A stretch of 64,000 nucleotides of DNA. Source: Brachycybe producta (taxonomy: Eukaryota; Arthropoda; Diplopoda; Playtdesmida; Andrognathidae). The notes below the pieces were generated by a model that did not search any database, had not been told where the DNA came from, and saw nothing but the letters and a program-made list of their open reading frames with translations. The DNA is taken from the NCBI GenBank assembly GCA_036925085.1, contig JAUPFP010000105.1:124001-188000 (forward strand). Direction: 5' to 3'. Below, one piece after another: positions 1 to 64,000 of the stretch (its first letter is position 1; each line of letters begins with the position of its first letter). The translations under genes and the position numbers were made by a program.

Positions 1-2000
1 TCCCGAAATAATTTTTCCAAAGATTGTTTTAGAAAGAAGTCAAAAGACCACTTGAATCTTTGTATATGGCAGTATTTTTTTTAAAAAAAGGGTTAAGTTT
101 TTTTTTTAACCTAAGATAACCGGAATTGGATACATGTTTTGTCGTAAAGAATCGTAAAGAACGTCGGTCAAAAACAACTCAAAATATCATCCTACTATTC
201 TAATTTCTAAAACAGTTTGAATTTTGTATGTTTTCCCTGATAAATTCTTCTCAGCACTAAGTGGGCGGGCTGAGTACCCGGTCAACCTTAAGAATTTCAA
301 ATAAAAACTTAAAAATGTATGTTCTCATCAATATCAAATTGGTATAATAGTTTATTTGAAAATATCGACGTAAAAGTACCTTTTTATGTTCTGTTTTCAC
401 TAGACGAAAATATGGATAATAAATTTGATTAACCCGTTTTAATGAAGATAAAACCTCCAAAAGTAGATTCCATGTAAAAGTTAAAGTGAACTTGTGAGAG
501 ATTCTTCTGGTCGCCGTTGTTAGATTTCTCCTTGGTTTCATTACGTTTCTCTGTTAGCCTTATCTTTTAATCGTTATTTTCATTTGTTATTGGTTTGATT
601 TAACTATAACTTTACGTCAAAATAACGCCATTTCAATGTAAATATATTGATGAGGAATTTATGGTTCAGTTAAAAGTGGTAGGGCGAGAGGGGCTTACTC
701 ACTTAAATTGACCTAAAATAATAAATCAAAATAGTATAGTGAATAGGCGGGTGCCACGTTTGTGCTCTCATATCGAATTCTTTTTCCCCATAATGGAGAC
801 ATTATTATAATGTATTGTACAAGTTCTAAGGAAAATGCGTTAGCTAATTTCATCATAGGAAACTTGACATTTTTCTAAAGTTTCAATTTTCTTAGTTTAA
901 TAATCTTGATCAAGACGAAACAGGGGGCCTTATGATCATTAATAATAAATTCCTTAATTTCCTTTACTGTTTTTACATTGGTATAATGTATAATTTCAAA
1001 TTAACTTAGGAACGTCTTTTTGAAAGTTGCTTCTTAATAATACCTCGTTTCCATTATAAAAGTTATCAGCAGTTGAAATGATAATCACGGTTTCTTTTAT
1101 TGAAAACAAATGTGGTCGGATGAACCATGGTAAATTAGAATACAATGCTCTTAACCCAAATGCATAGACGCAACATGGTTAACCACATTACTGAAAGGCA
1201 GCAAAGTAAGATCACTTAAATGTTTTACTGAAAGAAGAGTGAAAAACCTTAAGAAAAAGTAACACAAAATTAGAAATTGCTTTAAAAATTGCAACAAATC
1301 ATCAAAGCATACTTTCTAGCTTGATTGTAGTTAACTTATTAACCGTGGTTATGTAACTGCAGTTATTTTTTAATAAAAAGAACGAGGTAAAACAAAAAGC
1401 GCCGAAATCTCAGCCTCTAAAAATTTTACCACTGCACCTACTGTACAAACTGGAAGAAACTGGAAGATAAAATTCTTACCACTTCGAATAGCACAATTTC
1501 GAGTCAATTGAAAGCCTCGGCCAAGTTGGTTCTACTGTAAACGTAATGATTGAAATAGCAAACGTATTTCACCATATGTTTATACGCTCGTATATATAGA
1601 AAAAATTACAATAAATGTAACTTGCATAATATATACCGGTACAATTTTCATCATCCTTTCAATTACAATTATACAATTATAAAAAACATAAAAACTATTT
1701 GTTCATGCTACATTTTTTTCTGTTTTCAAAATTTCCTTCAGGACTTCAAATTGTCACCTTTTGTTTTAGGTCAAACAGCTTTTCAACGAGAAATTTTCAG
1801 CTAACCCATTTGACAACTCACCTGTCATATGAAATGTCAAATAATGATGGCCCTACTATATGCATTCATGTATGGTTGTATACACAGCTTTTTTATTGTC
1901 CAATATTTCATACGATAACAAAAGGAAATGTATTTACATCTATGAATTGTATTGTTAACGAATAATGACTGCAAGATAATCAAGAAAAATACTACAAAAT
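1..2000 (-). other. Left-edge partial gene unit (fifth paralogue: intron, exon 1, promoter)
   Basis: From about position 270 to 1980 the sequence aligns by eye with the intron, first exon and upstream region of gene A (17430-19770). Shared blocks include the stretch with ATGGTTAA near 1175 and the block around the donor at 1475-1480. On the minus strand a donor reading AAGTG/GTAAGA lies at 1480/1479 and a TATATATA motif at 1591-1598. The divergence is clearly greater than between A and C, so this is an older copy. The coding exon would be expected about 2.5 kb downstream, beyond the left edge, so its product cannot be read. No protein is claimed here. Confidence 0.7.
1480..1598 (-). promoter_or_regulatory. 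TATA box and non-coding exon 1 of the left-edge paralogue
   Basis: On the minus strand TATATATA (1598-1591) is followed about 110 nt later by the donor G/GTAAG at 1480/1479. The same order and the same exon sequence (containing TTGACTCGAAATT) appear in copies A, B and C, and a weaker form appears in D. The promoter role is inferred from position and conservation. Confidence 0.55.
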
Positions 2001-5000
2001 TCAGAAACTTTTACACGTTTGATGACGTTAGCAATAACTTTGATTATCTAACAATCAGCTAAAATTAACCTTAAATATTAACAATAGTTTTGTACGAATT
2101 TTCACAATTTTTCTCTGAATATATAGAGTATATTTAAAGTGAAACTTAAGCCTATATGTGTGACGTCATTTTTAATATTAGCAGATGACAGTTATAGTTC
2201 CACTTTTCGCCGTTTAGTGGCACCCCACAGCTAAGCCATTGAAGCCAATGAGAAAGAGAAATTCCTATTTTAAAAAATACATAGTTCAGGCAAATGTTTT
2301 GTTTTCTGCAACAAAAATTGTTATTTTCAAAATTCAAATTGCAATATGTACATAACAATATTGCTCATCTAGTGATAAGTTGGTAAAAATTTATAATTAG
2401 TTCTTCTATTTTTAATTTCATTTTAAAATCTCGTATTTTTTAGCTCATGTTAAATCCCATAGGCCACAAAAGCTCCTCCGTTTATATATACATTTTATAG
2501 GATCTAAATTTCCCACTAACAATAAGTTTCATAATACCCTAAAATTTGACCACTAATTGTATACGACTCAAATTACTCACCATTGTAGTTCAAAAGTTGC
2601 TCTTCCTTTTTTCAGTAGTGCATATATTATCCAAAAAAGAGTCGTTATTAAAATAAAGCTACTTCTATCCATCGATTAGAGAAAAAATGGCGGACAAAAG
2701 TATATCAAAATTGATAAATTTGCCACATGTTGACGTCACAGCTACAGAAGCGCCTACATGCGAAGATTTTTATAAGTTTTTTTTTCACTGTAGGCTCTTA
2801 AGTAAGGGAAATCAAACTTTATTCTGTTCTTCTGAAAGCCTGGAACACATAATGCTGAATTCAACTTAGGAAAATGAAAACACAGTGTATGTGTTGCTGA
2901 TCTTCACACACAAATAACAGAAGAAAAAAAAAAGATATGCCCTTCCATTGTGTGTAAGGAAAGAAACACTACATACACAACAGAGCCGTAACTATGTAAT
3001 TTTTGCTGCACGCGGTAAGAATAAAATAGGGAGATAGTGGAGGCAAGTGACAAAGGTTAAATATGAAAAATGACTTACATTGTGCAGAATTCTACAAATG
3101 CTGCGAGATAAAAAAAATTTCCGATATAAAATATCTTATGAATCTACTTTCTGCCAAATAAATATAATAAATTTATTTGAATTTAGTTAATTTCTATTTT
3201 CAGTTGGCCTTTTCAACATATGGAAACTTGGCCATGGAACGTTTTCAGGAATGAGGACCTTTCTTGAAACCAATGTTTCATGCGATTCATTTTTTCCCTA
3301 AATACTGTATTTTATACATATGGAAAATTAGATTTTATCTTTTGTTAAAAATAAACATTCAGTTTTCTGAAGCGACTTTGCTAACAAACAAAAAAACGAA
3401 TCAGCTTTTTCTTTCCTTATTTAACACTATTTTCTATTCATTATTGGTTTTTTTTTTATTTTTCAAATTTTCGCAAAAATGAAAACCTAAAGACAAAATG
3501 AGAAAGAAAAAAAATCCAATAAAGAAACGAAAAAAGTGAAACAATTCTTTTCCAACAACAAAATTGTATGAGTTTTGAAATTGAAATTATGTTTTAATTT
3601 AGTTTAATTTGTTGTGTCACAAACAACTCGCGAACCACAGGTTGTGTGCAAAACGTGATAGAATAAAAGAAGAAAAACGATGGCATATATCCGAAACCGT
3701 CCCACGAGACAAACTAAAAAAAAAAACCTATATAAAAATCAGTTTAAAGATGAAAGTCGAAAAGAATCTCATTCAATACAAACACGCAAACAAATACGGA
3801 AACAAATATCAGAAAATAAATAAACCAAAGTGGATTTTGCAACATTTTAGCTCAAAAAAGTGATTCAATTATAAAACCGGGGTCACATTAGAGAACATAC
3901 TCTTGTAAAGTGTATCGGAAACAGCACACAATACTGCTTACAACACAATTTTATTTTTTTTACTGTGTAGCAATTGTTGCAACTAATAGAAATTAATATC
4001 TAGGTTTGGGTTTTACTAGAATCATGCTAATGGATGTAGAATGTCATTGATGAACGCGACTAGTTTGGAAATTAGTGACGCGTCTCCTCAGTAGGTCCTA
4101 TAATGAGTGCATGATCCATCAATTGTTGAATACACTCAATGTCCGCCACCGAGTAGCGCCACAAAGTGGCTCGTATGAAGATGGCCTTGATCAACACAGT
4201 CAAAAAAAAAGGAGGCGGTCGCCACCTGTGGAAGGGTTCGACCCATATTCACCACTGTGGTGAAAGAAAATCAATTGCAGCGGTTTATGTAAACACCTCT
4301 TATTTAATCAGGGGTCTGTTAAAGACGACCACTTTTTGTTTTACCACAAAGTGGTCCGCGAGAAGCCAGCCTTAGTGTGGATAGTTTTTAACTAACCCAC
4401 CACAGGTTGTGCAGCCTTTTACTACATGTAGTTAAATAGTGTAACCCCAGCTTAAGTCACAAAGTTGAAAACCTCGTGTAAAAGTGGAATTCCATTAAAA
4501 AATGGCTGCCGAACCAATGCATCGGTCGATGCCGAAAAATGGGGGGAAAAAAAAGAAACAGAGAAAACTCAGTGTGATGGCATCATTGGATATTCTTTTG
4601 TGATCTTGTTCCATATAATTTACGTAGCTAAAGGTTCTGAATAGAAATCAATACAAATCGATACAAAACCAACCCACATTTGAACTATTTTCTAGTTGTT
4701 GTTATTGTTTAATCATCGATCAAGTGTTGAAGCATGTACAACTATATATTTATTCTTTTTATCATGTGTCAAATGGTGGTTTTAATTACTAGGAAAAACT
4801 TGACAGAAGCAACCGTACTTAGCATTTAGCAAGTTAGCAACTTTTGTTTGTCTGTTATGTGTGTTGTTACAGAATAAGTTGATAAGCATAAGTGACGTTT
4901 GCACTATATGTTATTATTATTATTAAAAATAATTAGTATTGTGGCTTATGGCATTAAGATAATTAATTTCTGCACTTTTTTTTAGTCTGGGACTGTCCAA

Positions 5001-5027
5001 TTTGCATATATAAAAACGGGATACAGA
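2001..5027. other. Unassigned AT-rich stretch
   Basis: I see no gene family, RNA gene or complete repeat here. A 60-codon frame at 2687-2869 on the plus strand starts in a fair context (AAAAATGGCG) but matches nothing I know, and many frames of this length are expected by chance in such DNA. Several poly-T and poly-A runs are present. Confidence 0.4.
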
Positions 5028-5183
5028 CATTTGCCCTAATGCCAATTGCCCTAAAGCCATTTGCCCTAAAGGGATGATTACACTAAAACCACTTGCCCTA
5101 AAGGAACATTTGTATTAAAACCACTTGCCCTAAAGGGACATTTCCCCTAAAATCACTTGCCCTAAAAGGACATTTTCCCTTTT
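5028..5183. repeat. Degenerate TTTGCCCTAAAGG minisatellite
   Basis: About nine irregular copies of a 15-20 bp motif built on TTGCCCTAAA, alternating with ACTAAAACCAC. The same motif forms the regular 17-bp array at 27789-28015 inside the large Helitron, so the two are related. No Helitron ends are recognisable beside this copy. Confidence 0.8.
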
Positions 5184-5740
5184 CATATGGTTTAGTGTCT
5201 TTCAGTGAAGTACGTTAAATAGTTTCTGCATGCCGCAGGCCAGCCAATAATGACAAATGACATATGTAGACTGCCACAACCTCTTTAAGTGTGGAGTCAT
5301 TCCTGCATATATAGTAAGCCCATGCAAATACTAAATAGCCTCATAGATAAGACAGTTACTTTTTATAGTACCAGAACCAACTTTCTCATTACATTTTGTA
5401 CATCATTTTGAAAGGTCAAAACGAAAACAGGAAACAAACTTAGGCTATAAACTTAATTTATTCAATTACTACCAATTTTTAGCTAAAACTATCAAACTTA
5501 AATTAATAACTTTTTAATTTTTTCCGACTTTAAAAAATTATGTTTTTTTTTAAAGAAAAATCACGTGATTTTAAACAAAATCAATCTACCCTGATGTATA
5601 CAGTAATATTTATAAAAAACTGTTAGTAAACTGCAAAAAAAAAAAAAATTCAGGTTTAGTAGCAGAACCAAAAGTGTTCAATCAAATTTTGCATATATAT
5701 ATAGGCCACCATGTCATTTATGCTTTAGTTCAATATTTTT

Positions 5741-6196
5741 TTGCATAATGAAAAGCATAAACACACTTTCTCTATTATTCCCTACTCCTCCTCATCTTCC
5801 CCACCTTCAATACAACACACGCCTTCATTCCATTACTTTTGCATCCCTCACATAGTTAAAAAAAAAAATTCCGATCAACGTGAAAAATCCAATATCAAAA
5901 TGGAAACCTATCAATTTTCCTTATCAGCAGCGCCTTTTACCTTCTTAACTATACTATACACACGCACAAGACCATCTCATTTTCCAATTTTCAGAACAAA
6001 ATTAGATTTAGGAGACATCAAGGGTGCTGCTAGTGCTGCTACTAAATTAGGACGCAATTGGAAAGAATTTCATTACGTAGAAAAATATGTAGAGAAAAAA
6101 AAAATCGAATTTATAAATTCAGGCCATATAACAATATCTCAAATGACTGAAAAATCAATGACAAGAAACAAAATTTTATTTTGGCTTTTCTCCTAA
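5741..6196 (+). other. Open frame of 151 codons, doubtful
   Basis: The frame is open for 151 codons. The first half is low-complexity and Ser/Pro/Lys-rich. The second half (from about 5995) reads more like protein, with GDIKGAASAATKLGRNWKEF and a Lys-rich tail, and is preceded by a good acceptor-like TTTTCCAATTTTCAG. It could be a coding exon or chance. I recognise no family, and no promoter or poly(A) signal was located. Confidence 0.15.
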
Positions 6197-8230
6197 AGTC
6201 ACCACTCCTACTTAATGGCAACACTCCCTCCCTGTCACACAAAACAATACCAGTTAGAAAACCAACCAAAAAAAGAAGAAACATTTGCGACGCAGTTTGA
6301 GTGTGTTTTGTACACTATTTAGACATGACTGTAATTGAAAACTTTGTTAAATGCATTTAAATAATAAACGTGTTTTACAGAGCCCCGTGAAGGGCAAACA
6401 AACAATAACCCGAATTCAATTTATTCAGTTAATAATCTGAAAATATTGAGTTAATACTTAAATATAATTATATAAACTATATTGACAAAATATTGATTTG
6501 GTATTTCAATTAAAAATATTAATAATAAAGTCAATGTTTATTTGATTCATGTTCTTAAATGGATTCCGTACACTGCACCTAAACACATTTAATATGAATT
6601 CATTTAATTCATTTGAATGAGGCTCCTTGATCTATACGAGCTGGCGCATATGTGACATTTTCTGACAAGTTTCAAGCTTTGTAGAACAACTATCTCTAAA
6701 GTAGGGATGAGCGATTCATCACTTATTAATAGATTTTTGTTGACAATTATTCGATTATTTTTTCGATTTTGACACTTCCGATTATCACATTTCGATTTTT
6801 TATTGTTCCGTGTGCCACTAGTTGTTGACTCTTAAGACTGGGTATTCACATCAAAAAGCGAGCTAGAGCGAACAAGCATTCTCACTCAATAATCGTCCGG
6901 TGCACACATTCGCTCACTCATGTTAAAAAAAACATTTGGTGAATGGCAGTACATCAAAGAAAATACGTATCCACAACTGGCACAGCGTTTTTTTTATAAA
7001 ATAAAACCCATTAAATTTAATATTAATAAAAAAAATCTTTAAAAGTCTAATACTATGTATTATAGTTTCTACATAAAGTGTCATCAAGAGTTCTTTATTC
7101 TTCAGTAGAACTACAAATAATAAAAAAATCGGTTCAAATAATCGATTTTTTGTGCCGTTTCACCGGATGCATAGATTACATTAAATATAATCGATTTTAA
7201 AAGAATCAATTCTTTTCATTCATTTCAGTATATCATATTAATGATTGCTAAGGCAAAACTCGAGCTAAACTCATCAACTTTAGAAGTTCAATGTAAAAGT
7301 TTATGGGTTTAAAACTTTGTAATTATTAACAACACGACCGTAAGTGCCGTTGTTGTTAGAAGGTGACAGTTCCTAAAATTCTCCTGTCACTGCAACAAAC
7401 CGAGGCCTCCCTCTCGCATGAACCCGTTGAAAAGTTACAGTTTGTACATAGGCCTATAATTTTAATTTCGGAGTGGATTTGCAGATTTCCTGTTGGTTTT
7501 TTAAAAGCAACTCGTAGACCCGATAGCCGTACACAGTAAAAAGTGAGACCACAGAAACATGGAACACAACCCCCTCCCCCTCTTTCCCTCCCTCCACCCC
7601 ATATCCCAATGTCCAATTAATCTAAAAGAAGCTTTACAAAAGTTTCACCGACTTAACCCCGTACATCGTCAACTGACATCGTCACTATAAATGCAGAAAT
7701 CCTATTACATAAGTGAATTTTCAACCAGTGGTTCGCGAGCCAACAAACAAAAAAGCATACATTGGCTCTTAGTTAACATTAGTTGCCGACCACATCATAA
7801 GTTAATCCAATTTCACTCAACCAATGTCGTATATAAAATGAATATTTATCACTTTAACACAATGAAGAAAAGTGAAAAAAAAAAAAAAACCTAAAGTGAA
7901 ATGAAACCGAAGTTAAACACATAAACAACCCAAATGATGCAAATCCAATGACTGCCCAATGAAAATGCAAATCATTTTAAGAAGAAAAAAAAAACTTTTT
8001 TCTCTTTTTCTAAAACATTTTTTTTATAAACACTAAAAAAAATCTTCACTCGAAATGAAACTCGAAAGCCTAACGTTAATGCATTTCAAAAGTGATGAGA
8101 TTTTTTTCTTCTTACTCATTTCACTTTAATAGAAAAAAGCTTTTTCTAAGATAATTAAAACGCTTGAAAGTTTAACGAACATTAAAGACGTATCGCAAAA
8201 CAGAAAAACGAAAAGTGCAAAGTGCACTTA
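6197..8230. other. Unassigned AT-rich stretch with repeat debris
   Basis: Between about 6700 and 7210 there are several related blocks built on ATCGATTTT and TTCGATTATT, probably a decayed TIR element. At 6834-6940 a block starting AGACTGGGTATTCACATC resembles Harbinger-type MITE ends. Neither has ends I can place. The rest is featureless. Confidence 0.35.
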
Positions 8231-8234
8231 TCTA

Positions 8235-8605
8235 GTGACAGAACGTCAAAAAATCGGAAAGTGTGCTTCTATTTTTTTAAAAAAAATATTTTAAAAAATC
8301 GCGAATTTCTAACTCTTATTTTAAACTAAATTGAGTACGCCCTCGTAAGAACAAAATATCCATTAAAATGTTGGTAAAAATACGCAAAAATAATTTAAAA
8401 AAACCACAAGTAAACCACAGGGAAGCCAACACATCGGCGCACATGCTGAATTTTTTTTTCCTGGTTTTTAGGTATTTTTACCAACATTTTAATGGATGTG
8501 TTTTTCATAAAGCGTACCATAAAAATTAAAAATTCGCGATTTAGAAATAAGTTTTTTTTTAAAAAAATGAAAGCACAGTTTCCAATTCTTTTGACATTCT
8601 ATCTT
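8235..8605. repeat. Imperfect palindromic MITE-like repeat
   Basis: The left arm carries AAAATCGCGAATTT and, further in, ATTAAAATGTTGGTAAAAAT (8353-8383). The right arm carries the inverted forms: ATTTTTACCAACATTTTAAT (8472-8500) and AAATTCGCGATTT (near 8530). Outer pieces with GACAGAACGTC on the left and GACATTCTATC on the right extend the symmetry. No coding capacity. Probably a non-autonomous DNA transposon. Confidence 0.6.
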
Positions 8606-9335
8606 AGACTATTAGTCTACTGGACTGGCAACTCCCTATCTTCTACATGTTAAAGCGTTAAATGCATGTTCATAGGCAAAATAAATAAGGCAAAAGTGAC
8701 GCCAGCTCCGCCTGGTGTCATTATTTTAAAAGAAAATCGTTGGCTAGTGTTTTTTTTGAAAATGGAAGACATTGGGGGTGAATCATGTACTGTATGGCAA
8801 GTTATTTTAGTTTTTTCACGTTTTACTGGATTTTCCAATTTTAATTCTATTCTAGGAATCTTGTAAAATGCGGATAAAAAAGTAAAATGAATTTCCATAT
8901 GTGATATTCTGCTGTGAATTTGTGTAAATCTTAGTGAATCTCGTACATGACTTTTTTTAATGTCGGCCCAGTTGTCGTTTCATCTCCTAAGCAAAAAATG
9001 GTTGGAAAACGTTGTTGTTAGGTGTTTGTGACTCGCGTTTTCCTGATAATAGACCACAACCAAAACAGGTAACACTTTACAGACACTTTTTGACAGAACA
9101 CAGCTGTAGTTCTTCATCGGCCATACTTTTTATAATAATATATATAAAAATCCACCCTATATGACTACAAAATGAATTCGTCCAAAGTTTGACTTTTGAT
9201 ATTTATGTTCATATACCATAGTCCCGCTAGAGGCGCCACTTCAAAAACGACGTCACGACGATTCAAAACTATCCAACACAAAATTTCGGGAGTTGCCAGT
9301 CCAGTAGAGTAATAGTCTAAGATTCTATCACTAGA
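8598..9335. repeat. Long inverted repeat with arms of about 50 bp
   Basis: The arm at 8598-8645 (with TACTGGACTGGCAACTCCC) returns inverted at 9288-9335 (GGGAGTTGCCAGTCCAGTA), separated by about 640 bp of unrelated sequence. Both arms also contain the inverted pair around CTTAGACTATTA. The outer edge ATCTAGTGA also occurs near 8230, so this element and the previous palindrome share a terminal module. Confidence 0.6.
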
Positions 9336-9731
9336 TAAACATATATTTAAAGTGCACGTTTCAATCTGAACCATCAAAATTGGACAACTTCAAATATGAA
9401 AAATAAACATAATGCTGCAACTGTGTATTTTAAAAATTAATGTTTCTTCTTTAACATAGGGTTTATGGGTTCAATAGAAAAAACTATGCTAGAATTTTGC
9501 GATGTAGCCTAAGACCTAGAGAATATCCTAAGAGAATGTTTGACTTATCTAAATGAACTGGATATTTTAGCAAATGCATAAAGAGTAAGCCAGTTGATTC
9601 TCAGGTGAATGAATAGTCGTCATTTTCACTTACCAAAACAGCAGAAAAACATTAAATAAAACGTAGTGGTTTTAAATTGTAGGAAACGCCCTAAGAGTGA
9701 ATTTACAAACTACAAGTTGCTCAATCACTAA

Positions 9732-10156
9732 TGGCGCATTCACACAAGGCTGGTTGTAGCCCTCTAGCAGCATAGTGTGAACTGCTACCATCAGCTGCTT
9801 TCTCCAGCAGGCTAGTGATTTTAACAGCAGCTGGTGAAGTTGAACATGTCCAACTTTAGCAGCTACCAACCAGCTGGTCATGTGACTCCCTTTCTGCTGC
9901 TACCAGTGTGCTACCAGCTAGTGTGAACCCTCTGTCACTAGTAGTGGCACTAGTGGGTAGTTAAAACTCCACTGCTTGGGTTGGTTGGTTGGTTGTTAGA
10001 TTTTGTGTTTTTTGCAAGACGTTGATTATATGACATGTGCTGCTAATACTAGCAGTGACTGAATAAGTGTGAATCCAAAGCAGCTGCTGCTTGCTGTTGC
10101 TGCTAATAGCCAGCAGCAACCAGCAACTGGCAAACCAGTCTAATGTGAATGCGCCT
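9732..10156. mobile_element. PIF/Harbinger-like palindromic MITE, copy 1
   Basis: The ends are TGGCGCATTCACAC and GTGAATGCGCCT, flanked on both sides by TAA, which fits the 3-bp TWA duplication of PIF/Harbinger elements. The arms are long and rich in CAGCAG/CTGCTG. The interior contains a single copy of the motif that became the 36-bp array at 14620-15455. No coding capacity, so it would depend on a transposase elsewhere. Confidence 0.8.
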
Positions 10157-10210
10157 TAAACGATATTATCATGCTGATATTTAAAAACAAGGGATTCAAG
10201 GAACCCTATA

Positions 10211-13200
10211 GACCTCCATTGCTTTAATATATGCTTTCATATATCAAATAACCAACTTTTTTTCATTGTGCGCATGTGTACGCACATGTACACACTTGGG
10301 CGCATGTGTACGCACATGTACGCACTTGTGCGCATGTGTACGCACATGTACGCACTTGTGCGCATGTGTACGCACATGTACGCACTTGGGCGCATGTGTA
10401 CGCACATGTACGCACTTGGGCGCATGTGTACGCACATGTGCGCATGTGTACGCACATGTGCGCACTTGTGCGCATGGGTACGCACATGTGCGCGCTTGTA
10501 CGCACGTGTGCGCGCGTGTACGCACATGTGCGCGCGTGTGCGCGCGTGTACGCACATGTGCGCGCGTGTACGCACATGTACGCACATGTGCGCGCGTGTA
10601 CGCACATGTACGCACTTGTGCGCGCGTGTACGCACATGTACGCACTTGTGCGCGCGTGTACGCACACATGTACGCACTTGTGCGCGCGTGTACGCACACA
10701 TGTACGCACTTGTGCGCGCGTGTACGCACACATGTACGCACTTGTGCGCGCGTGTACGCACACATGTACGCACTTGTGCGCGCGTGTACGCACACATGTA
10801 CGCACTTGTGCGCGCGTGTACGCACACATGTACGCACTTGTGCGCGCGTGTACGCACACATGTACGCACTTGTGCGCGCGTGTACGCACATGTACGCACT
10901 TGTGCGCGCGTGTACGCACATGTACGCACTTGTGCGCGCGTGTACGCACATGTACGCACTTGTGCGCGCGTGTACGCACATGTACGCACTTGTGCGCGCG
11001 TGTACGCACATGTACGCACTTGTGCGCGCGTGTACGCACATGTACGCACTTGTGCGCGCGTGTACGCACATGTACGCACTTGTGCGCGCGTGTACGCACA
11101 TGTACGCACTTGTGCGCGCGTGTACGCACATGTACGCACTTGTGCGCGCGTGTACGCACATGTACGCACTTGTGCGCGCGTGTACGCACATGTACGCACT
11201 TGTGCGCGCGTGTACGCACATGTACGCACTTGTGCGCGCGTGTACGCACATGTACGCACTTGTGCGCGCGTGTACGCACATGTACGCACTTGTGCGCGCG
11301 TGTACGCACATGTACGCACTTGTGCGCGCGTGTACGCACATGTACGCACTTGTGCGCGCGTGTACGCACATGTACGCACTTGTGCGCACGTGTACGCACA
11401 TGTGCGCACGTGTGCGCACGTGTACGCACTTGTGCGCACGTGTGCGCACGTGTACGCACTTGTGCACACGTGTGCGCACTTGTACGCACGTGTACGCACT
11501 TGTGCGCACGTGTACGCACTTCTGCGCACGTGTACGCACTTCTGCGCACATGTACGCACGTGTACGCACGTGTGCGCACGTGTGCGCACGTGTGCGCACG
11601 TGTACGCACGTGTATGCACATGTACGCACTTGTGCGCACATGTACGCACGTGTGTGCACGTGTGCGCACGTGTACGCACATGTGCGCACGTGGTACGCAC
11701 ATGCACGCACTTGTGCACACGTGGTACGCACGTGTACGCACTTATGCGCACGTGTACGCACGTGTACGCACTTGTGCGCACGTGTACGCACGTGTACGCA
11801 CTTGTGCGCACGTGTACGCACGTGTACGCACTTGTGCGCACGTGTACGCACTTGTGCACACGTGTACGCACTTGTGCGCACGTGTACGCACTTGTGCGCA
11901 CGTGTACGCACATGTGCACACGTGTACGCACGTGTGCGCACTTGTGCGCACGTATACGCACGTGTGCGCACGTGTACGCACATGTACGCACTTGTGCGCA
12001 CGTGTACGCACTTGTGCGCACGTGTACGCACTTGTGCGCACGTGTGCACACGTGTACGCACTTGTGCGCACGTGTGCACACGTGTACGCACACGTGTACC
12101 CACTCGTGCGCACGTGTGTGCACGTGTACGCACTCGTGCGCACATGTACGCACGTGTACGCACTCGTGCGCACGTGTACGCACGTGTGCGCACGTGTACG
12201 CACGTGTATGCACATGTACGCACTTGTGCACACATGTACGCACGTGTGTGCACGTGTGCGCACGTGTACGCACATGTGCGCACGTGGTACGCACATGCAC
12301 GCACTTGTGCACACGTGGTACGCACGTGTACGCACTTATGCGCACGTGTACGCACGTGTACGCACTTGTGCGCACGTGTACGCACGTGTACGCACTTGTG
12401 CGCACGTGTACGCACTTGTGCGCACGTGTACGCACTTGTGCGCACGTGTATGCACTTGTGCGCACGTGTACGCACTTGTGCGCACGTGTACGCACTTGTG
12501 CGCACGTGTACGCACATGTGCACACGTGTACGCACTTGTGCGCACGTGTACGCACATGTGCACACGTGTACGCACGTGTGCGCACTTGTGCGCACGTATA
12601 CGCACGTGTGCGCACGTGTACGCACATGTACGCACTTGTGCGCACGTGTACGCACTTGTGCGCACGTGTACGCACTTGTGCGCACGTGTGCACACGTGTA
12701 CGCACTTGTGCGCACGTGTGCACACGTGTACGCACACGTGTACGCACTCGTGCGCACGTGTGTGCACGTGTACGCACTCGTGCGCACGTGTACGCACGTG
12801 TACGCACTCGTGCGCACGTGTACGCACTCGTGCGCACGTGTACGCACATGTACGCACTCGTACGCACGTGTACGCACATGTACGCACTTGTGCACACGTG
12901 TACGCACTTGTGCGCACGTGTACGCACATGTACGCACTTGTGCGCACGTGTACGCACATGTACGCACTTGTGCGCACGTGTACGCACATGTACGCACTTG
13001 TGCGCACGTGTACGCACATGTACGCACTTGTGCGCACGTGTACGCACATGTACGCACTTGTGTGCACGTGTACGCACATGTACGCACTTGTGCGCACGTG
13101 TACGCACATGTACGCACTTGTGCGCACGTGTGCGCACGTGTACGCACATGTACGCACGTGTACGCACATGTACGCACTTGTGCGCACGTGTACGCACATG

Positions 13201-14204
13201 TACGCACTTGTGCGCACGTGTACGCACATGTACGCACTTGTGCGCACGTGTACGCACATGTACGCACTTGTGCGCACGTGTACGCACATGTACGCACTTG
13301 TGCGCATGTGTACGCACATGTACGCACTTGTGCGCATGTGTACGCACATGTACGCACGTGTGCGCATGTGTACGCACATGTACACACGTGTGCGCATGTG
13401 TACGCACATGTACACACGTGTGCGCATGTGTACGCACATGTACACACGTGTGCACATGTGTACGCACATGTACACACGTGTACGCACATGTACACACGTG
13501 TGCGCATGTGTACGCACATGTACACACGTGTGCGCATGTGTATATAGATAATCACACATGTATGTACTCATGTACATGACATAGTTACATGTGATGCGCA
13601 TGCGTCATTCATTTGTAATAATATGGGTTTAAAATGAAAATACGTCACATGTATTCTAATATACAAAAATAATAACAGAACATAGAAAGGAACACCCCTC
13701 CTAAACAATAGAAAAGTCCCCCCTTTCGAATGCTACAACTGGAAAGAGGAAGAATCTCGATTTTTTGAGAAAAAAATTACGTTTTTAAAAAATCGAAATT
13801 TTATATATCGAATCGCTCTAAAATTTCCAGTTTTTCCAGTTTCATCGTCAGAATGTTTACATCATTTTAGGTCTGATGACATTTTATTGTAGGTGGTTCC
13901 GTTTTCGAGTTGTTCGACCCACTAAAAATTATGTCCAAAAACTCAAAATTTGTTTCTAAAAAATTCATAAAAAAATAACCCATGGGTAAAATTTTCTAAT
14001 TTTTTGTTAGGAGCTTCATATTGACCCACGGAATCAAATAAAAAATACTGCATGTCTTTATCTCATTCCGTTCTTGAGTTGTTCGAGGAACTAAATCGGG
14101 TTCCGGACACACACACAGCCACACAGACACACAGACATCCTTTTTTTGCCCCTTTTCTTGCATGATCCTATATACCTCCATTGCTCTTTAGAGCAATGGA
14201 GGTC
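10211..14204. mobile_element. Candidate TIR element carrying the satellite
   Basis: The motif GACCTCCATTGCT starts at 10211, and its inverse AGCAATGGAGGTC ends at 14204. A second, direct copy (TACCTCCATTGCTC) at 14173-14186 forms a perfect 13-bp-arm hairpin with the terminal one (14174-14203). Between them lie the satellite and about 600 bp of AT-rich unique sequence (13600-14170) with a CACACAGACACACAGACA run. No target-site duplication is visible, so the element status is inferred from the symmetric ends only. Confidence 0.45.
10267..13541. repeat. 3.3 kb alternating purine-pyrimidine satellite (10/30/32-bp units)
   Basis: The array is built from 10-bp monomers TGTRCGCRYR. From about 10860 to 11380 three monomers form a 30-bp unit repeated about 17 times; from about 10640 to 10860 the unit is 32 bp. 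The third monomer changes along the array: CGCATG at the left edge, CGCGCG from about 10480, CGCACG from about 11390, and CGCATG again from about 13300. A block of about 590 bp near 11600-12190 is repeated at about 12200-12780, including the rare variants GTGTATGCAC and GTGGTACGCAC. Frames of about 1,100 codons stay open on both strands only because the repeat lacks stop codons. Confidence 0.95.
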
Positions 14205-14335
14205 AAAAAGCTTTTACGCCAGTTTGAAAATGAACCCACTTTAAACAGACTAGATGTATTTTCTTTTGTCAATAAAAAAAACTTATTTTGAAAGATATGA
14301 ACATGAAAATACAAACGTTTCTGCTATCACTCTTA

Positions 14336-15537
14336 TGGCACATTCACACTAGGCTGGTTTACGAGCCGCTGGTTGCTGCTGGCTATTAGCAGCAACATCA
14401 AGCAGCAGCTGCTTTGAGTTCACACTTGTATAGACACTGCTGTATTTGTAGCACACAGAGAAAAGAATCATGGCGATATGGTGAGAGGCGATTGGCAGTA
14501 GTTGAGGAAGGAGTGGAGTTTCAACTAGCTGCTAGTGCTACTACTAGCCATGCTTTGACATGCTTTTAGTAGCGAGAAGGGCTGGTAAATAGCTGCTAAA
14601 GTTGGACATGTTCAACTTCACCAGCTGCTGTTACAATCACTAGTCTGCTGGTGAAAGCAGCTGCTGTTGCAATCACTAGTCTGCTGGTGAAAGCAGCTGC
14701 TGTTGCAATCACTAGTCTGCTGGTGAAAGCAGCTGCTGTTGCAATCACTAGTCTGCTGGTGAAAGCAGCTGCTGTTGCAATCACTAGTCTGCTGGTGAAA
14801 GCAGCTGCTGTTGCAATCACTAGTCTGCTGGTGAAAGCAGCTGCTGTTGCAATCACTAGTCTGCTGGTGAAAGCAGCTGCTGTTGCAATCACTAGTCTGC
14901 TGGTGAAAGCAGCTGCTGTTGCAATCACTAGTCTGCTGGTGAAAGCAGCTGCTGTTGCAATCACTAGTCTGCTGGTGAAAGCAGCTGCTGTTGCAATCAC
15001 TAGTCTGCTGGTGAAAGCAGCTGCTGTTGCAATCACTAGTCTGCTGGTGAAAGCAGCTGCTGTTGCAATCACTAGTCTGCTGGTGAAAGCAGCTGCTGTT
15101 GCAATCACTAGTCTGCTGGTGAAAGCAGCTGCTGTTGCAATCACTAGTCTGCTGGTGAAAGCAGCTGCTGTTGCAATCACTAGTCTGCTGGTGAAAGCAG
15201 CTGCTGTTGCTATCACTAATCTGCTGGTGAAAGCAGCTGCTGTTGCAATCACTAGTCTGCTGGTGAAAGCAGCTGCTGTTGCAATCACTAGTCTGCTGGT
15301 GAAAGCAGCTGCTGTTGCAATCACTAGTCTGCTGGTGAAAGCAGCTGCTGTTGCAATCACTAGTCTGCTGGTGAAAGCAGCTGCTGTTGCAATCACTAGT
15401 CTGCTGGTGAAAGCAGCTGCTGTTGCAATCACTAGTCTGCTGGTGAAAGCAGCTGCTGGTAGCAGTTCACACTATGCTGGTAGCTTTCTACAACAGGCAA
15501 CCAGCAGCTGGTAAACCAGCCTAGTGTGAATGCACCA
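14336..15537. mobile_element. PIF/Harbinger-like MITE, copy 2, enlarged by an internal array
   Basis: The ends TGGCACATTCACAC and GTGTGAATGCACCA are flanked by TTA on both sides. Sequence next to the ends matches copy 1 (CTAGGCTGGTTTAC, CAGCAGCAGCTGCTTT). Copy 1 is 425 bp; this one is 1.2 kb because one internal segment has been multiplied. Confidence 0.85.
14620..15455. repeat. 36-bp tandem array, 23 copies
   Basis: CAATCACTAG recurs every 36 bp from 14634 to 15426, giving 23 copies. They are almost identical; the clearest variants are the first unit (TTACAATC) and one near 15209 (GCTATCACTAAT). Because 36 is a multiple of three, frames stay open on both strands (one reads KAAAVAITSLLV repeatedly), but this is a by-product of the repeat and not a gene. 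There are no spacers, so it is not a CRISPR array. Confidence 0.95.
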
Positions 15538-15540
15538 TTA

Positions 15541-15924
15541 GTTAGCTTAGCGCTCTAGCAGCATATTCTGAACTGCTACTAGCAGCTGCTTTTCCAGCAG
15601 GCTAGTGATTTTAACAGCGGCTGGTGAAGTTGGACATGGCCAACTTTAGCAGCTACCAGCTGGTCATGTAACTCCCTTCCTGCTGCTGCCATCTAGTGTG
15701 AACTTTTTGTTGCTAGTAGTGGCACTAGGGGTAGTTGAAACTCCACTGCTTGGGTTGGTTGTTGTTAGAGTTTGTGTTTTTGCAAGACGGTGATTGGATG
15801 ACTTGCACTGCTAATACCAGCAATGACTGGACAAGTGTGAACCCAAAGCAGCTGCTGCTTGCTGTTGCTTCTAATAGCCAGCAGCAACCAGCGGCTTGTA
15901 AACCAGCCTAGTGTGACTGCCGCT
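15541..15924. mobile_element. PIF/Harbinger-like MITE, copy 3, left end lost
   Basis: This piece lies directly beside copy 2 and follows copy 1 closely over its length (CTCTAGCAGCAT, then CAGGCTAGTGATTTTAACAG, ending in CTAGTGTGACTGCCGCT followed by TTA). The left terminus is missing or rearranged. Confidence 0.75.
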
Positions 15925-16549
15925 TTAGGAATATAAAAATTTCAGTTTTACTTCACAGTCGAAGATATATGGCGCTTCTGCTATTGTGCCTAAAATGCAC
16001 AAAAATCAAAATTTGAAAATCAGCTGGCCATAAAACACCATAAAGATGAAATGGTTGAAATCTTCAAAAAATAATATTAGTGAGAAACACGTTTGTTGGA
16101 CACAAAGAAACATAGTGACTTTAGTGCTAAAACTTCTCAAACATTTCACCAAATATCAAGAAAAAACTGTCCTGTTCTAAATAAGAGAATTAATTGTTCA
16201 AGAGCCAATTCTTTATCATGTAAAAGTCAACACCTACTCAAAATGCCAAAGTAGATGCTCCGTTTCCTTTGCGGAAACTTTATTCATACATAAAAATTGC
16301 ACACACTCATTTCTTGAGCACTTACTCCGCTTCTTGTTAAGTAGCTGCTCAATTTTTATTCATACAACCACCCACTAAGAACAAAACAATCTTTAAATTT
16401 ATTCCATAAGTTGCTTTCAGAAAATCAGACCAACAGACTATACCTGCGATTTTCCATACAAACGACGACGTACAAACGATTCAGTGAAAATGGGATATAT
16501 ATATTTTTTTTACAAGAATTCAGTTATAATTGCGATATTTCATAAATAT

Positions 16550-16555
16550 TTTATT
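16550..16555 (-). terminator. Poly(A) signal of gene A
   Basis: AATAAA on the minus strand, about 70 nt after the stop codon of gene A. The same hexamer at the same spacing is present in B (29965-29970), C (37891-37896) and, at about 100 nt, D (43008-43013). Confidence 0.75.
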
Positions 16556-16625
16556 TCCATAATTTCATGAAACTCAGTACATACTGAATAGACAGAAATA
16601 GAACAGTGGATAGTAAAGTTGTAAA

Positions 16626-16823
16626 CTAACCATTCTTAGTAAAACATTCAAATTTAAAAGGGCCACCAGGATTTGGCAAACACTCTTCATTAGGAGCACA
16701 ACAATCATAATCACAGTAAGTATCCCCAGGTGGACACTCAGAGTTATCTCCACCCTGACACATGCCTAAGCTAAGAATGCTTAGCAGTAGCAGTAGTCCA
16801 AATAAGATCCTTTTATCAACCAT
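16626..16823 (-). CDS. Secreted six-cysteine peptide A (ICK-like spacing)
   Basis: Encodes 65 aa. The start is the ATG at 16823 (MVDKR). An upstream TTG frame only covers the end of the 5' UTR, and the acceptor TTTATCCTTAG sits just before it at 16842. In the spliced frame a TGA lies upstream with no other ATG between, which supports this start. Residues 1-22 are a signal peptide with a run of leucines; cleavage is likely before Q23, which could cyclise to pyroglutamate. The mature part is 43 aa with cysteines spaced C-x6-C-x3-CC-x5-C-x11-C and ends in KNG, where the final Gly might be an amidation site. Three acidic clusters (GDNSE, GDTY, NEE) make it acidic. The cysteine order resembles inhibitor cystine knot peptides, but the x5 loop is slightly outside the classical range and I recognise no family. 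Function unknown: an antimicrobial, inhibitor, signalling or toxin-like role is possible. Confidence 0.8.
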   Translation of the reverse strand: MVDKRILFGLLLLLSILSLGMCQGGDNSECPPGDTYCDYDCCAPNEECLPNPGGPFKFECFTKNG

Positions 16824-17098
16824 TTTAAATACGAAACGCAACTAAGGATAAAAAATACATTGTTTTAGAAACCTAAATTCATTTCAAATACATTTCTATT
16901 GAATACTTAAATTCGAAATTAAAGCACTAAATAGCTTTTTTTTAAGGATGTTTCAGAAATAAGTTAAAACTCCATTTCAATCGTTTATAACATTTTGTTT
17001 AAGAATTCCACTTTTAATTTAAGATATATTGGGATAACTGATTTGGGAAGAATAAACCACATTGCAAAATGTTTTTTCTTTCTTCAGAACAACATTAA

Positions 17099-17342
17099 GG
17101 CTAGGGCCACGCTTGCGTTCACCGAAGAGCGTTTTCACAACGTCGCGACAGAAACGCTGCCCATTGTTTCTTATGTAATTAACCATACTTGCACTCAGGT
17201 CGCAACTTTTTCAACGCTTTTTCTAATAACGTGAGAAAACAATAGCCAGCATCACGTCATCATCCATGGGCAGCATGATATAATATGGATATGGCCGCGG
17301 CGATCGTGTTGCAGCAACCAGAACGCAAGCATAACCATAGCC
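17099..17342. mobile_element. Harbinger-like MITE (TAA target duplication)
   Basis: The ends GGCTAGGGCCACGCTTGCGT and ACGCAAGCATAACCATAGCC are inverted copies flanked by TAA. Gene B has an uninterrupted AACATTAATATG at the matching place (near 30590), an empty site that confirms both the insertion and its 3-bp duplication. Confidence 0.85.
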
Positions 17343-17598
17343 TAAGATGAGATTCAAAAAGTTTTAGGTTACGTTTTTACATTGAAACATCTCCTACACG
17401 CGCGGATTAAAATACACAGTCACCTTTTGTACATCAAATAGAAGTCAAGAAATGTAGATTCTCCTCAATATAAAATTGCCATAATAGTTAATTTTAAAAT
17501 ACTTTTATTCCGTGTTTCCACTTGAGAAAAAAATGTGGGAGAAAATGCGTTTTAATCTAGATAATGCATAAATAATCACCCAAAAAGTACATTCTACA

Positions 17599-18467
17599 CA
17601 GGGTGGCAGTAATTTAAATCACATTGATTTAAATCATGATTTAAATCAAATGATTTTTTTAGAAAAAAATTTACATTTATTTAAATACTAGTGGGGTAAC
17701 CCGTCATAAACGACAGAAGCAAAATTCACAGGCAATTGTGCCCAGCATTAGAATTTCTTTTCCTCCACCCTTTTATGATGTCAGTCCAAGTAACAAACCA
17801 ATTAGAAATTGATGACGTTCATAAAAGGCCTGAGGAAAAGAAATTCTAATGCTGGGCACAGTTGCCCGTGATAAATTCTAGTTTAATTTTGCTACTATTA
17901 TCCACTATTACCCCCCCCCCCCCCCCCAAACCTAAATTTTACAGTGGAGTAATTTGAAAGTTTTTCTCTTCATTGAAGGAATAGGACTTAACATGGTATA
18001 CCACCATCTAGCAGCCAATGTGTAAAACTGTGGACTTACCACTGTTTACTACTGATAGAATTTGACAAGCTGTTTAAAAAGCACAAATTTTACATCTTAT
18101 GAAGATGTAAAATCGTTTTTTTTTTAAGTGACTTAACACAGTTTACCTCAGAGGTACTGAGATTTGCTTTGGGAACTGAAAAGGCTGCAAAGCTCGTGTT
18201 TACGTTTAGAATATTAAATTAAAAGTGCTTGAAATTTATTATTTTCAAATTTGAATGTTTCTTAACATTTTTTTTTCTTCTTTTGCAATTATTTTACTAA
18301 CTTAACAATTAACAATGCTATTAATACTCATTTTTGCAAACATCGTCATAAAAAAAAATTTAATATTTCATATAAATGAAAAAAAAAATCAAACAAATCT
18401 GATTTAAATAAAAAAAAATCGATTTATTTGATTTTTAAAAAAAAAATAAAAAAAATCAGCCACCCTG
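17599..18467. mobile_element. hAT-like non-autonomous element (8-bp target duplication)
   Basis: Inverted ends CAGGGTGGC and GCCACCCTG are flanked by a perfect 8-bp duplication ATTCTACA (17591-17598 and 18468-18475), diagnostic of hAT. Subterminal regions are rich in ATTTAAATC. No transposase is encoded. A Helitron remnant starting at 17688 lies inside, next to the left end. Confidence 0.85.
17688..17905 (-). mobile_element. Helitron 3'-end remnant with a long hairpin
   Basis: On the minus strand the element ends TTACCCCACTAG, next to a host T, with the terminal stem slightly decayed. It is the same family as the intact copies at 44817-45262 and 21093-28740. Inside, GCCCAGCATTAGAATTTC (about 17741) and its inverse (about 17838) form a hairpin with arms of about 38 bp. 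The 5' end is not found. Confidence 0.7.
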
Positions 18468-18962
18468 ATTCTACAATACGTAAAGCTGAATAATTTAATG
18501 TTTTCAATTAGTCGAATGTATTTTGAACTTGCAAGGAATACTGTGGTCGCCATTGTTAACATTTCTTTTTGGTTTTGCTAAGATTCTAATTTAGCTTTCC
18601 CTAATAGGGCAGATTTAACTAAAGCTCTACCTCGCAATAATGCCGTTTTAGTGTAGATAAATAATGGTCAGAAAAAGCAATTTATGGTTTAGTTAAAGTG
18701 ATAGGGGGTTACTCACTTCAATAGACCAATTATAAATCAAACTACTGTACTATTGTGAATAGACTGAGGGCCATGTGTGTGTGTGTGTGTGTGTGTTGTG
18801 CTGTCATATTGAATTCCTTTTCTCCTAATAGTGACATTACATTGCAGCAATAATGAAAATGCATTAGATAATTTCACCGTATAGTAAACTGATATTATTC
18901 AACAGTTGAAATTTTCACAATTTACACTTTCAAATGAACTTTGAACTTCTTTTGAAAGTTAC

Positions 18963-19325
18963 TTTTTATACCTCGTTTCCATTTAGAAAAGTTAAATGCA
19001 GTTGCAAAAATAACTGGTTAGTTTTTAGTGAAAACGAACAAAGCTAAATTAATTATGGTTTAACTAGAATACAATGCTGTTAACTCAGATACTTAGATGC
19101 AACATGGTTAAAAACATTACTGAAGGCGGCAACTGAGATCACTCAATGTTTGATTGAAAAAAGAGTGAAAACAAACATAAGAGAAGCTGTCGCAAAATCA
19201 TTAAATGTTTTAAAAATTACAACCAATCAAAGTGAATTTTCTAGCTTGACAGAAAGTTAACTATAATCTTGGTGATGTAAAAGTAGTTAATTTTTTTTAT
19301 AATGAGAACGAGGTATAAAAAGCTG
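18963..19325. mobile_element. Old mariner-like MITE in the intron, shared by the whole family
   Basis: TATACCTCGTTTCCATTTAG at the left is the inverse of the right end ATAATGAGAACGAGGTATA. A related pair is found at the matching place in the left-edge unit (about 1043-1395), B and C, and a shortened one in D (about 43610-43682). It therefore entered before the gene family expanded. A TA or TATA duplication is plausible but overlaps the symmetric end. Confidence 0.6.
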
Positions 19326-19393
19326 AATAGGCCTACCTTTTACCCCCTGCATCTGCTCTACTACACCTGATAAATTAGATAAAATTCTTACCA

Positions 19394-19487
19394 CTTGGAA
19401 AAGAGAAATTTCAAGTCAATTAAAACAGCCTGGACAAGTTGCTTTAAGAAAATGTACTATTTCACCATCTAGAGCACAGTATATATA
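19394..19487 (-). promoter_or_regulatory. TATA box and non-coding exon 1 of gene A
   Basis: TATATATA (19487-19480, minus) lies about 90 nt before the donor at 19394. With a start about 30 nt after the TATA box, exon 1 would be roughly 55-60 nt of 5' UTR, with a TGA in the coding frame and no usable ATG. The exon sequence is conserved in the left-edge unit, B and C. Confidence 0.6.
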
Positions 19488-19712
19488 CAGAAAGCATTGC
19501 CATAAATGTGTAAAAATAACTATTGTTCATATGTACTTAAAGTTTGAAAAACATCTTTTCTTCAAAATGTCATCTTCTGTCTTAGATCAAAGAGGATTTC
19601 AAAGCAAAAAGTTCTGTCAGTCACGCAATTGACAACTAATTATACAAAACGTCAAGCAATTATGTAAGTATGTTCAATGTATTCATGTATGCACAGCTTT
19701 TGAATTGACACA

Positions 19713-19783
19713 TGTTTAATAAAACAATCGCTATGGGTCGTATTCAGAATACGACACATAATGCTCAATTGTTTTATTAAACA
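19713..19783. repeat. Conserved hairpin upstream of gene A
   Basis: A 71-bp palindrome: outer arms TGTTTAATAAAACAA and its inverse, with inner symmetric core GTCGTATTCAGAATACGAC. It lies about 230 nt upstream of the TATA box. The same hairpin is upstream of C (41065-41135) and, somewhat decayed, of B (35609-35675). It may be a short MITE or a regulatory hairpin. Confidence 0.7.
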
Positions 19784-20466
19784 TTGCAAGATTATCCAAA
19801 GGTAGAGTAAGAAAGGTAGAAGGAAAGGTAGAAAGGTAAGAAATTTAAAGTAAGATAGGTGAAATTTCCTTCCTTGCATACTTTCAGGAAGACATTGAAA
19901 TATCTACATATAAATGAATTATTCAAAGTACATAAATTCCCTTTTCAGTGGAATTTGCTTCTGCATCATACCTAAGAGCAGCTTAAACTTGACACTTTAC
20001 GTCGAAACAAAAAGTGTTCGTTTTCAGCAGACAATTGATTCCTATGGGGCCATTCAGTATTCAAACAAGACACCGCCACCCTATTTTTGTTTTGCTAAAC
20101 AGTGTCAATGAGTGTTCGCAATGGTGATCAAGGTCATAACAGTTGAATGCGGTGGTCCGTGTGATGCATACCACATCTACCACCGTGCAGTGGCGTAGAT
20201 AGACTTTTTGGCGCCCAGGGGCAAGGTATAAATATGGTGCCCCCCATAACCACTAAGCCAACACAGGATATAGAATATAATTAAAATTTTCTCATAAAAA
20301 ACCATTATAGTCTAACTCAAATTTTAATTTTTATCTTTTCAACAACAATAAAAATGTTAGTAACAGTTCTATATTATTGTATTCATCTATTCTAAAAAAT
20401 TATAACAAATTAATTTCTCGGGCCTTTACTCCCGCAAATTTATTTATGTCACTAAAGTCTATTTTA

Positions 20467-20718
20467 TCAACGGAATCCTTCTTTCTCTACACTAAGAACT
20501 GCGAGATTACAGAGGCGATTCTGTTCCGTCGACGCCCTTAGATACGATAAAATGAGCTTCAGCTTGCTCAAGGAACGCTCACAGCTGGCCATTGATATTG
20601 CAATTGTTAGTAGAATTTGCAGAGCTACGCACAAATTTGGAAATGTATCATCACCATAAGACACAATGAAAAAGATTAATTCCAAGGGCGTCGATGGCAA
20701 AGCATCACCTCGCGCCAC
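20467..20718 (-). pseudogene. hAT transposase C-terminal dimerisation domain fragment
   Basis: An 83-residue frame that contains the hallmark of the hAT dimerisation domain as found in ZMYM1-like transposases: CVALQILLTIAISMASCERS, then LSKLKLILSYLR and LCNLAVLSVEKE. It ends at the natural C-terminus of such proteins. An acceptor-like TTTTTTGTTTTTAG precedes it near 20743, suggesting that it was a last exon. The catalytic core is not seen in the remaining hAT sequence, so the element cannot mobilise itself. Confidence 0.8.
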
Positions 20719-21266
20719 TTAATTTTCTTCCTAACATGATCTAAAAACAAAAAACTAAGAAAAACGACATAACTCTGAAAAAAAAAAAATGAATTACCGA
20801 ATTGCATACATATATTTTTCTTCTTTATGAAATCACAACAACAAAATCAACCACGTCAAAAATATTATGAATATTATGCGTGAGTACGTTCACTGAATCA
20901 GAAATGGCAATACATTAACTGAAAAAATGAAGGTAGCGATATTAGATGCTAGTAAGTTGTTCGAGAAATTTTCGGTGAAACCTAATTTTTGTATGAATTT
21001 TTACGTGGCTACTGTTGCAACCTAAAAATCATACATAAATGTCAACAAGTGTTACTAAGTTTTTACATAGACAGCTAAAATTATTTTAAGTACTAGTGGG
21101 GTAACCCGTCATAAATGACGGGAGCATCTAGTTTCTTTTTGTGTGACTGTCCGGTTGTCATGAAGCAATTCGCCTTGACCACTTATGTTTTTTATAAGCA
21201 CCTTAATATTGTTACAGGTATGTGAAGACAGGGAGATACAGTCGTGTGCCCCGCCCCTTTATGACT

Positions 21267-21368
21267 GTCAGACCAAATATCAACCAATTGGAAATTGAAA
21301 AGAACGGGGCATGTGACGTCAGACCAAATAACAACCAATTCAAAATTGAAAAGAACGGGGCATGTGAC
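21267..21368. repeat. 51-bp tandem duplication in the Helitron
   Basis: Two adjacent copies (21267-21317 and 21318-21368) start GTCAGACCAAATA and end AACGGGGCATGTGAC, with about four differences. Confidence 0.85.
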
Positions 21369-21440
21369 ATCAGACGACATAACAAAATAATTAAAAGTTG
21401 CTGGCCCTCATAAAAAGGCGGGGAAAACGACTGTATTTTA

Positions 21441-21455
21441 CTGTCTTTACTTGCC
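21441..21455 (+). repeat. Target-site duplication of LINE 1 (left copy)
   Basis: CTGTCTTTACTTGCC here and at 27672-27686 are identical 15-mers bracketing the LINE. An exact, undecayed duplication points to recent insertion. Confidence 0.85.
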
Positions 21456-22257
21456 CCCCATAGCTAGCATCGCCTTGTCGTGGTGTGGGGGCTTGTCGGA
21501 TCCTCCGAGGGCTGTACCGGCCAAGGTCCAACCAAGTCGGGGTGGCCTCGGAGATAAATCCTACTAAATGATACAACTGTCTTCTCTGTGCCATAGTTCT
21601 TCTTTTCCTATATATGGCACCATCCCATCAAACCCCTACCTGGCACTTTGCGCCACTTCTAGTTGTATCCACACTTTGTTCCCAAGTGGATACAACGGTC
21701 AGAATAATTGACCATCCCGAACCAGCTTAAGCCCCCCTGCTAACCAGCAGAGGGGGAAGCGTAGGTGAACCTGGAGAACATTCAAGGGTGTCACCGAAAC
21801 TTCCAGGCTGTTGATACCGCTTGATCTGACCATGAATAATGAAATGGAATACCTTCCACGTGGGGAACACTCTCCCCAGAACATAACCAATCTGGAAGGA
21901 GACACGTGGGCATGGTAGATCTTGAAGGTGTGGGTACCCACCGGCATTGGAAATCTGAACAAGGGATGGTACCTCCCAAAGTCAGAGATCGATGTTTTGT
22001 GCAACAATGCTATTGGCACGCGTTGAAGCACTTACTAGGCGTAGTGGTCGGGACTATCGACTCCTAAGAGACCTAGGTAGTAAGAGCAACCAGGGTGGGC
22101 CAGGTTGACCTCCAGACATTAGGGCTTGCCCAGGGTCTATGTCAACTTGGGCCGGAGACCCGTTAGCGCTCCTTGGTGTGCAACCCTGTTGGAGGGGCTG
22201 CCAGATAACCAACCTGGAAGCTGTTGAAACCGAACTAAAAACAATTGTTGCGAAAGT

Positions 22258-23974
22258 ATGGATAAATCAAATAACTTGGTACCACTTGCCTCTACCTCAT
22301 ATGTTGATGAGGTAGAGAAGGACTCCTCTCTTGTGGAAGGGTCGGGGGCCGTTCCCCATAGAACGGATAATGATGATGAGTGTGAACTGGTGATAGAAAT
22401 ACCAAGTAATTTGGAAAGCCAATTCAAGGCAGAATGGGACAAAACTATCGTCCCTAGAATCACAAAAGAAGCTGACAAGTACATAAAAGAATATTGTCAG
22501 TTGAATACTGGTGCCAGCCAAGGTCGGAAATTAAGAATAAAAGACGCCTTTATAAAAGACATGGAGCGTCAGGCCAAAAAAGAGTTGCTTGAAAAGTTAA
22601 TTAGTCGGACAAGACTAAATGAAACTACTGGTAGGACACGTTCCTCCAGCGCAGGCAGCACTAGTGGGTGTGGCCTGTGGGTCGTTAGCGAAAAAGACCA
22701 AGAAGAAATACGTTCAAACGCAAAGAGAAGACGAACAGACCTGCAAAGGCAGGTGTCACCAAGTGAAAAAGGAAATACTACAACCGAGATAAGCCAAGAG
22801 CAAGACATGTTCAGCAAAGATCATATTGCATTACTGAAGAACATGTATGATCAAGTTGGAGCAATTAAAACGGCTGTTAGTCGTGAAAATAACAGCAAGA
22901 TTCAATTTAACAAAATGGAACAGAAATTGGTCTACGATAGTTTGGAGGAAATCGTAAAAATATTCTCCATAATGAACGAACGAAACCACGACTTGGAAAT
23001 CTCACTACTTAAAGGGCTTATTAGACAAAAAGGAACAGTATCAGACGTGGAACCAAAAATGGATATGGAAACCGAAAATATGGAAACGAGTCTCTCTATC
23101 CTCAAAAAGAAAAGAAAGCCAAGCCACAAAGAAATAAATACATCGTTGGCTACTAAAGACACCAACCTTCGCACTAACACATATGCGCAAGTGGCAAGGA
23201 AAACGCAACCAAGCAAAGCATCAAACGAGAATATTATTCTTGTCAAATGCAAAGAGAACGAGATGTCGCCACGGCGCATGCGGAATACATTACAGTCTAA
23301 AATCTCAATTGATGACATCGGAGGAAGCCTGAAAAATGTGCGTGAAGGGAGAAATGGTGTACTAGTGCTTGAGGCTCACGGTGAAGTGCAAAGAAATCGA
23401 TTGATTGAGAAACTTAAGGATATGAGAAATTTCTCATACGATCGGCCAAAACAAAGATTGCCTAAGATTATAATTACTGGTGTGGATAAAGACAAGAGTA
23501 CAGCCACACTAATCGATGAAATAGTGAGTTATAACGATGAACTTAAAACCATGATTGGAGAGGAGAAAGTATTCCGAGAAGGACTCGACTGGGTTGCTGA
23601 TAGGCAGTGTAGGAATACTGCAAAGAAAAACGTTCTGTTACGAGTCTCCACAAAAGTTTACAAGGCCATGAGCTCAAACTGGAAGCTAAACCTGGGATGG
23701 CAAAGACACAGACTTGAGGAATGGGTAGATGTGACCCAATGGCCTCAAATGCAACGAACTTGGACACAAGGCGATGGATTGCAAGAAGGCAGTGGAAAGC
23801 TGCATTGCCTGTGGAGAAGATCATAAGGTGAAGGATTGCAAGAGTACCAAAATAGAATGCATAAACTGCAAGAAGAAAGGGATACTGGAGAGAAGCCACA
23901 CTTCAAGAGACAAAAAGTGTCCGATCTATTTGAAAGCCTGGGACAGTTCATGGTCGCAGATCGATCATGGATAA
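22258..23974 (+). CDS. LINE 1 ORF1: nucleic-acid-binding protein with CCHC knuckles (one frameshift)
   Basis: ORF1 of non-LTR elements coats the RNA and shields it during reverse transcription. The first 494 or so codons (22258 to about 23741) are hydrophilic and charged, with a KRRR-type basic patch and Ser-rich stretches. Around 23741-23744 (CAATGGCCTC) the reading shifts by one base. Beyond it the frame reads C-x2-C-x4-H-x4-C, then C-x2-C-x3-H-x4-C, then a third cysteine-rich finger, and stops at 23974. An extra G in that G-pair would explain the shift. The stop overlaps the ORF2 start in ATGGATAA, so ORF2 is probably made by reinitiation or coupling. Confidence 0.8.
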
Positions 23975-26900
23975 GATCACCTTTATGCAAATCAACCTGG
24001 GGAAAGGGGCAGCCGCTGAAGACTGTCTGGAAAGGTCCAGCAGAGATGCAGATTTCGTATGCATCCAAGAGCCTAACCCACAGATAATTCATAAGAATAA
24101 GCTGTTGGGTGGTGAACTATGCAGATACGAGGGCAACGTAAAGTCCATAATAGTAACTAGAAAAGGAGCCAAAGTTACTTCCCTCAGAAGTTACATGTCA
24201 CCAAATCTGGCCGTGTTGCTGGTCGAGCGCCAAACGTCGGCCTTCATTATAGCTAATGTCTATGCTGAGCCAAACTGTGACTTTGAGAGCATGCTGATAA
24301 AATTGAGAATGCTGCTCACGCAAAGGAGAGAACCACTAATTCTAGTTGGTGACTTTAATGCTAAGCACCCTGTTTGGGGTTCGCACGAGGCTAACCCAAG
24401 AGGGTCAAGCCCACTCGAGTTTATTCTGTCCCAGAGACTGAAAATTAATAATGACTGCAGGCAAGGCCCAACATTTATTTCCACCAACGGAATTAGTTGG
24501 ATTGATCTCACACTCACCAGAGATATTGAAGTCGACAAATGGGAGATCTTGAGCTCTGAGACTTTAAGCGACCACAGATACATTAAGTTCACAATCATGG
24601 CGCAGGCAAACCAAAACAGGGTTAAGCCAAAATTTAACTGGAAAAAGACAAACTGGAGTATCTTCAGTGCTGAAATAGACCAAGCAGTCATTGGACTGCC
24701 TAATAACGATGCTCAAGTCGAGTCCAAAAAATTTAATAATGCCTGTGAACTTGCCTGTTTCAAAGCAATGCCGCTGATTAAAAAGCCTACCTCTGCCAAA
24801 ACTAATAAATGGTGGACTATAGAACTAGACCAAATAAGGAAAGACACTCGGATAGCAAGGACGAGATTTCAGAGAGAACGACAACGAAACCAAAGAGATG
24901 AACTACATGCGGCATATAAAGCTAAAAGACGTGCTTTTAAGCGTGAGATATTGAAAGCCAAAGCCCAATCATGGAAAAGATTCTGCGAGGAAGCATCAAC
25001 AAAGGACCCATTCAGTCTTCCTTATAAAATACTTGCAGGAAAGACGAGGCCTAGCGAATCATTTCCTACGCTAGAAAAAGTTGATGGAACATGGACAAAC
25101 AATGAAAAGGACACGATGCTATGGTTGCTGAGCGAATACTTCCCGCAAGACCGACCTGAACTCGACTCGGAGGAGCAGCAGAAAATGAGAGTGGAGAATA
25201 TGGAAGAATATATCCCTAATGTGGTAGACGACCCTCCCTTCTGTGAAGGAGAACTGGAATTGGCTGTGAGTGAGATACAGGTCTCGAAAGCACCTGGAAA
25301 CGATGGGATTCCGCCTGCAGTCCTGAAACACCTTCTTAAAACTGGAGAGCATCACCTTTGTAAGCTCTATAATAAATGCCTTTCAGAGGGGCAATTTCCA
25401 AGAATCTGGAAAGAGGCCAAAGTGGTCTGGATCGAGAAAAGCTGTACCAAAACATATCGTCCAATATGTCTACTACCTGTAATAGGGAAGCTGTTAGACA
25501 AACTCTGTGCAAAAAGGCTTTCCTTCTTCCTGGAAAAGAACGGCCTCTTATCAAATGAGCAATATGGATTTAGAGAGGACAAGAGCACAGTCATGGCAAT
25601 TGAAGCGCTACAAACATGTATCGCAACTTTGAAATCGCAAAAGAAACGCGCGCTAGTTATATCTTTAGATATAAAGAATGCATTCAACTCAGCATGGTAT
25701 CCACAAATTCTGCTGTGTCTGAAAAAGATGAAATGCCCAAGCAATCTGGTATCAGTCATAGCCTCTTTCCTTGAGGAGAGAGTTGCGGCTTCTGGACCAG
25801 CAAGTATTAATATGACAAGAGGGTGCCCACAAGGCTCATGTTTAGGGCCTATACTATGGCTGGTCCTTATGGAGACATTCTTCATAAACATAAAAACTAA
25901 ACTTGGACAAGACGATGCTGTTCAAGCATTTGCTGACGATGTAATAATTATCGTAACTGGGAAATCTGTGAAAGTCATAGAAGAAAAAGTTAATCCAATT
26001 CTGGAAAGTTGCTCCCTATGGGCAGAAAAGTCTAAGTTGCAGTTTTCAACTCTCAAAACCACGGCCCTGTTCTTCCCAGCCAGTAACATATTACGACGTC
26101 CCAAAGTTTCATTTGAAGGACGGCAAATCAAACTTGAATCTAAAATGAAATACCTAGGACTTTGGATCGACCCTAAGTGGCAATGGCTCTGCCATATCAA
26201 GGGTGTTGCGGAAAAATCGATGGGTTTAGCTTCGAGACTCTTCTATATCTGCGGCAGTGAGTGGGGAATGAGACCCAAAACACTACGGGACGTATACCTC
26301 AGATGCGTGGAGCCAATGATTATGTATGGCTCCGAAATCTGGGGAGTAAGAGGCAGAGATACGAGAGTCATCGCAAGACTCGACGCAACTCAAAGACCGT
26401 TCCTAAGAGCCATTTGTAAGGCGTACAGGACTACCTCGAACAAGGCTCTGCAGGTCATAACGAACTGCCCTCCGCTGTGGTTGAAAGCTGAACGTAACCA
26501 TACGGGTTGGAAAATGAAGAGTCAGTACGCCGATAGGATGGAAACCCCTATGCCCATGAGGGACAGAGATCACCCGGGCCACGGCAAGGTGTATAAGATT
26601 GAAGAGTTCGAAGAGAGAGACGAGAAGAGCCACAACCTTCAAGCATATACAGACGGATCGAAACTGGATGGAAAAGTTGGCGCTGCTATGGTCCTTGTAG
26701 ACCGTCAAAAAGTAATCCGCAAATGGAAAGGAAGGTTACCTGACGTATCAACGGTATACCAGGCCGAGCTGTATGCCATTAACGTGGCAGCAACACATAT
26801 TCTGCAGTTGGACATAGAAGGAAAGGAAATCTCTCTAATGGTCGACTCTAAATCAGCTCTCCAAGCGGTGGCCAAAGGGGATAAAAAGAACAGCAATGCC

Positions 26901-27485
26901 TGCAGGGCAAACAAAAATATTAGTAAGATTGTTGAGAGAGGTGGGAAAATAACGCTAAAATGGATAAAGGCACATGCAGGATGGAAGTGGAACGAATACG
27001 TGGATAAAGTAGCAAAACTTGCAACCAAGAACGTCACTCATCTGCAAGAGAAGACACCGCAACGCTGGATTACTCGACAACTGGAGAAAACTGCAACTGA
27101 ATTGTGGCAGCAAGACTGGGATCAGTCAATAAAAGGCCGAGAAACTTATAGATGGATCCGAACAATAAATGTAAAAAGGCAGCCTATGTCTGGGAAGATA
27201 GTCCAGATGATCACCGGACATGGAGACTTTAATAGATACAAAAGACGGTTTAATCTTGGAGACAATGAAACCAATGGCATGTGCGACTGCGGACAGGAGG
27301 AGGATTCGATCGATCATGTACTCTGGAGATGTAGGACGGCACATGTCATAGAAGCCAGAAATAAGCTACAGATGGCAACAAACCAGGCCAACCTTGGATG
27401 GCCTTGTGAAGTGGAAAAACTTTTAATCAACGAACTAATTGAGCATTTTAAGATTTTCTGCAGAGAAATCTTTGAAGAAGAATAA
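23967..27485 (+). CDS. LINE 1 ORF2: endonuclease, reverse transcriptase, RNase H
   Basis: An uninterrupted 1172-codon frame. Residues 1-215 form an APE-type endonuclease (QINLGKG near residue 8, IQEP near 35, GDFNAKHPVWGS near 125, SDHRYIKF near 200). The reverse transcriptase spans about 425-720, with LDIKNAFNSAW (about 567), GCPQGSCLGPILW (about 615) and the catalytic FADD (about 655). RNase H spans about 890-1010, starting AYTDGSK, with the Glu in YQAELYA and Asp in MVDSKSA. The C-terminus has CDCGQEEDSIDHVLWRC, typical of the group. With all catalytic motifs present and no stop, this frame looks intact; activity of the element is limited by the ORF1 shift. Confidence 0.92.
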   Translation: MDKITFMQINLGKGAAAEDCLERSSRDADFVCIQEPNPQIIHKNKLLGGELCRYEGNVKSIIVTRKGAKVTSLRSYMSPNLAVLLVERQTSAFIIANVYAEPNCDFESMLIKLRMLLTQRREPLILVGDFNAKHPVWGSHEANPRGSSPLEFILSQRLKINNDCRQGPTFISTNGISWIDLTLTRDIEVDKWEILSSETLSDHRYIKFTIMAQANQNRVKPKFNWKKTNWSIFSAEIDQAVIGLPNNDAQVESKKFNNACELACFKAMPLIKKPTSAKTNKWWTIELDQIRKDTRIARTRFQRERQRNQRDELHAAYKAKRRAFKREILKAKAQSWKRFCEEASTKDPFSLPYKILAGKTRPSESFPTLEKVDGTWTNNEKDTMLWLLSEYFPQDRPELDSEEQQKMRVENMEEYIPNVVDDPPFCEGELELAVSEIQVSKAPGNDGIPPAVLKHLLKTGEHHLCKLYNKCLSEGQFPRIWKEAKVVWIEKSCTKTYRPICLLPVIGKLLDKLCAKRLSFFLEKNGLLSNEQYGFREDKSTVMAIEALQTCIATLKSQKKRALVISLDIKNAFNSAWYPQILLCLKKMKCPSNLVSVIASFLEERVAASGPASINMTRGCPQGSCLGPILWLVLMETFFINIKTKLGQDDAVQAFADDVIIIVTGKSVKVIEEKVNPILESCSLWAEKSKLQFSTLKTTALFFPASNILRRPKVSFEGRQIKLESKMKYLGLWIDPKWQWLCHIKGVAEKSMGLASRLFYICGSEWGMRPKTLRDVYLRCVEPMIMYGSEIWGVRGRDTRVIARLDATQRPFLRAICKAYRTTSNKALQVITNCPPLWLKAERNHTGWKMKSQYADRMETPMPMRDRDHPGHGKVYKIEEFEERDEKSHNLQAYTDGSKLDGKVGAAMVLVDRQKVIRKWKGRLPDVSTVYQAELYAINVAATHILQLDIEGKEISLMVDSKSALQAVAKGDKKNSNACRANKNISKIVERGGKITLKWIKAHAGWKWNEYVDKVAKLATKNVTHLQEKTPQRWITRQLEKTATELWQQDWDQSIKGRETYRWIRTINVKRQPMSGKIVQMITGHGDFNRYKRRFNLGDNETNGMCDCGQEEDSIDHVLWRCRTAHVIEARNKLQMATNQANLGWPCEVEKLLINELIEHFKIFCREIFEEE

Positions 27486-27671
27486 CAATAAAGTTAAAAG
27501 ACTTTGGGTTTTTGAGCATTAGCTTTTCCCAAATAAAAGAGGGTCTTCTTAGGGGTTCGCCACTGGGCGGGTCCAGGCTGAGCCTCCCGGACCTGTTGGT
27601 GCAGCTAGCAAGATAGTATGGTGTGTAGTAGCCCTTATACCCTGTTGGGTGGGTGGGGCGTAGATTTATTC

Positions 27672-27686
27672 CTGTCTTTACTTGCC
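27672..27686 (+). repeat. Target-site duplication of LINE 1 (right copy)
   Basis: Second identical CTGTCTTTACTTGCC. It marks the exact 3' boundary of the LINE at 27671 and the return to Helitron sequence. Confidence 0.85.
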
Positions 27687-27788
27687 TGTCCTTACTATTG
27701 TTTGGATTCTTGGATCGGGAGAGTGCAACATAAAGTTGACCATGAGAAAAAAGCAGTTCATTTAAATTTCAATCTGATTAAGTTTTTG

Positions 27789-28330
27789 TCCTAAAACAAT
27801 TTACCCTAAAGAAACATTTGCCCTAAAGGGACATTTGCCCTAAAGGGACATTTGCCCTAAAGGGACATTTGCCCTAAAGGGACATTTGCCCTAAAGGGAC
27901 ATTTGCCCTAAAGGGACATTTGCCCTGAAGGGACATTTGCCCTAAAGGGACATTTGCCCTAAAGGGACATTTGCCCTAAAGGGACATTTGCCCTAAAAAG
28001 ATGTTCCCCTAATGAGTAGTCTAAATATACAGTAATTGGTTTTAGGGCATATGTTCTTTGAGGGCAAATAGTTTTAGGGCAAGTGTTCTTTGAGGGCAAA
28101 TGTTTTTAAGGGCAAGTGGTTTTAGGGCAAGTTGTTTTAGAGCAAATGTTCTATTAGAGTAAATAGTTTTAGGGTAAATGGTTTTAGGGCAAGTGTTCCT
28201 TGAGGGCAAATAGTTTTAGGGCAAATGGTTTTAGGGCAAATAGTTTTAGGGCAAATGGTTTTAGGGCAAATGTTCTATTAGGGTAAATGGTTTTAAGGAA
28301 AATGTTCCATTAGGGTTAATTGTTTTTATG
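27789..28330. repeat. 17-bp TTTGCCCTAAAGGGACA minisatellite with inverted half
   Basis: From 27789 to about 28015 the unit TTTGCCCTAAAGGGACA recurs about 13 times with few changes. From about 28035 to 28330 the motif runs in the opposite sense (TTTTAGGGCAAATG), about 17 looser copies. The whole is an inverted arrangement of one motif. A degenerate relative is at 5028-5183. Confidence 0.9.
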
Positions 28331-28740
28331 GCACAATTGCCTGTGATAAACTGTAGTTTAATTTTGCTACTATTATCCCCTCCCCTTTTTATATTTGAAA
28401 TAGAAAATGTGTTTTTCATTTTCTCTGGTGTGCGCATGCGCGTCGTTTTTTTTTTTACTGATTTCATTTCAATTTCAGTCACTCCCTCCCACTTTTCCTC
28501 CCTCCACGTTTCTCTCTCGCCCCCCCCTCTACACTTTCCATCCAACCTTTCCCCCTCTCCAATTTAATATCATGGGGTTCTTGGATGGGAAGGGTGCAAC
28601 ATATAGTTGACCTTGAGAAAAAAAAAGCTGTTCATTTCTTCATTTATTTAAATTTATATAAATTCCGATGTGCTTCAATGGTTGTACAGCGTTATTTCAG
28701 ACAGAAAGACAGACAGATAAACAGATACACAGACCTGGGA

Positions 28741-29446
28741 TATTATATATATAATAATAATAATAATGTTTTTGTTGAGACCAAATTCTTTGACCCAATT
28801 TAATTCAACGTTTTTTAATACTCACCCTCCCCTTCACCTTAACCTTCAACACGTCACCCCTTTGTTTAAAGGAATGCGGATCTTGTACCATTTGACCAAA
28901 AACGAAATAAAAAATATTCATTCTGTTTTGTGACTTACTTGAAGCAAGGGTCTTCTTTTAATGTAAAATTCAACAGTTTTCAACATTAAAATTGCATAAC
29001 CTCGAATGCTATTTTGCTATTTTGGCGCCCCCAGAGACGGCGCCCGGGGCGCTTGCCCCCCTAGCTACGCTTCTGCTACTGTGTGCAAATCTATAAGGTT
29101 GAGAAGAGAGGAAGCAAATTATGTCATATATGCTTGCTGTTGGTGGGGAATTTCAGCAGATGTAATGCCGACTTAGTGCCCACTACACACGAGACAATGT
29201 GTCGTCACTTTATGTGATCATGCAGTGGTGTACATGGTCTGGCATCACAGGGACTACAATTAAAAACAATAGAATGCCGTCAGTGCATTCCGCTGTTATG
29301 ACACTAATGACCAAATTAAAAAGGCGTTGTTCTGACACTCGTGGCTGAACACGAACACGCACTGAAAATGACCGAGCTGATGCTCCCTTTCGCCTATGGT
29401 AACTTTATTCATACAAAAATTATGCACACTCTCATTTCTTAAGCAT
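28741..29446. other. hAT right-hand remnant and left flank of unit B
   Basis: 28741-29075 is the right part of the hAT element: AT-rich, no coding frame recognised, ending in the GGCGCC-rich terminus. From 29084 the sequence continues the pre-insertion host DNA. The block 29270-29365 (with ACACTCGTGGCTGAACACGA) is repeated at 35725-35843 upstream of gene B, and homology to unit A begins near 29370. Confidence 0.5.
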
Positions 29447-29449
29447 TTA

Positions 29450-29795
29450 AGCCCCGTTTTCACTATCACCGTGCAGATAACATGATAGTCACTATCGCAC
29501 TGTTGCGATAGCACTATCACGTCTGACTAGATAGTTGATAGTACTGTCGCAATAGTAATAGTTGTTGTGTGACCGCCTGTAGGGAAATATCCACTTTGTA
29601 GGGAAATTTGGCTTCTGGAGAGAGATGCAACACTGTTGTTGACTCAATGATATCTGTGAAGTAGACGTCACACTGTCATGACAGAACTATAACGTTACTT
29701 CAAGACGTGTAGACAGTTGCGATCGTGAGAGTGAACTATCGCAACTTTCATGACAGCTACTCTCATGAAAGAACTATCGCCGTAAAAACGAGGCT
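29450..29795. mobile_element. Harbinger-like MITE in the 3' flank of gene B
   Basis: The ends AGCCCCGTTTTCAC and GTAAAAACGAGGCT are inverted and flanked by TTA. The matching sites in A (near 16323) and C (near 37664) read GAGCACTTACTCCGC with a single TTA. The MITE therefore entered B after it separated from A/C. The interior is rich in CTATCGC and CATGACA motifs. Confidence 0.88.
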
Positions 29796-29964
29796 TTACT
29801 CCGCTTCTTGTAAAGTAGCTGATCAACGTTTATTAATACAACCCACTAAGAACAAAACAATCTTTAAATTTATTCCAAAAGTTGCTTTCAGAAATTCAGA
29901 CCAACAGACTATACCAGAAAATGGCACATATTTTTATACAAGAATTCAGTTATAATTGCGATAT

Positions 29965-29970
29965 TTTATT
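29965..29970 (-). terminator. Poly(A) signal of gene B
   Basis: AATAAA on the minus strand, about 72 nt past the stop, at the same relative place as in A and C. Confidence 0.75.
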
Positions 29971-30041
29971 TCCATAATTTCATAGAAACTCAGTACATAC
30001 TGAATAGACAGAAATAGAACAGTGGATAGTAAAGTTGTAAA

Positions 30042-30245
30042 CTAACCATTCTTAGAAAAACATTCAAATTTAAAAGGGCCACTATTAGTTGGCAAACATT
30101 CCTCATCAGGTGTACAGCAATCCAAAGCACAAAATGTATCCTCAGTTGGACACGCAAAGTCATCACCACCCTGACACATGCCTAAGCTAAGCATGCTTAG
30201 CAGTAGTAGTAGTAGTAGTCCAAATAAGAACCTTTTATCAACCAT
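30042..30245 (-). CDS. Secreted six-cysteine peptide B
   Basis: Encodes 67 aa from the ATG at 30245, which follows the acceptor TATCCATAG/TTGCG at 30264. The signal peptide is two leucines longer than in A, owing to an expanded CTA run (plus strand GTA repeats at 30200-30220). The mature part after the predicted cut before Gln is 43 aa with the same spacing C-x6-C-x3-CC-x5-C-x11-C. It differs from A at many positions between cysteines (for example ALD for DYD, TPDEE for APNEE) yet shares the end PFKFEC, and its last 36 coding nucleotides differ from A at one base. The C-terminus is SKNG. The intron is about 5 kb and carries a CR1-like LINE. Function unknown, as for A. Confidence 0.8.
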   Translation of the reverse strand: MVDKRFLFGLLLLLLLSMLSLGMCQGGDDFACPTEDTFCALDCCTPDEECLPTNSGPFKFECFSKNG

Positions 30246-31351
30246 TTTAAATAGGAAACGCAACTATGGATAAAATACATTGTTTTAGAAACCTAAATTA
30301 ATTTCAAATAAATCTTTGTTAAAAAAATAAAATCAAAATTAAGGATATTGAAAAGTGCCACAAACGTCATGCAATGGGGCGATATAGGGGACATCATTAA
30401 TAATATTTCGACTGTCTTAATTAAAATATAAAAGGTGATGAATTCATGATGACTCATGAATAAGAAAACAAAATTAACTTCAATAATCTGTCCAATTAAA
30501 TCTTTTATGGCAATTTTTGATGATATATGTAATTTTGGGAAGAATAAACAACATGGAAAATGTTTTTGTTTTTCAGAAACAACATTAATATGAAATACAA
30601 ATAGTTTAATATACGTTTTACTTTTAAACGTATTAAACGTTTAAACGTATTCCAGGCTTAATAAAGACATTATATTATTACAGCAATTTAATGAAAATTC
30701 CTTAGATAATTTCACCATAGTAAACTGATATTATTCAACAGCTAAAATTTTCACAATTTAATAATTTTCATCTAGTGGAAAAAAGAGCCTTATGATCATA
30801 TATTCTATTATAAAAGTTATATGCAGTTTGAAATGATAACCACAATTAGTTATTAGTAAAACAAGTGTGGTTAGATTAACCAAGGTTGAATTATAATGCA
30901 ATACTTTTAACTCAACTGCATAGACGCAATATGATTAACCACATAACTGCAGGCGGGAAGATCACTCAATGTTTTTAACTCAAAAAAGGGTGACAACATA
31001 AGAGAAAGTGACACGAAATCATTAAATGTTTTAAAAATTGCAACCAATCAAAGTGAATTTTCTTGCTTGACGTCAGGTTAACTATATCCACGGTGATGTA
31101 AAGGTAGTTAATTTTTATAAAGGGAACGAGGTATAAAAAGCTGAACAGGCCCACTGGCCCACCTCGATCTCTGCATCTAATCTACTACCTGATAGATAGT
31201 TTGAATTTCATAGGGGAAGGACGTGTCTTTTTTTGCTCTGTCCTCTCAGTCAAAAATTAGTTTTGAATATTATTTTTTCTTTCTTGTTTGTATGGCCTAA
31301 TTTTAATTTTAAGCCATTTAACTAGTTATTTTGATATTGTGCTCCACTTTA

Positions 31352-32260
31352 ATGGATAAGCAAGCTATTGGAGATGAAATCAAAGTGATTTTGGGCTCCA
31401 TTTTCAAGAAAAAAACTTCTACTGTGGACCAGAGAGATCGTTTGTTTGCTCTTATTGACCTGTTGACCTCTGCTGAAGAACGTCTGGAATGTGCTGATTG
31501 CAATTCCCAGGAGGAACCCACACCTCAATTGGATAGAAGTATTTCTGCTATCACATTGGATTCTTTGGACTCTCGTATTTCCAGTTTGGTGCAAGTCATT
31601 AATAATTTGGCCACTAGTACAAATACAAGATTGGCAAGTCTTGAAGGCCATACCAAGGCCATCAGCTGTTCAAACCCTGTGTCTTCCCCCTCTATTCTTC
31701 AGTCCTGCTCCAGTGGAACAGCACTTACTACTGGTCCTGGTACATCTTTGACGTGGGCCTCAGTGGCTAAAAAGGGTTTGGCCCCTTTGGATGTCCCTGC
31801 AACCTCGAAGTCTCTACAAGTTAAAGATAAAGCTCCTAGGGGCAGGAACAAAGACCAACCTGTGTATCAAGAAAAGAAGAAATCTCGAGGCACTAAGATT
31901 ATTGGTAGTAGGGTTGACGTCGCATCCCTGCAAGGAAAATCCCAGCGGTTAAGGCTTTTTGTTAGTGGGTGCATTCCCACAACTTCCCCATCGGTGCTAC
32001 GTTCCTATCTGGAAGAGAATGATGTTGCAGTTTTGGATGTCAAACAAACATCTCGTCCTGGAAGCTATGCTGCATCGTTTTTTATCTCAATTGATAGCAA
32101 GTCTAAGCCATTGGTTGTGGATGATAAGTTTTGGCCAAAAGACATTTCCATTCGTGAATGGAAGGGTCCTGATCCCCATCCAAATGTTACTTGCAACTTG
32201 GATGCTTCTAATTTTGCTGGGTCAGTCATTCCCCCTGATGCTGGGGGGATTCTGGCCTAA
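31352..32260 (+). CDS. CR1-like LINE ORF1
   Basis: 302 codons from the ATG at 31352 (MDKQAIGDE). The N-terminal third contains heptad-like leucines (LDSRISSLVQVINNL), probably a coiled coil for trimer formation. The middle is Ser/Pro/Lys-rich and basic (KDKAPRGRNKDQ). The last third (from about residue 195, RLRLFVSGCIP, then SIREWKGP) resembles the RRM-like or C-terminal RNA-binding fold of LINE ORF1 proteins. No zinc knuckle is seen. The frame is intact and its end overlaps the start of ORF2 by about 23 nt. Confidence 0.65.
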   Translation: MDKQAIGDEIKVILGSIFKKKTSTVDQRDRLFALIDLLTSAEERLECADCNSQEEPTPQLDRSISAITLDSLDSRISSLVQVINNLATSTNTRLASLEGHTKAISCSNPVSSPSILQSCSSGTALTTGPGTSLTWASVAKKGLAPLDVPATSKSLQVKDKAPRGRNKDQPVYQEKKKSRGTKIIGSRVDVASLQGKSQRLRLFVSGCIPTTSPSVLRSYLEENDVAVLDVKQTSRPGSYAASFFISIDSKSKPLVVDDKFWPKDISIREWKGPDPHPNVTCNLDASNFAGSVIPPDAGGILA

Positions 32261-35066
32261 CAATACTGTTCAAGGGTCAGGCGCGTCTGAACTGTCGTGC
32301 AAATTGGGGCTAAAATGTCTTCTTATAAATGCACGCAGTGTGTATAATAAACTTGACCACCTGCACCACTTTTTGCTGTCACGATCTGATGTCAACTGCT
32401 TTTGTTTTGTTGAAACATGGCTGTTTGACTCTATACCTGACTCTTTAATTGTACCTGATGGGTTTTCAGTTCTGAGATGTGATAGGGAATCACGTGGAGG
32501 TGGGGTCTGCCTAATATTATCCAGTGGTGTCCAGTACTCAAAAGTGACTTGCTTTAGACAAGGAGGAAAATTACTTTGTGTTGATCTTCATAATCATGGT
32601 TCTGCCTTACGGTTAATTACATGCTATCAAAGCCCCCTTTGCTCTACATCAGAAACTGCAACCAATAGCTTAATAGATAGCTTGCAGTCAGTTTTAAACT
32701 TTCGTGGTCCAACAGTGATTGTTGGTGACTTTAATAGACCACACATTGATTGGCACATATTTCAAGCCAATAATACATTGGATATGTCTTTTGCTAATTT
32801 TTTGTTTGAAAATGCTTTCTCCCAATTAGTACTGTTTCCAACACGTGGAGACAACACTATCTTTAATTTTTTGTGATGTTCATAATGTTGTTTGTAATGT
32901 CTATGGGGATGAACCTTTTTGTCTGAGTGACAAGCCCCCTCATTTAGCTGTCTACTTTGCTATTCCCAATTTTGGTCCAGTTGAAGCTCACCCTGTACCT
33001 AGGCGGATATTAAACAACCATGCCCTAGCACAGATTAAACATCATCTCCATTCAATTATCTGGCCCAAAGCAAACCAATGTTTTGACATTGAAACAGTCT
33101 GGGTAGAATTTCAGTCCATTGTTCTTGGTGCAGTAAATAAATATGCCCCAATTGTTTCTACTAGACGAGTGTCCTATGTTCCACGCTGTACTCGTAAGGC
33201 ATTCAACCATAAATTGATGTGTTGGAGGAACTGGAAGCGTACCAATGACCCCATAGCTTTGACTCTGTCTCTTACTATCGTCAAGTAGTTAGAGATAATG
33301 CTGCCAGACTTGAAATTGGTGCAGTTAGTAGTCGTGATAATACTACCTTTTTTAAGTTCGTGCGCAGACGTCTTTGCAATCACGCAAAAATTCCAAACTT
33401 GGTTTTAGAAAATGTGGTAATTAGTTCTTCAGAAACAGAACAGGCAGAATTCTTAAACCTTGAATTTGCTAACTCATACTCACAAAATAACCGTATACCA
33501 AACGACTGTACTAATCCACTTTATACCGATCTTGGAGCACTTTATTCCTTTAATGTGCACACTATTTATGAATTGCTTAATAATATACGTCCAAATTGCA
33601 CTCCTGGGCCTGATGGAATTCCTGCCAGGGTATTAAAGCATTGTGCGGCAGAGCTTGCCAGCCCAATTTGTGATCTATTTAAGTTATCTTTACTATCAGG
33701 CAGTTTACCTTCCGACTGGAAATTGGCCATTGTACGTCCTCTCTTTAAAAAAGGTGATCGTACACTGCCAAAGAATTATAGGCCAATATCGCTCACAAGT
33801 ATTATATGTAAGCTAATGGAAAGGATAATTGGGGAATATTTATTAAATCATATGAAATCAATGAACTTGCTTGCCTCAAACCAGTATGGTTTCCTTCCCA
33901 CTCGTTCTTCAACGATACAACTTCTTGACTGTCTACTAGAAATTGTGGACTGCGTAGATAAAAAGAAGCCTGCAACTGTGGCTTATCTTGATTTTACATC
34001 TGCATTTGACAGAGTTGATCATGGTCTTCTGATGGCCAAGCTTGCTAGATATGGTATAGCAAACCCTGTCTATGGATGGATACAGGTTTTTCTGACTAAC
34101 CGCTTCCAGTCAGTTCAAGTGGGATCAACCCTCTCGTGTGTTAGCTCAGTTGGCAGTGGGGTAATTCAGGGTAGCGTATTGGGACCAATCCTATTTGGTA
34201 TATTTATTAATGATATAGCACAAAACAATCTCTGTAAGACCCTGCTTTATGCCGATGATGTTAAATGTGTATCCAGTTGTTTGGAGAAACTGCAAGGAAC
34301 CCTATCTAACATATCAGATTGGGCAGATACTAATGGCATGTCTCTTTCAATTGACAAGTGTATGGTGCTGGACTTTAATACTAAAGGGCTGGCATCAAGT
34401 CTATCTTGTATGGGCAGCGCCATTAAATTGGTTCCTGAAGCCCGAGACCTGGGTGTCTTATTTAATGATAAGTTAAATTTCTCATCACATTGTAACGTAA
34501 TGTGTTCCAAAGGCCATCAAAGGGTAGGCATATTATTTAAAGTATTGCCCAATAGCCCAATTACAGTATTAGTCATGGCCTTTAAGGCATTTGTAATCCC
34601 AATCCTGAGTTATGCCTCTTCAGTGTGGTCCCCATATCTGATACGAGATATTGACGCAATAGAGGCAGTTCAGCGTAGATTTACTAAACAATTGAAAGGC
34701 TTGTCTAATATGTCGTATATACAACGATTACATTCCCTTGGAATAATTACTCTTGAACTCAGACGCCTCCATACCGACTTAGTATTGTTATACAAAATAT
34801 TGGCTAAGGATGTTTTTTTCCCCTCGGAGTGGGAGTCTTTCCTAATATTTTCTCCAACAATCACTAGGTCCCACTCAAAGCGTATTATGTCACCTGTAGC
34901 TCGCATTAATTGTAAACAACACTGTTTTTTTAATAGGGTCATCCCTATTTGGAATTCACTCCCACAATATGTAGTGGACTCCTCATCATCAGCTAGCTTT
35001 TATGCTAATGTTAAGACATTGGATCTAGCTTGTTGGTTGCGTGGACGGGCTGCAAGAGGAAATTAA
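32238..35066 (+). pseudogene. CR1-like LINE ORF2: endonuclease and reverse transcriptase, two frameshifts
   Basis: ORF2 begins near the ATG at 32238. The endonuclease shows INARSVYNKL, FVETWLF and VIVGDFNRPHIDW. The frame shifts near 32866 (after TRGDNT) and shifts back near 33255, so the middle stretch (DVHNVVCNVYGDEPF) lies in a different frame. From there to 35066 it is open: RT motifs NYRPISL, YLDFTSAFDRVDHGLL, VIQGSVLGPILFG and the catalytic LLYADD (about 34245), then the usual CR1 C-terminal region with SYASSVWSPYLI and IPIWNSLPQYVV. Two offsetting frameshifts and no stop codons suggest moderate age. Confidence 0.85.
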
Positions 35067-35241
35067 AAAAAAAAATGTATCGATAATGAAATGATTATTT
35101 TCACCTCTTTGTATATCCCTATGTATTTGTATTTGTTATTTTATTTTGTCTTATATTGACCAGTGTTAGACGTAAGTGTTGCTGTAATGTACAACCTGTA
35201 AAACTTTAATAAAATATTATTAATATTAATAATATTCTTAC

Positions 35242-35358
35242 CACTTGGAATAGAGAAATTTCGAGTCAATTAAAATCCTGAACAAGTTATGTTCCTCTGC
35301 TACGGTGGTGATTGAAATCGCAAATGCAATAGTTCACCAGATCCAGCTCAGTATATGG
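35242..35358 (-). promoter_or_regulatory. Exon 1 and weak promoter of gene B
   Basis: The donor at 35242/35241 and the exon block (GACTCGAAATTTCTC on the minus strand) match the other units. The TATA motif is weaker here (CCATATACTG at 35358-35349) than in A and C. Confidence 0.5.
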
Positions 35359-35608
35359 AAAGAAAGCATCACCATAAATGGGGTACACAAATTAAGTCAT
35401 CCTTAATTGTATCATTGGTTCATGTGTTTTTTTGTTCGAAAAACATCTTTTCATCAATATGTCACCTTTTGTCTTAGATCAAAGAGCATTTCAAAAGCAC
35501 AAAGTTATGTCAGTCACGCAAATGACAACTCTATTATACAAAACGTCAAGCAATTGTTTAAGCATGTTCAATGCATTTGTGTAGGAACAGCTTTTGAATT
35601 GACCAAAT

Positions 35609-35675
35609 ATTTACTGAAACAATCGCCATGGGTCGTATTCAGAATACGACCCACAGCAGTGGTTTCATTCAACAT
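35609..35675. repeat. Conserved hairpin upstream of gene B
   Basis: The core GGGTCGTATTCAGAATACGA is a symmetric stem shared with the hairpins at 19713 and 41065. The outer arms are more decayed than in A and C. Confidence 0.65.
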
Positions 35676-35851
35676 TGCAAGATAGTCAAAGGTAGGAAGA
35701 CAGGTAAGATAGTTGACGGTTTCCTTCCGTGGGGAATGCTGTCAGTGCATTTCACTGTTATTCCACTATTATGACCCTGACTACGTTTGTCAAACAGGTA
35801 GTGTTCGACACTCGTGGCTGAACACGAACACTTATTAACACTGTTGTGACG

Positions 35852-36738
35852 CAGGGGCGAAGCTAGAGAACCGCAAGACCCGCAATTGCGGGGAGGGGGT
35901 CGCAGGAGGTTTGAGGGCACAAGAACAAAATGAAAGTCGATTTATTTTCAAAAATAATCGAATAAATTAGGCAAGTGATTCCGAATCACTCGCTTAATTT
36001 ATTCAGTTATTTTCGAAAATAAATCGACTTTCATTTCGTTTATTGTGCATAGAAATTTTTTTAGGGGGTGCTATTTTGATGAACGGCGGAACGGTCCGAA
36101 CAACGGCACAAACAGTCCGAAAAATAGTATTAACAGTCTGAAGGTTTCGTTTAGTAAAATGAAGTTGCTGCAGGGGGTCTGAGGGGCGCAGACCCCGATT
36201 TTTTTAAAGAATTATTAAATCAAATTAGTCCATTGTTACGACTGTTCCATAATTTGTTCAATGGAAGGAACGGTCGAAAAAATGGACAAATTTCGTTTAA
36301 TAAATCTAAAAAATGGGGGCTACTCCCCCCAGACCCTCTGCAACAAGCTTCATTTTACTAAACCTAACCTTCCGACTGTTCTGCCGTTCATTAAAATAGC
36401 ACCCCCTCCCCTCCAGTATGGGGGCTAAGTGGAGGGGGAGATAAAGAGAGCGCAAAGTTTTAAGCGGCCCGGGGGGGGGGGCGCAAAGTTTTACGCGGCG
36501 GGGAGGGTGGGGGCGCAACCAAGTCATTAATAATCCATGGGGTTTACTCCCCCGGGGTGTAACTTTTTTTTACCGTTCCCAACATATGGCCCCCGTAGTC
36601 ATTTTTGACCAAGATCGGTCAGTTTCGGCCACGGCTGGTCAAAAGTGGGCCCGGTGTTGCCCATCACTCTGCCGGATCCTAACCGACCGGGATCGGTCGA
36701 CGCATTTTCGACAGTAAAAAAGCCTAGCTACGCCACTG
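35852..36738. mobile_element. hAT-like non-autonomous element with internal palindromes
   Basis: The ends CAGGGGCGAAGCTAG and CTAGCTACGCCACTG are inverted and flanked by a perfect 8-bp duplication TTGTGACG (35844-35851, 36739-36746). Inside, 35915-36050 is a near-perfect palindrome around GATTCCGAATC with arms of about 65 bp. Then 36061-36206 pairs with 36304-36412 (for example AAAATGAAG versus CTTCATTTT, GGGGGTGCTATTTT versus AAAATAGCACCCCC). G-rich runs lie near 36470-36500. No transposase. Confidence 0.85.
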
Positions 36739-36746
36739 TTGTGACG

Positions 36747-37488
36747 TCCCACATCATTCACTTGTCCCTTTGGGGTGGGCAACCACTGGATGCTCACGTG
36801 ATTGTCACTTAATGTTCCACAAACAGGTGCAACATGTGCTATAGGAAGTCTCCGTTTCAAGACTTTACTGAAAAAATTTAATCACCTAAGGGTTTCAACA
36901 CAGGGTGTCTGAACTAAGGTAATGTCTCGAATTGGGGCATCACCATTAGAGGAAGTGCCCAAGGGTGATGTGAACAGTGAAAATGTTGCCCCCTTTGACT
37001 AGAACAGGAGTTGGGATAAAAAGAGGTACAGAAAACTGGTCTAGGGAAGTCTGGCTTCCGAGCTCAAGAACACGTGGAAGCAATGGCCAAATATTCTTCG
37101 GTCAGGAGTATTAAAGAAAATCAATAAACATTATTTTCTACCTCAAAATTTTATGTCTGATTTCTTGTGAGTATTTTTTATCGACAGCAGTATATAGAAC
37201 CACGAATAGTTGCAACCAATTCTCTAAGGATTCGCCTTTTAAAAACGAACTCTTTCTGGAGCAACTGACTCGGGCCAGTTGGCAGTAGTAACGAAGTAGG
37301 GCACACCTCCTGTGGCCCTCAGCATCACCAGACACTCGAGGACTTCAAAACGTTAGAATATGATCCCCGAATGCGGGACCTATCTGGCCACACCTTTCAG
37401 AGGACTCAGTCGAAGCTCTCTGAAGAGTGCAACTAGAATCGGTATTGCCTTCTAGTCTAGGACTCCGAAAATCCAGTTGTAAAAGTCT
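36747..37488. other. Unassigned segment between hAT element and duplication copy 2
   Basis: 742 bp of higher-GC sequence than its surroundings, with no repeat ends I can define. A 65-codon frame at 37138-37335 (minus) reads like protein in places (SLENWLQLFVVLY) but I cannot assign it. It may be debris of a larger mobile element. Confidence 0.3.
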
Positions 37489-37966
37489 ACCAAATATCAA
37501 GAAAAAACTGTCTTGTTTTAAATAAGAAAATTATTTGTTCAAGAGCCAATTCTATATCATGTAAAAGTCAACACCTACTCAAAATGCCAAAGTAGATGCT
37601 CCGTTTCCTTTGCGGAAACTTTATTCATACATAAAAATTGCACACACTCATTTCTTGAGCACTTACTCCGCTTCTTGTTAAGTAGCTGCTCAATTTTTAT
37701 TCATACAACCACCCACTAAGAACAAAACAATCTTTAAATTTATTCCATAAGTTGCTTTCAGAAAATCAGACCAACAGACTATACCTGCGATTTTCCATAC
37801 AAACGACGACGTACAAACGATTCAGTGAAAATGGGATATATATATTTTTTTTACAAGAATTCAGTTATAATTGCGATATTTCATAAATATTTTATTTCCA
37901 TAATTTCATGAAACTCAGTACATACTGAATAGACAGAAATAGAACAGTGGATAGTAAAGTTGCAGA

Positions 37967-38155
37967 CTAACCGTTTTTAGAAAAACAATCATATACATAA
38001 GGGAAACGAGTAGTTAGCAAACACTCTTCATTAGGACTACAACAATGATAATCACAGTAAGTTTCCCCAGTTGGACAATCTCCACCCTGACACATGCCTA
38101 AGCTAAGAATGCTTAGCAGTAACAGTAGTCCAAATAAGATCCTTTTATCAACCAT
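37967..38155 (-). CDS. Secreted six-cysteine peptide C
   Basis: Encodes 62 aa from the ATG at 38155, with the same acceptor and 5' UTR as A. The signal peptide is identical in sequence to A (one synonymous Leu change, CTA to TTA). The mature peptide is 40 aa, three residues shorter before the first cysteine, and keeps C-x6-C-x3-CC-x5-C-x11-C. The last loop (LLTTRFPYVYD) is wholly unlike A and B (PFKFE). By eye about 19 substitutions and a 9-nt indel fall in roughly 115 mature-coding nucleotides, while the flanking kilobases differ from A by about one base in a hundred. The densest patch is 37961-38016. The end is SKNG. Poly(A) signal at 37891-37896. Confidence 0.8.
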   Translation of the reverse strand: MVDKRILFGLLLLLSILSLGMCQGGDCPTGETYCDYHCCSPNEECLLTTRFPYVYDCFSKNG

Positions 38156-38429
38156 TTTAAATACGAAACGCAACTAAGGATAAAAAGTACATTGTTTTAG
38201 AAACCTAAATTCATTTCAAATACATTTCTATTGAATACTTAAATTCGAAATTAAAGCACTAAATAGCTTTTTTTAAGGATGTTTCAGAAATAAGTTAAAA
38301 CTCCATTTAAATCGTTTATAACATTTTGTTTAAGAATTCCACTTTTAATTTAAGATATATTGGGATATCTGATTTGGGAAGAATAAACCACATTGCAAAA
38401 TGTTTTTTCTTTCTTCAGAACAACATTAA

Positions 38430-38673
38430 GGCTAGGGCCACGCTTGCGTTCACTGAAGAGCGTTTTCACAACGTCGCGACAGAAACGCTGCCCATTGTTT
38501 CTTATGTAATTAACCATACTTGCACTCAGGTCGCAACTTTTTCAACGCTTTTTCTAATAACGTGAGAAAACAATAGCCAGCATCACGTCATCATCCATGG
38601 GCAGCATGATATAATATGGATATGGCCGCGGCGATCGTGTTGCAGCAACCAGAACGCAAGCATAACCATAGCC
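38430..38673. mobile_element. Harbinger-like MITE, duplicated copy
   Basis: Same element and same TAA flanks as 17099-17342, copied with the segmental duplication. Confidence 0.85.
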
Positions 38674-38928
38674 TAAGATGAGATTCAAAAAGTTTTAGGT
38701 TACGTTTTTACATTGAAACATCTCCTACACGCGCGGATTAAAATACACAGTCACCTTTTGTACATCAAATAAAGTCAAGAAATGTAGATTCTCCTCAATA
38801 TAAAATTGCCATAATAGTTAATTTTAAAATACTTTTATTCCGTGTTTCCACTTGAGAAAAAAATGTGGGAGAAAATGCGTTTTAATCTAGATAATGCATA
38901 AATAATCACCCAAAAAGTACATTCTACA

Positions 38929-39799
38929 CAGGGTGGCAGTAATTTAAATCACATTGATTTAAATCATGATTTAAATCAAATGATTTTTTTAGAAAAAAAT
39001 TTACATTTATTTAAATACTAGTGGGGTAACCCGTCATAAATGACAGAAGCAAAATTCACAGGCAATTGTGCCCAGCATTAGAATTTCTTTTCCTCCACCC
39101 TTTTATGATGTCAGTCCAAGTAACAAACCAATTAGAAATTGATGACGTTCATAAAAGGCCTGAGGAAAAGAAATTCTAATGCTGGGCACAGTTGCCCGTG
39201 ATAAATTCTAGTTTAATTTTGCTACTATTATCCACTATTACCCCCCCCCCCCCCCCCCCCAAACCTAAATTTTACAGTGGAGTAATTTGAAAGTTTTTCT
39301 CTTCATTGAAGGAATAGGACTTAACATGGTATACCACCATCTAGCAGCCAATGTGTAAAACTGTGGACTTACCACTGTTTACTACTGATAGAATTTGACA
39401 CGCTGTTTAAAAAGCACAAATTTTACATCTTATGAAGATGTAAAATCGTTTTTTTTTTAAGTGACTTAACACAGTTTACCTCAGAGGTACTGAGATTTGC
39501 TTTGGGAACTGAAAAGGCTGCAAAGCTCGTGTTTACGTTTAGAATATTAAATTAAAAGTGCTTGAAATTTATTATTTTCAAATTTGAATGTTTCTTAACA
39601 TTTTTTTTTCTTCTTTTGCAATTATTTTACTAACTTAACAATTAACAATGCTATTAATACTCATTTTTGCAAACATCGTCATAAAAAAAAATTTAATATT
39701 TCATATAAATGAAAAAAAAATCAAACAAATCTGATTTAAATAAAAAAAAAATCGATTTATTTGATTTTAAAAAAAAAATAAAAAAAATCAGCCACCCTG
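38929..39799. mobile_element. hAT-like non-autonomous element, duplicated copy
   Basis: Same ends and same ATTCTACA duplication (38921-38928, 39800-39807) as 17599-18467. The Helitron remnant inside starts at 39018 and keeps the hairpin of about 38-bp arms. Confidence 0.85.
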
Positions 39800-40103
39800 A
39801 TTCTACAATACGTAAAGCTAAATAATTTAATGTTTTCAATTAGTCGAATGTATTTTGAACTTGCAAGGAATACTGTGGTCGCCATTGTTAACATTTCTTT
39901 TTGGTTTTGCTAAGTTTCTAATTTAGCTGTCCCTAATAGGGCAGATTTAACTAAAGCTCTACCTCGCAATAATGCCGTTTTAGTGTAGATAAATAATGGT
40001 CAGAAAAAGCAATTTATGGTTTAGTTAAAGTGATAGGGGGTTACTCACTTCAATAGACCAATTATAAATCAAACTACTGTACTATTGTGAATAGACTGAG
40101 GGC

Positions 40104-40149
<46 letters not shown>

Positions 40150-40743
40150 GTGCTGTCATATCGAATTCCTTTTCTCCTAATAGTGACATTACATTGCAGC
40201 AATAATGAAAATGCATTAGATAATTTCACCGTATAGTAAACTGATATTATTCAACAGTTGAAATTTTCACAATTTACACTTTCAAATGAACTTTGAACTT
40301 CTTTTGAAAGTTACTTGTTATACCTCGTTTCCATTTAGAAAAGTTAAATGCAGTTGAAAAAATAACTGGTTAGTTTTTAGTGAAAACAAACAAAGCTAAA
40401 TTAATTATGGTTTAACTAGAATACAATGCTGTTAACTCAGATACTTAGATGCAACATGGTTAAAAACATTACTGAAGGCGGCAACTGAGATCACTCAATG
40501 TTTGATTGAAAAAAGAGTGAAAACAAACATAAGAGAAGCTGTCGCAAAATCATTAAATGTTTTAAAAATTACAACCAATCAGAGTGAATTTTCTAGCTTG
40601 ACAGAAAGTTAACTATAATCTTGGTGATGTAAAAGTAGTTAATTTTTTTTATAATGAGAACGAGGTATAAAAAGCTGAATAGGCCTACCTTTTACCCCCT
40701 GCATCTGCTCTACTACACCTGATAAATTAGATAAAATTCTTAC

Positions 40744-40839
40744 CACTTGGAAAAGAGAAATTTCAAGTCAATTAAAACAGCCTGGACAAGTTGCTTTAAG
40801 AAAATGTACTATTTCACCATCTAGAGCACAGTATATATA
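40744..40839 (-). promoter_or_regulatory. TATA box and non-coding exon 1 of gene C
   Basis: TATATATA at 40839-40832 (minus) and donor at 40744, essentially identical to gene A, so A and C should be expressed alike if the promoter is functional. The upstream hairpin is at 41065-41135. Confidence 0.6.
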
Positions 40840-41539
40840 CAGAAAGCATTGCCATAAATGTGTAAAAATAACTATTGTTCATATGTACTTAAAGTTTGAA
40901 AAACATCTTTTCTTCAAAATGTCATCTTCTGTCTTAGATCAAAGAGGATTTCAAAGCAAAAAGTTCTGTCAGTCACGCAATTGACAACTAATTATACAAA
41001 ACGTCAAGCAATTATGTAAGTATGTTCAATGTATTCATGTATGCACAGCTTTTGAATTGACACATGTTTAATAAAACAATCGCTATGGGTCGTATTCAGA
41101 ATACGACACATAATGCTCAATTGTTTTATTAAACATTGCAAGATTATCCAAAGGTAGAGTAAGAAAGGTAGAAGGAAAGGTAGAAAGGTAAGAAATTTAA
41201 AGTAAGATAGGTGAAATTTCCTTCCTTGCATACTTTCAGGAAGACATTGAAATATCTACATATAAATGAATTATTCAAAGTACATAAATTCCCTTTTCAG
41301 TGGAATTTGCTTCTGCATCATACCTAAGAGCAGCTTAAACTTGACACTTTACGTCGAAACAAAAAGTGTTCGTTTTCAGCAGACAATTGATTCCTATGGG
41401 GCCATTCAGTATTCAAACAAGACACCGCCACCCTATTTTTGTTTTGCTAAACAGTGTCAATGAGTGTTCGCAATGGTGATCAAGGTCATAACAGTTGAAT
41501 GCGGTGGTCCGTGTGATGCATACCACATCTACCACCGTG

Positions 41540-41919
41540 CAGTGGCGTAGATAGACTTTTTGGCGCCCAGGGGCAAGGTATAAATATGGCGCCCCCCATA
41601 ACCACTAAGCCAACACAGGATATAGAATATAATTAAAATTTTCTCATAAAAAACCATTATAGTCTAACTCAAATTTTAATTTTTATCTTTTCAACAACAA
41701 TAAAAATGTTAGTAACAGTTCTATATTATTGTATTCATCTATTCTAAAAAATTATAACAAATTAATTTCTCGGGCCTTTACTGCCGCAAATTTATTTATG
41801 TCACTAAAGTCTATTTTATCAACGGAATCCTTCTTTCTCTATACTAAGAACTGCGAGATTACAGAGGCGATTCTGTTCCGTCGACGCCCTTAGATACGAT
41901 AAAATGAGCTTCAGCTTGC
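41540..41919. mobile_element. Left end of the hAT element, truncated by the duplication breakpoint
   Basis: Starts with CAGTGGCGTAGATAG after CCACCGTG, as at 20188. It ends inside the dimerisation-domain coding region, keeping only the last third or so of that fragment. Confidence 0.85.
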
Positions 41920-42900
41920 GCTTTTTTTGATACACGTGTCGATCCCATTACTTGAAGGTTCTGTGATTGGGGTGGTCCGAATTTCGAGTCAATTCTGGGA
42001 ACTACGGCAAACCGTGATAATATGAGGGGGAAAAAAATCCCAAAAAGTGCCTTTCCAAACTATGTGGTTTTGAGGTTGTTGCTTGACTTATTTAACATCA
42101 TATTAAACAGATTGAGAAACTACCAGTTGTATGCCACTTCAAAAACAACTTCAAACACTCATTTAACTTCACAGAAAATACGCGTAGCGGGTAATAAATT
42201 TAGTGTTCAAAAGACAATGAAAATCATTTAAAGAACTTGTTAGAGCTCAATGAAAAGAACTCAGAAAAAAATATTCCAAAGACATAAAATTCCACAAAAT
42301 GGAACTCAGAAAATAATCTGCAGCCCAATAGCATAATGAAAACAAAAGCAATTGTGTAAATCCTTATGCTGCTGTCTGCACATGGTCACCCTGCCCATTA
42401 CAGTGTTGCATTTCCCTAGATTCCCTATTGTATTTCAGAGCTTCCCCCCACCCACCCGAGTACTCTGAAATAATGTTAAAACATTATTTCAGAGTACTCA
42501 GATTTTCCACTCTAAAACCGCAGTTTTTGGAAGAAAAAACTTCCAAAAACTATCATTTCTGAGTGTTTCATGGAGCTCTAGCAAGGCCTTAACACGTAAT
42601 AATGGAAGGGAGACGCAAATATTTTTAATCGGCACACTTCTTAATGACAATTCCAATTGATTGATACAATGTAATTCCGCTTAACAGAATAGAAATAGTA
42701 GAAAACAATTTCAGCTATTTCTGCCAAGTATATAGGAATATAATTATTTAAATTCGATAAATACTATTTTCTAAATGAATTACAAAACCTTGAAAAATAG
42801 CATTTTACGTCCATTTTGAAACTTACATAAAATTATGTATTCAATAAGAATGAAATCTTTGAATTTATTAGAAATGTTAATGTAAGACATCCTGTGCTTG
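41920..42900. other. Unassigned segment between duplication copy 2 and gene D
   Basis: About 1 kb of unique sequence. The only clear structure is a perfect 20-bp-arm palindrome at 42458-42499 (GAGTACTCTGAAATAATGTT, 2-nt loop, inverse). Confidence 0.5.
42458..42499. repeat. Perfect 42-bp hairpin
   Basis: Two 20-nt arms, GAGTACTCTGAAATAATGTT and its exact inverse, with a 2-nt AA loop. A further inverted AGTTTTTGGAAG/CTTCCAAAAACT pair lies at about 42522-42550. It is probably a small fold-back element. Confidence 0.8.
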
Positions 42901-43007
42901 ACAACCATACCAAAAATCTTCAGCGCAACGACGTGAAAACGATTCAGTGAAGATAGATATTTTTTTTTAAGAATTCAGCAGCTACAATCCCAGCATTTTA
43001 TAAATAT

Positions 43008-43013
43008 TTTATT
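43008..43013 (-). terminator. Poly(A) signal of gene D
   Basis: AATAAA on the minus strand about 100 nt after the stop, in the conserved context AATAAAATATTTATAAA. Confidence 0.7.
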
Positions 43014-43114
43014 GCATTCAATTTCATAAAACTCATTACGTACAATTATACACATACTACACCGAAAGAAAGAGAACCGAAGAAAATAGTAGATTGTAAA
43101 TTGTGTGCTACTCA

Positions 43115-43339
43115 TTAATAACAGCATCTGGGACGGGAATATCTTTCAGAAGAAGCACAGTGAGCGGGCTGAAGTACGCCTAATATAAAGCTTTCTTTAA
43201 AACAAAATTCATCCGAAGTACAACATTCAGTTCCACATTCAACTTTATTAGCTGGACATGAAATAATGAATGAAACTATGTAAATGCTAAGAATGCTTAG
43301 CAGTAGTAGTAGACGACATAAGATCCTTTCATGAAACAT
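43115..43339 (-). CDS. Secreted cysteine-rich peptide D, diverged family member
   Basis: Encodes 74 aa from the ATG at 43339, after acceptor CCACAG/TTGCA at 43358. The signal segment (MFHERILCRLLLLLSILS) is clearly homologous to A-C, but the part after it is hydrophobic (IYIVSFIIS) and lacks the QGGD start. The core keeps C-x6-C-x3-CC-x5-C, then the next cysteine comes after 14 residues and a further C-x10-CC follows, so it has nine cysteines after the signal region. An odd number could mean a dimer or one free thiol. The mature part is basic at its end (SERYSRPR), unlike acidic A-C. The promoter, donor (43746/43745) and poly(A) signal are conserved in position. The intron is only 0.4 kb. Confidence 0.7.
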   Translation of the reverse strand: MFHERILCRLLLLLSILSIYIVSFIISCPANKVECGTECCTSDEFCFKESFILGVLQPAHCASSERYSRPRCCY

Positions 43340-43357
43340 CTTAAATAAGAAATGCAA

Positions 43358-43745
43358 CTGTGGATTAAAAAAAATTAATTGATTTAGCTACCAGGTAATT
43401 AAAAGTCATTTGAAATAAATCCAATTAAACTTAAAATTAAAATCGCCGTAAAGAGAGGACAAAATGAAGCACATTACTTTTCGAACGTTCACTTGTGTAA
43501 TTAAAAACTTTTCATATTGAAAATCAACTGTTATTATTTGAAAAAACATGCGTTTCCGCTGCCACACCCTGTCTAATGTATCGTTTTAAATTAACTTTGA
43601 ACATATTGCCTTTTTTTCCATTATAAAAATTAAAAACGACAGCTGAGAAATGATAACTGCAAGTTATGTAAAACGAGGTATAAAAAAGATGCATAGGCCT
43701 TCCTTAATCTATGCATCTATTGTAACTGGTAGATAAAATGCTTAC
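43358..43745 (-). other. Intron of gene D
   Basis: The shortest of the family, 388 bp, with conserved donor AAGTG/GTAAGC and acceptor CCACAG. It holds a shortened form of the old mariner-like MITE (ACCTCGTTTTACATAA on the minus strand near 43680). Confidence 0.6.
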
Positions 43746-43860
43746 CACTTTGAATAAGACAAGTAGGTGTTCCCTCTGTTACCGAATTTATTAAAATGGC
43801 CAATGTATTGCACCATATACATGTACTATCTTTATCTACATATACTGTATATACATATAG
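43746..43860 (-). promoter_or_regulatory. Exon 1 and promoter region of gene D
   Basis: The first bases upstream of the donor match the other units (ATTCAAAGTG). Several TATATAC motifs on the minus strand at 43835-43860 are candidate TATA boxes. More diverged than the others. Confidence 0.45.
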
Positions 43861-43869
43861 GCTACATGC

Positions 43870-44816
43870 AGTACAATCTGTACAAATAATAAACGGGTGT
43901 ACATTCTTCTACTGTTCTACATTCTAAAAGACTTTCTAGTTTCTTTTAATTTTGCTTCTGAAAGACAGACAGATGTTCATAAACCATCTTAACCTACAAA
44001 AGATTTATCCATCCAATTGTAATCGATGTTGACTTTTTATTCTATTGTATTTCTGTACGTTTTCGTATGTAGCAACATTTGATAAACAAAACTACACACA
44101 TTATCCACAATAATGATTAAACATATCTCAAATCAATAAAAAAAATAAACTATTTGCACTTAATATTGAACAGAAATGTAATAATGCTCGCAACTACAGC
44201 ACCTTCAAAAAAATAAATAAATAAACTCCAACTCTATTATAAATGTGGGCACATAATGCATTTTATTACATTTTTTAAGAGTATAAAATGAAAAGAAAAA
44301 AATCTATTTTTAATGGCGTCTCACAAATTGATCCATTCACAATTTCATTTGTTAAAAGACGATTCTATTAAAGGTTTTGCGCCCAATTTGGAAAATGCTA
44401 GACGGCCACCAAAGAAAATCTTGCTTTTTTAAACCGAACTTTTTTTTTTTTGGCATTTTTTAGAGACTTGTATAGACTTGCGAGTATAACGTCACTAGCG
44501 ATGATAACATTTTCGATAAAAAAAGGGTTTCCGTTTTTTTTTTTGGCATCTTTACAACAGAAAAAAAAACCTGATAAAATAACGATTCTGAGAGTTATGA
44601 AACAAAATCATAATAAATTTTTACTGAAAGAAAAATGACCCATAGAGCACGAACTCGATGGAGAGGGGGGGGGGGGGGGGGGGGGGGGTTAGGAGATGTT
44701 ATTTAAAAGCCATCCCTTTTGTGTGCTAAAAATTCACAAAATAATCTTGAGCTAAGGCCCCATATGCGTAAAAAATACCGCTAAAAACAAAAACGAAAAT
44801 TATTATATATATAATA
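43870..44816. other. Unassigned AT-rich stretch
   Basis: No gene or bounded repeat recognised. A poly-G run lies at 44666-44687. Confidence 0.4.
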
Positions 44817-45262
44817 TCCCAGGTCTGTGTGTGTGTGTGTGTGTGGATTAACTGTACAAAACCATTGAAGCACATCGGAATTTATATAAATTTGAATAAA
44901 TGAACCGTTTTTTTTTCTCAAGGTCAACTATATGTTGAACTCTTCCTTTGGAAAGTGTAGAAGAGGGGGGGAGAGAAAAGTGGGAGGGGGTGAGGGGAAA
45001 AGGTTGGAAAGTGTAGAAGGGGAGAGAGAGAGAAAAGTGGGAGGGGTGAGGGGAAAAGGTTGGAAAGTGTAGAAGGGGAGAGAGAGAGAAAAGTGGGAGG
45101 GGGTGAGGGGAAAAGGTTGGAAAGTGTAGAAGGAGAGAGAGAGAAAAAGTGGGAGGGGGTGACTGAAATTGAAATAAAAAGAGTAAAAAAAGAAAACGAT
45201 GCGCATGTGCACAAATGCCTGTGAATTTTGCTCCCGTCATTTATGACGGGTTACCCCACTAG
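44817..45262 (+). mobile_element. Complete short non-autonomous Helitron
   Basis: 446 bp starting TCCCAGGTCTGTG after a host A, ending with hairpin CCCGTCATTTATGACGGG, 12 nt, and CTAG before a host T. All Helitron hallmarks are present: TC start, CTRR end, subterminal hairpin, A/T insertion without duplication. The interior has a block with TCAAGGTCAACTATATGTTG shared with 28575-28740 and a GA-rich minisatellite. No coding capacity. Confidence 0.88.
44950..45165. repeat. GA-rich minisatellite inside the Helitron
   Basis: About four copies of a 55-60 bp unit (GGAAAGTGTAGAAG, GA run, GTGGGAGG, GAGGGGAAAAGGTT). Strong purine/pyrimidine strand bias, so it could form triplex (H-DNA). Confidence 0.85.
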
Positions 45263-48135
45263 TGTTTTATATTTTACCAGAGTTGTTAACTAGGGCAATG
45301 CAATTAAAGCACCCGCCTCAGGTGCAAAGCACAGCGGTGCAAAAATCGGGAAGCAAAGTAACTAATGATAATACTAAAAGGAGGCAAATTTTATTTTTGC
45401 CTCGGGCGCAAATATAGCTAGGGGCGGTTCTGCGTTTTACTTTGCTAGTACACTTTCGGTAACGGTAAAAGTGATTCCACTCGCACAACAAAAAACCTGA
45501 ACCGAAAACGTAAAAAAGCTTTATCTGTTGGTACAAAAAAACAATAAACACATAAGTAAATGCAAAAAAAAAATTACTAGTCTAAAGACACCTGCTAAGA
45601 ATGAGGACCCTTGCCCCGACCTCATATCTGGCAACCCTTCCTATTGGTTCCTTTTATTTTATAACATTCTGTTGACGTTTTACGCATGTGGAACCATAGG
45701 AGCCGCCATCCATTGAATAATCAGGCCAAATAATAAAGTGACCCCTTCTTTTAACTCACAACTTTGCTGACGCTAATCATTTCAGCTAGTGTACTGTTAC
45801 TCAGCTATTGTGCTGTTTTGTTTTTGCATTGGCTTATGTAAAGAGCCGGCAGGCCAGTGCAAAGCTGGTAATAGACCCAGGCCAGACGGGGAAATGGTTG
45901 CCCCCTCTCAATCTACTCATTAAGTATTTTTGAAATAAGTGCTAAATACATGTAGTGTATCGGTGTCTCTTCTACATTTGGTTATGGTCACACAGCTTCA
46001 GTGCTTGCAAACACTTTTTTATATTTTCCGGTTCAGAAGTTTTTACTGAGCTCTAGGAACGTCTTTACCAGAGGGAGTAGGCCCCTAAAAATGGTAGGCC
46101 CATGCCAATTGCTCCCCCGCCCCTTTTTCTGTTTTGGCCTGAAGACTGGTGCTGCAATCAACCTAGGGGAAGAGGGTGAATTAGCCAGATACCTATGATT
46201 ACCCAGCCTCCAACTTAAAAGGGGGTAGGAGAACTGAGATATATGTCCGTGTAGAAACAGGATTTAACAAACGATTCTCTAAAGATGTGTTTTTTTCTCT
46301 AAATCCATTAGCTCTATTAGACGTCATTAAATATATATCCGGCCATATATAGTGCCTAAAATATTTAAGTCAAACCACATAAAGATAACCTACAAATCCA
46401 TTCTAAGTAAAAAAGAAAAAAAAAACCTAACGCAAAACCATCAAATTTTCAAACAAATGCGATACAACCCTATCTCTGAAAAGACGAAGAATTCTGAAGA
46501 GGGAAGAAAAAAACCAGGTAAATTTATGCAATTGACGTCAAACTCACGTTGAGAGTCTTCGATGACAAAGAGGGTCGATGATGCCACTAGCATTACAGTA
46601 TAATAAATATGTAGAAAATATATATCTACAGTATGTACATTGTACACAGACAGAAGAAATAATCTTCCAAGAAAAATAGTGCTTTTTTAAAGGGTCTTTT
46701 TTTTTCTCTCTTTCTTTCTATTCCGCCCCAAACATATTCGTTTAAAATAGAACTAACTAATTACAAATTGAAGAGTCACATTGCATATACGAGGAGGGTT
46801 TATAAATACAACTGTGCACGCACACATTATAATTTCTTATACAGAAAAGAAATGAGATGGACGTATAATGAAAATTGAAAAAAAACACAAGAGTTGATAC
46901 ATGTCAACGTCACACACAAAGTAAAGACAAATGGTAGATTCACCCAATGAAACACACACAAAAGCCAGAAACATAGGTCGCATTTGAGAACACATGGCAT
47001 TGTATTATCTGTCTAGAAATAAGTTCAGATTTTTCTGAACAAAATTGACGAACTTGTTCAAAGTCGACACCGGTCAGCCACGTCTCTTGTATTTGAATTT
47101 GAATTTGAAAAATTACTCTGCAAGCAGCCATAAAGGCCTATGGCAGAGGGACAAGAGTCCAAGTGCAGCATAGAAAATGCATTGTCAAAACCCTATTGAT
47201 ATAAACCCAACAACAATTTCAATATTTTTTAATGCTGCAAATATATGCATTGTCAAAACAAAACAAAATTATGACTCCCATAAAATACGTTTTTCCTTGT
47301 AAGACAAGTTAAAACGAGCAAAACGATTATCACTAAGAAGCGGAGCAGACGACCGAAATTTAACACTTGGTAAGATCCAGTATGGGTAATCGATATTAAT
47401 TTATTCAAAAACTAATGCATGTATTCTGTAAGTGCTGTTGTTGTTGTTGTTAGAAGCTGACAACTCATAAAACGCTACTAATCAATGAAACAAATACAGG
47501 AATTCTCAAATGCACCCATAAATGAATGCAAGCACAATGGTTGCACATTGAGAACTCACTATGACCTAATAATCGCACTATGACATTTTTCAAAAAAGGT
47601 GTTTGAAAATGTCGATTAGTTAGTTTGAAACAATCGACTAGATAATATAATATCAGTGGTTCAATTTGATCACTTGGTGAAAGTGCATTATGGGTAATGG
47701 TAATAGATCTTAATATAATGTAAGTGTACAGGGTGGCCTAAATGTCATCATCTGATTTGGTGTGCTGATAATTTTGAAAATAATTAAAAAAAACAATAGC
47801 ATTTTTTTAAAACAGTTTCATTTAGTCCTTATATTTTTTATCGTCAATGTTCAAAAACAATATCGGCCACTGGGCCTCCTCTGGTTAATGTGCAAAGTTG
47901 GGGTTCTTTTATTGTATTTTCCATCAGTGTATTCGACATTTCGGACACTGTTCCAGCGACCAGCGTCAAGGGCTTGTTAACGTACACTTTGCCTTTCAAA
48001 TGACCCAACAGAAAGAAGTCTGCGGCCGTTAAATCGGGTGAGCTTGTTGGTCAATGCATATCGCCAAAACGTGAGATAAAATGTTTTGTATAAAAAATAG
48101 TCACAATTTCCGCAACGTTCATGCGGGTATGTATT
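45263..48135. other. Unassigned stretch
   Basis: I find no gene or complete mobile element. A block at 47425-47460 (GTAAGTGCTGTTGTTGTT) resembles 7335-7370, so both may belong to one undefined repeat. Short frames here look random. Confidence 0.35.
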
Positions 48136-49261
48136 GGGACTGGCTCACTACAGCTACCAAAAAATATAGACCTTTTTTTTCATCAAAGGGGTCACACTAC
48201 ATCTACCAAACAATAGTCCTTTTTATCAATACGTTTAGTTTAGGTTAGATTCGGTTGGGTTAGGTTTCATTGGGAGAGGTTCGGTTCGGTTTCATTGGGA
48301 GAGGTTCGGTTCGGTTTCATTGGGTGAGGTTCGGTTCGGTTTCATTGGGTGAGTTTCGGTTCGGTTTCATTGGGTGAGCTTCGGTTCGGTTTCATTGGGT
48401 GAGCTTCGGTTCGGTTTCATTGGGTGAGCTTCGGTTCGGTTTCATTGGGTGAGCTTCGGTTAGGTGAGGTTCGCTTCGGTTCGGTTAGGTGAGGTTCGCT
48501 TCGGTTCGGTTTCATTGGGTGAGCTTCGGTTAGGTGAGGTTCGCTTCGGTTCGGTTAGGTGAGGTTCGCTTCGGTTCGGTTAGGTGAGGTTCGCTTCGGT
48601 TCGGTTAGGTGAGGTTCGCTTCGGTTCGGTTAGGTGAGGTTCGCTTCGGTTCGGTTCGGTGAGGTTCGCTTCGGTTCGGTTCGGTGAGGTTCGCTTCGGT
48701 TCGGTGAGGTTCGCTTCGCTTCGGTTCGGTGAGGTTCGCTTCGGTTCGGTGAGGTTCGCTTCGGTTCGGTGAGGTTCGCTTCGCTTCGGTTCGGTGAGGT
48801 TCGCTTCGGTTCGGTGAGGTTCGCTTCGGTTCGGTGAGGTTCGCTTCGGTTTCATTAGGTGAGGTTCGGTTAGGTAAGGTTCGGTTTCATTAGGTGAGGT
48901 TCGGTTAGGCAAGGTTCGGTTTCATTAGGTGAGGTTCGGTTAGGCAAGGTGCGGTTAGGCAAGGTTCGGTTAGGCAAGGTTCGGTTTCATTAGGTGAGGT
49001 TCGGTTAGGCAAGGTGCGGTTAGGCAAGGCTCGGTTAGGCAAGGCTCGGTTAGGCAAGGCTCGGTTAGGCAAGGCTCGGTTAGGCAAGGTTCGGTAAAGT
49101 TCTGTTCGGTTAGGCAAGGTTCGGTAAAGTTCGGTTCGGTTAGGTTTCATTAGGTAAGGTTCAGTTAGGTTAGGGAGAAAGGGTTATAATTTTTTGACGA
49201 GAAGTGATGAAAAACGGTCTATATTTTGTCCCTATATTTTTTGGTAGCTGTAGTGACCCAA
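48136..49261. mobile_element. TIR element filled by a pentameric satellite
   Basis: The left end contains TCACTACAGCTACCAAAAAA (48145 on) and the right end its inverse, TTTTTTGGTAGCTGTAGTGA (to 49256), with further matching sequence (ATATAGACC and GGTCTATAT) inward. Between the arms there is almost only the GGTTN array. No target duplication was identified and no coding capacity. Confidence 0.7.
48237..49176. repeat. Degenerate GGTTN pentamer satellite
   Basis: About 940 bp of five-base words: GGTTC, GGTTA, GGTGA, GCTTC, GGCAA, with TTTCATTGGGTGA segments. Sub-arrays have longer periods: a 30-bp-class unit with GTTTCATTGGGTGAG on the left, a 25-bp unit GGTTAGGTGAGGTTCGCTTC in the middle, and GGTTAGGCAAGGCTC on the right. 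Minus-strand frames reading EPNLT or LPNRA repeats are by-products. Confidence 0.9.
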
Positions 49262-49339
49262 GTAGCTGTTCTCCCCCTAGTAGCTGTAGTGACCCCCAAC
49301 CATTGCTGCATATACTTCTGGTTACTGCTGCTCTTGTTA

Positions 49340-49608
49340 GGCCCGTAGCAAATTAGGCAACAAAATGAGCTTGTAACCAGCAACAGTCCCCAGAGACTGT
49401 TACTGGTGATGCTACACTAGCGCCACCACTGCAGTTGCAGGCACCAAAATGGTAGCTTGCAACAGTAGCAGGTCGATGTTGCCTCTGCTCAGTATAGTGA
49501 GCAGAGGGAACAAGCAACCATTGTCTGCCAGCAACTACTTTCTTGTCACGTGATCATAATTCGGCTGCTGGTTGCTCGCTCGTTTGGTTCCCTAATTTGC
49601 GCCCGGCC
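49340..49608. mobile_element. Harbinger-like palindromic MITE (second family)
   Basis: Ends GGCCCGTAGCAAATTAGG and CCTAATTTGCGCCCGGCC are inverted, flanked by TTA on both sides. The interior is made of CAGCAAC/GTTGCTG motifs arranged as a fold-back. Related in style to, but distinct from, the TGGCGCATTCACAC family. Confidence 0.85.
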
Positions 49609-49611
49609 TTA

Positions 49612-52600
49612 GAAGTTGGCTCCTAGAATACTTTTACTGAAAGAACCTGAGGCATTTTTCAAATACATCCAAATAAAACAATGACAATGAGCAAAAAAAA
49701 AACACACCAGTTGAATTGCCATCAAAAGGTAATAATCATAAAATGTTACTATAGAAAAAGAGAAGAAAGTGAGTGAGAGTGAAAAAAAAAGAGAACAGAA
49801 GGTAAACTAACTCAAAAGCAAACACTTGAAAGATGAAGAACAAGAAAAACACCAACGTTTCTGTACTTATATGCTAGTAGCACCATCACCAAAATGCAAG
49901 AAAAACAGAAGACAACTCTCCCAAATACATTCTATGTCTTTCAACAACTTTCATAGTGTTTGAGTAAGTATTAAAGGGATGGTTGAAGACAACTGAAGAG
50001 AGTATAGGACACAAAAAAAATGCAATAAAAACCTACTGAATCAGATAAAACTTTAAACATTGTGGAGATTAAAATAAGACAAACAACCTTAGAGAAGAAC
50101 CTCTAACAGACAATTTCAGAACTAACCTTTCAATGTAATAACAAAAATTGTGGAGACTAAAGCACAACAAAGGAAAACTAGTAAACCACATAAGTTTATT
50201 ACATTCTAAACATATAATTATTAATTAGTTAACCAACGTCAGCTCTAGCCAAGTATAAACAGCTTAAGGCTAACAGCATACTCATTACTGAGCTCAAATT
50301 CACATCAAATAAGCCTAGCCTAAATTACAGTGAATACCAAACGGTATTTATTATATTAAAGGTGTTAACATTATTTAATATTATCATATTATACATTTTA
50401 AACTTATTCAAATTATATTATATTATATTATTCAAAAAAATATTACACGCAGCCGCCCATGCACTAAACCAGCCGTTCCAACTTCGCAAAGGGTACACTG
50501 TGGTACACTGGTATGCCTTAAATTTTACTATGTGGGCATCGATTTTTTTTTCAGATAAGAAACTGGCTTAGTCAGAAAGACCTTAAAAGTCTACAAAACG
50601 TTTCAATGATTCCTGCACAGTTAGTGGCAGAGTATTGTGCAAAATTTACAGCAATATTTTAGTCCTTTTGTGCATTGAATATTGCCTTAAAACAGCCAAT
50701 GTGATCGTAACTTAAAGCTGCGATCACACTGGCTAGATATCCCACAAGATTTAAATACAATATACAAGAATTAAGTCAAATCTCACACGAATTCTTGCAA
50801 AAACGAAAATCAGGCAGGCATTTTTTTTCTCTGCAAGCTAGTAAAGTGTGCAAGAAACTACTGCAAGTCATACAAGCGTATTATCACTAATTCAAAAACA
50901 AATAGCAAGTGAAGCCCGCAGCAAATATTGCTTGCTTGATCACTGCTTAAGACTAAAGTCAACATTGCAATTAGGCCTACTAATTAAGCACAATTTCAAG
51001 ACAGCTGTGTTTGCACATCATCATCACCACCACCACCATCATTCATCACACATACATCATAGACGTTAAAAAATGTCCCCATTTGTGGCAACAGTAAAAG
51101 TTCAATAGTAACAACCATCTGTTGCGGTGGATTCTAATTCTTAAATCATTTTTCATACAATTTTGTAATGTTGTTACTAAGGACCTTTTAATGATTTTTT
51201 AAGTCAAAGCTAGTTAGTACAGTGTATATGAAGTTAGTTTTAACAAGTTTAGCTTAGCATAAACCATACAGTATTTTCTAAACTTATGATGTTTATCATA
51301 ACACAAATAAAACACTGAAAAGATGTCGGTGATTTAAATTGCAATAATTCATACATAATAATTTTGTTGAATTTCGACATTTCAGCATCTGTTTTGACAA
51401 GTTTCAGCTAAAATTAGCAGTGAAAAATTACGTGATGCAAAACTTTAACGTAATAATTAAATATAACTAATATATTTATGTTGTAAAATGAAGCAAGCTC
51501 AAGAAGTCCAATTACTGAAATTGTTCAGAAAACGCAAAAAAAAAAAAACGAAACCTTTTTACATGTAAACAGAAAACCAGGATTTCGAGTGACTTTTACT
51601 TTGTTTTTCTAAATTATAGTGGGAAAAAATAAACAAATATTACAGATATCGATTCAGCTCTGAAAATTGTTTAAAAAACTGCATTAAAATAGGTATGGCC
51701 AAAATATAGACTTACAAAGTTTTGAAAGAAAAAGCTCCTCACATAATTAATTACACAACTGACTTCGCCTAAATATGCAACTGCAGACGATAGCAAAAAT
51801 CGACTTTTCATAACATTTATCAATTCAGTAGATAGCATTCCATTTAGAAAAATTGCGAAATGCTAACAGCCTGGAACACACCATGCGTCAAATGCCTTCA
51901 ATGCAGGACGAATGATTTGACACAGTGTGGCTGTGAGAGACGGATGTCGAGGGTCAGATGCCGAGCGTCCAACTTTCAACATGGGAAGGCATTCGGCCAA
52001 GTATCGGTTTCCTTGTCCCGTGTCAAAGGTGTCTTCTAATGTTTGCCCCAACGTTGGAACTTACATAGAACCAATGTAAGACACATAATCTGACAAGCAG
52101 AGGCAAATGTTGAAGATAAATATGGCTACAATGTTGGACACGTAGTGTGTCCCAGACTTTACAAATCTCACCTCAGCTGGAAGATTGGCACAACTCAAAA
52201 AAAAAACTTTTTGGGGGAAAATGAGTTTAAAGTTGCAATTTTTCTACCTCAGTCTATTGTAAGAGAGCCAAATAAACCGATATTGAGAACAGTCAAACCG
52301 GTTCTTGTACTTGAGAAGCTTAGCAAAGTTAGCCATGAACCTTCTCTTAACTTTAAACTTATTTTCCCAAAAAAGTGTTTTTGTGAGATGTGCCACTCTT
52401 CTAGCCGATGTGCGATATGTATATTTTTCAATACTCCAACCAGTACGTTAGTACCATAGTAATAGTATACGAGCGTATCTGTTCTCTAGTCAAACAGTAT
52501 CAGAGTAGGCGCAATACCTCTAAATATCTCTAGGGGGAAATAACATTTTTAATACAAAACTCAGCTATCTATTATGAAATTCTCATAATTTTTACTTATA

Positions 52601-53615
52601 ATGCCATTCAGGTAATACAGCTTGCAACTTTAAACACGTAAAACATACAACGTAATTTATTTTCAAGTTACTTTACACAGCTATAGGCCCCTCCTACATG
52701 TATTTCAAAATGTTCCATTAAGTTTAACGCGTTTTCAAAAATTTCGCAAAAGTTTTCAACAATATAAATTAATTAATTATGAAATTGTTCATCAACAGCT
52801 TTGATATAAAAAGTATAGCTTCTTTAGGAAAAAAAAAATCACACACATACACATACAGACCAACATAAATTAGAATTAGAAATAAAAAAATCAGAATATT
52901 TCTACGCTGCTTTGGAATGAAAGATATATGGCACTTTCTTCTAAATGCCCATTACAAAATGAAATTCACTGGAATTTTTTTACGCGCGGGTTATTATTCC
53001 CTTACAGTGTTTCAGAATATAACATAAGAGACTGAAGAGTCTAAATGAAGTCTCATTTTTTTTTAACCTTGGGTAAAAAAAAACATACTTGCAGACACTA
53101 AATGGAATGTTCATCACTCTTTCACATCATTAGCACTAACCAATACTATCATAAAGCTCGAACATCAACAGGGGAATCGAAATTTGTTCCCAAGTCCTTT
53201 TCTTTTTACACGAATCCTAATAATGAGTTCTGAAGAAGAGCAAAAATCGATTTCCAATATCTTTCTCACTTTATTGCTTTGTCTTCATATACCACACATA
53301 TCACAAGAAGACCCATTCATGCGACTAGATTGCACTTACACCTAAGATCTTAGCATAAAAAGCAGGAAAACTAATTTTTAATGAAAAAAAATGGGAATTT
53401 CACGTATCAGTGGAATTCTATATATTGAAAATGCACGAGCTGTTATAGGCCTACTATAAAGATGGCGTAGGCAATACCGCCAAAGTAAAAAAAAATTGTT
53501 ATTCAGAACGACTACAATGTGTAAAATCGTTAATCTGCACAATTACGCGTGTTTCAGACCAAAAACAAAAATCGAACTATTTATTTAAATCAAACACCGG
53601 ATTTTTTGTTGTAGA
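49612..53615. other. Unassigned stretch with one possible MITE
   Basis: 4 kb with no recognisable gene. At about 51868-52158 the edges CCTGGAACACACCATGCGTC and GTGTGTCCCAGAC are loosely inverted, suggesting a MITE with higher GC than its surroundings. The stretch 50720-50850 starts AAAGCTGCGATCACACTGGC, a Harbinger-like end without a partner. Confidence 0.35.
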
Positions 53616-54117
53616 GACCATTACCTCCAGAAATTTCTTGTCAAGATTACCAAGACGATTCTTAAAATTTAAAATAAGTGATTAACATAATTTAAAAAAA
53701 TAAAAAATCAATTGACTTCATGTAAATGAACTTTATCAGATAGATGCGCCACCAAATAACAGACATTGGAACCAAAAACCCCCAAAGTCTACTCTTCAAC
53801 TCGAATTCCGATGTGTTGCAATCGCCTCAACATTACTTTCATTTCAACGTAGGCCTACTATGGATTTAACATTTGAATTATTCCACATGGAAGGTTGTAT
53901 TCAGTTGTATATGAATAGGGAATACCTATATTTCATTAAGGAATTCTGGAAATGTGAGATGACAACCTTCGCCACAAAAATGGGGGCGGGGGAGACTTTG
54001 GTTTTGGAAATTTAAAATGGCGTCATTTTGGTGACTCAGGAAAAGTCACTTCATTTTCTAGTTTTTTATGGTTTTATTGACTTATTTTAAGAAAAGAAAT
54101 TTCTGGAGGTAATGGTC
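53616..54117. mobile_element. TIR element, 0.5 kb
   Basis: GACCATTACCTCCAGAAATT at 53616 returns inverted, ending at 54117, a perfect match of at least 24 bp. The interior is AT-rich without coding potential. A duplication cannot be fixed because both flanks contain TA-rich sequence. Confidence 0.75.
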
Positions 54118-55288
54118 TAAGATTTCTAAAAAAAAACATCTTTTACACTAAAATTGAACACAAACTTTAATTGTCATAAAGCTGTTTATGAACAGCTGAT
54201 TTTCAAATCCTGGTTATTCTGCATTACAGAAAGAATAAGAAGACGAGAGTGATAGTGTTTGAAATAAAATATTTATAGTATTTTCATTTTGATATTCAAT
54301 TCAATTCAGTACATCTTAAAGTTGGGCCAACAACATGCTCATCAAACATTAATTAAGCTATACCCGTCTAGTTTTGAAAACACTTAAAAAGTTTGTCCAC
54401 TTAAAGTTGGGTCTTTTTTTAGACTGACATGAAAAGAAATCAACATGAAAATTAACCTTAACTGAGCTAACCCCGCCTACTTTCTAAAACACTTTCATAG
54501 TCAATTTTTAATTTTGCTCCTGAGAAAACAGGGGCAAAATTAAGAGAAACTAGAAAGTGGTTTGGAAAGTAGAAGGGTGGTTTAATTACTTAAAGATATT
54601 TTCATGTTGTTATCTCTCAAAATAAACTTTTTTTTTAAACAAAAATAAAAATAACATTGCTACCCGTCGTCTGCTTAAAGTTGGGACATTTTCAAACTGA
54701 TGTAAAAAGCTTATTTTGAAAAATATAAACTTAAAATTACCCTTAAGTGATCGAGCTATAGTTGTAGCTACCTTTCTAGTTTATAAAACACATTCAACTT
54801 TCTCTTCATTTTAAACTTTGAAAGAAAGAATAATCAAGAGTTCGGAGAGACAGTTACACTTTAAAACAACCTCAACTGTCACCTAACGTTTCTTTTTAGC
54901 ATCATTCTACATCAGCTTTTTTGCAAAAACAAAAAAAAGTTTACGAAAACGAACTTTTAGAAGTAAAAAGTGAAATCAGATCTAGTTTACATTTTTTGCC
55001 GTCGGTTACGCGGCATTATGGAAACCCTGGTTACAACCACCGCTATGTCATGTGAGATCCTCCAACAACTGTCAAACAAGGATTTCAGCTTTTTCATTCA
55101 TTAATTTCACCCACTACCTTAATTGCCTGAGTTTTTTTTTTTAGTTTTTTGTTTTAATGATGTCTGTAACATGATACATTGCCAGGCATTCCTTTGATAA
55201 AAAGTTAAAACATTTATAATGAAAAAAAGTTAACTTTTATATATAAAAAATACGAATTTGAGCACAGAACTAAAGTTGTATCTAGACG
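54118..55288. other. Unassigned stretch with fold-back repeats
   Basis: The motif CTTAAAGTTGGG recurs at about 54313, 54401 and 54674. Around 54430-54640, CATGAAAATTAACC/GTTAATTTTC-like and ACTTTCTA/TAGAAAGT blocks are arranged as loose inverted repeats. No gene recognised. Confidence 0.4.
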
Positions 55289-56268
55289 AGGCTGGGAGCA
55301 CACAGGATGACACAAAAGATTCTGAAACATGATGAAATAAAACATTTTTGTGTCATTGTTTGGCATTACACTTTCACTGCATCCTTTCAAATGAGTCGCT
55401 GCACACTCGCTGTAGCCAGTTTCTGTTCGAGAACTTCTAAAGGCAAACCTGTTACCGTCATTTTGGTTCTTTGCCGCAGCAGTCGTTTTTCGCTACGCAG
55501 TATATGAGAAACCCAGGAGCACATCTGCAAGTAGTACTACTAATGAGGAGGATAGCAATTAAATGCAATTATTTTGACTAGGATTGCATACATTGTGTAC
55601 TAGTTTGCAACATGCAGTGCAGAGTACACTACTGTAGATGTCCTACATCAATAATGTGAACATTAGTTAAGAGATGGGTGTCATATCATCCTATTTATCG
55701 AGTGGGAAAAGACATTCATACTAACATGTGCCTCATTTGACAACACTTCTTTAGAGACACCTGGGTGCCAACCCAGCTACTTTTTGGCTGTGGGGTTGCC
55801 GAGTTGATGGATATTGGTTTGGTGGGTGTGCCCATGGATATTGGTTTGGTGGGTGTGCCCATGGGCATGGGTGACCTAAAGCCTAACGGCAGGTGGACCG
55901 GAGTCATATTTCCCATGCACTGGCTGACACTAGGTGGAACAAGAGCAATGAGTTGCCAATGACATGACGACACATAAGTCAGACATGTTGAAACAATGCT
56001 GCTGTCTTTCTATATTCCCATGTTTCATCTTGTTCGTTTTACTTGTTTCATAAAAAAAATAAGCCACTGTGCATGCCCAAAGCCAGGCACTCTGTCCACG
56101 TACTAGCTTAGTGCAAACTGAACAATTTTTGTTTCATTATGTTTTTTGGCATTTTGCTTCATCATGTTTCATTCGAAAAATTTAGTTGACATGTTTTTTT
56201 TTTGTTTCAAGATGTTTTGTTTCATCGTGTTTCGAAACATTTTGTGTCGTCCCGTGTGCGCCCAGCCT
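55289..56268. mobile_element. TIR element, 1.0 kb
   Basis: Left end AGGCTGGGAGCACACAGGA and right end CGTGTGCGCCCAGCCT are inverted. Symmetry continues inward with GACACAAAA/TTTTGTGTC and GAAACATGATGAAA/TTTCATCGTGTTTC. A 27-bp tandem pair lies inside (55807-55860, ATGGATATTGGTTTGGTG and so on). No target duplication could be fixed. Confidence 0.7.
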
Positions 56269-56425
56269 AACAAAAAAAAGTAGATTAGTTTCAATTGAAG
56301 GAAAAAAAATTCAAAGGTTTTGCAAGAGACAAAAAAACACAGGAAAAATAACCTTCACCGAGATCCTTAAATAATAAATGAATCCTATGGACAAAAAAAT
56401 TCTCCCCCGCCCCTGAAAGACGATC

Positions 56426-56467
<42 letters not shown>

Positions 56468-59130
56468 GAAAAAAGGCTAGAAAATAATTTATCTTTCAGT
56501 ATAATATTAAGCTGAGACCCACCCAAGATAAGAGAACGGCCAACCTTAGAAAAAAAGTCCAATGCACATTGTTACAGTATATATTATGTACATATAGATG
56601 ATGGTGGACTTTGAAGATTTCAAAAAGTGATGGATGAGTTGAACCACAAACAGTCAAGTCCTTTTATCTGTTTCTTCTTTAGCCATCAACTTCTAATAAA
56701 CACCCACACAAAATACAAATGACACAACATAACACACTGACACCAAACACATGCATACAAATGTACACATATTACATTGTAGAAAACAAGAGGGTTTTGT
56801 GTGTGGGTCACTTTTATACATCTGATGACAAGAGACCAAAAAAATGAATAAAGGAACACTTGCAATTTAGAATTCACGCAAGTTTTTTTTAAAAAATTGA
56901 TCTCTTCAGATATCATTTTAAAAAAAAAAAAACTTTGAAACTCGTTTACGTACGTGGGATACGTAAAACAAGCAGAAAACAGAAATAGAAATAAAAAATA
57001 AGAATAAAATATTTTCAAATTTGCTCAATTTGCATTATGTTGGAAAAAGCAAAATAAGTGCAATAAAGGAAACCATTTTATTAAATTTATGCATTAAACC
57101 AATGGTTTCAAAAGGGCCAGAGAGTGTGCACTTACGTTGTATGTAACTTGCGATTCAATTCAATCACCTCCAATTCACCTGCAATCAGCTCAAGAGCTAT
57201 GTGGCGGGGGGGGGGGGGACAATTCCCAATCACAAATGGTTGTCTCTGAGATGAGGCATAGACATCATCATCATCAAATTGAACTCATCCTATAACAGAA
57301 CTATGTGCTGGCAGAGTATTTCATAGTCTAAATACATTTGGAAAGAAAGGCCACAAATATACATCAGTTCTGGCTTCCACTTCTCTAATAGCCTTTGGAT
57401 GGCCATTTCTACATATACTGGAGTTTCTAGTAAAAATTCCATTTAACAATGATCTCTTGTCTGGAGCTAGCAAGCGTTCAAGAAGGGCAGAACTTCAATG
57501 CTTCAAACACTTCCGAAAAAGTTACACATTCTAATCTTGATCAATTTTGCTTACGTCAAAGCTTGCCAAGTTAGGTGTTAACTTACTTCAAATATATCAT
57601 GTCATAATTATGACTTCATACAAAAAATGCCAAAACTTTATGGTCGCTCTGAAAACTGCACCAAGTTTGAAAATAACTGCAGCAACTCTTTGCAATGCGA
57701 CTATTAAGACTAAAACCGGGTTAAGATGATGCAACATGAGTAAAGTGCTCATCCGTAATTGGCTAATAGAGAATCATTGCAGTCATTCTGAAAGTACTGC
57801 TATTTCAGAAGCTGACACCGCGTCCTACAATGTTCCTACAGATGCAACAGAAGTTAACTATTTTTAAACTATCTAAAACTGGGCATCATAACAATTATGA
57901 AGATATGCAACAAAGAAGAAGAAAAAAAAGTGCAAATAGTTTGAATATCTCTTTAAACGTAACAAAAAAAATGTATTGGCAGCTTTGAAAAGGAATTTTA
58001 ACCCCTTTTTTTTCTTCCAAGACAATCTGTCACCACTGAGAATTTGAGAATTTCATATTGTCATACCTCTATAGCTAGATATCATTTTCTCATATGAGGT
58101 TTTGATGTGTGTGCTTTGGAAAATCCATTGGCTGAGTGCCTACCACACAAAACATCACTCAAAATACCAAAGTTCACTGTGAGTCAATTAAGAAAATACA
58201 CACAACTTACAAAAGTGCATGTATTAAAGTTAGTTAGTTAGTTAGGCTACATCAAAAGTAGTATTGTACTTGAAAATAATTTGAAATCATTATCAAAAGT
58301 GGACAATAAATAAAAAGGAAGGAGGCGTTCCAATAAAAATTAACATGGTTCTTAGTAATTGGCATCGAAGCTTCGCAATTAAATTCTGTTAAGTGGTGAA
58401 AAAAACTACTGAATATCTTCAGATAACACAAACTATACATCAAATGAATAACAATAGAAGTTGAACAACAACAAAAAAAAACCCAAGAATACAATACACA
58501 AACTGGCATACCGGTATACAAAGAGTTAAGGGAAGAATCACACAAGCTGAAGAAGAAAAAAAACAGCAGAAAACAAATAGAAATAAATAAATTTCTACGG
58601 TCCTTTGTGTGAACCACAAACCATGTTTTTGATATGTGAATTTTCTTTTTACTAACTTATGATGTCTTGTTGCATATTGAATTTATTCGATTATTTTGTA
58701 TTAGTTTCCCAAATTTTGTATCGCTCGGTGTTACGAGTAGTATTGCCTTTTACCGACAGCAATAATAATAATTTTGTCAAATGCCTTACAAAGTGAAATT
58801 CAGTGGGAATTTTTTTATGAATTCGTGTACTTCTTCCCTTAGGAATGGATCACAAAATACAGAAGAAAAATTCATTAAAAGAAATTTGTCTAATTTGAAT
58901 AATTCTATTGTATTTCATTTATCTAACCTGAAACTCTGCATGAAAAACTGAAACGATTTTTCTTGTCATAAAGAATTACATGTTATTAACCAATAGGAAT
59001 GCATTCTACATTCATAGTCTAACATTCTATATTCATAGTCTAACATTCTTAATGGACCTTTCCTCTATCCCCCCCTTCCCGCTTTTCTATATACTCAACA
59101 ATATCTTTGAAGTGTTTTCTGTTGTAAATA
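56269..59130. other. Unassigned stretch
   Basis: Contains a GA microsatellite at 56431-56461, a poly-G run at 57207-57218 and no recognisable gene. The block 57120-57490, read on the minus strand, has a GATGATGATGATG track and looks like an old dispersed repeat, possibly a LINE 3' region, but I cannot prove it. Confidence 0.35.
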
Positions 59131-59489
59131 AGGCTGTACCGAGCCGATTTTACCGAACCGATTTTTGCCGATTTACTCCTAATCGGCAAAAATTGGATTA
59201 ATCGGTTAACGGATTTCCGATAGTTAACTAACTCAAGAATCCCCGTACTAAATTTATCATTAATTCACCTTTAAAAGAAAATTGTTTTCTTGCCACTGCT
59301 TTGTAAACTCGAAAATTATAATTAAACTCCTTTTTCCATACGTTCTTGTGCGAACCACATCTCTCTTGGCCGACGCAAGCAGCCAAAATCGGTAGTGAAA
59401 ATCGGCATGATCGGCTCGATCACGATGCCAATTTCTTTTGTGATCGGTTTGGTATTGGCTCGGTAAAAAAAGTGTGATCGGTACAACCT
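59131..59489. mobile_element. Tc1/mariner-like MITE (TA duplication)
   Basis: Ends AGGCTGTACCGA and CGGTACAACCT are inverted and flanked by TA on both sides. The interior is rich in CGATTTT/AATCGG words in inverted order. No transposase. Confidence 0.65.
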
Positions 59490-59491
59490 TA

Positions 59492-62249
59492 GTTGTAACG
59501 TGTGAGAACCCTTGACTGAGAATAAACACAAAAATATAACCGAAAATATCTTCTAATTTATTTCTCTTTTCTGCTTGATTTTATGCATGAAGTGATACAT
59601 GTATATATCTCAGTTTATGTTACTGGTTTTTTTTTAAAATTACTCAGTAAAAGTTAATCAGTAAAAAGATGAATAAAATAGAAACCAAAAAAAAAACCCC
59701 GAACACCACAACTGAAATTCAAAGAGAGAGAGAGGCGCAGAATCTGCCGAAAGCTAGAAAACTGAAGTATCAACCTGAATAACCTAAAAAATCACTTTAA
59801 TAAAAAAAAATTATCAGTTTTTGTTTTTAAAAATGAAAAGCAACTTCCGCCTCTTTTACAGAAGTGACAAAGGTTTGCAATGCAATGGAAAGGCAACTTA
59901 TGAACTGCACAAAAGCATATACAGTAGTACAGGCACAGAACCCGAGGAGAGCACTGCTTACGCTTTCATACAATAACATTAAGTTCACGGCATTCCCTGC
60001 CTGCCTGTCACAACACTGATGTAATAAAAATTGATATTATCAGACTTATGTCAACCACTAAAATATTTCATTGAATGTCATAGTCGCATTTTTTAAACTA
60101 TGCACCTAATGTATGTCCTATTTGCGTTTTGCTTCATATCCGGCCAATTTATGTTTATTTCGCGACATACATTTCGTGTAATGAACAATTACGCCAATTG
60201 GATGCGACATATACAAATTTAATCTTGAGAAAGCAAGTATATATGTATTAGATAACTACTTTCTTGTTGTTCATAGTTGTTCCCGGACACTTTTGTCCTG
60301 CCCCCATTCGTGTTTCCCGATGCTACTTTTTTTCTATTTTATTTAGAAATGGTAGCTTTTTTCTTTAAGTTTCCAGAGTCTTCAGAAATAGCCAATATCA
60401 GAACTTCACAATATAATTAACCTATAAACATTTTGTAAGAACATTGTATAAAAAGATTAATAACACAAAAGCACTGCATCTTCCCAAAAGTATTGTCAGA
60501 AACCTTTATCTGTTGAAGTAAGAAGAAGAAGAAGAAAAAACCCGCGGTGGATGGGGGTAAGGAAGTAAGGATTTCTAACGACAACAACGAAGATGAATAT
60601 CGATATCCAAACCCCAACCAATTACACCCGTTTAGGCAAGAAAAGAAAAAGAGAGAGAGAAAGTGAGCGCATATAAATTCTCCAAACTCTCAATCTAACG
60701 ATGACACCGTCAGATTAATTGAACAAAGATCTCATCTAAAAGATATCCAAGACACACCAACAATGTCTCAACGATTAATTAAGATTTTTCTTTAAAAGTA
60801 AGTCGAGACTGACACCATTAGAACGAATCCAATAAAAAAGGGCTTACTTTTTATTCTCCTTTTTTACACTAAGGCAATCGGTATAGGACTAATAATGTGA
60901 AAAGCATAAGCAATCAAAATATGGATGTTATACGAACCATAACAATCACATCCAATCAGAAAATAGAACAACAAAAAATATCAATTAGTTCCTTTTGTCT
61001 AACTGATATGAATTAACCAAACTGAACACATAATTGGCTCGAAATACACAAACACGCACGCACGCACGCACATTGTATATATAAATTGCTTAATAATCGA
61101 CAAAACTAAATAACAACTAATTATAGACTCCACATGGGATGCTAGATTTGTCTGTCATCTATGGAACGCTGCTAACATACCAATCGGACAAAAAAAAGGG
61201 GGCAACAATACGATTTCTTTTGTTTAATTTGAAAACATCTGAATTGGCATCAACATTAAGATTTGTTTAAAAAAATAATAATTTTGTTTCAAGATTTTAC
61301 TGGCAGAACTGGTAGAACAATGGCAGAATGATGTACAGGAAGTGGCTGTCAGGAAAGTAAATACTATTTCCTTATGCTGTAAAGCATCTAGGTCTGTATT
61401 AGACAACTCTTTGGGTGAAAACGAATTTCTGGATGTGCTATGCTAGCACAGCTAGCAGTTTCTGGACATTTTCTTCTTTAAATATGCCAAGCTTACATTT
61501 CATTACATTCAACACCTTGTATTTCACTATTCTTCAAGAATGCTAGCTTGGGATCCATCATCCCCGCTTTTCCCTCCCACCACCCCTTCTCTTGAAGTCA
61601 GGTGTACCTGAAGGGCTAGTTGTTTACCACTTTAAGTGCACTTGGGCTAATGAATACAGTTTGACGCATAGACACTTGGGCGTGAGTGTACTGCATAGGT
61701 GTACACAGACCCAAGACATAAAGGTCTGTGTCACAAGTAGTTCGTCGTCCATACCTTGTAAATGTTCCTTTTGCAATGATAAATAAGTGTTATAATAAGG
61801 AACACCGTTGTCTTTATTTCAATTAATTCGCCTTCACAGGTTACGAGAAACAAGGCAAAAAGAGGTAAACGAGACCCAAGTTAGGTAAGTATCAGATAGA
61901 TGGTAGCCATCTTTGGAGACAACGCCCAAGGAATCTACATCATAATCTACTCATTGCTTCCTCTAAGTGCAAAAAGGTGGTAGCCACCCCTTAGAGAAAG
62001 GGTGAAAGTCTAGTCATAATCACAATGTTACCAGTCGTTACTTATCCGTTTTCTTTACAGATATTTGATCTTCCTTTAGTGGCCAGACGCAGCCAGTAGC
62101 CGACCATTGCTATTAATAATTGGAATTGTATGCTTGAGGACGTATAGTGAATTATAGGTCGATTACAAACGCACCAAGTTTGGTTAAACGAACGGTTTGC
62201 CTCTCAACAGTAACAGGAGAGCACAGAAAATTAATACATATAAAAAGAC

Positions 62250-62281
<32 letters not shown>

Positions 62282-63097
62282 GTAATAATAATAATAGTAA
62301 TAATAATAATAATAGTAATAATAATAATAGTAATAATAATAATAATAATGAGAAAATGGGCTACCATAAGGTTATTATTATGTTCATGAATCTATATGAT
62401 TCAAAAATTATATTATGGTTAATGACTTTAATGATTAAAAATAATTTTTAACCATTTTGAAACACGTTGTTTAACTTTTTTCGTTCTTGTTGAAAGATTG
62501 GGTCTTCGGTGCGTAAATAAACCTTTTATGTTTTAATTACTAATTTAATAAAAGTGTACCCGTCATTTCTTTGCTAAAAATAGAATGAAAAAACAAAAGC
62601 TTTTAAGAGATGACAGAGAATAGTATTAAAATAACTTTAAAAAGAATACTCTCATCTTAGAATAATTACTAATTAAATATGTAAAGACAAAGGAACACAA
62701 TAAGCGTTTTTTATTTCGCGTTTGTAAATAGAAAAGTTACTACAAGCACATCTGAACCTTTACTAATCTAATTACCTAATTAATTAACTAATTTATTATC
62801 TGTAACATGTCAAATTTCTTCTTTTGAAGTAATTAAGTCAACATTTTTTGTTCTTAAATTAAGTAAACAACTTTCTAAACATCTAGTCTATAGTAGGACA
62901 ATGTTTGAAATACATGTAGATCTATCTGCCATAACCAAGTGTCCAAATTTTTCCCAAATCAATAAGAAATTTTTTATCTTATCACCTCGTAACTTTCTTG
63001 TTTAGTAACGGTTGCAGCTAAACAAAAGGCTGCTACACTTTCAGCGCATTGCATTTAATAAACTTTTCACCAATCAGCACCATGGTTGCACTTCTAA
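59492..63097. other. Unassigned stretch with microsatellites
   Basis: No gene family recognised. Simple repeats: (CGCA)n at 61058-61072 and (TAA)n with TAG interruptions at 62249-62349, the latter giving poly-Asn and poly-Ile frames that are not genes. Confidence 0.4.
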
Positions 63098-63395
63098 AGG
63101 CGCATTCACACTAGGCTAGTTTACAAGCTGCTGGTTATTAGCAGCAACAGCAAGCAGGAGCTGCTTTGGGTTCACACTTGTCCAGGCACTGCTGGTATTA
63201 GCAGCGCAAGTCATCCAATCACTGTCTTGCAAAAACACTAACAACCAACCAACCCAAGCAGTGGAGTTTCAACTACCCACTAGTGCCACTACCAGCGACA
63301 CTGGCTAGTAGCACACTGGTAATAGCAAGAAGGGAGTCACATGACCAGCTGGTAGCTGCTAAAGTTGGACATGTTCAACTTCTCCAGCCACTGTT
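63098..63395. mobile_element. PIF/Harbinger-like MITE, copy 4, right part lost
   Basis: Begins GGCGCATTCACACTAGGC after TAA and follows copy 1 in inverse orientation through CAACCAACCAACCCAAGC and GTTGGACATGTTCAACTTC, then stops near 63395, where the 36-bp motif would begin. Confidence 0.8.
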
Positions 63396-63504
63396 GCATT
63401 GAACAATAGTATGCGTATTATTGTATTGCTATTATTATTATTATTATTATAAAATTATTCCATAGTGTACCAATTAAGTATATATGTGAAGTATATATGA
63501 AGAT

Positions 63505-63633
63505 TGCCTAGACAATCTGCAAAACCACCAAACTACTAGTGAATCTGTAAAATTCAATACATTTTAGGTGTTGAATTTTGCATATTCACTAGCAGGTTGG
63601 TTGTTTTGCAGATTGCCTAGGTAATCTGCAGAC
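63505..63633. repeat. Hairpin with arms of about 55 bp
   Basis: CCTAGACAATCTGCAAAACC at 63507 returns inverted as TTTTGCAGATTGCCTAGG near 63615, with matching ACTAGTGAAT/ATTCACTAG inside. Further short copies of CAATCTGCA follow to 63655. No gene is seen from here to the window end. Confidence 0.7.
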
Positions 63634-64000
63634 TGACTAGACAATCTGCAGATTGACAGCAACACATACAATTACAAAAAAAGTAAACCTAGAAGAACAA
63701 GCTCATCTTACCATATAAAAAAGATACCAAAATAATGCAAATATAAAAAAATACCATAAAAATGTCGTCATCCAAAGATATACTCCTTATATGCTTTACG
63801 TGCGTTCAACACTTTCAACAACATATAGACAGCTACGTCACTATTTCATATTGATGTACAGCGTGTACACGTTGCATATTAGTCGTACCGACATAACTAG
63901 GGCATTATTCTTATTTTACTGTAACATGTCAAAAGTAATTTGAAAGTGAACAATATATATTCAGTATCACAATGTTAAATCTCAATTTATCCATTTATAG

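Follow-up and report, generated by a model that had tools for sequence, protein, structure and literature searches.

Two copies, A and C, of a gene for a putative small, secreted, cysteine-rich peptide lie in a young 4.4-kb duplicate within the analysed window (64,000 nucleotides, bases 124001-188000 of contig C105, in an assembly of 295.3 Mb and 442 contigs), and their divergence is concentrated in the part that codes for the mature peptide. The reading that we prefer, with a probability of roughly 0.5, combines the young duplication with diversifying selection on the mature part and a short interlocus conversion tract, which would have passed from B, an older copy of the gene, into A or, less likely, from an unseen or lost paralogue into C. 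Conversion and its direction, selection, secretion and any function of the two peptides are points that we infer from the comparisons given below.

The Duplicated Block and Its Divergence Peak

Copy C occupies positions 37489-41919 of the window and copy A positions 16148-20567, with the gene on the minus strand in both cases (blastn identity of 98.2%). The ends of the blocks are sharp. A retained haplotig is unlikely, since both blocks lie on one contig and extended homology between A and C is absent past their ends.

Substitutions were counted in 37560-41900, leaving aside the first ~70 bp and the final 19 bp of the block. There, 39 substitutions were found in 4317 aligned columns, and 21 of them fall, together with a 9-nt indel, in the 129 bp of 37961-38089 (minus strand), which comprise the mature coding part and 6 nt of the 3′UTR. 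The divergence of this peak is 16.3% against 0.43% in the flanks (18 substitutions in 4188 columns), that is, 38-fold. An earlier note, based on reading the sequence by eye, had put A and C at about one difference in a hundred over 4.4 kb; the measured value for the flanks is lower and hence the contrast is stronger than that note had it. Five extra substitutions are located at 37513-37554, in the omitted left part, and with these counted in, the flank divergence is ~0.5%.

The comparison of the two blocks in windows of 60 columns, a check which the note had proposed, places the peak at the mature exon. In detail, the two windows at 37956-38075 contain 15 and 6 substitutions and the next one (38076-38126) contains 1 and the 9-nt gap, whereas the remaining windows in the block show 0-2 and the two windows straddling the block ends 7 and 26. 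In 20,000 uniform shuffles of the substitutions, the richest window of 129 bp reached 10, as compared with the 21 observed, in agreement with the claim that drift is inadequate for this patch. The composition that had been noticed by eye also holds: the signal part has a single synonymous change and no nonsynonymous one, and the mature part has 19 coding substitutions (17 nonsynonymous and 2 synonymous) besides the indel. The other two changes of the peak are in the 3′UTR, 2 and 4 nt past the stop codon.

The differences in the flanks are compatible with a uniform distribution (P = 0.13 for the maximal gap and P = 0.16 for the gap variance). On its 3′ side the peak breaks off within a few bases, and the ~400 bp past this edge contain no difference between A and C, which is unremarkable at this rate (P = 0.18).

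Three further elements were observed within the blocks. The left edge overlaps a dispersed repeat of at most ~200 bp (37490-37690) with many genomic matches of ~70-90% identity, which was possibly involved in the duplication. The biggest indel between the blocks is a 20-nt (TG)n expansion of C relative to A (40106-40125). An imperfect palindrome of 146 bp, 80% self-complementary, is located in the presumed intron of both copies (17726-17871 in A and 39056-39201 in C).

Members and Structure of the Gene Family

Seven members, A to G, were all that protein searches of the assembly matched when A, D and G served as queries. Four of them are in the window, all as open frames on the minus strand: A (16626-16823, 65 aa) and C (37967-38155, 62 aa; start, stop and signal boundary set by eye), B (30042-30245, 67 aa), from which the 3′ tract of A may derive, and the more distant D (43115-43339, 74 aa). 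E, just left of the window, has a broken frame and F (C105:211806) stops early, with an open frame of 47 aa, while G (C16:3053061) is open. Contig C16 also carries three remnants (L013 3706-3891, L014 4666-4841 and L014 5867-6138), two of which retain the 3′ end only; in the third one the 5′UTR lies beside the tail, with nothing of the signal and little of the mature part left.

In A, B and C, a signal segment, whose boundary was placed by eye, is followed by a mature part with six cysteines spaced x6, x3, x0, x5 and x11; the mature part of A is acidic (about -6 by hand count). An acceptor-like AG is found 18 nt before the ATG, at equal distance in A, B, C and D. Behind the acceptor TTAG, the 5′UTR part of exon 2 would be 38156-38173 in C (16824-16841 in A), and the whole CDS appears to be placed in exon 2. 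An upstream patch conserved in five members (A, B, C, E and F) has the donor AAGTG/GTAAGAA at its end, so that exon 1 is probably non-coding; its final part in C is predicted at 40744-40800 (minus strand, the upstream limit 40800 being arbitrary), and the predicted exon ends in the others are 19392 in A, 35242 in B and 1480 in E. Exon 1 of B lies near 35.2 kb because a non-LTR element (31331-35066) occupies the presumed intron. The poly(A) signal AATAAA is situated on the minus strand at 37891-37896 in C, 16550-16555 in A and 29965-29970 in B, at a distance from the stop codon of 70 nt (A and C) or 71 nt (B).

In 20 of the 21 pairs of members, the DNA identity of no other part falls below that of the mature part, with D-F as the exception, in a comparison that includes the broken E and F and in which several aligned lengths are short (9-24 nt). 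Outside the A/B/C pairs, mature identity is 0.61-0.72 (over alignments of 9 to 140 nt). With A-C set aside, identity is 72-95% in the signal part and 73-91% in the 110 nt upstream of the ATG. As judged from these alignments, the family conserves its UTR and signal DNA, and the mature part between them is diversified.

Substitution Pattern and Possible Point Selection

Between A and C, the mature part has 17 nonsynonymous changes in 96.2 sites (17.7%) and 2 synonymous in 23.8 sites. The nonsynonymous excess over the flank rate is strong (P about 6e-22). Silent and UTR changes are also raised, with 4 in 29.8 sites (13.4%) against 0.13 expected (P = 1e-5, rising to 6e-5 if the flank rate is set at its upper 95% bound), an argument which consists of four substitutions in ~19-30 sites within tract limits picked post hoc. 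Mature dN and dS are 0.20 and 0.09 for A-C, 0.17 and 0.35 for A-B, and 0.24 and 0.49 for B-C. What speaks for selection is how the patch differs from its flanks rather than dN/dS by itself, because the nonsynonymous and synonymous rates inside the A-C patch do not differ significantly (Fisher P = 0.36). The 9-nt indel is in frame, both frames are open, and all seven cysteine codons (one of them at the signal boundary) read TGT in A and C; the chance that 19 coding changes would spare the six mature ones is 0.03.

The two ends of the patch have different signatures. The 5′ part of the mature region (38018-38089, minus strand) contains five nonsynonymous changes, no synonymous one and the 9-nt indel, which seems the pattern that diversifying selection would give. 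The densest tract (37963-38016, minus strand) contains 16 of the 21 substitutions: 12 nonsynonymous and 2 synonymous changes in the 3′ part of the mature region and the 2 adjoining UTR changes. All four silent or UTR changes are inside 14 bp at the 3′ end of the tract. Since these four are too many for a duplicate with 0.43% divergence, a short conversion tract is the reading that we favour for the 3′ end.

Point mutations under diversifying selection could also be the sole cause, with no exchange of DNA, an account which we consider unlikely. It has on its side that 17 of the 19 coding changes are nonsynonymous and that the cysteine codons are spared. Moreover, the A-C differences in the block from Cys 1 to Cys 5 are found in both copies (two derived in A, two derived in C and one other), and for scorpion toxin genes the available part of PMC2651877 considers diversifying selection to be enough by itself. 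On the contrary, the cluster of two synonymous and two UTR changes in a span of 14 bp is difficult for this account, the expectation for the entire patch being 0.13. A clustered multi-nucleotide mutation could also yield these four changes, and this counts against conversion. The earlier note had offered very fast selection as one option; it accounts for the 5′ half of the mature part but not for the four silent changes of the 3′ end, and a mixture of processes fits the patch better than any single option does.

The Proposed Conversion Tract and Its Direction

Under the preferred reading, duplication with selection and conversion, the mature-coding 120 bp would be the target of diversifying selection, with point changes and the 9-nt indel arising after the duplication in A and C both. 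A conversion tract of at least 54 bp would then cover the final 16 codons and the very start of the 3′UTR, with B as the likelier donor and A as the recipient, or an unseen or lost paralogue as the donor and C as the recipient. The resulting mosaic would have been kept by selection because the mature peptide changed, with the greatest change in the loop between Cys 5 and Cys 6.

In 37961-38016, A and B match in 51 of 56 bases, A and C in 40 and B and C in 42 (5, 16 and 14 differences, respectively). A is therefore closest to B in this stretch, as had been noticed, and the match that the note had called almost perfect amounts to these 51 bases. The affinity is reversed elsewhere. In the flanks and the signal part, over ungapped columns alignable with B, 29 of the 30 three-way differences set B apart (15/15 in the 5′ flank, 11/11 in the 3′ flank and 3/4 in the signal), and in the 5′ part of the mature region B alone differs in 13 of 20. 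In the 3′ part and the adjoining 9 nt, C is the odd one in 11 of 15 and B in 1. This count splits the exon slightly nearer its 3′ end than the count of nonsynonymous and synonymous changes, and a comparison of three sequences gives branch lengths and not topology.

The silent sites of the tract give likelihoods of 2.7e-7 for point selection alone, 0.048 for an unseen donor and 0.037 for B into A, over ~19 sites with limits set post hoc and with one free parameter for the unseen donor and none for B into A. The two directions thus fit about equally. Conversion of C by an unseen paralogue, as originally suggested, still has a share in the preferred reading, although the donor search of the assembly came back empty: DNA searches with 128 bp, 64 bp and a 31-base pattern (at most 3 mismatches), which were not exhaustive, matched only C, plus A, the latter at 82% with the 128-bp query. 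For the 57-base tract of C, exact words shared with seven retrieved loci or with other parts of the window are at most 9-13 bases long. The reverse event, conversion of A by B, had been left out of the earlier note, and it requires no unseen donor. We take it as the likelier one because B is present and matches in 51 of 56 bases; as A and B differ at the other 5, it requires later changes in A. The silent divergence of B and C in the tract is somewhat high for this direction (4/19 at 7.7%, P = 0.05).

Polarisation with D-G is not decisive for the direction. When the mature part was aligned by MAFFT, D-G shared the state of C where A=B at 9 sites, that of B where A=C at 4 and that of A where B=C at 1. 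The ratio of 9 to 4 favours a link of A and B, but most of the 9 are in the poorly aligned 3′ part. In the block from Cys 1 to Cys 5, five shared-derived sites join A and C and one joins A and B. The two UTR changes, where the outgroups align, look derived in C.

There are hints of an older exchange involving B. The synonymous divergence of A and B in the 5′ part of the mature region is high (7 in 15.5 sites, P = 0.006 at 15%), as compared with 4.6% in the 3′ flank and 15% in the 5′ flank.

Just past the two UTR changes of C begins a stretch of ~110 bp of 3′UTR and downstream DNA (37852-37962; 16511-16621 in A) with no substitution among A, B and C and with small gaps in B, whose flanks at large differ from those of A and C by 5-15%. 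The stretch may reflect constraint or else homogenisation at an earlier time. GC-biased conversion was also considered and set aside, since a hand count shows no lean (5 changes from A to C towards G+C and 7 away).

Other Explanations

A and C could instead be an old duplicate, whose flanks were homogenised by gene conversion between them while selection protected the mature exon, as in a Teshima-Innan peak (cf. primate opsin exon 5). The earlier note had raised homogenised flanks, and they are a possible but improbable cause. The peak does sit over the presumed target of selection, the nonsynonymous (17.7%) and silent (13.4%) rates within it are similar, as a single patch of old age would show, and the left block edge is more diverged, which the available part of PMC2588116 leads one to expect where conversion is ineffective at edges. 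However, that edge is partly inside the dispersed repeat, another source of divergence, and the flank differences are compatible with a uniform spread, with none over ~400 bp past the sharp 3′ edge, which is in itself unremarkable.

Equally improbable are two long-lived alleles under balancing selection, differing in the mature exon and joined on one haplotype by the duplication. A divergence of 0.43% is within ordinary allelic variation in insects, and an old patch in young flanks is what such alleles would give. The narrow 3′ edge, however, demands much past recombination.

More doubtful still is a locus that acts as a diversification system, either by repeated exchange of short mature-exon cassettes among paralogues, alleles and remnants, with E, F and the C16 pieces as a worn-out pool, or through a mature exon that hypermutates, silent sites included. 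The leader and the UTRs would then have stayed fixed while the peptide was rewritten within a single young duplication. An assembly or polishing error is very unlikely, as both frames are open, the cysteine codons are intact and the indel is of 9 nt.

Identity of the Peptide

The members most likely form a small family of secreted cysteine-rich peptides under diversifying selection, to judge from their sequences. By anatomy, a toxin or a defence peptide would be the likeliest class, an assignment that rests on patterns which we take to be typical of such families. A Pfam scan of A-D (A, B and C without the first Met and D without the last residues) gave no domain above the gathering cut-off, the best scores being 8.3 bits against 25 and 12.1 against 27, and a search for protein homologues returned three candidates with shared words, none with E ≤ 1. 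The PDB sequence matches of A to fasciculin 1 (E = 0.17) and candoxin (E = 4.3) were taken as chance. A structure model of A, built from 5 sequences (pLDDT 79, pTM 0.46), has four predicted short strands, and Foldseek found no match to it at E ≤ 0.001 (best 0.94).

The six cysteines with an adjacent pair, the small size of the putative secreted peptide and the four short strands of the model resemble an inhibitor cystine knot. On the other hand, in the arrangement found here, C-x6-C-x3-CC-x5-C-x11-C, the loop between Cys 4 and Cys 5 is longer than in the usual knottin consensus.

Comparison with Known Systems

Conserved signal DNA and flanks, a diversified mature part, a retained cysteine scaffold and tandem duplicates are features shared with toxin families such as snake venom PLA2, scorpion toxins and conotoxins. 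Snake PLA2 is reportedly a case of an accelerated mature part in a toxin gene (Nakashima 1993). Such acceleration is described in the available parts of PMC2651877 and PMC10561478, and the latter quotes earlier work in which conotoxin mature exons are about three times as diverged as the flanking non-coding DNA. A and C differ from these families in that the contrast reaches 38-fold within a single young pair and silent sites, too, show an excess.

A narrow diverged island in nearly identical duplicates, the other feature of A and C, is known from the work of Teshima and Innan, from opsins, from a Drosophila transporter pair and from GOT1 of a copepod, as far as the available parts of PMC3924837, PMC2588116 and PMC3728101 go. 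The difference is that here a young duplication explains the likeness of the flanks equally well as concerted evolution. The pattern is thus of a known kind, and its distinctive points are how large the contrast is (38-fold against about 3-fold in conotoxins) and that the silent excess is confined to one end.

For toxin and defence peptides, it is a standing question whether hypervariable mature exons come about by point mutation and selection, by conversion from paralogues or from old alleles. The A/C pair is unusually clean for this question: the flanks, at 0.43%, are a neutral clock in the same molecule, the halves of the exon differ in signature, and the candidate donor B is located ~13 kb from A.

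Other Elements of the Window and the Assembly

Besides the element in the presumed intron of B, which has a reverse transcriptase frame of 568 aa, a non-LTR retrotransposon is located at 22258-27485. It has open frames of 522 and 1172 aa, and the second includes endonuclease, reverse transcriptase and RNase H domains. Tandem repeats of ~3.3 kb (10237-13555; unit of ~30 bp from BLAST offsets, GC of 52-57%) are open in several frames on both strands, with translations rich in Cys, Thr, His and Arg, and are followed by a 36-bp array at 14622-15481. Three units of TTATTGGG were not found in the assembly. Five units of TTAGG gave 7853 overlapping matches, as compared with 4 for the reversed control; long arrays of this arthropod-type motif suggest that the DNA is probably from an arthropod.
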